Source of the DNA: Terebella lapidaria
Taxonomy: Eukaryota; Annelida; Polychaeta; Terebellida; Terebellidae
Direction: 5' to 3'
DNA length: 64,000 bases
NCBI GenBank assembly: GCA_949152475.1
Contig: OX424568.1
Span: 18,451,667-18,515,666 of the forward strand
Below the pieces are notes generated by a model. It searched no databases and was not told the origin of the DNA. It worked only from the letters and a program-made list of their open reading frames with translations. Below are positions 1 through 64,000 of the stretch, piece by piece (position 1 is the stretch's first letter; each line of letters begins with the position of its first letter). The translations under genes and the position numbers were made by a program.

Positions 1-309
1 TATTGCAGGCTTCATTTAAGGATAGTACATGATTTTTTTACCGCTATATACTGCATTTTATCCCCTCCCCCCCCGGGACTGCTGTTTTCGCGGGGCATGA
101 CGTGTGAGGCTTCTGCCTTGAAATTGTTTGAATCATAACTTAGAAAGTTGTCTAGATATCATCACTAATTTGGACAGCCAGTCAGAGTGTTGCAATATAA
201 ATGCTGATATTGGATTTGAGCTAATTTGAAAAAAATAAAATGGCCACTATGAGAGAAACAAACAAATCCCTGGTCACCGTATCTCTTTCATTTGTGTGTC
301 GAACCTCTG
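1..309. other. Unassigned sequence with a C-rich tract
   Basis: No coding signal. It holds a short C run (about 62-75) and otherwise AT-rich sequence leading into the LINE fragment. Confidence 0.5.
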
Positions 310-1830
310 GCAAAGGCATGCATATAAAATCCAAATATCAATGGCATCAAAGTGGATAAACAAGAATATGTCATAGGGCAGTATGCCGACGACACATTTC
401 TACCTTTAGATGGTACCGACAGATCACTGCACAGATCCATAGATCTACTGAAACAATTTTCACTTTGTTCGGGCTTAAAGCTAAATGTTGACAAAACAAA
501 CACCGTTTGGTTGGGAGTTAAGGCTGGGAGTAATAAAATATTGTGCCCAGATATTGGTTTGAAATGGACGGAAAATTTCACCTTATTAGGAATCCTTTTT
601 AATTCAAAACTGCCTGATATGGCCAAACTGAATTTGATGGAAAAAATGACAAAGATGAATGGAATAATTAATGTTTATCAGAGACAGAAACTATCATTGA
701 TGGGTAAGGTATGGTGATCAAAACACTCATTGTACCAATTTTCATACATGTTTTGTCCATTATTCCGTGCCCTCCAGGGGAGTTTTTTCACGATGTATAA
801 TAAAAGCATCGAGAATTTCTTATGGGATGGGGGAAAGTGAAAATTTCGTTGGACCAGCTTGCACAGGATATTGATAGAGGTGGCCTCAAGCTTACGAAGA
901 TTGGGGTACTTACTGATTCTTCAATGCTGTCTTGGGCAAAAAGAATGAGACATGTGAATGGTTATTGGCAAAAGCTGGGTAAAACGATAGCTGGTGAAAA
1001 AGACTTAAATCTGCTGTTATATTTGGATTTGCTTTCTTTAAAATTCCTTGCAAAAAACACTTTGGGTACATTTCGGAAACATTTTCTCCTAACCTGGGCT
1101 GATCCCAATAACGTGTATACTTTTGAAGTACCGGTATACAGAAGACCATTATGGAATTGTTATTTCATTGAAAATTGTAATTTTAAATATATCAAACAAA
1201 AGATTTATCCCAAAGGTTGTCATTTGCTGAGGGATATCTTTCATGTGAAAAACAGAAGTACTTCATCGTTTGTAGATTTCCATAAAAAGTTCAGATAGTC
1301 CAGATAAACTATTTGGATTACATAATCTTTGGTTCAATCTATTCCAACAAACTGGAAAAAAGGAATTTGTTCCATCTATTGATGACGGATCAAATATATA
1401 CGAGAATATGACGTTTTTGAAAAGGTATTAGGAATAAAAAGAGTATGCAATTTTATATACTGGAAGCTTATATAATTGAGAGGGAAAAATAACAACAGGA
1501 ACGCCCTTAAATGGTGTGAGTTTTTTCAAGAAACCTATGAACGAGATTAATGGGGTAAACTTTATTCTGTCTCACTCCAGGCTACAAGAGACTCCACTTT
1601 ATTTTTTTTTTCATTTCAATATAGATTGCTAGGGAGAATTTTGCCAACACAAGTACAATTAAAACTCTGGAAGATTAGTGATAATGACACGTGTGTGTCA
1701 TGTAAATCAGCCACTGAATCTTATGAACATCTGTTCTTCCAATGTCACGTTTCACAGGTATTAAGTAAATCATTAACTTCCTGGCTATTGCCGGAGTTTA
1801 ACTTTCAAATTGGTTAAATAACCAAAAAAT
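310..1830 (+). mobile_element. Decayed LINE fragment (L1/Tx1-like RT C-terminal half)
   Basis: Three collinear plus-strand blocks in different frames match the 3' half of an L1/Tx1-type LINE ORF2. The first (352-717) has the reverse-transcriptase catalytic motif QYADDT at about 379-396, followed by a GLKLNVDKT segment typical of the RT thumb border. The second (822-1298) has the conserved DIDRGGLKLTKI region. The third (1626-1817) has RILPTQVQLKLW followed by a C-x2-C...H-x4-C zinc-knuckle (SCKS, EHLFFQCH) typical of the zf-RVT tail. The 5' end (endonuclease and RT fingers) is missing. Several frame changes make it non-functional. The L1/Tx1 clade call rests on the zf-RVT tail and is moderate. 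Confidence 0.8.
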
Positions 1831-3269
1831 ATATGTTGTTAGGGATGGTGTATAACGTGGAATCTGAATCTGAATTTGCTAGTCTCTTCAATACACTGAT
1901 ATGGGTGTTTAAAAAATATATATGTAGATGTAAATGTTTACAAACCTGCCCGATTTTTTTATTGTCTGGAGACAGAAATAAGCAAAGATTATAACATTGA
2001 GAAATCTTGTAACTCCGAAAAAATGAGACGTAAATGGTGCCCGATTCTTCATAAATTTTATTTGTCCAATACTTTGCCAATGTTTACGTATGTGAGTGTA
2101 TATCTGCACTATTTATGTAACGCACTGCCTTGAGTGAGCACTAATACTGTAACGCACTGCTTCACTGCTTTGATTGCAATTTTTAAAAAATTCAAATTCA
2201 TTTTTTTTTGGCTGTTGGTAACTTGGTGTCGATTCAATAACTAGGAAAGATTTTGATACGTCACGTGTAACCAAATTTGGTAGATTCCACAATCCGTGTT
2301 GACTTTCAGCTACTTTGCATAAGCAAGATGGCCGCCATTGAAGAAGGCGGCAAGCATTCTTCAAATTCATCATTTTACTATTAGGAAAGTGTCCATTGAA
2401 TAACTAGGAAAGGTTTAAAATATTATTACCAAATTAGCCTTTCTAGAATGGTATTAAAGTCGGAATTAAACTTCTTTTATTAAACGGAATTAAAGGTCGT
2501 GCTTTTGTTGTTGGTATCATGTCCGTTCAATAACCTGAAACGTTTTTGAGATATCACCATCAAATGGAAAGGACGCTTGAAACAACGGTATTATATTTTG
2601 AGGCTGGTCGAAAATTTTAGTTAATTTACACAGGTAAGTTGCCCACAATCCCTGAAGAAAACATCAAATCTATGCTTCAACTGTATAGACGATGAACAAT
2701 CGTTAATGTGGATTGTGGAACGATATTGGCGTATTATCACCGAATCGATTTTGTGGCTGAAGGCTTGAAGCATTTCAATATAAACGACGGGGCTGAATTT
2801 TATGTAATTTGCATAAATAAAATAACTACTATAAGGAAAGCAGTAGAGGATGTGACCTATTGTGAAAAACGCGAAAGTTGACTTATAGACTATAGGCCTG
2901 AAAGATTGAGGTTATTCTGTACCCAATAGAAATAGTTACGATGCGTATGCATTATCAATAAATGTTATATGACTTGATAAGTTAAATGGTTGAGTTAATT
3001 TACCAGCTCAGTTAGAATGATTTTGAGATATCAAACTTTGTCACACATACACCACACTGTATATAAAGTTTTATACATACATTGTACAAGGAACTATATA
3101 CACAACACCAGAAATATCGAATGTTATGCCAAGGAAAATTAAGGTATATCTATAGCGAAAATGTTAAAGTAATTTACCAGTTACAGTTTTGAGTTACAGT
3201 GACCAGTTATTCTTTGAAGCTCTAAAATGGAAATAAGAAAAGCTTCAATATACTATATATTCAGCATTG
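1831..3269. other. Unassigned, with three spaced copies of a 25-30 bp word
   Basis: No coding signal. A degenerate word around TTCAATAACTAGGAAAG appears near 2229, 2394 and 2525, roughly 130-165 bp apart, suggesting an eroded tandem repeat. Downstream sequence is AT-rich and featureless. Confidence 0.4.
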
Positions 3270-5020
3270 GAAGAGAGAAAATGACAAATGCGAATCAGAT
3301 ATTTTAAAACAAATGGAATCGCTTGATCGAAGAAAGGGCAAGAATGTAAACTTACAGTCACAAATCGAAGCATTGCAACAAAACTTGCAGAATATAGAAA
3401 AGTGAAGTCACAAATGATAATTTCTAAAATACAACGGGCGAAAGAAGAGGAGAAACCTGAAAAAATACTTTGCTAATCTGGGAAAGAAAGAACGTTGGTG
3501 GAAGGATATTCATTGGAGAACCAGATGTTTTACTGAAAGAAAATAGAAAATGTTGTTTTATTTGTATACCTCTGGAGTTGAAAAGGAAATTAATAAAATA
3601 TTTAACAAATTCCTGGATCCGAATTTGATCAACAAGTTAACTCAAGATTTGGAAAAAATCATGTGAGGGGAATATGAAAAGAAACGAAATCAAAGAGGTG
3701 ATGAAATCGATGAAGAAATGGAAAACACCCGGTATAGACGGAATTCCAGTAGGATTTTATATTGTATTTTGGGATGATATAGGTAATGTTTTGATAGTAT
3801 TAATTAGGTTGGCTTTTGAAAAATGGAACTGTTCATTACGCAAAAGAGGAGATTAATAACATGTATTCCAAAAGGGGGTTAACCTAGGAAGTTTCTTAAA
3901 AATTGGAGACCCAATTTCATTCATTTCAATTTTGAATGTGGACCATGAAATATTCACTTCGGTTTTAGCAGCCCGAATGGAAGATGTATTGCCACATATC
4001 ATCGGCTCACACCAAAACGTATATTGAACAAAACATACATTTCGTGTTTGACTTAATCCAACATCTGAAGGACAACAAACAAGATCATATACTATCACTT
4101 ATCGATTTTGAAAAGGTATCTGATTCGATATATGATGGTCATGCATAAAAGTAAGGAAATTTTCAAAAAAACATATAGTTCTGGTCAAATGTTTATCAAA
4201 TGGTTTGATATAGTTTACAGAAATATCCCGGGTTGGTGTTATATAAACAATGACAATTACTCATAGTTTTTCGTGGATGTCGACAAAGTGATCTCATGTG
4301 ATCCCCGACAAAGGGATTCCCTTGCATGATTATTGGCAATAGAACCCCTGGCGCAATATATTTTTTTTTGGACAGGGGTCCATTTTGGCATACATGGAAA
4401 AAACAGGCCAATGCGAATGAAACTTTTCTTACACTGGATGGATGTGCACATTGCATGCAGACGTCACTGGGAACTTTGAAAGATATTGAACACGAATTCG
4501 GGCTTGAAAATTAATGTCGATAAATCTCAAGCCTTCAAATTGGGAAATTATAAGGCTGTGCCCAATTTTATAAATCACCATTTCTACAAATCTTTTAAAC
4601 TGCTTAGGTTTCATGCGACATCAAAGAAATGGACGGATTCGGAAAAAAGATAACAACCGTAAAAGCATCATTGGTACATATACATGTCAATCTCTAACTA
4701 TTAGTGGCAGAAAATCCGTCATCAATTTGTGTATTTTACCTTTGCTTGTTCTCGTTCTGACAGTATTACCAACGCCTGACCATATAGGTACACTAAATGA
4801 AATCCTCAGTAAATGGGGAGGAGGTGTTGTTGCTGATAATGTTCTATTTAGAGCCATTTTTTTTGTGGTGAGAAATAATACTACTACTTCTACTAATTCT
4901 TGAAAATAATGGCTGGAACCACTCTGAATGTTTTGCATTTAATGGGTCATTAATTGAAGGGTCTCAAGAATATCTAAGCTGAAAGATTTCAGACAGCTTC
5001 GAAGATGGGTGACCTTGGTT
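3270..5020 (+). mobile_element. Decayed LINE fragment (L1/Tx1-like RT N-terminal and central part)
   Basis: Plus-strand remnants follow LINE ORF2 order. A charged linker (about 3300-3480) ends in a Y/FFANLGKKERW-like block, the usual segment before the RT. At 3674-3856 lies the RT entry motif KWKTPGIDGIPVGFY, and at 3870-4110 an IPKGG...NWRP-like block in changing frames. At 4500-4530 there is a GLKINVDKSQ-like segment. Many frame interruptions are present. It complements the piece at 310-1830, but the order is wrong for one element, so this is a separate copy. Confidence 0.75.
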
Positions 5021-6936
5021 CATTTTTCAAAGTCACACTTGCCCTCCAATGTTGCCAATGTGGAAAAACACAATTTATGTTTTGAACGCGATAACTAACA
5101 AAGTTTTCGTCATGAAAATCATACTAGAGATGTGTATTGGGGAAGTCATATCCAGAAATCCAGTACAAGAGCGGAGCCTTAATCCTGCCCACAAACCATG
5201 CCCAGCGCGTGTTTCTCATGCAGCAATGTAACCCCGTGGAATGTGATAATTGCAACTCCTCCCCCCCCCCCCCTGTGGCGTGAAAGGTTGCTGCATCATG
5301 ACCGCTCAGTATAGTCGGCATTTTCATCCAGTTTTTGCATAAAGGGATTCCCTGCTTTCCGAAAATGCGATCGAAAGCGAGGTTACGTACCACAAGAAGA
5401 AAACTTTAAGGGAAAAGTAAACACTGGTAGATAGGGGGTAAAGTCGGACAGGGAGGGTAATGTCGGACACGGGGGTGTCGAATGTCGGACAACCGTGAAT
5501 GTTCCAAGAATACGCGTACATGCCCCGTGTCATAGAATTGGCGGCGTTTATGGTGCAACAACTGGAGGTACATGTTAAGACAGCAAAAAGAATATAATGG
5601 TAGAAATGAGGAAATTCCCGAAACTAAACACACAAGATGTAGATCGATCTGTCACTTTCAGAGTATTCTACATGTACATCTAAGGGTCTATACCTATAGT
5701 AGAGAAGGCAATATTGTGTACGGATATTATTTTTCCCTGCATATATTGTATTGATGAGATAAAACAGACACTCAAACAGACTAAAATGAATGGTAGTGCT
5801 CTATGTACATGTATCTGTTGATATCTGTTCACATTTCAATCAAAATTCATGAGCCTGAGGGTAAAGTGAATTTGTCTGAGGATGTGGATGGCGGCGTCAT
5901 TCCACATTCCACTCCATGACCGCAATCCAAACAAAGGCATTTTTTGCAGGCACTTTTGAAGTGTCCTCTAATAAATTAAAATCAATTGCTCATTTAAATA
6001 TTTCTGACTGTATATAGATCATCTTTGATAAAGAAAATATCATTTTTGTTCACACAAGGACAGTGCGAAGAAATACAAATTTCAATTTTTTTATTCTAGA
6101 AAGATCTACGTAGTGCAACACTTAATTCTCATTATGATACCACAGTTTTATTATAACTCTCAAACTTCTCTTCCACTATTGAGAATTTCCATATCATTGG
6201 AGAACCCTATTTCATATTTGATAGCAAATGAGCTGGGAATCCGCCTCGTACATTTGAATGGGCGGGACGTTATGACGTAGGTTATGTGTGGGTGGGGCAA
6301 TGTCGGACACCTGCTTAGAATAACTTGTGTGAGAAACATATGCTTCACCATCATGAAGACGGGGTGTCCTGATTCCTGCAAGAGCTTTTCAACTTTTTCT
6401 GATGAACATTGCCCTAATATAATTCCATAACACAAGTTATTTATAAATCTACAAACCAAAGTCACCTGAATCAAATTCGGTGACTCCCAATGATTTTCCC
6501 AAACAATCGCGTGCAGAAAGAAACATCCTGATGTCACAAAGGCTTCCACGATTTGATCAATATTTTATTCCCCTTTTGTTTTCGGGTTTGGATAATGTTT
6601 CTATTTCTTATAATAATATACATGACACAACGTGTACATTCTTGACTATTGTGCTATATTTATGACAATATGTATAGGTCAGCCCTGTGTCCGGAATTGC
6701 CCCACCCGTCCGACATTCGACGCCGTGACCCTAGTGTGGACGGGTTTATAAGACATTCGGCGACACTCCAGTAATGGGGTATACCTCTTTATCGGGGGTC
6801 GCCGAACTTTACAAAAACCATACACGATAATAAATATTTACTGGATGTATGCACTTCTGTTTGCATTAATGCATACAGGCTGCCTATCTTTCATCATTGT
6901 TCTTGTCGGCCAAACAGCCAGTACTACTACTGCAGG
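5021..6936. other. Unassigned; scattered GTCGGACA words
   Basis: No supported gene. The word AATGTCGGAC occurs near 5459 and 5484, again near 6300, and in inverted form near 6709-6725. This may be an eroded inverted-repeat element, but I cannot define its ends. There is a poly-C run at about 5262-5274. Confidence 0.35.
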
Positions 6937-7080
6937 GGCGGATCCAGGATTTTTGAATAGGGGGGGGGGGGGTGCTCTTCTTAAATGTACGTAATCTTGA
7001 AAAAGTGTGAGCGAGCGTAGCGAGCAAAGCCTTATGCGGTCTGGGGGTTTGGGGGGCGCCGTAAGCCCGCCGATAAATTT
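6937..7080 (+). mobile_element. Terminal fragment of a hAT-like repeat
   Basis: It begins CAGGGGCGGATCCAGGATTT and runs into a G tract and a GAGCGAGCGTAGCGAGC word. The same terminus, in inverted form, closes the element at 47870-50538. A CAGGGGCGG terminus resembles hAT elements; the assignment is tentative. Only one end is present. Confidence 0.5.
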
Positions 7081-7148
7081 TTGGAATTTAGTGTCTCTGA
7101 GATGGTTTCTAAAGCACTGTCCGGAATCCGTTTCGGCAGAGGATATTG

Positions 7149-7154
7149 GGAAAC
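7149..7154. repeat. 6-bp target duplication GGAAAC (left)
   Basis: GGAAAC lies immediately before TATGGTGG and recurs at 9569-9574 immediately after CCACCATA. A paralogous sequence without the element (minus strand, about 42310-43690) has a single GGGAAAC at this point. Confidence 0.8.
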
Positions 7155-9568
7155 TATGGTGGCTGATAGCGTCCATCTGACAATCTCGCTCCCTCGCGGC
7201 GAGAGAGCGAAGCGAGGTAGCGAAAGAGCGATACGAGCGCACGAGACAGCGATGCGAGGGAACGAGAGAGCGATACGAGGATGCGAGGGAGCGATGCGAG
7301 GGAGCGAGTGAGCGATAAGATAGTGACATAAATCCACCTCGCTTCCTCGCATCGTTCTCTCGCTCCCTCGCACTCTCGCTGTCTCGCATCGCTCTCTCGC
7401 TCTATCGCTTCGCTATCTCGCATCGTTCTCTCGTTCTCTCGCAATCTCGTTCTCTCGCTACCTCGCATCGCTCTCTCGCTTTCTCGCTCTCTCGTTCTCT
7501 CGCTCATTCGTTCTCTCGCAATCTCGTTCTCTCGCTACCTCGTGCTCTCGCTCTCTCGCTCCCTCGCTCTCTCGCAATCTCGTTCTCTCGCTACCTTGCA
7601 TCGCTCTCTCGTTCTCTCGTTCTCTCACTCTCTCGCTCACTCATTCTCTCGCAATCTCGTTCTCTCGCTACCTCGCATCGTTCTCTCGCTCACTCGTTCC
7701 TTCGTTTCCTCGTTCTCTCGCTCATATGACAGGTCACAATAAATTAATCCGTTCTAATGATAAATTTCTCGTTATCACGTTTTTTTTTTCTTTTGTTCAG
7801 ATGCTAATTTTTTATTCGTTACCACGATATTTTTCGCGCACACGAAAAATAATTACGTCCACTCTGCTGCATTAATATTTATACATGTATACCTACCAGT
7901 GAATGAATATGGTCAAATATTATTTATTTCATATGGTCAAATATGATCAGTTAATCCTTTACGGCAAAACTAATCTTCCTGTACATATTCAAGCGCAAAA
8001 CATATGACGTTCAATACCAAAACAACGATTTACATAAATTCCTTTATCAACATCAATAGATGTTTTTTTTTTGTACCATCTATTTACCTATATACCCCGC
8101 CCCTTCCCTTCGCACAACGCACACAATAACCGATGTCAACAAATTATATTTCGTGTTATTAAGAAAAAAATAAAATTATTTATTGAACGTTAATCATACA
8201 ACAATTTTGTGTCAATTGTGACCAAAAACAAAGTTGTAATTGAAGTGAAAGAATATATCTCCGTTCAAATAACATTCTGACATCGGAACTTACATGATAT
8301 TTCTGTAACTACTGATATTTATTGAATATTCTCAATCTGAAGAAAATATGTGAGGATTTTATGGTTAATTCTTATGTATTAATATTATAATTTCGTCGGA
8401 TTACATGTGTATTTTACAGGCCCTATATATCATATTTGTACATGGTTCAAGCATTAAGATTTCGCTGACGACATCTACAACACATACATATAATTTGCAC
8501 ATGCTCCGATCCTACAGCCCAGAAGATTGGGTAAGGGAGCCTGGTGAGTGGATAAGGCTCGCTACCACGTGACAGTGATATAACCGATGAGGTGACTTGC
8601 AGCTGATGAAGGTGTAGACTGGGTGGAGGGGGTGAGGCTAAGGCGGCTAGGTGGGAGGTGGTGGTTCACGGATGAGCATACAATACACGTACATGTACTT
8701 CAAATAGCACGATAATTATCACCGTTTATTGTGATATTATATCATAATAGAGCACGATATGGAATTGTAATTTTCGAAACAATATGGGACTCATATTGCA
8801 TAATTTTACAACTTATCGCCTATGCATACAGTGGTATTTCAAAGAATATACTGTTAAGTAGAAACTATGATGTAAGTTTAATCTATTTTCAATATCATCT
8901 ATTTTATATGTCCTATTTTTAGATGTCCTACAAGGAAACTGGTATGAAACAGGGGCGTGTCCAGGGAAGGGTGGGTACAGTCCGTACGTGCTCCTTCCTT
9001 TCCATTATTTCTGTACACGCCCATGAGCATTGTAATAGCACTGACCATGTCGAAACCTTCATCAATATCATTAAAATATTCACATAAAAATTAGCTTCGT
9101 AGATGAATGTACATGAACATACATGGTCGTATGTACGGTTATATTAGAACAAAAAAAATCATCGTGCGAGTTCTCAAAAGTGCGTTTTATTTGTCTGCTG
9201 AAATCTTTAGTTAGTTTCTGATATTGCATACCTAGTACATGGAAATTAGTTTCTGCATACGAGACAGTGAGGGAGCGAGAGAACGAGAGAGCGAGAGAAC
9301 GAGAGAGTGAGAGAGCGAGAGAACGAGGGAGCAAGAGAACGAGAGAGCGATGCGAGGAAGCGAAGTTGATCTATGTGAATATCGTATCGCTCACTCGTTC
9401 TCTCGCATCGCTCTCTCGCTACCTCGCATCGCTCTCTCGTTCCCTCGCATCGCTTCCTCGTTCCCTCGCATCGCTCTCTCTTGCACTCGCATCGCTCTTT
9501 CGCTGCCTCGCTTCGCTCTCTCGCCGCGAGGGAGCGAGATTGACAAATGGACGCTATCAGCCACCATA
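7155..9568. mobile_element. Fold-back non-autonomous DNA element, IS3EU-type ends
   Basis: The 2,414-bp element starts TATGGTGGCTGATAGCGTCC and ends with its reverse complement. The arms (about 7155-7450 and 9245-9568) continue as inverted tandem arrays of roughly 10-12 bp built around GAGCGATGCGAG and its complement. The left array extends asymmetrically to 7735. The interior (7740-9240) is AT-rich with no ORF of note. Termini TAT...ATA plus a 6-bp duplication match the features of the 12.2-kb element at 20257-32441, so I infer the same superfamily. It presumably depends on a transposase supplied in trans. Confidence 0.75.
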
Positions 9569-9810
9569 GGAAACGGTATTTTCCGTTGGGAAACGATATG
9601 TTCGATTGGGAACCGCCAAGCTACAAGGGGTTATGTGTTGTTTTCATCAATAAATATGAAAAAATAGGTGTAATCGTCAATCTGAAGAAAGACAAACATG
9701 GGCTAATGTTGTATAAAGTATTCAGTGTCGACCAAACCTGCTATACGTGATCACGCTGGGGAACCAGTCGGCTAAACCTGGTTTGGTCGGCGCATCCTAG
9801 GGTTTGCAAC
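9569..9810 (+). repeat. Dispersed repeat flanking the fold-back element
   Basis: Contains GGGAAACGATATGTTCGATT. The reverse complement of this block is found again at about 42180-42346, and its distal end (9748-9806) matches 35152-35222 inverted. It is the right half of the older repeat into which the fold-back element inserted; the left half is at about 7095-7154. Confidence 0.65.
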
Positions 9811-12371
9811 GAACGCCACGAACGAGACAGTCGCGACTCGAAAGCAAAATACTGACATCTATGATACAATAACGTACCATACCAAAATCACATTGCGCAG
9901 TATCGATAAGGATGCTCGTAAGTAGTTAACAGCGCACAGAATAGAGTGTGGTGATACAAGAAGTTGTGGAAAGCACAGTTCTGAGGCGAACACATTGTTG
10001 CAACGCTAAACCTGTAGGCAACGCTAAACCTGGGTATATAATCGTATTTTGAATTATGTACACTGCGACAGGCCATTCATGAGTAAATGTAACGTATGTA
10101 TGTAGCCTACGCAATAAGTTATTGCCCTGCTCATTCTTGGGCATTTGGACATTCTCGGGGATGTCCAGTTTGCCCATGACAATCTTGGAATATGAAAAAT
10201 ATTTACACGAGACCACAACTCGTGTGAAATGCCCTACATTATTTTCGTGTGAAATGCCATATATATTTTTTCCCGATCTCGCACATACACGCATGGATGC
10301 ATTCTGCGCGTGAAAACATATAGACGCGTGCGCGTATGTGGGTTATCGCGCAGACGTCGTTTTGTCCACCAGACGGCACTCCGAAGCACCCGTCTTTGTA
10401 ATAACCGATTCTCTGGTCCCCTGAATCAGGGGACAGTGTCAATGCGCGGCAACAAATAGTCCGTATTAATGCGCGTTTTGTAAACACGTTTTGAGCAGTC
10501 ATGCCTCAGCCATGGATTTTTCGGAGGCACTATAGATTGCCACGGACACCGCTACGCGAGTTGTTTTATCACAATCTCTTAAAAAAATGTATAGTTTTCG
10601 ACAATATGTCCTGTCTGTAACAAAATATCACAAACATTCAAACTTGCTTCGATTCATAGAGGCATCCATATTGGAACTATTTTCGGTATCCCAGAATGCA
10701 AAGGACGAATTGTGTGAAAGACGGGTGCTGGAGCGCCGCCTTTCGTGAAAATGGCGCAGACGTGAATGCGGGCGAACGCGCATGCGCGTGTATATGCGAC
10801 ATTTTTCAGGTGTAAAATCTCGCACTGTCGAGCAAAAACGCGCACTTGTGTATGTAAAAACGCGCACTCACGTATAATAATTGTGTAATACATGTAGTGC
10901 TCGTGAACATGAGTATGGGAGCGTGATCTGGAAAATACTCTAAGCTATGTTAGCCTACACTTGGTGTAATCCAGACATGGGGCATTTAACTTGAAAAATT
11001 AGTCAGGCCTAAGTTAAGATAATCTGTCATTTTTAGGAACTTAACTCAGTTTTCAATTTTGCATTCAGCCCTTTGCCGTCCCCACAACTCATTCCACCCC
11101 CGCCCCTCCGTCCCCCACCTCCCCCACTCGGCCGCCCTACCTCCCTGATCCAGTGCATTTCATCACCCCTCCAGTCCAGTCCCACTCACCACCCGCTGTA
11201 AAAACAAGATGACCGAATAAACTGAAAACATTAGTTTAACCTAATTTGTCCGCATGATCTGAGGATTGATCACAAACAAAAAGACTCTGTGTATGAAGCT
11301 TGGTGGGAAATGTACTTAATGTTTGATAATTTGCTGGGATATCATAAATCAAGTTAATCTGGTGATAACATCAGACTCAGTAGGGCCCTAATTGCCCATG
11401 TATCCATTTGATTGTAATGTAGATGTAATTGTTTGTGTGGTATAAGTTTTGATAAGATAAGATACATGGCCAACACATTTAGTATGTGGCTGTCCGTAAC
11501 ATCTGGAACTGAGGGAAACCGTGTAGGTGATCTTTTATTGTCTAGATTTTTCAAAGACGAAAAAATTGAAATAATATCTGGGCAAAATCTATATCCCATG
11601 CAACCAAATGAAAGGTCAGAATATCACCACTGCAATTGATAAACCTTTGAAATTAATCAAAAGTTAATCGTATTTCAATTGAAATCTGGTCAAAGTTAAA
11701 CAAAAACTAATGCAATCTAAGTAAGTAAACTTTATATTTGAAAATTAATTGAATAACCTAATCAAAAGTTAATAGTTTTTCTAATTCTGATTAAAATTAA
11801 ACAAAAACTATAACTCAATCTAATTAAGTTAACTTAATCGAAAATTAATGATTAAGTTAGCTTAATCGCCCAATGTCTAGTGTAATTTCGTACATTTTTT
11901 GGTGATAAACACGCTTCCCGCTAAATTTCAGGAGAAAAAAGACTAAAACTATATGCGTAAATAGGGCTTTCTAATGAAGTTCATTCGTAATATTGATGTT
12001 ATTATGCACAGGCCTCTATGCGCGTGTTAATAATATAATTGTTGACCCAGATAACGAACACAACAAACACAACGCTCTAAGATACGCTGCAAACTTACAA
12101 ATAATCTTTTTTAAAAAATCATGGAACTCCCTTCAATAATTTTATTTCCGAATAAACCTCATTGACACGACAATAAAATCTATGCCTTTTAATTATAAAC
12201 GAACCTCTATAAATATATTTTGACAGAATATACAGTTCTCGAAAAATGCATCGTAAAAACGGCTCTGAGTGGCACCAGACGATGAGTCGGTTGGGGCGAT
12301 CTGGGCAAGAAACCAGGATGGCGTAGGGTGAACAAACGCGCAAGGAGAGCGCCAACAAAATTCACGCCATC
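9811..12371. other. Unassigned, mostly featureless
   Basis: No coding signal I trust. GCAACGCTAAACCTG occurs twice around 10000-10033. A C-rich stretch lies at 11090-11190. At 11640-11880 two units of roughly 110 bp containing AATCAAAAGTTAAT form a short degenerate tandem repeat. Confidence 0.35.
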
Positions 12372-12944
12372 TATACTCGGATTTTTCTAACTCGTTTACA
12401 CAGTTTTTCGCTAATATTTTTGTGATGCTTAACGCTATCGTTCTATAACTTGGCATACTTCACCTGAGAATCAAGCGGAAATTTTCTACCAAATTTCAGA
12501 CAGCTATCGAGAAAATTAAAAAAGTTGGCAATCTACCCCAGTGTTAAATTTAGCCCTATTATTTAGTTTCTGGGCCCGCACACAATTTTGTGCATTTATT
12601 CGGTTTTGTAGCAGAGTAATGTTTCAAAATCAACATGATTGTTGAAAATACACCCCAGTGTATCTTCTGGTTCAAAATGACAAGAATATTTCGAATCCTG
12701 ATGGATGTAAACAGGACCAATTCCTCGAATATGCTCAGATCCTCGAGATCCCGTTTTGGGCTGAAATTTAACATTGAGGTAGATTGCCAACTTTTTCTAT
12801 TTTCGAGATAGCTGTCTGAAATTTGGTAGAAAATTGCCGTTTGAACCCTAGGTGAAGTATGCCAAGTTATAGAACGATAACATTCACCATCACAAAAATA
12901 TTAGCGAAAAACAGTGTAAACGAGTTAAAAAAAATCCGAGTATA
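12372..12944. mobile_element. Fold-back MITE with about 170-bp arms
   Basis: The arm at 12372-12541 starts TATACTCGGATTTTT and is repeated in inverted orientation at 12776-12944, with high but imperfect identity (both contain ACTTGGCATACTTCACCT and TTTCAGACAGCTATC, read in the left-arm sense). The spacer is about 235 bp. I could not find a clean target duplication at the ends I chose. The interior has no coding potential. Confidence 0.75.
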
Positions 12945-13129
12945 AATGAACTCAGATATACATGTTCCTTGTAATTTATCCGTATCGTGCAAAGCCAATC
13001 CAAGTATTACCTGTAAGACTTGTGTCTTTTGATAAGTAGGCCTAATAAATAAAAGGTCTGGACAGCAGTAGGCCAGTAGAGCTGAATCACCTTTTTGTCT
13101 ATTGTATTGATATGTCTAATTTGGTTATG

Positions 13130-13830
13130 CTACACGTGAGAAAAATTGTCACATGTATATGATCCCTGGGTACAGTCTGGAACATGTTAGCCGTAAAACC
13201 AAAACTCGGGGTGGGGTAGCCATATATATAACTAACGATTTTACTTATAAGCTGAGGCTTGACCTATGTGTGAATGTTGAAGGAGAATTTGAAAGTATTG
13301 CCGTGGAAATCGCCTCCAAGCATGATTCACTCATTGTGGCAGAAATATACAGAATACCAAACACTGATAAGCTCACGTCTATAGAACGTTATGATGAAAT
13401 GGTGTCAAAATTATGTGCTCTGCACTGTGACGTCATTATTGGCACTGACCAGAATTTTGACCTCATGAAAGTGGATACCTTTACTTATATTTCTGATTTA
13501 TTGAACATGTTCATATCGGCTGGTGCCGAGGAAAGTTTCACAGAGAAGTATAGCATGCACTATTATACCGTTTTCTCTCAACTGTGCCAATAAGTTACAA
13601 AGTTCAGTATACTTGTCCGGTAAACTATGGATGTTCCAATGAACAACACAATATTTGGCCTTTGTAAAAGTGTCAATCGAACGATTCAGATCATTGACGT
13701 GAATGTACGAACTATCGACGTTTATCAGCCGCATCCTGTCGTCGCGTAAGTGGTCATACCTCCCACGGTGGGTATCACTAATCTCGTCATCAGAGCTAGA
13801 AGCAGAAGAGTCACCAAGAGGATTCATTTA
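13130..13830. mobile_element. LINE endonuclease fragment with an internal inversion
   Basis: The minus strand from 13827 down to about 13535 encodes the start of a LINE ORF2: an acidic N-terminus, then the endonuclease entry YCVVHWNIHSLPDKYTEL and ILLCETFL. The plus strand from about 13150 to 13530 encodes the next part of the same domain: YMIPGYSLEHVSRKTKTRGG, VAIYI and DVIIGTDQNFDLMKVD (endonuclease motif with GTDxNxD). The pieces meet head to head at about 13530-13540, so the downstream part is flipped relative to the upstream part. The rest of the LINE is absent. Confidence 0.8.
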
Positions 13831-14289
13831 TAGCTAGTCTATGGCTACATAGCATATTATCCTGGAAAGTCATCAGCACTAACCACATTCTTGGAATCAA
13901 GTGAATAATTGGAAAATACCCTAAGTTGAAGGATGTAGAATGAAAGCGATGAAATACAGATATTTTCCCAGGCTGTGGTCCTTTAAAATGTAACAATAAA
14001 ATCGAGGAGGATGACAAAAGGTGAAACATAATCGTCAATGAAGGAGGAGTGAGGATGACAAGTACATTTCAATAAAGATTTTGTACGAAATTCGTTGGTC
14101 CTTAACTGTTTGCAATCGATACACATTCTTGCAGTAATGTATACAAGTCGAACACACAACATACGTACTCAAACTAAGCGTGATGAAATCTAAGAGAAGC
14201 TCATATAACTTAGAGTTCCAAAAGGCACACAGCCCTGATAAAACCAGCAACAATGAAACAGGGTACAACCTTGTTACAGCACGGACTAA
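13831..14289. other. Unassigned spacer before the minisatellite
   Basis: No coding or repeat structure recognised; the minisatellite unit becomes readable from about 14290. Confidence 0.4.
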
Positions 14290-17200
14290 GAATGCACACA
14301 ACTCAGTAACAAACACGCATCGCAGCACATAGTGAGTAATGACACAACGTGTAACCATGGAAACGACACTCAGTAGCAGCACACAGTGAGACATAACAAA
14401 ACATGTAACCGTGGAAACGACACTCAGTAGCAAATACACAGTGAGTTATGATACAACGTGTAACCATGGAAACGACACTCAGTAGCAGCACACAGTGAGA
14501 CATGACAAAACATGAAACCATGGAAACGACATTCAGTAGCAATTACACAGTGAGTTATGATACAACATGAAGCCATGGAAACGAGACTCAGTAGCAGCAC
14601 ACAGTGAGACATAACAAAACATGTAACCGTGGAAACGAACACTCAGTAGCAATTACACAGTGAGTTATGATACAACGTGTAACCATGGAAACGACACTCA
14701 GTAGCAGCACACAGTGAGACATGACAAAACATGAAGCCATGGAAACGACACTCAGTAGCAGCACACAGTGAGTCATGATACAACAGGCGACAGTGAAAAT
14801 GGCACTCAGTAGCTAAACATAGTGAGTCATGATACAACATATAACCATGGTAATGACATTAAGTAGCAATACACTGAGTCATGATACAACATGTAACCAT
14901 GGTAATGACACTCAGTAGCAATACACAGTGAGTCATGATACAACAGGTGACAGTGAAAATGGCACTCAGTAGCTAAACCTAGTGAGTCATGATACAACAT
15001 ATAACCATGGTAATGACATTAAGTAGCAATACACTGAGTCATGATACAACATGTGGCAGTGAAAATGACACTCAGTAGCTGTACACAGTGAGTCATGATA
15101 CATGTGGCAGTGAAAATGACACTCAGTAGCTGTACATATTGAGTCATGATACAACATATAACCATGGTAATGACATTAAGTAGCAATACACAGTGAGTCA
15201 TGATACAACATGTGGCAGTGAAAATGACACTCAGTAGCTGTACACAGTGAGTCATGATACAACATGTGGCAGTGAAAATGACACTCAGTAGCTGCACACA
15301 GTGAGTCAAGATACAACATATAACCATGCTAATGACACTCAGTAGAAATACAGAGTGAGTCATGACAACATATAACCATGCTAATGACACTCATGATACA
15401 ACATGTAACCATGGTAATGACACTCACTAGCAATACACAGTGAGTCATGACGACATATAACCATGCTAATGACACTCATGATACAACATGTAACCATGGT
15501 AATGACACTCAGTAGCAATACGGAGTGAGTAATGATACAACATATAACCATGGTAATGACACTCAGTAGCAATACACAGTGAGTCAAGACAACATATAAC
15601 CATGGTAATGACACTCAGTAGCAATACACAGTGAGTCATGACAACATATAACCATGCTAATGACACTCATGATACAACATGTAACCATGGTAATGACACT
15701 CAGTAGCAATACAGAGTGAGTAATGATACAACATATAACCATGGTAATGACACTCAGTAGCAATACACAGTGAGTCAAGACAACATATAACCATGCTAAT
15801 GACACTCAGTAGCAATACACAGTGAGTCATGACAACATATAACCATGCTAATGACACTCATGATACAACATGTAACCATGGTAATGACACTCAGTAGCAA
15901 TACACAGTGAGTCAAGACAACATATAACCATGCTAATGACACTCATGATACAACATGTAACCATGGTAATGACACTCAGTAGCAATACACAGTGAGTCAT
16001 GATACAACATATAACCATGCTATGACACTCAGTAGCAATACACAGTGAGTCATGACAACATATAACCATGCTAATGACACTCATGATACAACATGTAACC
16101 ATGGTAATGACACTCAGTAGCAATACACAGTGAGTCATGACAACATATAACCATGCTAATGACACTCATGATACAACATATAACCATGCTAATGACACTC
16201 ATGATACAACATATAACCATGCTAATGACACTCAGTAGCAATACACATTGAGTCATGACAACATATAACCATGCTAATGACACTCATGATACAACATATA
16301 ACCATGCTAATGACACTCATGATACAACATATAACCATGCTAATGACACTCAGTAGCAATACACAGTGAGTCAAGACAACATATAACCATGCTAATGACA
16401 CTCAGTAGCAATACACAGTGAGTCATGACAACATATAACCATGCTAATGACACTCATGATACAACATGTAACCATGGTAATGACACTCAGTAGCAATACA
16501 CAGTGAGTCATGATACAACATATAACCATGCTAATGACACTCAGTAGCAATACACAGTGAGTCATGATACAACATATAACCATGCTAATGACACTCATGA
16601 TACAACATGTAACCATGGTAATGTCATTCAGTAGCAATACACAGTGAGTCATGATACAACATACAACCATGCTATGACACTCAGTAGCAATACACAGTGA
16701 GTCATGACAACATATAACCATGCTAATGACACTCATGATACAACATGTAACCATGGTAATGACACTCAGTAGCAATACACAGTGAGTCATGATACAACAT
16801 ATAACCATGCTATGACACTCAGTAGCAATACACAGTGAGTCATGACAACATATAACCATGCTAATGACACTCATGATACAACATGTAACCATGGTAATGA
16901 CACTCAGTAGCAATACACAGTGAGTCATGACAACATATAACCATGCTAATGACACTCATGATACAACATATAACCATGCTAATGACACTCATGATACAAC
17001 ATATAACCATGCTAATGACACTCAGTAGCAATACACATTGAGTCATGACAACATATAACCATGCTAATGACACTCATGATACAACATATAACCATGCTAA
17101 TGACACTCATGATACAACATATAACCATGCTAATGACACTCAGTAGCAATACACAGTGAGTCAAGACAACATATAACCATGCTAATGACACTCAGTAGCA

Positions 17201-19880
17201 ATACACAGTGAGTCATGACAACATATAACCATGCTAATGACACTCATGATACAACATGTAACCATGGTAATGACACTCAGTAGCAATACACTGAGTCATG
17301 ATACAACATATAACCATGCTAATGACACTCAGTAGCAATACACATTGAGTCATGACAACATATAACCATGCTAATGACACTCATGATACAACATATAACC
17401 ATGCTAATGACACTCATGATACAACATATAACCATGCTAATGACACTCAGTAGCAATACACAGTGAGTCAAGACAACATATAACCATGCTAATGACACTC
17501 AGTAGCAATACACAGTGAGTCATGACAACATATAACCATGCTAATGACACTCATGATACAACATGTAACCATGGTAATGACACTCAGTAGCAATACACTG
17601 AGTCATGATACAACATATAACCATGCTAATGACACTCATGATACAACATGTAACCATGGTAATGACACTCAGTAGCAATACACAGTGAGTCATGACAACA
17701 TATAACCATGCTAATGACACTCATGATACAACATATAACCATGCTAATGACACTCATGATACAACATATAACCATGCTAATGACACTCAGTAGCAATACA
17801 CATTGAGTCATGACAACATATAACCATGCTAATGACACTCATGATACAACATATAACCATGCTAATGACACTCATGATACAACATATAACCATGCTAATG
17901 ACACTCAGTAGCAATACACAGTGAGTCAAGACAACATATAACCATGGTAATGACACTCAGCAGTAATACACTGTGAGTTACAGTACAACATGTAACCATG
18001 GTAATGACACTCATGATACAACATGTAACCATGGTAATGACACTCAGTAGCAATACACTGAGTCATGATACAACATATAACCATGCTAATGACACTCATG
18101 ATACAACATATAACCATGCTAATGACACTCAGTAGCAATACACATTGAGTCATGACAACATATAACCATGCTAATGACACTCATGATACAACATATAACC
18201 ATGCTAATGACACTCATGATACAACATATAACCATGCTAATGACACTCAGTAGCAATACACAGTGAGTCAAGACAACATATAACCATGCTAATGACACTC
18301 AGTAGCAATACACAGTGAGTCATGACAACATATAACCATGCTAATGACACTCATGATACAACATGTAACCATGGTAATGACACTCAGTAGCAATACACTG
18401 AGTCATGATACAACATATAACCATGCTAATGACACTCAGTAGCAATACACAGTGAGTCATGATACAACATATAACCATGCTAATGACACTCATGATACAA
18501 CATGTAACCATGGTAATGTCACTCAGTAGCAATACACAGTGAGTCATGACAACATATAACCATGCTAATGACACTCATGATACAACATGTAACCATGGTA
18601 ATGACACTCAGTAGCAATACACAGTGAGTCATGATACGAGATGTAATCATGATAATGACAATCAGTAGTAATACACTGTGAGTCATAGTACAACATGTAA
18701 CCATGGTAATGACACTCAGTAGTAATACACAGTGAGTCATGATACAACATGTAACCATGGTAATGACGCTCAGCAGTAATACACTGTGAGTCATAGTACA
18801 ACATGTAACCATGGTAATGACACTCAGCAGTAATACACTGTGAGTTACAGTACAACATGTAACCATGGTAATGACACTCAGCAGTAATACACTGTGAGTC
18901 ATGATACAACATGTAACCATGGTAATGACACTCAGCAGTAATACACTGTGAGTCATACTACAACATGTAACCATGGTAATGACACTCAGTAGTAATACAC
19001 TGTGAGTCATAGTACAACATGTAACCATGGTAATGACACTCAGCAGTAATACACTGTGAGTCATACTACAACATGTAACCCTGGTAATGACACTCAGTAG
19101 TAATACACTGTGAGTCATACTACAACATTTAACCATGGTAATGACACTCAGTAGTAATACACTGTGAGTCATAGTACAACATGTAACCATGGTAATGACA
19201 CTCAGCAGTAATACACTGTGAGTCATGATACAACATGTGACAGTGAAAATGACATTCAGTAGCTACACAGAGTGAGTCATGATAGAACATGTAACCATGG
19301 TAATGACACTCAGTAGCAATACACAGTGAGTCATGATACAACATGTGACAGTGAAAATGACACTCAGTAGCTACACATAGTGAGTTATAATACAACATAT
19401 AACCAGGGTAATGACACTCATTAGTAATGCACAGTGAGTCATGATACAACATGTAACCATAAAAATGACAGTCAGTAGTAGTATGCAGTGAGTCATGATA
19501 CATGTAACCATGGTAATGACACTCAGAAGTAATACACGGTGAGTCGTAATACATGTTACCATGGTAATGACACTCAGTAGGAATACACAGTGAGTCATGA
19601 TACAACATATATAACCATGGTAATGACACTCAGAAGTAATACACGGTGAGTCATAATACAACATGTTACCATGGTAATGACACTCAGTAGTAATACACAG
19701 TGAGTCATAATACAACATGTAACCATGGAAATGAGAGTCAGAAGTAATACGCAGTGAGTCATAATACAACATGTAACCATGGAAATGAGTCAGAAGTAAT
19801 ACGCAGTGAGTCATAATACATGCCACCATGGAAATAACACACATTAGCTGCACCTATTGAGTCAAGATACAACATATAAC
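14290..19880. repeat. 5.6-kb minisatellite, 54-bp unit with 33-bp short variant
   Basis: The full unit is about 54 bp and contains ATGACACTCAGTAGCAATAC, then CAGTGAGTCATGATACAAC, then a (TG/TA)TAACCATG(G/C)TA segment. A 33-bp variant lacks the CAGTAGCAATACACAGTGAGT stretch. In the middle (about 15360-18600) the long and short units alternate in longer patterns: the stretches near 16071-16283, 16861-17073 and 17626-17838 are near copies of each other. The left end (14290-14800) has a different 108-bp pattern with CAGTAGCAGCACACAGTGAG. Since 54 is divisible by three, the minus strand shows long open frames with an 18-residue period; these are not genes. Almost every full unit holds TGAGTCA. Confidence 0.95.
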
Positions 19881-20250
19881 CATATAACATACAGTCCTGA
19901 TAGTCTGAGCACAAAACAGGTACACGAGTCACGTATCAAAGTGTGTTTTATTGTATGAGGCTATTCATAGTAATTTCCACAAGATAATAGTTTGATTCAC
20001 TACACTAAAAGCTCAACCCTGATGCAGTAAGTGGCCATGGACCCACTGAGATATAGCACATCTACATATGAGTATACAATTTTTAATACTTTTCACAATT
20101 TCCACTGAATGAAATAATATTCAGCATTATATTCACATTGTACAAATTGAACGTATATGACGATCATCATAATAAAATGGAGGCTTCGTCGAGAACATTG
20201 CCAAGATATGTATCACTGTATATGTGAATTGTATACGTGGATCTAGAGCT
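19881..20250 (-). other. Probable 3' flank of the NADAR gene (pre-insertion)
   Basis: Removing the 12.2-kb transposon joins this stretch directly to the stop codon of the NADAR-fusion ORF. On the minus strand an AATAAAA word lies at about 19945-19951, roughly 300 bp past that stop codon, a plausible polyadenylation signal. It has no coding potential. Confidence 0.4.
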
Positions 20251-20256
20251 CTATTT
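20251..20256. repeat. 6-bp target duplication CTATTT (left)
   Basis: CTATTT immediately precedes the TACGGAGCCCC terminus and recurs at 32442-32447 directly after the inverted terminus. It defines the exact insertion site. Confidence 0.93.
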
Positions 20257-20745
20257 TACGGAGCCCCTAAGGGGACATGGTGGGAATTCTGAGATAATTA
20301 TTTCGTTCCCTCGAAATAGATTTCGTTCCCTCGAAATATATATCGTACCCTCGAAATAGATTTCGTTTGAACGAAAAGAGATTTCGTTCCCTCGAAATAG
20401 ATTTCGTATGAATGAAAAGAGATTTCGTTCGAACGAAAAGAGATTTCGTTCCCTCGAAATAGATTTCATATGAACGAAAAGAGATTTCATTCTCTCGAAA
20501 TAGATTTCGTTCCCTCGCAAAAGATTTCGTTCCCACGAAATAGATTTCGTTCCCTCGAAATAGATTTCGTTTGAACGAAAAAAGATTTTGTTCCCTCGAA
20601 ATATATTTCGTATGAACGAAAAGAGATTTCGTTCGAACGAAATAGATTTCGTTCCCTCGAAAAAGATTTCGTTCCCACGAAATAAATTTCGTTCCCTCGA
20701 AATAGATTTCGTTTGAAAGAAAAAAAAATCGTTTCCATGAAATGA
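20257..20745 (+). repeat. Left TIR of the IS3EU-like element, palindromic sub-repeats
   Basis: After a 45-bp unique tip containing the palindrome CCCCTAAGGGG, the TIR is a tandem array of units of about 20 bp. Two types alternate: ATTTCGTTCCCTCGAAATAG and ATTTCGTTCGAACGAAAAGAG-like units containing the perfect 16-bp palindrome TTTCGTTCGAACGAAA. The first 325 bp or so are identical by eye to the right TIR. The period of about two helical turns suggests repeated protein-binding sites, probably for the transposase (inference). Confidence 0.92.
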
Positions 20746-20754
20746 TATTGTGTT

Positions 20755-20818
20755 CAACCGGAGACGGAGCTCATTTTCGAGTAGTGTAGTGTACTGACTA
20801 GATCGTGTACAGATCTAT
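20755..20818 (+). promoter_or_regulatory. Possible 5' UTR exon end and donor for the HECT gene
   Basis: A strong donor word, GTAAGTATG, begins at 20819 just inside the left TIR. The first coding exon is preceded by a good acceptor (TTTGTTTTCAG, ending 21750), so a non-coding first exon here with the promoter in the TIR is plausible. No TATA box is evident. Confidence 0.4.
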
Positions 20819-21775
20819 GTAAGTATGTTAAATTATGTACATCTATGTGTATCTGGCTTTGACAGTTCAATTGATATATTTGTGTGCCAGTGTGCTTGAC
20901 CTACGTACACGGAGCCCTGCTAACACAGCCTGACTTACTTCATAGTCAATATGTCAACAGAAAACTGCAGCCGTGTCGTGCTTCTGCGTGAACAAATCGG
21001 AATATTCGTGGTAGCAAACATTTTAACGGTTTATCTTTATTGTTTGTTGCAAGTAGGGACCTACTAGTAATGATATGGCTTAGCTGTTGCACTCCACCAA
21101 CCAGCCATTCTTTCATCTTTTTATTCCTTACGTACAAATAACCTTGACAACACTGACAAGCCCCGTTTCCATGAGTGACTTACCAGATCCATATACTAGT
21201 ACAGTGTATTTCTACGTGCATGTAAACCGACTGATACCGACAGCGACATTCGACGGATTTTGTTACATTGTTCTATATTTATTCGGAGTTTAACATTTGA
21301 GGTCATGGGAAAGGAATTTCGGGGTATTGTCACTGAAGCTATAGGATCGTTGGTATTGTTCTTGACGCCGTGCATTGATGGGAAATATATTCACTTCTCC
21401 AAACGGATCACAACAACAATTATAGGAATTCACTGATTATATTGGGATATGAGTACTCATAGGCTATATAGTAAATCATATAGGGGACCTGCGTTAACAT
21501 GTTCTATATTTGTTGTCACACGATTCGGAACATAGGATGAATGTAGGCCATATTTTTTAATGGTTACAAGTGCGAGATGATATAGGTCTACTTGAAATTC
21601 ACCCGATTAAAATTGCGGATATAAAATAACGCTGGCATTAAAATTGCGGATATAAAATAATTGTAATTTCTACTTCAGCAGGTATGTGTAGTAATATTCC
21701 TTATTGTGACGGTAGCCTGGCTATCTACATGTTTTTATTTTTGTTTTCAGAAGACCGGTGACACGTATTACTAGT

Positions 21776-24700
21776 ATGTCATTGAGAGAATTCCTGATAA
21801 GCCGCGGGGTTGCGGAAGAAGCTATAAATCGTATGGAGGATGACAATGTATGTATACAATGTACTGAGTACTGTCATAGACTCTGCTTTTAGGCCTATGG
21901 TAGATCTACTGTGAATGTGGTGTGTTTAAAGTATCCACCCAGTCCGAAGAAGCAAAGATAGGCCTGTCAAACATACTAGACCTTCCAACTTGAGTAACAT
22001 ATTATTTAAGGGACAACATACACCTGAATAATATCATATTGTATCAGTGATTTTCAAATACATTTAACCTCGGGAGTTCCAATTAGAGTACGATGTCAGA
22101 GCTGCTTCGCGGAAGCATGTGTATATGTGGTCATTTTGGCAGATCGACGAGGAAGTACTGGTTTTAATGGCGGCAGATTCGGAACAATTATCGAAGTACC
22201 TTCCAAGCTATGGGCACCGAATCGCCGCTGTTGCCTACGCAACTCGAAAACAACGCGAACTGCAGAACAAAACGAAAGAAAAAAAAGACCTCATCGACCG
22301 TCTGAAGGACGAACATAACAGGCGATCAGCACCACAGAAAGGGAATCAGAACGCCAGAAGGCTTGACAGACGCGTCGAGGTGGGTTGGCTCGAGCAAACT
22401 GATCTGTGTTTCACACAGATCAAAAGCCAACGTGGCGGCGGTACACGGCAGTTACGAGTCGAACGCGACACTCCAATCAGCGAGGTTGAACACGAAGCGA
22501 AACATCTCTTTTTCCCGAATGAAGAGTCTCAACTGGGTCACATCAAGGACTTTGATTGCCACATGGCAGACTTCTCTCGGAAGGCATTGAGCAAAGAGAC
22601 GGTTGGAGAGATGTACGACAGCACGAAGGTCAAGCTTCTGAAGTTGTACTTAGTCATCAAGCGGAAAACTCGTACCGACGACGCGGATAAACCAGAACGC
22701 AAGAAACACATTAAAAAACTACAGATTCTCAAGAAACACCAGAAAGTGCCAAACATCTCTGACTCTGAGGAGGATACACTTTCTAACATCTCTGGAATAG
22801 AAGATATAGCTGAGTCTGCGCAGGAAACGCCTCCTGGCGCCATGCAAGAACGACCGCAGCTACTACTCGAAGCAGCAAAACTGTCTGGCATAGTACCATT
22901 CGCGGGGCCCGGCATTCCCAACGACAGCGACGGAGACATCGAGCCGATGACGCGGCGATGTCGCAGAAGTGAGACGCCCGGTACACCAGTCAATCCAGGT
23001 CGGTAGGGAAAAGTGATGAAAAGAATAATTGTGGAAAATGAACGTCATATTTTGATACTATTTAATGCTTGGATCTACTTTGAAATTTTCTAGGACCGGG
23101 GGGGAAAATCGACACGACTACCCCTGTGTCTGGGGTAACGCCACAGTTCGTGAACGTGACACCCAGTGGGGAGGTGGCTTTCCGGCTTCCACCTGATATG
23201 CAAAATATTGATGTCTTGATTGGCGAATTTTGCCGTGGGTATGTACATTGTATTAGTCTTACAGAGCAATATTATGTTAGGCAATGTAGCCTACCCACAG
23301 CTGAGAGGAGGGAAACGGCCAAATTCACATAAAACTCTTGGGAATTTTCAACAAACTATATACGGCGAAATTTAAATGCTTAATTTTGTTCTGAAATCAT
23401 ACCGTAACTTATTAAGGCAAATGCCTCCATGGTTTTGTCAGGATTTTGTTTTCTTCCGGCGTTTTCAATTCCGCGCCGAGTCATCCTTGTGGCTCCCTAC
23501 AGGTATATCTCAGAAACGGTGCGTCATAGAGCAAAACGGACGTTATTTTCAGACTCATGGCACTAGTGAAACATGCCTAGGGGGTATTATGGATGAACTT
23601 GACCCGAGCTAATATTTTTGTGCTGGGTGGGTATACCTTTTATGTTTTCATGCCATACATCGAAATGTCTCCAAGGCATCTTTAGGCCTTGACGTGTAGT
23701 TCATATGATAGTCTACATGTACTGCACTTTGGTGCTTCAGTGTTCTTCTTGAAAGTTTGATACCCCCTGTGCATTAGTTCACAACTACTTTGAGCATATA
23801 TAACTCCTTGATTTGGACCGTCCAGTATTCCTGATGACGTCCCGGAACCCCAGAATCACAGCCGGTCTGAGCAAAATGGTGCTACCCACATCACTAACGA
23901 ACCATCAGGATCAGGCAGTTCAGGCCATAACACGGCGGCATTCGGGTACGATGTGACTAGAAGTTCTACAATTGTTGTTTATAATTGTATGGTGTAAATA
24001 GTAGTAAGGCCAAAAAAAATTTCTGTTTTTGTCCCACCGCCTGTGTTCAAAGGCAGCCTCCTGGATTTTTTTATTTGCGATTCTCAAATAAAAAATAAAA
24101 AGTGTCCCCGCCCCTATTTTGAGGATATTGAATGATCGAGAATGATTGAAACTTTCTACGCGTGAACGTGGAAACCTACATCTTTCTACGTTCGAACGTG
24201 GTAGGTTTTAAAGTTTCTACGTGCGAACGTGAAAGCATATAATGTTTCCACGTGTGAACGTGGTAGCTTTGGACTTTCTACGTGTGAACGTGGAAGCCTA
24301 AAACCTTTCTACGTGCGAACGTGATAAGTTTCAAAGTTACCACGTGCGAACGTGATAGCGATAAATGCTTCCACGTGCGAACGTGGTAGCTTCGAACTTT
24401 CTACGTTCGAACGTGCAAGGTTTTGACTAGAAAAAACACCAAATTTTTGTCCCGCACATGTCACCTATGGGCTTCCATAAGACAAAGACGCTACCAGTTT
24501 TCAAAAACAGTTACTCCATGTGGGTACATGCATGTAGTAATACGTATAAAATTGTGATCACGAATTGATTTACTATATATTTCCTCATGTATACTCCAAT
24601 GGACCTATTATTAGATATAACGGTTCTCCACAAATACTCATCATTGAGATATATTATCAACTGACGGTTTTTGATAATAATACTACTAGTACACAGAATC

Positions 24701-25994
24701 ATCCTGTCTGTGCTGATTGCCAGGGTGATGGCACACCAGTAGTACCAAGGTGTCCGGCGAAGAGCTTTCAAGCCCAAATAAATCAAGCCTCTAGAAATGA
24801 AATCATTAAAGTCATGGTACACATGATTTCAATTCTAAAGCCTTGATTTATTTGGGCTTGAATGCGTCTGTGTGCAAGTGTTTTTTCAATCAATCAATCA
24901 ATGAAAATAATTGTCATTTCATGCGTGTGAAATGTCGTGCCACCAAAAATAAAAAGAAAAAGTGCCCCCCTACCCAATTTTCTCTTGAGCTGAGGACGGT
25001 ATTTTTTTGCAAAATAAAAAATTAAAACTAAAAAAATAAAAAGTCCCTTCCTACCCAGTTTTGAAAAAAATAGGAGGACGAGAAACAGATAATTATTTTT
25101 TTTAGGCCTAAGAGTGAATTATTCAACTACCGGAATCAACTATTTTCCATCAGCATATATATGGGTATGTTTCAATCGTACAGTGAACGATGAATGGGAT
25201 AAATCAAGAAAAGTGCTTTGATTTTACAGTTCGTCCGGACTCATGCATGAGACAAGCAAAGTGTTGCTGGATCCAGAGTGAGTACTGTACATATTCCCCG
25301 TTCATGCAACAGCATGCATTGACATGTGCATGCATCTGGCCGATGTTATGGTGGCCTACTGGTCGTCATATAAATTGGACCTTGGAGGAAAATTCATAAC
25401 AATTGTTGTAGCTTGGACCTTTTTGGTTTATCTAAAGGTGTTTTCCAGTTTGGAATATTTAACAGCTGTAGGATCTAATGTACCTGGAGGGTCATATTAT
25501 AGGGTTATTGTTTTTTGTTCTTTTTACAATATTGGTATTTATGCCCGCGGTCCAAGTTCTTTCAAAAGCCGGACGTTAAGCGGAGGGTTGTTGGAAGAAC
25601 TTAGACCAAGGGCATAAAAACCAATGTTGTGCAATAACCCGTACATGTAAATCATATGGCAATTATAAGCACAGTTCAATGCGATACTCTTGAAATTTGT
25701 GAAGAATACCACGAATCAACAACTTTTGTTGGTGCAGGGCGAAGTGTGGAATTTACCACCCTTTGATAAGATCTTAAACCTGCGACAGGTGGTGGGTAGG
25801 CACTGCATTTTATGTATGCGGCTTCAATTGTGGAATCTATCATTTCCTTGTTTTCGTCTTATTTTTCCGAAAAGTCTGGATGGGGAAGTAGAGATCTTCT
25901 CAGTTGAAGACGACCCAGTAGCGACAAGTCATGAAAGTATCACAGTTACGAACAGGCGCAGGTATGTTCTTCTTCTTGGTCTATATTATAGTTG

Positions 25995-26071
<77 letters not shown>

Positions 26072-28134
26072 GCCTCAACATGAGCTTACAACAGGTCATA
26101 CGTCACCATGCCGAGAACGCCCTGCTGGGATACAACGTTGATCCATTAGACTACGGGATAGAAACGGGACTACGGGATACGCGCAGGGGTATCCGTTTGG
26201 AGGTCCGAAGAAGATATGTCCTACAAGATGCACTGCGGATGTTGAGTGTCCTTGGATTCCAGCTGCAAAGGAACCCGGAGCTTTTGAGAAAACCACTCGA
26301 TGTCAGGTTTAAGGGCGAACCTGGACAGGACGAAGGCGGACCCAGAAGAGAATTTGCTTCTCTTCTTACCGAAGATCTGGCAACGTCACACTACTTCGAG
26401 GGTCCACCCAACCGTCGCTGCTTTGCGCATGACCTGGCTGCGCTTAACAGCAGAACGTACTACAACATCGGGCTTCTGGTTGCTCTCACAGTCTTGCAAG
26501 GTGGACCAGGTATGCCTCTCCTGGCGCCACCTGTAGCCGATTACATCCTCTACGGGGAGATGCGGGAAATCGTACTGGATGATGTGTCGGACTCTGAGTT
26601 GAAAGAAAAGATTGCAGAGGTGAGATGCTTCTATACATTTTATATCATAATTAATGTGCAGAATGCTTCCCATGTTTTCCGTTTAGATTACATGTACTAT
26701 CACTTAAATCGGAATCAGACATATCATGTCTTCTGTCGTCAGATCTGTGCAATACGGGACGATGTTGTGCTACGAAGGAGAATTGACACGATAATTCCCC
26801 AGAGATTCGAGATCGGCATAAGAAAGCCAACCCTCTCTTTCGTCTGCGAAGACATCCCCGGAATAAGACACGGCCTAATGATACATTCCGTTCTTTGGAA
26901 GTCAAAAGCAGAAATCGATCAGTTCTGTGAAGGTAAATATAAAGCCATATGTAATACATAGTGATATAGATAAAAAAACCTATTAACAGGAAGCAAAGCT
27001 AAAATACACACGATAATACCACACGCCTACTTTATATTGTTTACTTTAGAATAAATTGATGCCCATATATCTTGCTGTTTCGAACGGAAAGTTTCATCTT
27101 TTAAGTTTAAATCATTAATCATGTTTTGCTTTATGAAATGTTTTGCCCCCCCCCCCCCCCCCGCAATATACCTTTTAACTGAAAGTATTATGGAATTTTT
27201 CTAGGGTTTATTCAGACTAAATTCCCAAAAGTATAAATTCTGAACTAATGATTGGATAAATATCTGAATCAGGTAATAACCAATCTGAAATTCCGTACTA
27301 AATTTTCAATGTCGTTGGACATACATGGAAGAGGTGTATCAAGTCTTCAATGAAATCTGGGCAATATTCACAAGATATAGATAAAAAAAAACTTCTAAAT
27401 ACTGAGATACTGATAAGCGAAATGATTTAGGCATACAATAATTATTCATAGGTCGTGCGAAACGTAATTTTTCACTTTTATTAGGGAAAATGGTAATTAA
27501 TTGTAGCTTACTCTCCTATTTGTGTTGCATAGGCCTCAGTTCACTTGGCGTTTTGGAGCTCATGAAACGCGAGGGCGAAACATGCAGGCCTCTCCTTGTA
27601 CACAGCGACACAGAACTTACAGCTCGTGAGCTCGAGGATATAGTCCGGTTCACGTACGATTTAGAAGGGACAACGAGGAGAGAGGTAGAGCAGGAGATAG
27701 CAGTCGGGTGGTCCTTATTCCTCTTGGCAGTCGAAGGTACACTAGTAGCAATATTCACATAAGATAATGGATTCAATCGATGCACTGACTACATTCTAAT
27801 GATCTCAAAATAATTCCTGTTTCTATAGCCGTGTTTTGTTGATCACTAATTGTTCCACACAGGTGGGAACATCCCCCTGCTGCCAGGTGGGGTGAAGCTG
27901 ACGCTACCACTCGTGTTGATGTGGATAACTGGCGCATCTCGAATACCAGCAGAAGGCTTCCAAGAACAGCCAACAATTGTGGTTGATCATGAAGAAAAGA
28001 ATCGACTTCCGCATGTGAACACTTGCAGTTGTAAACTCACTCTGCCAGCGCGAAAAGAGTTAACCGATACCGAGACCATAATTCCATTCATGATCAATGT
28101 CATTGGCAACAGTTTCTTTTTCGGCAAAGCCTAA
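21776..28134 (+). CDS. SAM-like/HECT ubiquitin ligase (G2E3-like), transposon cargo
   Basis: Reassembled by eye as ten exons: 21776-21847, 22143-22998, 23094-23238, 23826-23945, 25230-25277, 25875-25961, 26073-26619, 26743-26932, 27533-27736 and 27863-28134. Total is 2,541 nt, 846 aa, with all introns GT-AG and phases consistent. Residues 1-60 resemble the SAM-like N-terminus of multicopy G2E3-like proteins. Residues about 100-195 hold a conserved block with RGGGTR (121-126) and an LFFP segment, perhaps a beta-grasp fold. An acidic, Ser/Pro-rich linker follows to about residue 440. From about 445 to the end is a HECT domain: RFKGEPGQDEGGPRREF near 520-538, then WITGASRIPAEGF and the NTC motif with catalytic Cys811. 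HECT enzymes form a ubiquitin thioester on this cysteine and pass it to a substrate lysine. The small fifth and sixth exons (25230-25277, 25875-25961) are the least certain. The 123-bp intron 26620-26742 has no stop and could be retained. Confidence 0.88.
24150..24420. repeat. Tandem palindromic repeat in HECT intron 4
   Basis: About eight units of roughly 32 bp contain TTTCTACGTGCGAACGTGGTAG or variants. Each unit's core is a palindrome (CACGTGCGAACGTG, ACGTTCGAACGT). The CGTTCGAACG core is shared with the TIR sub-repeats, though the flanks differ. Confidence 0.85.
24767..24862. repeat. 96-bp hairpin MITE in HECT intron 4
   Basis: Arms TTCAAGCCCAAATAAATCAA and its inverted copy (ending GGGCTTGAA) extend about 40 bp each with a short loop. 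No clear target duplication was seen. Confidence 0.8.
25502..25640. repeat. 139-bp hairpin MITE in HECT intron 5
   Basis: Termini GGGTTATTG and CAATAACCC, with inverted arms that also include TTTATGCCC...GGTC(C/T)AAGTTCTT. Arms are about 55 bp, imperfect. No target duplication was evident. Confidence 0.75.
25999..26071. repeat. (ATT)n microsatellite in HECT intron 6
   Basis: More than 20 ATT units lie directly before the acceptor of the main HECT exon (AG at 26071-26072). The tract has no stop in the gene's frame, so an unspliced transcript would read a poly-tyrosine run; splicing removes it. Confidence 0.9.
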
Positions 28135-28673
28135 ATCCATGGCACAAAAAAAGAGATCATGATGTGTAGGCCCTAGGTCATGACGTGTGGGCTGTCCATA
28201 GTATTGTGGCCTGGTTGTAATTATAGTTGGTGTGATGTAATCTGTGGTTAATTTGACTACTAGATCTAGTATGTTAAGTAGGATTCTGGTATTATGATCC
28301 GAAACCTCCTGGATGGAAATGTCTCTGTTATGGTATAGTTCAGTATGTCACTATGGCACTGTATTGAACGCGCATTTTGGGTTGTTGAAATGTACTGTAT
28401 GTGCCCTAAGGTAGATTATATTGTTGTTTTCTTGTTGTTAAAATGTTTACATAGGTAGATTATATGGTTCATTTTGGGTTGTTGAAAGGTTCTACACGCC
28501 GTAGATTCTATTGTTCATTTTGTTTTGTTAGAGGATACTCCACGTGTATATGTACCGTGTAATTATATGGACATGAATGTTATACGCAAATTCATGATGT
28601 TCTGCGTTATATTGATCCATGCTATGGTTTGCGATGCGAGCGCTTATCAGATTTTAGTTGTTTTATATTCTGT

Positions 28674-28679
28674 AATAAA
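28674..28679 (+). terminator. AATAAA polyadenylation signal for the HECT gene
   Basis: First canonical AATAAA downstream of the HECT stop codon, about 540 bp away, on the coding strand. Confidence 0.5.
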
Positions 28680-28751
28680 CAAAATCTGACCAAATTGAAT
28701 ATACTTTATTGGACGCATGTCTCACTCTAACTTAACTATCTTGCCAATATA

Positions 28752-29660
28752 GTTTCGAAGTTGACCAGGTGGAGTTAAAACTCACTTTGGAAGATTTTGA
28801 ATTAAAGTGTACATGTGCACGTAATGTCAAACGTTCCAGTGAAGCGGGGGATGATGATCACGTGACGAAATCTGGGCCGCTATTCGTCTGTCATCAGCTC
28901 TGCTGCCCGCCCATTGGTCAACAGCCAGCGCCAGCGATTTCTGTCGCTTCATGATAGGGCGATCTTATAGTGAGCAAAACATACTAGTTAACTGGCGCAT
29001 TCAACCCAATGTGACAGTTTGATAGACTATTGTATTGAACATCATGTGATCAATATATAGAATGACATACATGTATGGGATTGTTTTTTGCTATTTCGAC
29101 TTAAGGATCTGGTGATGGCGATATTTCAACACCTATTTGCTTGTCTAGCTCCACAACAACACTCTATCAAAATATTGCCTTGTAAACCTGGCCACTACTT
29201 CTCAAGGTTGTATTCTTCAAGTGACATATACACTTATTCCGAAATCTCACACCAAAAAAATTCATATGATGTGGTGTACCACCAAAGAGTAGAGGGTCTT
29301 TGTGAACCATAGAATCCCCCCCCCCCCTCCCTCCCAACCCCCCCAATCCCAATCCTTCCCCCCCCCCCCCCCCACACACACACACACACAACACACACAC
29401 AGACACACACTTGTATTGGCCACCGGGCTGAGAAGTGGACTTACGAAACTTAATCTCAAGGTAACATGCTCTTGTACATGCTTGGAAGTGTGTTTAGTGA
29501 ATGTCAATATACCGATTTGCGTTCAAAGCATCAACCGAGCGTCCCGCAGGTCCGCCGCAGTCCTCCACGTGCCTCAGCAAATGCCGCCGTGGACCCACTC
29601 AAACGAAAACATCCTTGGTCCCTATTCCTGACCCTGAACACTTGGAACTACAGTTGAACT
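28752..29660 (+). other. Region between the convergent genes; possible extra exons
   Basis: After an acceptor-like CAATATAG (ends 28752) lies an open stretch to about 28955 with a Cys-rich piece (LKCTCARNVK, FVCHQLCCPP). A second open stretch at about 29466-29657 is basic and Pro-rich (VRRSPPRASAN). A C-run and (CA)n tract lies at 29310-29412. I do not recognise either open piece. They may be exons of a third small gene, alternative 3' exons of the HECT gene, or noise. Confidence 0.25.
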
Positions 29661-29752
29661 GTACGCATTTACTATGAAAACATATCCGTGTTCAATCAAA
29701 ATTGGTATTCAAGTGTATGTGATTCTCAACTATCAATTCATACGTGACCGTG

Positions 29753-29758
29753 TTTATT
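29753..29758 (-). terminator. AATAAA polyadenylation signal for the integrase gene
   Basis: Minus-strand AATAAA about 360 bp beyond the integrase stop codon. Confidence 0.45.
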
Positions 29759-30118
29759 AGAGTTATACCCTAGAGTGGGCAAACATGCACAAGAAACGAA
29801 ATCAGATGTTTTGATGGTACACTGATACTGTCTGCAATCAAACTGTATAATATGTTTTTGTTCTGTTAAACCCATGTAATTGATTGTTACATTTGCTTTC
29901 CCAAGTTGAAAAAATATATAATTCCACCAACATTTCTTTGCCAGATAGATTACACCAGTCACACACGTGGGCCTATCCACAGAAAGGCCTAAACATATAC
30001 GACATATTTACATAGTCTATTTGAGAAAGCTGCTTGAAGAGTGTAGAACACACACACATGCACGCTGTTGTACATAGGCTACATTTCATACGTTAGGTCG
30101 CCTCAGTTCTTCGATTCC

Positions 30119-31741
30119 TCAGATATATTGACCAATTTCGTGCCGCAGAGCGATATACAGCCTCTTTGCCTCTGACGAGTCCTTTGGGTAGTCGGTATTG
30201 GCCTCAGCCATGATGGAACAAGAAAGATCGTGGACAACTGTGTCACATGGGATGAATTTTCTGAACTCACACTGTGGTTTACAGTCTCTGACTTCATCGG
30301 CATCCGACGCGCACAAGTAGTCTACTGTACCATAAAGTCCAGGTAAATGGTACATGACGTTCGGCCGACCAGCGGGGTTTCTTGAGTTCCGCGATGGACG
30401 AATCTTGTGAGCGTTCCACGTTTTCACTGTCTCGTCCAGATCGTTCTGCAAATAACAATGCCGGGATTACAAAAGATGTAGAATAATTTCCTATATACTC
30501 CGAACCCTGAAATATTAGCGTCCGTTCAATTTGGCGTTTTTTGCTTGTGCTGGCATATGTTGGCGACCGTTTAATTTAGCGTTGTTATCTTGCCATCATA
30601 TGTTGTGTTTAACAAATTAATATATTAACGTCCATTAGTATTAGCTTTCTAAACGAAAAGCTGAAAAAGCTAAATAAACGGGCGTTAATAATTTCCGTTT
30701 TTAGAGTGGAATAGTTTTTTTTCCAGAATAAACTGGAATAAATTTTTTCCCAAATATTTATTTTCACATTTAACCGTTTTTAATATAAATTCATAGGTTG
30801 ATTCTACCGTACATGCTCAGTTTACAGTTACAAACATGTATATAGCCTAATTGTTTTTGTATTTATTTCTAATCTATTAATGAAGCTATAGTGTACATAC
30901 ATACCTGGACCAAGTGCAAGAAACAAAATTGTATCAAATTGATGTCGAGGAAGGATCCTGTAAACTGGCCATCATCCACTAGTTGCTGGAACAAACACAT
31001 CCAAAAGTCCGTGCATTCCCTTCTAAGAAACGACCACCAATATTCGATTCTTTGATTTGCGGTACTCCGACCTTCAAGGTAACTCGACAACCCGGCCCTT
31101 CTGTCAGCACCATTTCTGCGAAAATGTCGTTGGAGTTCTTTGACCCTGCAGTTCTCCGTGCCCTTGTCTCCACGCACTATCCGAGGGAAACCGCCCCACT
31201 CCATAACCGACTCCAAATAGTACCCCGCAATCACACGTGGATTATTACTGGTGTTGTATACATTCATCCATATTATTCTGCGCGAATAGCCGTCAATGCA
31301 GCCGTTAATACAAATACCGTACCGACGTAGTTTGTCATACGAGTCCAAGTGCCATATATAATTGGGTCCTTTGCTACTATACTTTCTCCGAAGGAGTCTA
31401 CGCTTTTTTCTTTGACTGGTTCCACGAGGATCCAGAACTCCCATGATTATTCTGACGTCTTCTTTTCTACACAAAATGCCATGACACAAGCACTTTTGGT
31501 ACATCCACCTGTAGCCATGCAACTGGCCACTTTCAGTCAGCTGCTTTTCTATGAAATCAATAACTTCTTCTATATTGCAGTAACTCGTTCGCCTCAGGTC
31601 CATACGTTTAAGAATGCGCTTCAAATGGCGATCAGATATAATGATCCCATTTTCTATTGCGAGTGCAGAGCAAATATCCTTATAGGTCAAGCCTATGTTG
31701 AAATAGGCTCTGATAAGGTCATTCCGGTGTTCTGTATCCAT
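30119..31741 (-). CDS. IS3-like DDE integrase/transposase (IS3EU type)
   Basis: Two exons, 31741-30905 and 30445-30119 (donor CAG/GTATGT, acceptor TTATTTGCAG/AAC, phase 0), give 387 aa. Residues 1-52 hold a helix-turn-helix (YKDICSALA...ISDRHLKRILKRM). Residues 55-100 resemble the IS3 HTH_21 linker with the hallmark HGYRWM. The rve-type catalytic core follows: Asp133 (WHLDSYD), a secondary Asp150 (CIDGYSRR), Asp192 (RGDKGTEN) and Glu233 (STANQRIEYWW), all present. The second exon continues with the C-terminal block conserved in the animal multicopy integrase-core family (KIRPSRN, GRPNVMYHLP, LYGTVDYL). It should bind the TIRs and catalyse cut-and-paste insertion with a 6-bp staggered cut. It starts about 120 bp inside the right TIR array, so its promoter is probably in the TIR. 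An additional upstream exon cannot be excluded. Confidence 0.9.
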
Positions 31742-31859
31742 TTTAATATATATAATTCAAGCCGTGTTTATACAGTTATGCATACACGGCCTTTCTAGGC
31801 CCTATTGTCCGATATATGTCGATATGCCTTCTATTTCTGAGGGATATATTATTTCGATG

Positions 31860-32441
31860 CAATGGAATGTATTTCGATTGAACGATATCTATTTCAAGTG
31901 AACGAAATCTATTTCGAGAGAACGAAATTTTATTTCGTTCAAACGAGATTTATTTCGAGGAAACGAAATCTCTTTTCGTTCAAACGAAATCTATTTCGAG
32001 GGAACGAAATCTATTTCGAGAGAATGAAATCGGATTTCGTTCGAACGAAATCTCTTTTCGTTCATACGAAATCTATTTCGAGGGAACGAAATCTCTTTTC
32101 GTTCAAACGAAATCTCTTTTCGTTCAAACGAAATCTATTTCGAGGGAACGAAATCTATTTCGTGGGAACGAAATCTTTTGCGAGGGAACGAAATCTATTT
32201 CGAGAGAATGAAATCTCTTTTCGTTCATATGAAATCTATTTCGAGGGAACGAAATCTCTTTTCGTTCGAACGAAATCTCTTTTCATTCATACGAAATCTA
32301 TTTCGAGGGAACGAAATCTCTTTTCGTTCAAACGAAATCTATTTCGAGGGTACGATATATATTTCGAGGGAACGAAATCTATTTCGAGGGAACGAAATAA
32401 TTATCTCAGAATTCCCACCATGTCCCCTTAGGGGCTCCGTA
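31860..32441 (-). repeat. Right TIR of the IS3EU-like element
   Basis: Inverted copy of the left TIR with the same two types of palindromic sub-repeat of about 20 bp. It matches the left TIR without a visible difference over the outer 325 bp, then diverges modestly in unit order. The inner end decays gradually near 31860-31900. Confidence 0.92.
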
Positions 32442-32447
32442 CTATTT
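32442..32447. repeat. 6-bp target duplication CTATTT (right)
   Basis: Second copy of CTATTT. Read on the minus strand it is AAATAG, the last Lys codon and the TAG stop of the NADAR-fusion ORF, so both flanks of the transposon carry that stop codon. Confidence 0.93.
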
Positions 32448-33776
32448 CCTTTCCGATCGGAAGAACTCTCGTACATCAGAAAGAACTTTGCCTTGGATGT
32501 TCAGTCCAGTCCACTTGGATTGGTCAAGAATGTCACGGTGACGCAGACCCAAGCCAACGCCAAACAGTTTATCGCCACAAGCCTCTGCCACCACCTTGTC
32601 ACCAGTAGAAAGCAGCTTGTCTCTAAGTGAATCGTTCTGTGTGAACTTCGCCATAATGCCCTCTCGGAGGATACCCTCAGCCTCAGTCTTCCACTTGTCG
32701 GCGTCAAATGCCTTCACACGTCTGGCACGTCGCTTCATATCACGTGGGTCAGTCATGGCGAGTAGCTCCTCAGCAGCTGAGCTGTCACCGAACAAACAGG
32801 CCATGCGATATGTGAGGAACTGTTCAACGCAGCTGAAATCTCGTCCGTCCACATAAAACCGACAGGGGAAAAAGTTGGACAACTTGGAACCCTTTGTGAA
32901 GAAAGCTACAACGTCTGATGACTCCTTTTCACAAAGTGGGTTTTCAACACGCTCCCTAATATACTCGGGGATATGTTGGACACTGTCATGTGTGAAGGAC
33001 TGATTGTTAACACATAGTTTATCAACTTTCAAGTAGGCAGAGACCTTGGCACCAGGATTAGCAGGATCACCATCATAGGCTGCTGTGAGGTAAGGTTTCA
33101 GTACCTTTCGTCGCTCTGCAATTTCTTGTGGGAAGTCCTCCCTGATCCTGATTCCACGTTTGAGTTCCATGCGCTTGTTCCACACAGTTTTACGGTCATC
33201 ATAGCGCAGGAACTTGGCGATTATTGACCGCGGAGACTTCGCATCAGGATTTGGAGGACCAGTGGGCACACGGTGGCACCCAGCCAACTGAATGCTGCTC
33301 GGATCCAGGCCGATATCGGCGAATAGTTGCCTCATCACCTGATATGCGTTCTCAGGGCCACCATGTTCCATAACGCCGTCAAAAAACAAGTTGTTTCTCC
33401 TGCCGTAGGACTCAAGGTGCAGTATCCGTTCATGCATCTCTGACTGTTTTGCTACGGATTCTCTGAGACCACGTGTTGTGTCACAAAGGGACTGTTCCAT
33501 GGCAGTGATCTGCTTTTTTAGGGTAACGACGCCAGACTGGGCACACTCGGCAGTGGTTTGAGCATCATGTGCTGCTAAGGCAGCTTCATTGGCCTTATGT
33601 GACGATTCACTAGCTGACAACTTTGCAGCTTCTGCAATACTCCGAGCAGACTTAGCTTCTGTGAATGCTTTATTCACATCTTCACGTATAGAGTCAATGG
33701 ATAACACCAGCTTGTCAAGCTTTTCATTGATGGTTACAAGAGTAACACTGCAGTCAGAAGTGGATGGCTGATTTTT
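32442..33776 (-). CDS. LINE-ORF1-like coiled-coil/RRM protein fused to a NADAR domain
   Basis: An open frame of about 444 codons runs from 33776 to the TAG at 32444-32442. The first in-frame ATG is at 33500-33498, so either translation starts there or an upstream exon supplies the start. The N-terminal part is an Ala-rich coiled coil. The middle matches the RNA-binding part of L1-type ORF1 proteins (LHLESYGRRNNLFFDGV, GCHRVP, PRSIIAKFLRYDDRKTVW, RIREDFP, ERRKVLKPYL). The last 150 residues are a NADAR/YbiA-like domain: LSNFFPCRFYVDG, CVEQF, a KFTQND...LLSTGD block, then EACGDKLFGVGLG. NADAR enzymes act on N-glycosidic ADP-ribose-type bonds; removal of ADP-ribose from guanine is reported for the family. 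No frame break is seen. It could be ORF1 of a LINE whose ORF2 is absent, or a domesticated gene. Confidence 0.85.
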   Translation of the reverse strand, partial: KNQPSTSDCSVTLVTINEKLDKLVLSIDSIREDVNKAFTEAKSARSIAEAAKLSASESSHKANEAALAAHDAQTTAECAQSGVVTLKKQITAMEQSLCDTTRGLRESVAKQSEMHERILHLESYGRRNNLFFDGVMEHGGPENAYQVMRQLFADIGLDPSSIQLAGCHRVPTGPPNPDAKSPRSIIAKFLRYDDRKTVWNKRMELKRGIRIREDFPQEIAERRKVLKPYLTAAYDGDPANPGAKVSAYLKVDKLCVNNQSFTHDSVQHIPEYIRERVENPLCEKESSDVVAFFTKGSKLSNFFPCRFYVDGRDFSCVEQFLTYRMACLFGDSSAAEELLAMTDPRDMKRRARRVKAFDADKWKTEAEGILREGIMAKFTQNDSLRDKLLSTGDKVVAEACGDKLFGVGLGLRHRDILDQSKWTGLNIQGKVLSDVREFFRSERK

Positions 33777-35151
33777 TTACATGTTCCTGGTATTAGGCAT
33801 CACAACGAACAAACCACTAGCATGAAAACAATGTAAAGGTACTTGAAAGCTTCACAGTCAGGCATAGCATGACAGGGCAAAAAGTAGGACGATAGCCAGC
33901 ATTGTACCACGAATCATGCGTGACGAGTGGCCAGTTACAAAGGTACTGGGAAATTATCGATCGTGTAAAATCAGGGACTTGAACAAATCCATGGGCGATG
34001 ATAGAAGAAATGGTTGTTTCTCCACCAATATTCATGTTAATGGGATGTTAAATATCACAAACAGTCATTATTCAGTACCTGTGCATCCTCATATCCCTCA
34101 ATTGTGATGTTTTAGGCCATGATACTGGCACTTGGGCGTAAAATCAAGTAAACAATATATGTTAGCTGTGGCTGTTTGTTTACAGCGTCCGCCATTTTTT
34201 TTCAACCAATGGGAACTGCCGCAAGTGTACTCATAGAATGCATGCTTGAACATAAATCTTAGCTATTGGCACTTTCAAATGGGAAGTAATATGTGATGAT
34301 TTGTGTAATGACCTTGGATTTGACCTTCTGAACTTTCGTTGTGGAGCGCTCAATGTCGAGAGAATTTTTTTTTTGAAGTTTTGCAGTTGAGTTGTATGGG
34401 GCCCAGATATACATCGGGTGGACGTTGTCACTTGAACATAATTCATTCTGGTTACAGAAAAATGCGCAAATATCTATACTAGTAGTTGGAGCCAAATGAA
34501 TTGTCATGATTGTGCTTTATTATGCCACAGGAAAGAAATTATATCTGGTGGAAATAAAATATTAGTAATGTGTGGCCCTCATTATGACATCATACTTGTA
34601 AGTTAAGGCCTACAAGTGCACGAATCAACATTGCCCTAATTAATTTCGGTAAGGCGTCTTGCCACCTACACTTCTCATGCTCCTTTTTATTTCGCAAAAC
34701 ATGAGCATATAGGGTTAACGGTTTGCTGCCAAAAAGTGGAACAAACCATGTACCACCACTGCATATGTTCACCCCATTCCGCTTGCTCTTTCCCCCAGTT
34801 GTATACTGTACATATCGAAGACTAACTCGTTAGTCCGGACTGACTCAATTGGACTTAATGTGGTCCCTTTCTTATGTTATAAAGCCACAAATAAAACTTC
34901 CGTGGATTAGCGTTGCAACACCAGTTTTAGCGTTGCACAATCACATCGCTACCGATATTCTTGTAGTTCTACTAATTTTATCATATATACTTCATGGTAT
35001 ATCCACTTCAAGTTACATGATGGGTGTTTGGATGACAAATGTATACTATTTTACAACAAATCATTGATGGTTATTTGCCGTGTGAGTGGTGTTTCCATAT
35101 CGTCGTCGCCTCAATGTTTTCGTCTTGGACCCAGGATGCGCGTACAATACA
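33777..35151. other. Unassigned, upstream of the NADAR gene
   Basis: No coding signal recognised. Near 34170-34220 a CGTCCGCCATTTT word and a CCAAT box (AACCAATGGGA) could belong to a promoter, but their link to any gene is unproven. Confidence 0.3.
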
Positions 35152-35560
35152 CCCAGGATGTTCGTTGCGTAACCCAGTATGCGCCAACCAAACCCAGGTT
35201 TAGCGGACTGGTTCCCCAGCGTGGTGATGTAATATCGTTTTTGTGACGTGAAATGCGATGAAAATAACACCGTTTACAACAAATGAACACTGATGATTAA
35301 ATATGTGTCTGATCATAGACGTCTTCACGTCTATGGTCTGATCCACACAAAAAGTAATACGAGTCAAGAGAAAGGTGTATTTCATGATCTCCACCAAAAA
35401 GAAACATTTTACATCGTCTCATTAATAAGTCTTTGCTGATTTTCTGAAACATTGATGTTTCGGTGGGTAAACGATACTGTTCCGATTGGACAACAGTTCT
35501 GTCATGGGTGTCTCGATTAGTAAACGATATTTTATTGGAAATTGATGGCCCGTTAATGCC
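35152..35560 (+). repeat. Dispersed repeat, copy 1
   Basis: The part at about 35228-35500 (TAATATCGTTTTTGTGACGT, TGATGTTTCGGTGG) is repeated in inverted orientation at 41945-42180. The part at 35152-35222 (GGTTTAGCGGACTGGTTCCC) matches 9748-9806 inverted. No termini could be defined. Confidence 0.7.
35307..35343. repeat. 21-bp hairpin insertion with 8-bp duplication
   Basis: The 21-bp hairpin-forming ATAGACGTCTTCACGTCTATG (35315-35335) is flanked by GTCTGATC at 35307-35314 and 35336-35343. The paralogous copy on the minus strand at about 42080-42100 has a single GTCTGATC and no hairpin, giving a direct empty-site comparison. Confidence 0.85.
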
Positions 35561-35660
35561 TAAGTCACATTTGCACCGATGCCTCCTCAGATGTGGTTAC
35601 GATGCGTGAAAAGGCTGAAATTTGGCCATTTCGGTCGGTCACCCACCGAGCGCCGGAGGG

Positions 35661-37344
35661 TATGGAGTTCCACAGGCGACATACGACATACTACATACGA
35701 CATATGACATACGACATACGACATACTACATATGACATACGACATACTACATATGACATACGACATACTACATATGACATACGACATATGACATACGACA
35801 TACAACCCTAGACCGATCAACACAGTTTTCGTCATGTTAAGCAAGGCAATCAGTAAAACATCGACTTCAAAGAATAAATAAAGTTTTAATGTTTTGTGCA
35901 TGGTAAACATTCAACATGCCTTCACATAATATTAGTATATTTTATTCAATATGACGTCGATAATCTTGAGAGTTTAGAATTGAAAAAATCCATGTCACTG
36001 GACTGGGACAAACATAAGCTACTCGCAGTATTCGTCAGGTGGCAGCACAGCATACACTGCCTCAATTATGGAGTGGTTTTAGTGACATTATTGTTGGTGA
36101 TCAACATAATTGTACAAACACGGGTAAAGCCTCTTACTGTTGAAGACAAATTACAGGAATTATAATTAAAAGAATGGTGGTTTGTTGGGGATATAAATGG
36201 GAAGTAATGAAAAACGCTCATCAAAGTTGCCAATATAATACTGATTACACTATTACCGCTCCATACTTTGCCCCATTAAATATTCCTCAGATTATTGCAT
36301 ACGACGATGATTGTTTTGACGCAAATGACACTTTTAACATGTTTTAGTTTTGTTAAATCATTGAAATCAACCTATGAAGACCATCTGACGAAAACTGAGA
36401 GGTGACATACCACATGTGACATACCACATACTACATATGACATACGACATACCACCCTATATCCTTCCCATTGAAAGAATGAACTTTCTCATGGCCGCCT
36501 CAGAAGGACTGAGGCACGATGTGCAATCACTACTCAAACAGAGAAAACCACCTCAGGGATGACAAAAATTGTCACTCTCATTGAAAAAAATATATAAATA
36601 CAATATTTCACTGTTCAAAACCTCCAGGCAACTGGCGTCCTCACTATTCTGCCATGCTAAACGGTATAGCCAAATTCAATGGAATGTTTCATTGTGGATT
36701 TTTCAGATATTTTTGCACTACAAATTTGATAGGCCTACATGAAAACATGAGTCTGCTGGATACGTGTAGCTATCATTTGTTTGGATGAGGTGTGTGATAG
36801 ATCTAACATTGTATGAGTTAATTGGTATTTTGCATGTGATAAGTCATGTAGTATGTCATATGTCGTAATAATCGTATGTAATATGTCATATGTAGTATGT
36901 CATATGTAGTATGTGGTATGTCACATGTGGTATGTCGTATGTCATATGTCGTATGTCAAATGTAGTATGTCGTATGTCATATGTAGTATGTCATATGTCA
37001 TATGTCGTATGTAGTATGTCGTATGTAGTATGTCGTATGTAGTATGTCATATGTCGTATGTCATATGTAGAATTTCGTATGTAGTATGTACCATGATGTC
37101 ATACATTGGTAAGTCGCTTTCACCCTAGCCTTGAAAACAAGGCAAAAGCAGGTTGTATTTTCGGTGTTTTTTTTCGTTCACGAAAAAAAAAATCTTGAAA
37201 TACACCCTGCTTTTGCCTTGTTTTCAGGGCTACTTTCACCCTGGTCACTTTTAAGTCATATGTCGTATGTGGTATGTCGTATGTAGTATGTCGCATGTGG
37301 TATGTCGTATGTGGTATGTCGTATGTCGCCTGTGGAACTCCATA
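35661..37344. mobile_element. Fold-back element with CATACGACATA arrays, IS3EU-type ends
   Basis: The 1,684-bp element has termini TATGGAGTTCCACAGGCGAC and its exact inverted copy. The left arm continues as a CATACGACATA/CATATGACATA array to about 35802; inverted arrays occupy 36838-37090 and 37255-37325. A short left-type block lies at 36404-36455. Flanking hexamers are GGAGGG and GTAGGG (5/6 match), consistent with a 6-bp target duplication. The interior has no recognised gene. It looks like a relative, by structure only, of the elements at 7155 and 20257. Confidence 0.75.
37117..37242. repeat. 106-bp hairpin insertion with 10-bp duplication
   Basis: Arms AGCCTTGAAAACAAGGCAAA (from 37127) and the inverted copy ending at 37231-37232 form a stem of about 48 bp with a short loop. 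CTTTCACCCT flanks it on both sides (37117-37126 and 37233-37242). It sits inside the right arm of the 35661-37344 element, so it is younger. Confidence 0.85.
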
Positions 37345-37810
37345 GTAGGGTCATCCGTGACTGTCGGACAGCAATCGGACATCGTAGACACATCGGTGCC
37401 ATGGAGGCATCGGAAGAAAATAACGCAGAGTTATTTTCTTGCGGCGACCGGTGGAAAAAATGACATCGCCTGTTAATCGTTGTCAGACCTGCCGGCGACC
37501 GATCACAGCTCCTCCATGTGCCCATCGGGCGCCGAGGGGATCGACCAAATTTATCGGCCGATTGATATGAGTAGTTCACCAGGCGATCACCGCAGGGTAT
37601 CCTGTCATGCGCTGACGGATGTGCGGTGGGTGTTTTTCAGATTATTGATCGATTTTGACATACGAGACGGTCAACGCAGGGTATCATGCCAGGCACCGAG
37701 GGATGTGCGGGATGTGCTTTTCCGATATTCGGCCGATTTGTACATACGAGACGGTCACCTAGCAGTTATCTGTAGGGTACCGTGGGGTTTCCGGTAGGGC
37801 GTGATTGGTT
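37345..37810. repeat. GC-rich block with roughly 105-bp degenerate repeats
   Basis: Unlike its AT-rich surroundings. GACATACGAGACGGTCA occurs near 37657, and a variant near 37740; units share CCGAGGGATGTGCGG-like words and GGCCGATT. A related GC-rich block is at 38770-39180. No coding function recognised. Confidence 0.5.
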
Positions 37811-37969
37811 GGCCGGTCGATACCCATTATCTTATGGATAATATTTATTAATTATTTTTTGTCTATCAATTAATCTTCAATAATTATTTTTTTGTCTATT
37901 AATTTGTCTCTTAATTACTTGTCTATTAATTTTTGTCTAAGCGATTTGATAATAATTTGTATTAACTGT

Positions 37970-38740
37970 TATATTGTCTAAAATTAAACAGGGTCTCCGA
38001 AAGTACTGTGAAACCATCTATTCTAGAAGTGGTATAAACCAAATGTGGATATTGAAAAATTCCGAATCTTTATTGGAATATCTACATGCTCACACACTTT
38101 CAAAAGTAACGTCTGTCAAAACATTTGATTTTCCACTTTGTACACAACTATACCTCATTCTGAACTGAAATCTCAGCTAAAAAAAACTCATCAATAATTC
38201 ATTTTTCTCTAAAAAGGGACAACGTCGGTACCAATATATTGTAGTTAAATATAATACTGCTTAAGGCGACTCTGATGCCCCATACAAATATACTGAAATA
38301 GATGTGGTAAATATGGTTAACTTTATGATTAATAATATTTTTGGGATTTGGTGGTCGAATATTTCAACAAACTATTGGTATTCCCATGGGTACAAACTGT
38401 GCACCATTATTGGCAGACCTGTTTTTATACTCATATGAATCAGATTTCATCCAACATTTACAATGAGGAGGTTCTAAGAAACAAACATGTAATTTTATTT
38501 TCACTTTTCGATATATAGACGATGTATTGTCGCTAAATAATCCCAAGTTCGGTGACTATTTGGATGTCATATATCCCAATGAACTTGAAATAAAGAATAC
38601 TACAGACTCTGCTATTTTTTTTTCAACTATCTGATGATTCTAACCTATCAATCAGATTGTATGACAAGCGTGATGATTTCTATTATTCCATAGTCAATTA
38701 CCCTGGTGATAATTCAAGCATTTCCAATCTATGAGAAAGT
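37970..38740 (+). mobile_element. Fossil Penelope-like reverse-transcriptase fragment
   Basis: Plus-strand pieces match the RT of Penelope-like retroelements as I recall it: a RSGINQMWILKN block near 38030, GIPMGTNCAPLLADLFLYSY near 38375-38435, and a YIDDVLS catalytic motif near 38512-38530. It is broken, with several interruptions, and lacks recognisable ends. The family assignment is by motif only. Confidence 0.7.
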
Positions 38741-38769
38741 TCGAATAATTCTGTAATTTTGCGTGGACA

Positions 38770-39180
38770 CTTTACGCGCCATCTAATGTGTATTTGGCGG
38801 GCAACCACCGACTGCCTTTACATATCGGAGACAGACTGTCCGGCACCCGTCCGGCAATCGGCCGATGTTTCGCCCGCCAGGGAAGAACCGTCCGGACGTC
38901 AGACGGTCACCGGCCGATGCCTGCTAGGTGATTGATTGGTCTCCCGTAGGCATCAAGGTACACATTCTCCCCACATTCTTACTTATGCCGGCCGGTCAGT
39001 GAACGATGTCCGGATAGGTGTCCACCGGTGATCTGCCAATGCCCGGTGCTTTCATGACCACTTGAGAGATATGTGAAAGATACCTGAAAAAAGTTACCGG
39101 CGGCCGGAACATCGGTGAGAACCACCGATGTATTAGCATCGGCCGGCGACCGGTGCAAATGTGACCTAGGCATTAGGCTC
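38770..39180. repeat. GC-rich block related to 37345-37810
   Basis: Rich in CCGGC and GGCCGATG words (for example GGTCACCGGCCGATGC near 38907) with a composition sharply different from the flanks. No gene found. Confidence 0.45.
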
Positions 39181-39329
39181 GGTTTTTGGCTATTATTCAT
39201 TCATACTTATCATTTTTCCAACAGATGGCGTATCGCGGCTTCAACGCCAGGTGTTATCACTGTCATTCCAAGTTTGAAGACTAACCACATATTGAAGCAC
39301 TTGACAAACACTAAACCTTTTCAATGCTG

Positions 39330-41720
39330 AGACCCGCAAAAAAATAGCCCAAAGGCTAAGAATGGTTACCAGAGAAATGTACAGTATTAAGCTCTCAAAG
39401 TGTGCAATGGTAATTTCTCAACAATGTCTGCTCAAGGGGAACATTGTTTTCTATATGTTTACAATTGATTCCTTAGTCGGAAAGTCGCTAATGAGCGAGA
39501 TATTTGCAATTTCGTGCTCTGACCTTGAAAATAAGGTCAACTCCAAGCTTATGAGAATATTCGGCATATATCATTTCCTGTATGTCCACAATTGATTCCT
39601 GTGAAGCTGTAAAGTCGATAATGAGCGAAATATTAGCCCTTTTGTGTTCTGTTCTTGAAAATAAGATCAAATTCAAATTCAGGGTCATCAGAAAATTCGA
39701 CGTATATCATTTCCTATATGTCCACAATGATTTCCAAGCTATAAAGTCGATAAGAAGAGAGATATTAGCCATTTTTGACATTAGAGCGTTGGGGGCGAAG
39801 CCCCCAACCCTCTACATGTCTATGTGCTGACTTTTTCATGGAGGTTTCATGCCAACCTATCGACCCACGTTTTGACATGTAAACGTTTAGATACCTACTT
39901 CAAATGAGGATTTTCTTTGTCCTTGACATAAAATCTCTCGAATTGATGGGAAACTTTGACTATTCCACAGATATATGAGGCATGAATCGATGTGCTAGGT
40001 TTGAGAAAATAACGTAAATGTTCAAATTATCTAGAAACGTCCCAAAATGGCGGAGCCGATGGAAATTGACGTTCCCAGAATGCAAAGCAAATTTTACCAC
40101 AATGACGCGTATTTTGAAACACAATTTCTGTTCAGCAATTCGTGTATGCATACATGCATGTGTTCATTGTGGGCATCTGCGTGTGGACTTTTTTGGCGTT
40201 ATGAAGTAAACACAGCGATTCGTCTGCGATGCCACGGCTACATTTACCGTAATTTGACGTATTTTATAACATGACAATTAAGCTGGTGTTCTGTGCTGGA
40301 TTGCGAAGTCTTTTTATTCTTAACTGGTATTTTAATTTGCCCAGTGAAGGCATGTGTCAGATGCAGATATTCCTCATAGTTTCCAATGTTTTGAGGATAT
40401 TTTAATGAGGTTCCATATCATTTTAGCAGGCATATCTGTTCCATTGATCGATTTTAAAATAAATGTTTACTTATTAGTAATATGAATGAAGTAGGCCATG
40501 TTTTTCATCCTAGTATACGGAAATGAATTGGAATCACATAGGGGATGAAATTATGGCTTCTTCTTTCTTTCTTTTTGGGGGGGGGGGGGGGGGGGTAGGC
40601 CTAACGTTGTGTAAGATATATTCAGCTGTCGTGGTGCTGATGATGTGCTCGAGCTCTAATGTCGTCTTCCGCAGTTTGCTGCATTTTCTTGTTTCCTGTG
40701 ACCTTGAAAATTAGGTCGAATGTGAAATTCAAGGTCATGAGAATATTCAGCATAATCATTTCCTTTATGTTCACAATTGATTCCTAATCTCTAATCTCAA
40801 TATTAAGTGAGATATTAGAAATAATGTCATAAAGCATATGAGAATTTAACATGGGAAAGTCCCATTTGGGCCAAAATGGCCCACTTTGAGCGATTCAAGG
40901 ACAAAGAAACTTATACATGTCGCAAAGGTACATAAGGAGGATCTTTTCAAACGATAATCTGAAAACCGTCTGAACAGTTTTTGAGAAAATGGCCGTCAAA
41001 ATCCAAAATTGACGGTTTTCCTGACAAAAAAGGGCGTTTTGACCTTTCAAGGTCATTGAAGGTCAAATTCAAGGTCATCACCGAACCCACAATATATGAA
41101 TTCCTATTTGAATGTGCCATTATTTAAGCTCTATCTTGAAGTGTTTTAGGAGTTTACTCCATACAGCTCCCATTATGCAGGAAAAATTGCGTGAAATCCA
41201 ACAAAGTTTTCAAGGGGGGAGGGAGGGGGGGGGGGGGGGGGTTGGTTGTAAATCACTCAAAACGAATAGTGACTTGATTTGGGATGAACTTTTTTTATCT
41301 CACCGACCTGTCAAAAAATCAAACTGGCCACCACACGCAGACCAGCAATTCAAGGGCAACGAAACTTATACACTTCAGAAAGGTACATAAGAGGAACCTT
41401 TCTAACAAAAATCTCAAATCTGATCAGACATTTAAAAAAAAAAAACAGCTCAAAACTGAATTTTGGGCCTTTTGAGTCTAAATATTTGGCCTATTGATCG
41501 ATCCAAGGCACTCCATCATTATACACAATGTTATACACAATTAGCATGTTTAAAATGAAAATCTCAAAACTGATCGAATAGTTTTTGAGAAAACAGTCAA
41601 AAACTGAAACTTTGGCCTTTCTGGACCTTTTGAGCCTAGATTTTGGGCCTTTCAAGCGACTCAAGGCACTCCATCTTTATACACAATGTCAAGGCCCCAA
41701 ATTAGCATGTTTTGAAACAA
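39330..41720. repeat. Eroded relatives of the 134-bp-unit MITE
   Basis: The left part starts with a terminus-like TAGCCCAAAGGCTAAGAATG and carries degenerate 134-bp units (ATATCATTTCCTATATGTCC near 39705). Further partial units occur at 40680-40860 and 41040-41110. The stretch 40860-41710 has repeated GGGCC(A/T)TTT...TTGAGAAAA segments resembling the right part of the intact copies. G runs lie at 40577-40596 and 41216-41240. A perfect 9-bp stem, GTTGGGGGCGAAGCCCCCAAC, is at about 39789-39809. Confidence 0.6.
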
Positions 41721-41879
41721 AAATCTCAAAACTTTTTCTATTATGTTGAGCCCGGGCATATGATTCACCTTATTCCCACACCCAAAATGTTGTGCGTACA
41801 GTCATATAATAATAATTCACTCGAGGTAACCTTTCACTAAAAACCACACTATATTGCTCGTGTATAACAGTTGATCTCG

Positions 41880-42346
41880 TATTTCATACGTATAAACCTT
41901 TCGGTTTCCCAATCGAAACAGCATGGATTACCAACCGGCGCCTTCTCTATACGTATCGTTTATCCACCGAAACATCAATGGTTCAGAAAATCAGCAAATA
42001 TTTATTAATGAGACGAGGTAAAATGTTTCTTTCCGGTGGGGATCATGCAATACACTTTTCTCTTGACTGGTATTACTTTTTGTGTGGATCAGACACATAT
42101 TCAATCATCAGTGTTCATTTGTTCAAAACGGTGTTATTTTCATCGCATTTCACGTCACAAAAACGATATTACATTAAGAACAGTAGGTTTGGTCGACACT
42201 GAAGACTTTATACAACATCAGCCCATGTGTGTCTTTCTTCAGATTGACGATTACAGCTATTTTTTCATACTTTATTGAGGGAAACAACACATACCCCTTG
42301 CAACTTGGCGTTTCCCAATCAAACATATCGTTTCCCAACAGAAAAA
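41880..42346 (-). repeat. Dispersed repeat, copy 2 (interrupted by a MITE)
   Basis: 41945-42180 is the inverted copy of 35228-35500, and 42180-42346 is the inverted copy of the 9569-9760 block. It continues after the MITE at 43646-43695 (TACCGTTTCCCAATATCCTC), which matches 7105-7154 inverted. Confidence 0.7.
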
Positions 42347-43645
42347 TTAGGCCAAGGGCCAAAGATAGGTTACCGGACAATGTTTAATATTTTAGATGTT
42401 AGCCACGTCACTGGTTAAATACAAGGTCAAGAGAATATTCAGCATATACAATATTAAGCATATATCATGTCCACAGTTGATTGCTAAGCTGTGAATTAAA
42501 AAATCAGAGAGATATTAGCAATTTTGTGCTGTGGCCTTGAAAATGAAGGCAAAGGTCAAGTTCAAGGTCATCAAAATATTCAGTGTATATCATTTTGTCC
42601 ACAATTGATTCCCAAGCCATACATTCAATAGAGGAGCAAGATATTAGCCATTTTGTCCTGTGACCTTGAAAATGAGGTCAAAGGTCAAATTCAAGGTCAC
42701 GAGAATATTCAGCATATATCATTTTCTATATGTCCACAATTGATTCCTCAGCTGTAGAGTCGATAATAAGCGAGATATAAGCCATTTTGTTCTATGACCT
42801 TGAAAATTGGGTCAAAGGTCAAATTCAAGGTCATCAGAATATTCAGCATATATCATTCCCTATATGTCCACAATTGATTCCTAAGCTGTAGAGTCGATAA
42901 TGAGCGAGATATAAGCCATTTTGTCATATGACCTTGAAAAAGGGGTCAAAGGTCAAATTCAGGGTCATCAGAATATTCCGCATATATCATTTCCTATATG
43001 TTCACAATTGATTCCTAAGCTGTAGAGTCGACGATAAGCGAGATAAAAGCCATTTTGTGCTCTGACCTTGAAACTGAGGTCAGAGGTCAAATTCAAGGTC
43101 ACGAGAATATTCAGCATATATCATTTCCTATATGTCCACAATTGATTCCTAGTCTCTAATCTCAATATTAAGTGAGATATTAGGCATAATGTGTCCCATT
43201 ATAAAGCATAGGAGAATTTAACATGGGAAAGTCCCATTTGGGCCAACTTTAGGCAAAAATGCCCCACTTCGAGCGATTCGAGCGCAACGAAATTTATAGA
43301 CATCATAGGAGTACATATGAGGAGTGTTATGTATCAAAAAAAAAAAGTTAATGAACAGATTTTGAGAAAATGGCCGCCAAAGTCCAAAATCAGGCATTTT
43401 TCGTCGAAAACGGCCGCCATTTTGAAAAAAATGCGAAAATCGAAAAACTCAAAAATACCTCCTTCTTGAATTATTTTTAAGTATTTTTGTGCAAAATTTC
43501 AGAAAAATTCGCCCGTAAACAAAAAAGATAAAAATGTGGACGACGACGGACGACGACGGACGACGACGGATGACGACGACGGACGACGGACGACGGACGC
43601 AACGCCATGCCAATAGGTTATCGGACCATAGGTCCGGTAACCTAA
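42347..43645. mobile_element. MITE with tandem 134-bp units, copy 1
   Basis: The 1,299-bp element begins TTAGGCCAAGGGCC...GGTTACCGGACA and ends GGTCCGGTAACCTAA. Flanking A tracts suggest a duplication of about four A residues; the paralogous empty site near 9590 supports this. It has about five units of 134 bp, each with TGACCTTGA, an AGGTCA-x-AGGTCA pair and (mostly) TCAAGGTCA. A unique part follows with CGGCCGCCATTTTG, then a (GACGACGGAC)n tract before the right end. No coding potential. Confidence 0.9.
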
Positions 43646-43699
43646 AAATACCGTTTCCCAATATCCTCTGCCGAAACGGATTCCGGACAGTGTAAGTTG

Positions 43700-44600
43700 T
43701 ATTTACAACTCTCTCTGGCTCTGATTGAGTATTTTTCATTCCACACTTGCATGTAAATATTGCTGGTATTTAAATTTATTTATCGCAAAACTACTCATTG
43801 TCACTTTACATATCAAATGTCATATAACTTGAAGAACTCATGATTAATGACACTCAATTGCATAATTATTGACCAACGAATGTTAGGCCATTGTAACGCT
43901 GTAATGCACCTTAACATATTTCTGAGTCACAGATTTTAGATTTTTTTGTTGAAAATATATTGTGGGGCTCTACCCCCCTCCTTCCGCCCTACCCCCCCCC
44001 CCCCCCCCCACCAAAAAAATATCAAAAATATCAGTCGAGGAAAATTACACTCAAAGTTCGTTACATAGGTGCATACCCACATTTTCTATAGCTTTTTGCT
44101 CTCTCTTTTTTCTTTTCTTCTTGCTCTCTCTTTTTTCTTTCCTTTTTCTCTTATTTTCACGGCCCAATAGGTGGGGGGGGGGGGGGGGGGGCTGGTGCGC
44201 GCCGGGGTCCGCCAGTTAATATCCTCTTTGTGACACTCTGATAGGCACAAGTAATGATCAAGATATCAACACCGACTATCAAATGATACTGACATATACA
44301 TCTCTAGTGCTGGGCTGGTATATCATAATCAATAGTCACACGATGATAGTTATATCACCATATAACTCTTCATATATATGTTCATAAATATACATGTACA
44401 TGTACACCATACAGATATTTCCTGCATAATAAATATTTCATTTTCTTGCCCCATGAATATTTCATTCACTTCACATATACGTATTTCATGATATTATCAT
44501 ATAACTATTCCATTCAATCAACGTATAAATATTTTGATTTAGAATTATATACTTTTTCAATTAGCTGTTGCGTAGGCAAGAATTAATCAGCATTCTTTGA
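43700..44600. other. Unassigned, with C and G runs
   Basis: No gene recognised. It contains C runs (about 43975-44010), a TC-rich stretch (44095-44160) and a G run (44172-44190). Confidence 0.4.
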
Positions 44601-45621
44601 TGCTTTGAATAACCCCACAATTTTTCTCCAGTCACTAGTATACAGTAAAACACCGTGTAACCCCCTCAACTCCTATTTCTCAATGATCGTGAGTCTGTCT
44701 ATCAGTGATAAACACAGAAAAACATATATTTTATTATCATTGTATTTTATAAACACCCAGCTATTTTGTATATTAGAACAAAGACGTGATTGTGACATAA
44801 TATGGAATATGAACAACCAAAATGGATCACATAAAGACGAAAATACTATTCAGCAGAACAGTCTTTCCCAAATACTTCAATAAAGGGCATTGGTCGGTAC
44901 AATATCTCATAGCATTGACATTGTTTTACATATGAATTGTCACGTGACATACATGAGTGTTTCTCCAAATTTTAAATGAATTAATTATTTCATTTCACTA
45001 AAGGCCTCGGGCCCATTAACACAATATTGTAAAGTCATGAAGATGGCATAGTAAATACACATGTACAAAAGATCATCATAATGTACACAACATCATAATG
45101 TACGTGAGATATACATTGCATCTTGAATCACCAGACAACAAGGGAATGTCCCTCTTATTGAATATAAATATAAAAGTTGATGAGTTTTGGACACATAATT
45201 CATCTCGACAAGGCATTATATCTTTGTAATTATTAATTGTATTGTATTCCGTGTTGTCATTAATCTGATTTACCAGGAAACGTTGTCTGATGTCGTTGTA
45301 TTGTGGACCTGATACTGAAATATGTCATCTTCCACAACGTGTAGCTCCCTTCAAATGGTATATTCTCACTGTTTTCTCTATATTGATCAATTGCCAAGTC
45401 ATTTGAACAAAATATTTTTGACCTGGCTATAAGATGTTTGTAATACTAGTAGATTGTATGAGTGACACTTACAATACACAAGGGATTATTCAGGGCTGTG
45501 GTATTTTCAAGTTTGGTATTTCCTATTAAATTGTCATGCCACATATTATGATTTCGAGTGTTATTTAGGTACAAAATAGATTAGTATGGCTATATTAAAC
45601 ATGTACATGCTCTGGTAATAG
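44601..45621 (-). other. 3' UTR-like region of the TRIM-NHL gene
   Basis: Non-coding. Words such as GACGAAAATACTATTCAGCAG and CTTTCCCAAATACTT recur downstream of the other two TRIM copies (about 58960-59060 and 59810-59900), so the duplicated unit included this 3' flank. Confidence 0.55.
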
Positions 45622-47331
45622 TTATATTTCAAACAACTGAATACGCTTATTTCCCCTCTCATACACCAGCAGCCTGTTACCACTGACACTGACACTGTAT
45701 GGCTGCCGCAGCTCTCCCGGCTGGTCTCCTTCTCTCCCCACCACACACACAAACTGCTCCTGGGCATTCAGCACAATCAGCTGGTGATTAGCATAGTCCC
45801 CAATGATAATATACCCATTGCTGTCAACTGCGAAGCCAGTTATCTGTACTGTGTTTTGCACGTTTGGCACGGTAGGCTTGATGTCTTCCACATACTCTCC
45901 ACCCAGCGTGAACTTCAGTAACCTGGCTCCATCCCACTCACTGACCAGCACATGGTTATCTGGGGTCATAGCCACACATGAAGGGATGTCCTTGAAGTGA
46001 CCAGGTCCCTCACCTCGTGACCCAATACTCCTGATGTAACTCCCGTCAGGTGTCAGCACCTTCACTCTGTAATTGAAACTGTCAGCAACAAGCAGCTCTC
46101 CAGTGAAGGTGAAAGCCAAACCTCTGGGAAACTTCATCTCATCATCACCTGATCCCTTGCTACCAAAACATCGCACCAGCTGGTACTTTGTGTCATATAT
46201 TTTAACACGATGGTTACCACAGTCACTGACATACAGTTCACCCGTCGGACTCATACACACTCCATATGGATGTTGGAACTGATGCCTCTGAGTGCCCCGT
46301 TCACCAAATATCTGCACAAGTTTGAGATCTGTATCATATATCTTCATGCGGTGGTTATCTGAGTCAGCCACGATGTACCTGTCGCCTGTACACGTCACGT
46401 AACCCCACCCAGCAAACTGTTCTGGGCCTGAGCCATTACTGCCGCTCATGGCAATGGATCTTGCTTTTGTGTAATCAGCAGGCGATGACACAGCCCCAAC
46501 ATCTCCCTCTTCTGGTTTCGATGTGTTAGAAATTTCACCCACTTCTGGTGCTGACTGTGGACCCACGTACTTGTACTGTACTGGGACTGGTGTACACTTC
46601 TTGGTGTCGCGTAACTCTGCAATAAGCCTTTGTGATTCATCGTTGATTTCAGCCAGTGTTTTCGTAGGACATTTCACCTCTGGACTTGATCGTAGTTTGT
46701 CTTCAGATGTCTCCAGGAATGTTCTACATTTCTCAACCTCGGCAGCAAGATTCTTCTGCCATGTCTTGTGCTGCTGAATGTTCAAGTTCCTCAGATCAGT
46801 CACCTTGGCTTTCAGTTGATCTCGTAGTTGCCTGATTTTCTCTTGGTACTTCGTGATCTCGCCTTCTATCATGTTTATAGTGTCTACTGCAAGTTTCCTC
46901 TCTTGCTCAAGAGTAGTCTCGTCAATGGTTTTCTCAGCTGAAGCCTTGACTTCTGTCCGGAGATGTTCCATACCTTGTTTTACGTCATCTGCGAAGATTT
47001 CAGCATGGCCCTCAAGACAAACACTGCAGAGATTCTTCCGGCAGTGGTCACACTCAGCAACCATCTCCCTGCTGCAGCACGCTTGACAAAGCTTCTCCAG
47101 CACATCACAGAGACTGAAGTTCCTTCGAAGAGCTGCCACGTTGGAGCATCTCTTACATTTTGGGCATTTTATCGGCGGATTTTTGGCCAAGGTGTCGACA
47201 CATCTCTTGCAGAATGTGTGCATACAATATAGTCCCATTGGTACACGGTCCTTGAGGTCATATATATGAAGACATACTGAGCATTCAAGTGGCCTCTGTA
47301 AAGATCCTTCGGTTGTTGGTGCTTCTGCCAT
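45622..47331 (-). CDS. TRIM2/3-like protein: RING, B-box, coiled coil, six NHL repeats
   Basis: A single 569-codon frame. The RING at residues 17-59 has all eight ligands (Cys17, 20, 36, His38, Cys41, 44, 56, 59), so E3 ligase activity is likely. A B-box-like zinc finger follows (about 83-115; CQACC, ECDHC, LCSVCLEGH). Coiled coil spans about 120-230. The C-terminal half has six NHL repeats (for example GDRYIVADSDNHRMKIYD, GELYVSDCGNHRVKIYD) forming a beta-propeller used for RNA or protein binding in this family. The filamin domain of vertebrate TRIM2/3 is absent. An acceptor (TCTAATTTCAG) lies 10 nt upstream of the ATG, so an upstream non-coding exon is likely. No damage seen. It is a paralogue of 60041-61759, same strand. 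Confidence 0.93.
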   Translation of the reverse strand: MAEAPTTEGSLQRPLECSVCLHIYDLKDRVPMGLYCMHTFCKRCVDTLAKNPPIKCPKCKRCSNVAALRRNFSLCDVLEKLCQACCSREMVAECDHCRKNLCSVCLEGHAEIFADDVKQGMEHLRTEVKASAEKTIDETTLEQERKLAVDTINMIEGEITKYQEKIRQLRDQLKAKVTDLRNLNIQQHKTWQKNLAAEVEKCRTFLETSEDKLRSSPEVKCPTKTLAEINDESQRLIAELRDTKKCTPVPVQYKYVGPQSAPEVGEISNTSKPEEGDVGAVSSPADYTKARSIAMSGSNGSGPEQFAGWGYVTCTGDRYIVADSDNHRMKIYDTDLKLVQIFGERGTQRHQFQHPYGVCMSPTGELYVSDCGNHRVKIYDTKYQLVRCFGSKGSGDDEMKFPRGLAFTFTGELLVADSFNYRVKVLTPDGSYIRSIGSRGEGPGHFKDIPSCVAMTPDNHVLVSEWDGARLLKFTLGGEYVEDIKPTVPNVQNTVQITGFAVDSNGYIIIGDYANHQLIVLNAQEQFVCVVGREGDQPGELRQPYSVSVSGNRLLVYERGNKRIQLFEI

Positions 47332-47869
47332 CTTCCTGAGCTGAAATTAGACAGAAGGCTGAGTTGAAAATATCACATTCAAATTTGTAATATATAATCA
47401 AGCTCATTCACCAATATGTATACACCATTAGATACATTTACGTAAATTCGACGAGAATAATTTCCTTGTATTCGTCGATATAGAGGCTGGAGCAACCAAC
47501 TGACATAAACGTGAAGGCTAATGCGCTGGCTTTTACAGGGAATTATGAAGTTTCTATTAGTTTAGGATTACCCAAGGTGATTATTGTTTTCTAGGTAAAA
47601 GTATGGCAATTATTGATTGAAATATATTGTGTTCATCAGTGCTCATTGCTCCCAGTAGATAGGGCCTACATCAAAACCAGGTTTGAACTTCGGAGTCATC
47701 GCCATGGCTGACTGAGCCATGCGTACACAGAGATATTTCTGGGTCAATCAATAAAGGACCTGGTAAATGTCTGGCAAGCAACGTGCAGCTAGTTATTGCC
47801 TTGTCTGTGTCATGTATAGGCTATAGTAGCTTTTTGATTATGGTCCTATATTCAACAACCTTATGAAAA

Positions 47870-50538
47870 CAGTAGCGGATTTAGAGGGGGGGTTACTGGG
47901 GTCAGGACCCCCCCTTTTCGGAAAAAAATACATGTACATCAGAGTTTCCATAGGAGGATTCTGGCATCCTGTCTGAAAAAAATGATGTAGAAATATCATG
48001 TTTGAGAACAGGTTGATCATCTGATCATAGTGAGCTTGTTCGAAATGTATACTCAGGAGAGACCAGGAAGCTACCACAAAAGCCCCAGACCCTCGGCCCA
48101 AATGTGCAGCTTCCCTTCTACAATTTTTAAACAATTTTCAGAACGTAGTCATGAATGAACTTACAAGTGCAATTTATTCTCAGGATAGGCCACAAAACTA
48201 CTTCAGAACACAAAAAAGCTGTGGGTTCTGGGGCCCTTCAGCGGGACCCAGACTCCTGCCCAAATGTTCACCTTCTCTTCTACAATTTTACAAACTTTTC
48301 AGGACATAGTCATCAATGAACTTTCAAGTGCAATTTATTCCCAGGATAGGCCACACAATTAATTCAGAACATGAAAAACTCTGGCTTCTGGGGCCCTTCA
48401 GCGGGACCCAGACCCCCGGCTCAAATGTGCAGCCTCCCTTCTACATTTGTTACAAACTTTTCCGAACATGGTCATCAATGAACTTTTGAGTACAATTTAT
48501 TCCCAGGATAGGCCACAAAATGAATTCAGAACATAAAAATTAGGCCAAGGGCCAAAGATAGGTTACCGGACAATGTTTAATATTTTAGGTATTAGCCAGG
48601 TCACTGGTTGAATTCAAGGTCAAGAGAATATTCAGCATATATAACATTAAGCATATATCATGTCCACAGTTGATTGCTAAGCTGTAAGTTCAATAATCAG
48701 AGAGAGATTAGCAATTTTATGCTGTAGCCTTGAAAATGAAGGGGCAAAGGTCAAATTCAAGGTCATCAAAATATTCAGTGTATATCATTTTCTATATCAT
48801 GTATATCATGTCCACAATTGATTCCCAAGCCATACAGTCAATAGAGGAGCAAGATATGAGCCAGTTTGTCCTTGGACCTTAGAAATGAGGTCAGAGGTCA
48901 AATTCAAGGTCACGAGAATATTCAGCATATATCATTTCCTATATGTGCACAATTGATTCCTAAGCTGTAAAATCGATAATAAGTGAGATATTAGCCATTT
49001 TGTCCTGTGACCTTGAAAATGAGGTCAAAGGTCAAATTCAAGGTCATGACAATAATCTGCATATATCATTTCCTATATGTTCATAATTGATTGCTAAGCT
49101 GTAAAGTCGATAACAAGCGAGATATTAGCCATTTTGTCCTGTGACCTTGAAAATGAGGTCGAAGGTCAAATTCAAGGTCATCAGAATATTCAGCATATAT
49201 CATTTCCTATATGTCCACAATTGATTCCTAAGCTGTAGAGTTGATAATAAGCGAGATATAAGCCATTTTGTGCTCTGACCTTGAAACTGAGGTCAGAGGT
49301 CAAATTCAAGGTCACGAGAATATTCAGAATATATCATTCCCTATATGTCCACAATTGATTCCTAAGCTGTAGAGTCGATAATAAGCGAGATATAAGCCAT
49401 TTTGTGCTCTGACCTTGAAAGTGAGGTCAGAGGTCAAATTCAAGGTCACGAGAATATTCAGCATATATCATTTCCTATAGGTCCACAATTGACTCCTAGT
49501 CTCTAATCTCAATATCAAGTGAGATATTAGGCATAATGTGTCCCATTATAAAGCATAGGAGAATTTAACATGGGAAAGTCCCATTTGAGCCGAGTTTGGG
49601 CCAAAATGGCCCACTTCGAGCGATTCAAGCGCAACGAAATTTATAGACATCATAGCAGTACATATGAGGAGTGTTATTTATCAAAAAGAAAAAAAGTTAC
49701 TGAACAGATTTTGAGAAAATGGCCGCCAAAGTCCAAAATCAGGCATTTTTCGTCGAAAACGGCCGCCATTTTGAAAAAAATGCGAAAATCAAAAAACTAA
49801 AAAATACCTCCTTCTTGAATTATTTTTAAGTATTTTTGTGCAAAATTTCAGAAATATTCGCCTGTAAACAAAAAAGATAAAAATGTGGACGACGACGACG
49901 ACGGACGACGACGGACGACGACGGACGACGGACGACGGACGACGGACGCAACGCCATGCCAATAGGTTATCGGACCATAGGTCCGGTAACCTAAAAAAGG
50001 CGCTGGCTTCCCGGACCTAATGTACAGCTTCCCTTCTGCATTTTTTTACAAACCTTTCAGAATATGGCCATCGGTGAATTTTTAAGTGCAATTTATTCCA
50101 AGGAAAGGGTTCAAATTTAGTTCAAAACATAAAAAGACTCTGACTTCTTGGCCCTTCAGCGGGCCCCAGACACCCAGTTGAGACGGGTTTACTTCGGGTT
50201 ATGTGGCATTTATTATGAAAGTATCGCGATAAATGGGTATTCAAGTCGAATTTATACCCAGGAAATGCCATCATTTACCACAGAACATAAAAAATCCTCT
50301 GGCTTCAGACAGAGTCTCTTGAGCGGCCCCCAGTCTCTCATTGGGACAGGCTCGCTTCACCCCGTATTTTTTTTACAAATATACCAGGGGCAAAAAGTGG
50401 GATTTATACCCAGGAGATACCAGAAAGCTATCACAGGGCATTAAAAAGGATCTGGCTTCTGGGGCCCTTGAGCGGGCCCCAGACCCCATGCCGTATAATG
50501 CTGGACCCCCTCTTTTCAAATTCCTGGATCCGCCCCTG
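47870..50538. mobile_element. hAT-like non-autonomous element with about 162-bp tandem units
   Basis: Begins CAGTAGCGGATTTAG and ends CTGGATCCGCCCCTG, imperfect inverted termini. The interior consists of units of about 162 bp (markers: CATAGTCATCAATGAACTT near 48305 and 48470; CTGGCTTCTGGGGCCCTT). The array is split by the second 134-bp-unit MITE (48540-49994). The hAT label rests only on the CAGGGGCGG-like ends; I did not find a convincing 8-bp duplication. Confidence 0.6.
48540..49994. mobile_element. MITE with tandem 134-bp units, copy 2 (nested)
   Basis: The 1,455-bp element has the same ends as copy 1 (TTAGGCCAAGGGCC; GGTCCGGTAACCTAA) and is flanked by A tracts. It has about six to seven 134-bp units, one or two more than copy 1, so unit number varies between copies. 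It also has the CGGCCGCCATTTTG segment and the (GACGACGGAC)n tract. It is inserted in the hAT-like element and therefore younger than it. Confidence 0.9.
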
Positions 50539-51879
50539 GAAAATAATCTGATTTGTTCCATGGTTTGTTCGGTTGTAAGATTCGAATAACAATAACTAAC
50601 TGTAAGCAGTATGACTTATTTCTTGATGGGATATACCGATAGTGTCCATCATATGTTAATATTCATTGTCTCGTTTAGATCTACGTACAACATGCATTCT
50701 ACATTGAATCAATTCATGGCAAACCTGCTGTGATGTTACTTACCTCAGGAAATGCTTTGGAGCTATTGAAATTGCGTTCTTTGATTGATTTTTCATATAA
50801 TAAGGTTATCAGTCTCAATTTGTCTGAGCCTATATTTCCGTGTTGTCTGGGGTTTTCCCACTGTGCTAAAGACAGCTACAGAGCTACGGAAAGCTTCATG
50901 GGACATTGGGGGCTCTCTGATACGATGGCGCGTTGTAGTAATAATGGTGCACCAATTCGATGCAATTGCTTATTTCGGATATCTGAGTAGATATGGATCT
51001 GTTTCTTCTTTTTTTGGAAAGTCAATGAAGTTCATCGTGATCAGTTTGTGTACAATAGGCCATATTCAGGTATATGTCTCGCAGGGCGAGGAGCTGCAAT
51101 GAGGACAATTATTTGCACATTATGTGGTCAGAATTCTGCAAGCACAAGGTCATGTGGGTTCCTTTTGCTAATCGTTTCCATGGTAACTGCATACACAATA
51201 TTACCCACCAAAAGAGCATATTTGCAAATGCATGTAATGTTGTTTAGCTTCTTTTTTTATGAGTTCATGAAGCACAAGGGGAAATATTTTGAATATTTCA
51301 AACCGGAATCGTACATTTCGTGTATACACGTTCTGAAAAACGCACGAAAAAAACTCCAATTCTATGAAACATACACATTTTACTTACACCCGAATTTCTC
51401 AGATTGCCATTGGAGTTGAAAAGTATTTCAGACATTTTCGGAAACTAGAAACTTTCCCGGTCATTTTGGTATATGACTCGTCCTGTTACTCTTCCGGTTG
51501 ATGTATCTTCATTTCTAAGCCTCTTTTGGGCCTCCGTTTGCGGGACTATTAATGATGCATACATCGCGCACTGCCGAAGTACAAAAATTTTGTAGAGCCA
51601 GATAGATCACTATGTTGTATTTTTTTTATCAAGTAATATATCCGGATTTACAAAGGGTGTACTGTAACAGTCGTGAAAGTGTTTTATTGAATTTAGTTGA
51701 CCGCTATAAAGTATCCTTTGATAATGAACAGATAAGTGCTGCTTCGTCAACAGACCTGTCCCAGGCGTCTGAGTGTTATATAGCTTGTGTATCGTTAAGT
51801 AACAATTCCACACTAGAAAGCAGGGAGTTAGAATATTGAAGCGAATGGGCGATGATTGAAAAGGATGCTATACAAGACT
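50539..51879. other. Unassigned
   Basis: Open frames up to 123 codons exist (for example 51048-51419) but show no recognisable domain or codon signature. I see no RNA gene or repeat boundary. Confidence 0.35.
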
Positions 51880-52520
51880 ATAAATTGGGTCCATTATTTA
51901 TTCTATATGTACAATATTTTTTCTAACGACTTAATGTATGCTCTTGAAAATAATATGCGACATTCATAACTTTGCTGACGATAATACAAGATATGTGTAC
52001 GAAGACAAAGTGGTCACAAATATCAAATCGGCATCAGCTTGTGTGATGAAGTATATTTGAGAACAATAATTCACATGTCAATGCTTCCAAAGTTCAATTT
52101 ACCTATTTTCCACAAATATGAGTTGGATGTGTTCCCAAGGATCTGCTGTATAACTATTTGGGTCAACGTTGAGCATGCTTTGAATTTCGATCCTCACATT
52201 TCTGAGACATGCAAGAAGGCTGGTGAATATTTAAGAGGTCTCCTGGCACGGTTGTTGAAAACCTTAGACTGTGAAAGGAAACTAACACTTTTAGAAAGTT
52301 TTATCTCACCATAATTCAACTACTGCCCACTAGTCTGGCATAAATTTAGTCGGAAAAATATGCATGAAATTGAGAAAATGCAAGAAAAAACACTAAGGCT
52401 TGTTTCATAGCGATCCAAAAAACCCAGTGATGATTCGTTGTAATATGTACAAAGGCTTAGACTTCTTGCTGTCCAAGTTTTCAAACAAGCTACAGAATAG
52501 TAGGAATGGAAAGTGTTAAG
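51880..52520 (+). mobile_element. Decayed LINE RT fragment (CR1/Jockey-like)
   Basis: In changing plus-strand frames: an LGPLFILYVQ-like block (about 51890), an ADDNTRYVYED block (about 51975) corresponding to the catalytic (Y/F)ADD motif, and downstream thumb sequence with CKKAGEYLRGL (about 52210). Multiple interruptions. Confidence 0.65.
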
Positions 52521-53047
52521 AATATGTCCGGAGGAAATGTTTTGCTGGGTTTTTTCAATTTATGAATTAAATTAATATTTCGCCTATTATTCCCCAGTGC
52601 TCGAGTCTTCACTCCAGGTTTTTTATGCGCATATATGCCTATATCCTATTCTAAGTGCGATTCTAATATGATTCTATTACATCAGCGTTATATCAGCGCG
52701 TGCAAAAAAATCACTGCCTAGGCAAACAGAGTGACAATATTTGCCACCTCCGCTGTATACCACACAAACATCCCTGACATCTGACATTGTGAACTGCAGT
52801 TCACAGCATAGTAAACGCGCAAAGCCCACACAATAGCGCGCAATGTATCCCCACCGTGGAATCACTCCCTGCCCGTCACTGCCACAGACCTCGCAAAACG
52901 GAACCAGCGGAAATTAGTGGGGCCCGGACAATCACTGAACTATAGTCATAACGGTCCCCAATACTTGTCGAACGTGTACGATACGAAATGTTTACTCCCC
53001 TGTTTCCACCATAATTCAACACCATTGAGTTTCGGGGAAATACAATT

Positions 53048-53102
53048 AGGTACGAGGTTGCCAGGAATGGCTCTCTCAGAGCCATCCTGGCAAGGTACGA
53101 GG
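53048..53102. repeat. 35-bp hairpin insertion with 10-bp duplication
   Basis: The hairpin at 53058-53092 (arms TGCCAGGAATGGCTCT and AGAGCCATCCTGGCA) is flanked by AGGTACGAGG at 53048-53057 and 53093-53102. Confidence 0.8.
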
Positions 53103-53766
53103 GGGCAGTTTTATAGAATAAGTTCACGGTGGGGAATCTGAGTGAGCTCGGAGTGAGCGACAATCCTCGGATTCGATTCAGATGAACCTCGGGAGTTTTT
53201 TTTTGTAAACAGAAGCCGAGGACAACAGCGATGCGCGATGGAAAACAGACTAAAAAGATTAGATTCTCGTTGTATATTGTTCTTAATGTATGCTGAATGG
53301 ATATGTGAATGTATTGGTCACATCAGGGAGCAGTTTGTTCTAATCTTATGGCTATAGTGTGTTAATATTACCGTGTTTTGTCGGCACGCCCTGCGTTCAT
53401 CCCAGGGATGCACTCGCCTCGATGTGTATCAGTCCTGAACTCCTGAATAGTTATAGCTCATAGACAATCAAGTATGATTTGCAATGGTCATGCGTTACAT
53501 GAGATATCAGTTACTGGGAGAAATGTCGACTTTATTTTTCTCTGGCTGAGAAAAAAAAAACGGCATATACGGATGCAACGACAATCCTCGACTTCCTCGT
53601 TGTTGCAACATTTAATCCTCGGATGCTATTTTCATGATTGTGTTGAAAAGCGCTATTAAAGCAGTGTTATTTGATAAATTTATTAAAACAAAATTTCGGA
53701 TAAAAAAAGCTTCTTAAGCTCCATTGCATCGATTACATGTGCGTGTCTAGATTTATAGGCATCCAG

Positions 53767-53960
53767 GCCCGTAACTAGAAATTGTGAAAGGAGGGTTCGA
53801 ATTTTAGGGTTGAGAACAAATGCGAGCGAAGCGAGCCCCCTTCGGCGGTGGTCTGGGCCCGCTTGAGGGCCCCAGAAGCCAAATCATACTACGTGATTCC
53901 TGGTGAATTCTGAAGCTCTAGTGAGATCATTTTCCAACTTTTCAAAAAAATTTTGGGAAC
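53767..53960 (-). repeat. Fragment of the hAT-like/162-bp repeat family
   Basis: Contains GCGAGCGAAGCGAGCC and a CCCGCTTGAGGGCCCCAGAAG block inverted relative to 50450-50490. No termini are seen. Confidence 0.45.
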
Positions 53961-55189
53961 AGTATTATTATGCATAGTCAGATTTCCACTAGTGAACACC
54001 TCCGGTCAGTGAACACCATCAGTTAGTGAACACTTTTTGTTGGTTCCAAGTGAGTGCTTATCTTTTAACATTGGCGTGTTCTTCCGATTAGTAAACACCA
54101 CTGAATTAGTGAATAAGTGAATAACTTATTTAGTGAATTTAGTGAATAACTCCTCTATTGTGAACACTGTTATACGGTTGTGTACTGTTTTATTTCAATG
54201 TGTGACTGCTTACTCAGTGAACATAGGCAAGTGCATTGTAATCGCACAGGGCAGAGGATTCTGACTTCTAGATAACAACAAAGTAATTACTAGTGATACA
54301 TCTCACAAAATGACATATTGTTAAGATTATTCCTAACTGGTGTCATACTCCAGTTTCCACGGCCTAGATCATAGAATATGAAGCCACAAGTATTCACAGT
54401 ACGGGGTTGGTTGACAGTATCTTCTCAAGCTGAATTTCATCAGCTTGACATGGCATCGTTTTTGTGGGACCTGCCGGGTAATATTCATCTCTATGACATT
54501 CAATACTCGAGCAGTACAGATTAGGTTATAATGTTGTATGAGTTTGTTTTCAAGATGGTGCTTTTTCCGAGTAGTGAATACCTCCTTATGAACATTTTGA
54601 CTGGGTCCCAAAGACGTTCACAAATCTTCGATTGTGTTTTTATGTAAGCAATAAAATTAGTCCGGAGAATTAATGACGAGTTCCTGTGTTGGAATATCCT
54701 GAATATCCTGAAGTATCTTAATTCATACTCCTGACAATTATGACCCCAGATATTCACAACAATGTGAATAATCTCACAATATGAAGTGTAGACTAGACTC
54801 GAGGACTAGATATATCTGGATTATCCAGTTATCTAATTTTCAATAAAATACATGTGTTGCATTCACCAGTTAGTATGGTGGGGAGAATGGTTGGGAACAA
54901 ATGTAGCAAGAGAACGGCCACCAGCACGAACTATCTGAATGAATGAGAACATGTTAACTTTATGGTTTAAAGCTTTCTAATTTTTCACCTTTGTTAAAAA
55001 ATATCTTAACTTGGTAAAATTGGAACATACATGTATTTGCTGTGCATTTGGGAATAAAACACATGAATTTCATATGGTTTGTGTAGTTCTCGTGGGAGTA
55101 TATGCATGAACCCTGAATATTATGTATTTTCACTCACAGCAAAGAGTGAAAATGCAAAGTATAAAAGGTGATTGGATGAATGTGGAGAA
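53961..55189. other. Unassigned; AGTGAACAC-rich stretch
   Basis: AGTGAACACC-like words recur about seven times in 53990-54230, a degenerate short repeat. No gene signal. Confidence 0.35.
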
Positions 55190-56870
55190 ATGAACAGCAC
55201 AAGGATCTAAAATTGGACCATTTATTTACAATGTGTTTTGCAATGACTTGATGTACTCTATGCAGGAGATATGTGATATAACTCTGCTGATGATAATACT
55301 TTGTGTGTACAGGGGGTAATCATGGAAAGGTAATCATGGAATGGTTTGAAAATAATGGATTGCAAGCAAATCCATCAAAGTTTCAATACATTGTATTTGG
55401 TAATCAAACATCTGAAAAGCCAATCTCTGTCAATGGTATATCTCTACAACCTGAGAAAAATTTCAAATTGTTAGTGGTTCATATCGACCACATGCTAGAT
55501 TTTGATGTACATATCAATATTATTTGCAAAAAGGCAGGACGTCACCTAAATGCTATAGCTCGATTAGCTCATACACTTGAAATGAAAGAAAAATTCATAC
55601 TCCTAGAGCTCTATACTGTCATATTTCAATTACTGTCCACTTGTATGGCACTATTGTAGTACAGCTAATGCAAGGAAGATTGCAAAAATACAAGGACGTG
55701 CTCTGAGATATGTGATGAATGATTTTACATCACCATATGAAGAACTGAGAAGTAAAAGTGGTAAACCTTTATTGTATGTACACAGGCTAAGGCTTATTGC
55801 ATACATGTCTTCAAATGTCTAAATCATAATGTACCCCAGTATTCAGAAAACTCATTTGAGGTGAAATCAGGACGTTATGACATAAACGACTTCTTGCGAT
55901 TACAGCCACCGAAGTTTAACACTGTGAAATATGGTAAACATCATCTAAAACTGTTCAAAACTGTTCAGTTCAAACTGAACAAGTTGCGCTTGTTCAGTTT
56001 GTAAATTGTGTGCTCTCAAACAGATGTGAAGAGATTGATGTAAGATATATTTCACTGGATTCAATGTTTTAATGGTATGATACTAGGATCATTGTACATA
56101 TTCCCATTGTCATTGTATATACATGTATACGGTGGCTCATTACCGCCAATTACGTTTGTGTATCTCTCAGCCCATTTATAATTACCACCGCATAATATTC
56201 ACCGCGTTTATAATTTCCACCCTGTTCATAATTATAGACGGGGTGAGAAATACACGAATATAATTGGCGGTAAGGAGCCACCGTACATGTATCATCTTTG
56301 TCGGTAAAGGTATACTAACACATATAGGATTGCCATTTAACTCCATTATAACGTTTTATGAGAGAAATCACTTTCAAAATGTTTCAATTTTCATAAAATT
56401 TCAGTATGTTGAAGCAATATATATAACTTACAAAATATTAAAAAATCAGCACATGTTGTTGGAATAGATCAAACGCTACAAGCATTTGACTGTTAGCTGC
56501 TGACACCTGGCGAATTCCTCAGAAAGCAAACTCCCAGAAAGGGCCGGTTTGTTTATATGTATTCATGCGCACAGTAACAGCTCCAATCAACATGAAAATT
56601 CACATGTACATAGAGGAATACCCATAATACCACTATACAAACCAAAACAGAGACATTTTAAAGTGATACATGTGCATTTGGAGGAGAAACTGGGAGTTTT
56701 TAAATAATATAGTACTTTGATGCCTCATTTTGACCATATAAGGAAATCAATACAGGTCCATAACCTAAATAGTCCCTGGCAAAGAGCCTAAAATCCCTGG
56801 GGCTAATGTTTTATCATGTTCTGTTGATCCGACGTTAAATAAAATTTTATTTTATTCTATTCTATAATGC
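55190..56870 (+). mobile_element. Decayed LINE RT fragment and probable 3' tail (CR1/Jockey-like)
   Basis: The longest intact part (55303-55659) encodes the RT thumb: WFENNGLQANPSKFQYIVFG, NFKLLVVHID and CKKAGRHLNAIARL. Upstream, SKIGPFIYNV and an ADDNT-like block are in other frames. Downstream FNTVKYGKHHLK resembles the family's C-terminal block. GACGTTAAATAAAATTTTA at about 56831-56850 looks like the 3' terminus with a short repeat tail. The MITE at 56128-56285 interrupts it. Linking the tail to the RT is inference. Confidence 0.65.
56122..56291. mobile_element. 158-bp MITE with IS3EU-type ends
   Basis: The element at 56128-56285 starts TACGGTGGCTCATTACCGCC and ends in its near-exact inverted copy (GGCGGTAAGGAGCCACCGTA). 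CATGTA flanks it on both sides (56122-56127 and 56286-56291). TAC...GTA ends plus a 6-bp duplication match the 12.2-kb element, whose termini also start TACGG. Confidence 0.85.
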
Positions 56871-58861
56871 ATAATTATTTGATTATTTTTTTAGCTGTCG
56901 GACTTTTTCAAGATGAAGAGAAAGCATGCCCTGTCTCTAATTATAATAGAAGCGGTACATATAACAGTGCATCATTTGTGTGTGAACGTATTAATTAAGT
57001 GAAAACAATTTGTGATTTGATCATCGATGACACAGTGTTTTACAGCAAGGAATTTTGTTAGGGTTTAAGGTGTGCACAAGATTTCATGGGGGTTGGAGGG
57101 GGGGGGGGTCGTCAGGTTCGATCGAACCTGTCGAATCTCACCCCCCCCCCCCCCCCCCCGCTGCATACGGGCCTGCGGCATAATGCTATAGAAGAGAATA
57201 CATGATCTTGATTTGCGCGTCCAATGGTAATGGACATACTTTTCAACAGATTGGGCCTATAGGCGACTGGCATGTGAGACGATGGGAAGCATTCACAAAA
57301 AATTCTGAGTATGAAATTCCATTCAAAATAATTCAATCTCAGTTTGGGAAGGTAATAACTTTATAGTTATGTGTTGTCATGTGTTATGATTGTAATTTTC
57401 TGAAGACATCTACGTAATGTATTCCGACCGTTGGGCGTAGATTGAGAAATTGGCGTTTTAAAGGCATGAAGTAAAAAGTTAAGATATTCAGGATCATGAC
57501 CATGTTTCAAGATTGTACGTGAATTATCATAGAATTAAACCTAATTTGACATACTGCTTCCGGAAAGGGAAATTTCAGGGGAAACAGGTGTCAAACAATC
57601 GAATGATTGCATCAAAATGCATTAAAACGAGTAGATGTGTATCTATACTAGTCGTTTTTAGTGCTACAAGCACTAATATTCTATTATTCTGCCCGCAAAA
57701 GGACACGCGCAAATGACGTGGTCAAAAAACAAATGAAGACCGGATTTTACTTTGTGGATAAACGTTGCATAATTATAGTTCCAAGGATGTTCGTTGCAAA
57801 GTAGGAAATCACGAAATTAAGTATATTCTAGCCTTAATCAATCACTTCATACAATGACACACATGCACAGATATGGAGGATGTGTTTTTGTTGCAGTAGG
57901 CGCACGGAGCGATCGTCTGTAACATGTATCATTCCTGTTGGCCTCAGGAAACAGATTATTACGGTTAATGAGCATATATGGTAGGTCTCTGGGTGACATT
58001 GAACTCAACCTGAGATACTTAACCTAATGTCACGTGCAAACTGAAACGTGTAAATTGACCTCTGCATTTCGAAGTATTGCAGATTTTCAAAGCGCCAATT
58101 TCAGTGATTGTTCTATGCTTTAAAGTGGAATAATCGTTTTTTGGTTTTCGGCTTGAATGTGATCAGTAGCTGTCCCCAGAGCAGCTGTACAGTACAAATG
58201 TTTCAATGCGCACAACAATTTGTCTAAATTTGACATTGGAAATCGGATTTTTAAAATAGTTTCACACGAGACGATTCCCATGCAGTGATTCAAAACTACA
58301 CAGCCCTATCACTTGAAACTCGTATATGGTATATTCCAGGGATAAAACCCCAAATATTCAGTTTGATTTTCTTGTGTTGCAATAACGACAATATAGGGAA
58401 ATTCATGTCTTTGTTTATATTAGCTCAGATGTAAACAATTTGTTCACATCGTGCATTTTTTGGTATGTTCAAACTCCACTGCAGGGTCATGCGGACGTAT
58501 TTGGGAGGTTTCCACAGCGCTATATAATCTAATAAATGCCAGCCAATTGATTTATAAGAAACTTCAGAAACCGATTGTTCCACTCAACATTGTACAGTTT
58601 TCCGGTTACCTCACTTAGCCCTTGAACTAATTTTATTTCATGAATTAAGTTACTTGAGACCCAGAGAATCCCGTGTCATTCTTGTGTGGAGGGAGCCTCT
58701 GCCGTCTGACAGAGGGTGAGAATGACTCTTAGTTCTAATTATATATATCAACTTCTTTGTACGAACAGGCGGTATTTCTTCAGTAGTACTTGGTAAGTGT
58801 GTGAACCCCTCAACTTTACTGCTCAAGGACAGCACGCCTGTCAAACAGTCATAAACACTGG
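56871..58861. other. Unassigned
   Basis: G and C runs at about 57100-57112 and 57140-57160 lie close together and could fold back on each other. No gene recognised. Confidence 0.35.
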
Positions 58862-59228
58862 TCAATTATATATTTTTATTGTAATTGTATCTCATCATAG
58901 TAATTTACATGCCAACATGGTCACTCAAGTAACAAAGACATGAATATAATATAGAAATTTAAGGATCATATTATACAGATACAAAATATTTTACAGCAGA
59001 ACAGCCTTTCCCAAATTCTTGAATAAGGGTCATCGCTGTAAATAATATCCCACAGCATTGACACTGCTTTACGTACATGTATACGGACGCCTTATCATGT
59101 GTTAGACATGAGTATCATTTCAAAACTTTAGTATGATTACAGCTTTTCAAGTGTTATTCGAGTACAGAATACAACACTGTGGCTATATCACACACTATAA
59201 ATACACTCCGGTATTAGCTAATTTCTGA

Positions 59229-59458
59229 TTATAGTTCAAACAACTGGATACGCTTATTTCCTCCCTCATACACCAGCAGCCTGTTACCACTGACACTGAC
59301 ACTCCATGGCCTCCACAGCTCTCCCGGCTCGTCTCCTTCTCTCCCCACCACACACACAAACTGCTCCTGGGCATTCAGCACAATCAGCTGATGATTAGCA
59401 CAGTCCCCAATAATAATAGCCACATTACTGTCAGCTGCAAAGCCCATTATTTCCACTA
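59229..59458 (-). pseudogene. 3' fragment of a third TRIM-NHL copy
   Basis: 75 codons matching the last two NHL blades of the paralogues (GDCANHQLIVLNAQEQFVCV, VVGREGDEPGELW, NKRIQLFEL), including the natural stop and similar downstream sequence. Homology stops abruptly at about 59458, where a dispersed repeat (59460-59690) begins. RING, B-box and coiled coil are absent. Confidence 0.85.
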
Positions 59459-59459
59459 G

Positions 59460-59690
59460 TCAAGGTCACAGAAAAGGTCAAAATCAAAAAGTTGCAATAA
59501 CTCTGTTTATATTCATGACTAATTTTCACTGTTAGTTTTGTATTTTCTGTGGTTAATTCCTGATTATTTGCTATTTGATCGAGGAGCGTATGATAAGAAT
59601 TCCCCATTATCGCCCATGGTCGAAAATGTAAGGGTCATCAGCTTTATCTTAAATAACTGAATCTGAAAGGGCGAGGGTCTGCAATCTCTG
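59460..59690 (+). repeat. Dispersed repeat shared with 63780-63970
   Basis: Shared words include TTTTGTATTTT followed by (C/G)(T/A)GTGG, AATTCCTGAT and TATCGCCC, in the same order and spacing as 63860-63950. It sits exactly at the breakpoint of the truncated TRIM copy. Confidence 0.6.
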
Positions 59691-60040
59691 ATTGTCTCGT
59701 TATCATTGTATTCTATCATTGTAATTTACATATCAACATGGTCACCCGAGTAACTAGTAAAGGCATGATTATATCATAATATGAAATAAAAGAAACTGAA
59801 TTGGATAATATTATAAAGATATAAAATAATGTTCAACAGAGCAGCCTTTCCCAAATACTTGAATAAGGGTCATCAGTGTATATAATATTTTACAGCATTG
59901 ACTTTTTTCTACATATCACGTGTTATACATGAGTATCTCTCCAAATATTCACTATGATTGCAACTTCTTTAAGGGTTATTTAAGTATAACATTGGCTATA
60001 TCATACACTAGGTAGTGCTCTGGTAATAGTTGATCTATAA

Positions 60041-61759
60041 TTATAGTTCAAACAACTGAATACGACATTTCCCACCCTCATGCACCAGCAGCCTGTTACC
60101 ACTGACACTGACACTGATTGGCTTCCGCAGCTCTCCCGGCTGGTCTCCTTCTCTCCCCACCACACACACAAACTGCTCCTGGGCATTCAGCACAATCAGC
60201 TGGTGCTTAGCATAGTCCCCAATGATAATATTCCCATTACTGTCAATTGCAAAACCAATCATCTTAACTGGCCTTTGCACGTTTGGTACGGTAGGTTGGA
60301 TGCCCTGCACATACACTCCACCCAGCGTGAACTTCAGTAACCTGGCTCCACCCCACTCACTGACCAGAACATGGTCATCTGGTGTTATAGCCAGACAAAA
60401 AGGGACTTCCTTAAACTGGCCAGGTCCCACACCTCGTGACCCGATACTCCTGATGTATCTCCCGTCAGTTGTCACCACCTTCACTCTGTAATTGGTACTG
60501 TCAGCAACAAGCAGGTCTCCAGTGGAGGTGAAAGCCAAACCTATGGCCAGCATGGGACACTTCATCTGATCGTCACCTGATCCCTGGCTACCAAAACATC
60601 ACATCAGCTGGTACTTTGTGTCATATACTTTAATACGATGGTTACCAGAGTCATTGACATACAGTTCACCTGTCGGACTCACACACGCGCCAGATGGATA
60701 ACTGAGCTGATGCCTCTGAGTGCCATGTTCACCAAATATCTGCACAAGTTTGAGATCTGTATCATAGATCTTGATGCAGTGGTTATCTGAGTCAGCCACG
60801 ATGTACTTGTCACCTGTACACGTCACGTAACTCAAGACAGCAAACTGTTCTGGGGCTGAGCCCTGATTGCCGCTCATGGCAATGGATCTTGCTTTTGTGT
60901 AATCGACAGGTGATGACACAGCGAAAACATCTCCCTTGTCTGGTCTCGGTGTGTTAGAAATTTCACCCACGTCTGGTGCTGACTGTGGTCCCACGTACTC
61001 GTACTGTACTGGGACTGGTGTACTCGTGTTTGTGCGATGTAACTCATTAAGGAGCCTCTTCGATTCATCATTGATCTCAGCCAGTGCTTTTGTGGGACAT
61101 TTCACCTCTGTACTCGGTCGAAGTTTGTCTTCGGATGTCTCCAGAAATGTTCTACATTTCTCAACCTCGGCAGCTAGTTTCTTCTGCCATGTCTTGTGCT
61201 GCTGAATGTTCAAGTTCCTCAGATCAGTCACCTTGGCTTTCAGTTGATCTCGTAGTTGTCTGATTTTCTGTTGGTACTTCGTAATCTCGCCTTCTATCTT
61301 GTCTATGGTGTCTACTGCAAGTTTCCTCTCTCGCTCAAGAGCAGTCACGTCTATGGTTTTCTCAGCTGAAGCCTGGACTTCTGCCCGGAGTTGTTCCATA
61401 ACTTGTTTTACGTTGCCTGCGAAGATTCCAGCATGACCATCAAAACAAACATTGCAGAGACCTTTGCGGCAGTGGTCACACTCGGCAACTATCTCCCTGC
61501 TGCAACAAACTTGACAGAGATTCTCTAGCACATCGCACAGGCTGAAGTTCTTGTGGAGAGCTTCAACGTCGGAGCATCTCTCACATTTTGGGCATTTGAT
61601 CGGCGGATTTTTGGCCAAGATGTCGATACATCTCTTGCAGAATGTGTGCAGGCAATGTAGTCCCATTGGTACACGGTCCTTAAGGTTGTATGTGTGAAGA
61701 CATACTGAGCACTCGAGTGGCCTCTGTAAAGATCCCTCGCCTGTCTGTGCTTCTGCCAT
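60041..61759 (-). pseudogene. Second TRIM-NHL copy with one in-frame nonsense codon
   Basis: Start taken at 61759 (MAEAQTGEG), equivalent to the start of the intact paralogue; the frame is open to 61834. RING (LECSVCLHTYNLKDRVPMG...), B-box, coiled coil and the first two NHL blades are intact. TGA at 60601-60599 then replaces the CGA arginine codon of the paralogue (QLV-R-CFGS), a typical CpG transition. The frame continues without any other break through the remaining four blades to the normal end at 60041. A three-residue insertion (MLAI region) is the other visible difference. The product as written would be about 386 aa: RING/B-box/coiled coil with a truncated propeller. Pseudogene, functional truncated form, polymorphism and sequencing error are all possible. 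Confidence 0.88.
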
Positions 61760-61834
61760 GTTCTTGATCTGTAATTCGATGGTAGTGTGGGTTAAATCAG
61801 GTTTGATATCCGTCTTATACATGCGAATTTCCAA

Positions 61835-63457
61835 TAACGATAAAATCTTATATACGATATATTACATTTTAAAAACTTATTACATTTGCCGTTATGCCAA
61901 AGAAGCAAGTGCCTGCAGTAAATAACACAATATCAAGGCCATGCATTCAGGATGTCTTCTTGGCGAAATGAGCAGTATTGCTGAATGAATATGTCTCACA
62001 TGCTTGTACAAGTGTGCCAGCATTCAGAAGACATGGGTGCATAGACAGGTACTCACTGTTGCGAAACCCCACCCGGATCGCTCCCTGTGTTCAGATTGGC
62101 TATGATGGCGGAAAGTGCATATGGTCATTTCTTCGTTTTGGGACATAGGTATTACATATATCGTTCATATATGAAAGCTTTAGAACCATATTAAATATTA
62201 GTGAATATTTTGTTTTCCAAGTGCATGTAATTATTTCCACTGAAAACTACTTTTTGAGGGAGTGTTTAATGAATACTAATTGGTGATGAGTTGTATGGAG
62301 CGTTTTTAGGGTCAATATTCACTGACATGCATTGTAGATTTTCTTGTTGTGAATGATTATTTCAATCGCAAAATTCTTTACTCCACATTACTATTTCTAA
62401 ACTTTCTGTGTCGAATTTACATATTCTTACTGCATAGTTCTAATTTCCATCTCATTGCTGCTTATTTCTCAAGTCATGATTCATCATGCCAAATTCTAAC
62501 ACCCTTATTCATGCAAACTATCAAAAAACAAATCATATATTGCGGTTTGAATGATGGATGACCTTGAATTTGACTTTGGAAGGTCAAAACGACCTTATTT
62601 TGTCAAAAGAAACGATGATTTTTGTCTTTGGCTGCCATTTTCTCAAAAACTATTGACGATTCTCCTCAAAATGCATGAAATTCTCCCTGTGTACCTTTGT
62701 GATGTGTATAAGTTTTGTTGCCTTTGAATTGACGGTCTGTGAATATAGGCCTATGTATATTCCATACAGGAAATGTGTCTTTGGCAAAATTTACGAACAT
62801 GTTTTAACAATAGGTTTGAAGATCAGTGTAACAATTTATATTTGAGAAAATCAATACCTTGTGTAATTCTCATAATCTGCTGGTAAGCTGCAGCACCCTT
62901 GGTGCTGCATTGCCTCTTTATGTGGCAAAAAGGTAAATAAGATTTATATGTTAAATCCAATACAACTACCGTAGCGTAGTACTAGTGTATCTACTGTATA
63001 CTGTCACGAGTTGGACTCGTGCCAAATGAACGGCATGAAGAAATTATGATCGGAGAGATCATCATATTTAGCCTTGAAAGAGATGGCCATCAGTTTCCTG
63101 AGTATTTTCTTCACATCTCAATTATCACTGTCCGATCTCAAGTTATGACCATCTTTGTGTGTTAATTTCAGGCCTATGTCATGATAATATCTGCACCTAA
63201 TTAGCAACAGTGTATTAAATTACAATGAGTATTCATGACGTCACATCGAAAATTGATTTCAATGAGCATAGAAATCTTAATAATAGGCTCATACCGATCA
63301 TCTCTCACTATTCTTTTATTTACAGGGAAGATTGCGGGAATTCATTGGGGCCTGTGCTCAACTGCATGAGTGTGGCACCTGTTGGTCGAACCTAAAATTC
63401 ACGTGTCCAATGAAGGGAGGTCTTAGTTTATCATACATCATGTGGCTACGCGCGGCC
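61835..63457. other. Unassigned; includes an eroded 134-bp-MITE relative
   Basis: 62550-62750 resembles, in inverted orientation, the right part of the 134-bp-unit family (GACCTTGAATTTGACTTTGG; TGCCATTTTCTCAAAAACTA). The rest is featureless. Confidence 0.4.
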
Positions 63458-63540
63458 AGCGCCTCCTGTCGTCATAATGTTGCAGTAGTAATTTTGTCCC
63501 CAACAATTACTACTGCATCATTATGACGACAGGCGGCGCT
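63458..63540. repeat. 83-bp hairpin MITE
   Basis: Arms AGCGCCTCCTGTCGTCATAA and the inverted copy ending GACGACAGGCGGCGCT, each about 36 bp with a loop of about 11 bp (TTGTCCCCAAC). No clear duplication was seen. Confidence 0.85.
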
Positions 63541-63569
63541 AACCACCGAGTGCTTCATTCGTTGTGCTT

Positions 63570-63980
63570 TGTTACCCTCGCCCCGTAGGGGGGCGAGGGT
63601 ATTGCAATTGGGTCTGTCCGTTTGTATGTCTGTTTGTTTGTTTGCTTGTTTGTTTGTTTGTCTGTCTGTCCGCGCGCATATCTCAAAGGAGAATGGTCCG
63701 ATCAACATGAAACTGATAGGGATGAAGCGGTATCCCAGTGGCTCGGTCCTCCTCGAATCTGGTCAAAATCGGACAAAAACTGTTGCCATGGCAACGGAAA
63801 ATGTAAAAATCAATAATTGACCATAACTTCGGTTCTAATCAAGATAATTTTTTCTAACTAATTTTGTATTTTTCTATGGCCAATTCCTGATCATCTGATA
63901 TATGGCCCGTGGTCGTATGACCAAAACTCTCTATTATCGCCCGATGTCGAAAAATTGGGGGTCACGGTTTCGAATTTTTT
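63570..63980 (+). repeat. Dispersed repeat with GC palindrome head and (TTTG)n tract
   Basis: Begins with the stem CCCTCGCCCCGTAGGGGGGCG, then a (TGTTTG/TCTG)n tract (63615-63670), then a unique part ending in the segment shared with 59460-59690. It runs off the window. It is probably a transposon terminus, but I cannot name the family. Confidence 0.55.
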
Positions 63981-64000
63981 TGGCCAGCGACGTTTCAGTG

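Follow-up and report, generated by a model that had tools for sequence, protein, structure and literature searches.

Organization of the locus

The window, that is, the whole stretch of 64,000 nt analysed here, covers positions 18,451,667-18,515,666 of the forward strand of Terebella lapidaria contig OX424568.1 (assembly GCA_949152475.1). Positions 20257-32441 of the window (12,185 bp) correspond to a whole DNA transposon with two convergent intron-containing genes inside, one for a transposase and the other for a HECT-type protein; both gene models are predictions from the sequence alone. TRIM-NHL-type genes and intron-rich genes in the window point to an animal host, and a search against Rfam gave 0 matches across it. 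The element and its surrounding target site comprise the following features.

20251-20256, no strand: left 6-bp target site duplication (TSD) CTATTT, an exact match to the right copy
20257-20755, plus strand: left terminal inverted repeat (TIR), 499 bp in the gapped alignment, for the most part tandem copies of a near-palindromic unit of ~20 bp (ATTTCGTTCCCTCGAAATAG)
21776-28134, plus strand: predicted HECT gene, 10 exons, 846 aa, with Cys811
Exons of the HECT gene: 21776-21847, 22143-22998, 23094-23238, 23826-23945, 25230-25277, 25875-25961, 26073-26619, 26743-26932, 27533-27736 and 27863-28134
28674-28679, plus strand: AATAAA, candidate poly-A signal, 540 bp past the HECT stop codon
30119-31741, minus strand: predicted IS3EU-type transposase (integrase core), exons 31741-30905 and 30445-30119 (stop included), 387 aa
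31920-32441, minus strand: right TIR, 522 bp in the gapped alignment, with the ~20-bp-unit array reversed
32442-32447, no strand: right 6-bp TSD CTATTT, an exact match to the left copy

The termini of the element read TACGG..CCGTA. After reverse complementation, the outer 325 bp of the two TIRs are identical, the first mismatch falling at position 326. Without gaps, the TIRs differ at 6 of 345 positions; when gaps are allowed, 499 bases pair with 522, giving 471 identical positions, 28 mismatches and 23 gap positions. Both termini of the element carry the 18-base end sequence TACGGAGCCCCTAAGGGG without a mismatch, and it has no other site in the window at up to 3 mismatches (shuffle mean 0.01). 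The right copy of CTATTT overlaps the stop codon of a 444-aa open reading frame on the minus strand (32442-33776), and the insertion is therefore located at the end of that frame.

In the HECT gene model all nine introns are of the GT-AG type and every junction is in phase; the single intron modelled in the transposase gene is GT-AG as well. In both genes the GC content of the exons exceeds that of the introns (0.51 versus 0.36 for HECT, 0.46 versus 0.31 for the transposase), and both reading frames are open across all modelled exons. The HECT start codon lies 1,519 bp from its nearest element end, the left one, and that of the transposase lies 700 bp from the right end, with about 2.0 kb between the 3' ends of the two genes.

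Transposase and superfamily assignment

Profile searches revealed that residues 121-300 of the transposase match the Pfam integrase core rva_4 with an E-value of 6.1e-33, above the curated cut-off. Matches to Pfam rve (E 0.0037) and to the NCBIfam families IS3 (E 2.4e-6) and IS481 (E 9.8e-5) fell below their cut-offs, and the best match in the PDB (E 0.16) was not meaningful. The protein has D133, D192 and E233, which we take to be the catalytic residues given the family pattern (DKGTEN, NQRIE). A previous sequence-only reading of this DNA had described the CTATTT duplication, TAC...GTA ends, TIRs of about 500 bp and an IS3-like integrase with these same three residues. All of these points were confirmed. 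The name IS3EU was not used for the element in that reading.

In the available text of PMC10045372, which does not separate IS3EU from GingerRoot, every complete IS3EU family is said to have TA..TA termini and, as a rule, a 6-bp TSD. For the fungal TET+ IS3EU elements, the accessible part of PMC12730594 gives TAYGG..CCRTA ends, a 6-bp TSD and TIRs longer than 30 bp. The present element has TA..TA termini (TACGG..CCGTA), an exact 6-bp TSD and an IS3/IS481-like DDE transposase. Given this match in termini, TSD length and transposase type, we assigned it to the IS3EU superfamily, which it also resembles in its long TIRs and from which it differs in the HECT gene.

The window was further scanned for IS3EU units, defined as TAYGG..CCRTA segments between 150 bp and 20 kb long whose 14-bp ends match and whose TSD copies differ at no more than one position. 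Four units were found, the ends of each agreeing with at most 1 mismatch: the 12,185-bp element and three others, all shorter.

7155-9568: other IS3EU-type insertion, TSD GGAAAC
35661-37344: other IS3EU-type insertion, TSD with one mismatch
56128-56285: other IS3EU-type insertion, TSD CATGTA

As a control, 100 shuffles in 500-bp blocks yielded 2 matches in total at up to 2 end mismatches, a somewhat lenient comparison since block shuffles break tandem repeats and hairpins. IS3EU-type insertions are therefore common in the window, with these genes in one of the four. The three others hold no piece of either protein by tblastn at E up to 10, and their terminal sequences differ from those of the element, so they belong to different families. 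Their lack of both genes was counted against reading the HECT gene as accessory cargo, with the reservation that the families differ.

The HECT protein

In the Pfam scan, residues 774-819 of the 846-aa protein match the HECT domain above cut-off (E 4.4e-9). Cys811 lies within RLPHVNTC, the cysteine motif of HECT enzymes (LP..NTC). A phmmer search of residues 443-846 against the PDB found UBE3A (chain 1c4z) with an E-value of 2e-9 for the whole stretch. This match is carried by the N-lobe, residues 483-547 (E 3.1e-7 alone); the C-lobe stretch is collinear with 1c4z around the cysteine and is not significant alone (E 76). The protein ends in NSFFFGKA, with Phe at position -4. A phenylalanine four residues from the C-terminus is a requirement for HECT activity. 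The intact frame, the catalytic cysteine motif and this phenylalanine would fit an active enzyme, and the protein has the predicted features of a divergent HECT E3 ligase with an N-lobe and a C-lobe bearing the catalytic cysteine. Exon 7, which encodes the N-lobe and is second in size to exon 2 among the HECT exons, and exon 1 of the integrase gave mean pLDDT values of 37.6 and 38.4, respectively, when folded without alignments, too low for use.

Residues 1-442 gave no recognised domain in the whole-protein Pfam scan, the PDB and, for residues 1-201, NCBIfam and PHROGs. For residues 1-201 the best E-values were 0.018 in NCBIfam, 0.064 in Pfam and 0.65 in the PDB, with 0 families in PHROGs; residues 199-442, covered by the PDB search and the whole-protein Pfam scan, had a best PDB E-value of 0.55. 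In particular, Pfam gave no SAM match to residues 1-201 at E-values up to 10, a range in which the HMMER filters discard most matches above 0.1. Thus, of the 846-aa SAM-like/HECT protein proposed earlier, the ten in-phase exons, the HECT domain and Cys811 stand, and the SAM part found no support.

The same reading had connected the gene with G2E3-like families. G2E3 combines N-terminal PHD/RING-type zinc fingers with a HECT domain, and many HECT genes of fish and invertebrates are annotated as G2E3-like. In the Pfam scan of the 846-aa protein HECT alone passed the cut-off, with neither a PHD nor a RING finger, and compared by domain content the architecture is therefore not that of G2E3. Furthermore, according to the accessible part of PMC2837046, a text with no word that begins with 'transpos', G2E3 arose after the chordate/echinoderm split and was absent from the cnidarian ancestor, a dating that we counted against a G2E3 origin of the HECT gene. 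The G2E3-like label found no confirmation.

The HECT gene as part of the element

We searched for a separate unit around the HECT gene by comparing its flanks within the element (20770-21776 versus 28135-30118) for 12-mers with at most 1 mismatch, using 20 shuffles as control. Inverted 12-mers numbered 13 against a shuffle mean of 5.6, and those with a 3-bp direct repeat amounted to 1 weak candidate against 0.25; the two flanks have no exact 16-mer in common. A separate nested insertion of the HECT gene was rejected as near chance, though the inverted count is raised, an excess that weighs against the single-unit reading. The proposal of a whole IS3-type element holding this gene within one TIR/TSD unit was supported, and the comparison of the flanks revealed no convincing second unit enclosing the gene. 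The wider suggestions of the earlier reading, that HECT and integrase would travel together in many copies, that a mobile ligase would have seeded G2E3-like families and that the ligase would remove a host repressor, are tentative.

Other copies were sought as well. By tblastn at E <2, the window contains no second HECT or integrase copy, and this single occurrence was likewise counted against the accessory-cargo interpretation. Among viral contigs, a scan with integrase exon 1 (276 aa) gave no pattern match, a scan with HECT exon 7 (183 aa) gave 4 pattern matches with 0 confirmed by tblastn, and the degenerate pattern D[GDE]GGP[RS][RS]EF gave 0 matches; a stricter pattern applied to genome contigs also gave 0. 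The degenerate pattern NQ[RS]IExWW had 3 matches in viral contigs (L001-L003). These were rejected as chance, because they showed no integrase match at E 1e-3 and weak similarity to either protein at E up to 10, and their open reading frames looked phage-like by eye.

Proposed mechanism and alternative explanations

We consider it nearly certain that 20257-32441 is a whole IS3EU transposon with HECT cargo. The fuller reading, that this is a complete, structurally autonomous IS3EU transposon with the HECT ligase gene as accessory cargo, has in our estimate a probability of roughly 0.7, a figure that blends the claim of a whole element with that of a benefit to the element. The HECT cargo is unusual, and appears complete in the gene model. 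In the sequence, the transposase gene points inward from the right end and the HECT gene inward from the left, both within one TSD/TIR unit. A putative model may be proposed on this basis. The transposase would bind the ~20-bp repeat arrays in the TIRs, excise the element and insert it with a 6-bp stagger, so that the ligase gene would move along. Less surely, the ligase made from the element might ubiquitinate a nuclear protein to the benefit of the element, the target most likely being a host silencing or repair factor and otherwise the transposase itself. The chances that the HECT gene is an accessory gene benefiting the element seem to us evenly balanced, and it is doubtful, taken as a specific claim, that the ligase targets a host factor of silencing or repair; a part for the HECT gene in countering host control is plausible.

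A single transposon could be denied altogether if two short elements in inverted orientation happened to flank a host segment in which a HECT gene accompanies an old integrase. Short IS3EU-type elements are indeed common in the window, with three besides the 12,185-bp element. However, the exact outer TSD, the 325 bp identical between the two arms and the integrase of the matching superfamily inside all argue against such an arrangement, and neither arm emerged from the unit scan (150 bp-20 kb) as a complete TIR/TSD unit of its own; we regard the arrangement as highly improbable. An alternative of more weight, unlikely in our view, is that the HECT gene is a one-off passenger of no use to the element, taken from the host as DNA, introns included, by a single IS3EU copy or a young family. 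One copy was seen, the neighbouring IS3EU-type insertions are without a HECT gene, and nine introns are what a host gene would have. Against this, the integrase gene also contains an intron, so that introns are no mark of a foreign HECT gene, and the 846-codon frame is intact with its active-site motifs. Moreover, the HECT gene is opposed to the transposase gene, like the alpha-kinase gene in the fungal TET+ IS3EU elements as presented in the available part of PMC12730594.

The benefit might also lie in self-control, the ligase limiting or timing transposition by ubiquitinating its own transposase rather than a host factor. Self-limitation is common among transposons, and the two genes share one unit, with 1,519 and 700 bp between each start codon and the element end on its side. 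We rate this as rather improbable, below the capture of a passenger gene.

Under the preferred reading of a whole transposon with accessory HECT cargo, the cargo could help the element persist. Enzymes that modify host molecules, when borne by transposons, illustrate a way in which mobile DNA may escape control; TET/JBP enzymes on fungal transposons are a published example for DNA marks, with a role that is proposed (PMC12730594, as far as its accessible text goes). A transposon-borne ubiquitin ligase would extend such host-altering cargo to protein turnover. Mobile HECT cargo could also account for the large and erratic numbers of HECT genes that some genomes contain, and the chance that a HECT gene is transposon cargo calls for caution among annotators. 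A wider proposal is that HECT+ IS3EU elements form a stable lineage in aquatic animals, with a mobile ligase that helps against host silencing or repair. Intact and decayed copies of this lineage would then account for much of the 'G2E3-like' HECT gene expansions annotated in fish, cnidarians and other invertebrates. We offer this proposal tentatively, at somewhat less than even odds. In the accessible part of a study on hybrid sculpin, 122 unclassified repeats have a significantly raised copy number, and for 27 of the 122 the blastx matches include G2E3 (PMC5638112). These repeats agree with mobile HECT genes in fish, without proving them.

Comparison with known systems

IS3EU and HECT were not found together in any paper of the literature searched, although Repbase may have an entry with both genes, and the titles and abstract beginnings of the matches listed contain no report of a HECT gene paired with a transposon integrase. 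Compared with HECT E3 ligases such as UBE3A, the present protein is alike in the LP..NTC motif of its C-lobe and in the similarity of its N-lobe to that of UBE3A; it differs in being divergent, in its residues 1-442 without a recognised domain and in being borne on a transposon. Kolobok lineages are likewise DNA transposons with lineage-specific accessory proteins, namely nucleases or helicases; they belong to another superfamily, and the words 'ubiquitin' and 'HECT' have 0 occurrences in the available text of PMC9587614.

The closest parallel is provided by the fungal TET+ IS3EU elements. In every such family, as described in the accessible sections of PMC12730594, a TET/JBP gene lies between a transposase gene and an alpha-kinase gene of opposite orientations, and accessory cargo in the IS3EU superfamily is therefore already known. 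The present element shares with them the TAYGG..CCRTA termini, the 6-bp TSD and a gene opposed to the transposase. In contrast, their cargo is a kinase and a dioxygenase in fungi, whereas here it is a predicted HECT ligase in an animal host. In summary, the structural reading of the element is sound, and both its superfamily and accessory cargo in fungal members are known; a HECT gene as cargo was unreported in the literature searched.

IS3EU-type elements and repeats in the window

Besides the HECT element, the 12,185-bp IS3EU transposon that carries the HECT gene and the integrase, the window contains the following IS3EU-type elements, listed with their target site duplications (TSDs).

7155-9568: non-autonomous IS3EU-type element, 2,414 bp, ends TATGGTGGC..GCCACCATA, TSD GGAAAC
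35661-37344: short IS3EU-type element, 1,684 bp, TATGGAGTTCC ends, TSD GGAGGG/GTAGGG with one mismatch
56128-56285: IS3EU-type MITE, 158 bp, TACGGTGGCTC ends, TSD CATGTA

The terminal inverted repeats of the 2,414-bp element consist of short tandem repeats, and tblastn with the HECT protein and the integrase (E up to 10) detected no trace of either within it. In the 1,684-bp element, a 7-bp unit forms arrays. This element sits between the arms of the inverted pair at 35227-42174 (88 nt at 97%, 142 nt at 92%), which lie ~6.5 kb apart; a clear TSD was not found for these arms. Nor was one found for the paired short inverted repeats at 12368-12948, which are spaced by ~200 bp and align with 170 identities, 19 mismatches and 2 gap positions. 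Near the left flank of the HECT element lies a long minisatellite (14327-19883) with units of 24 to 162 bp. Within intron 6 of the HECT gene, ~24 TTA repeats (25998-26070) immediately adjoin the AG of the acceptor site.

ORFs outside the HECT element

45622-47346 and 60041-61861, minus strand: two mutually related RING and NHL-repeat ORFs, TRIM-NHL type
32442-33776, minus strand: 444-aa ORF, C-terminal NADAR domain (E 3e-34)

The RING and NHL-repeat ORF at 60041-61861 is divided by an in-frame stop codon. The middle part of the NADAR ORF presumably resembles L1 ORF1. The HECT element's TSD includes the stop codon of this ORF.
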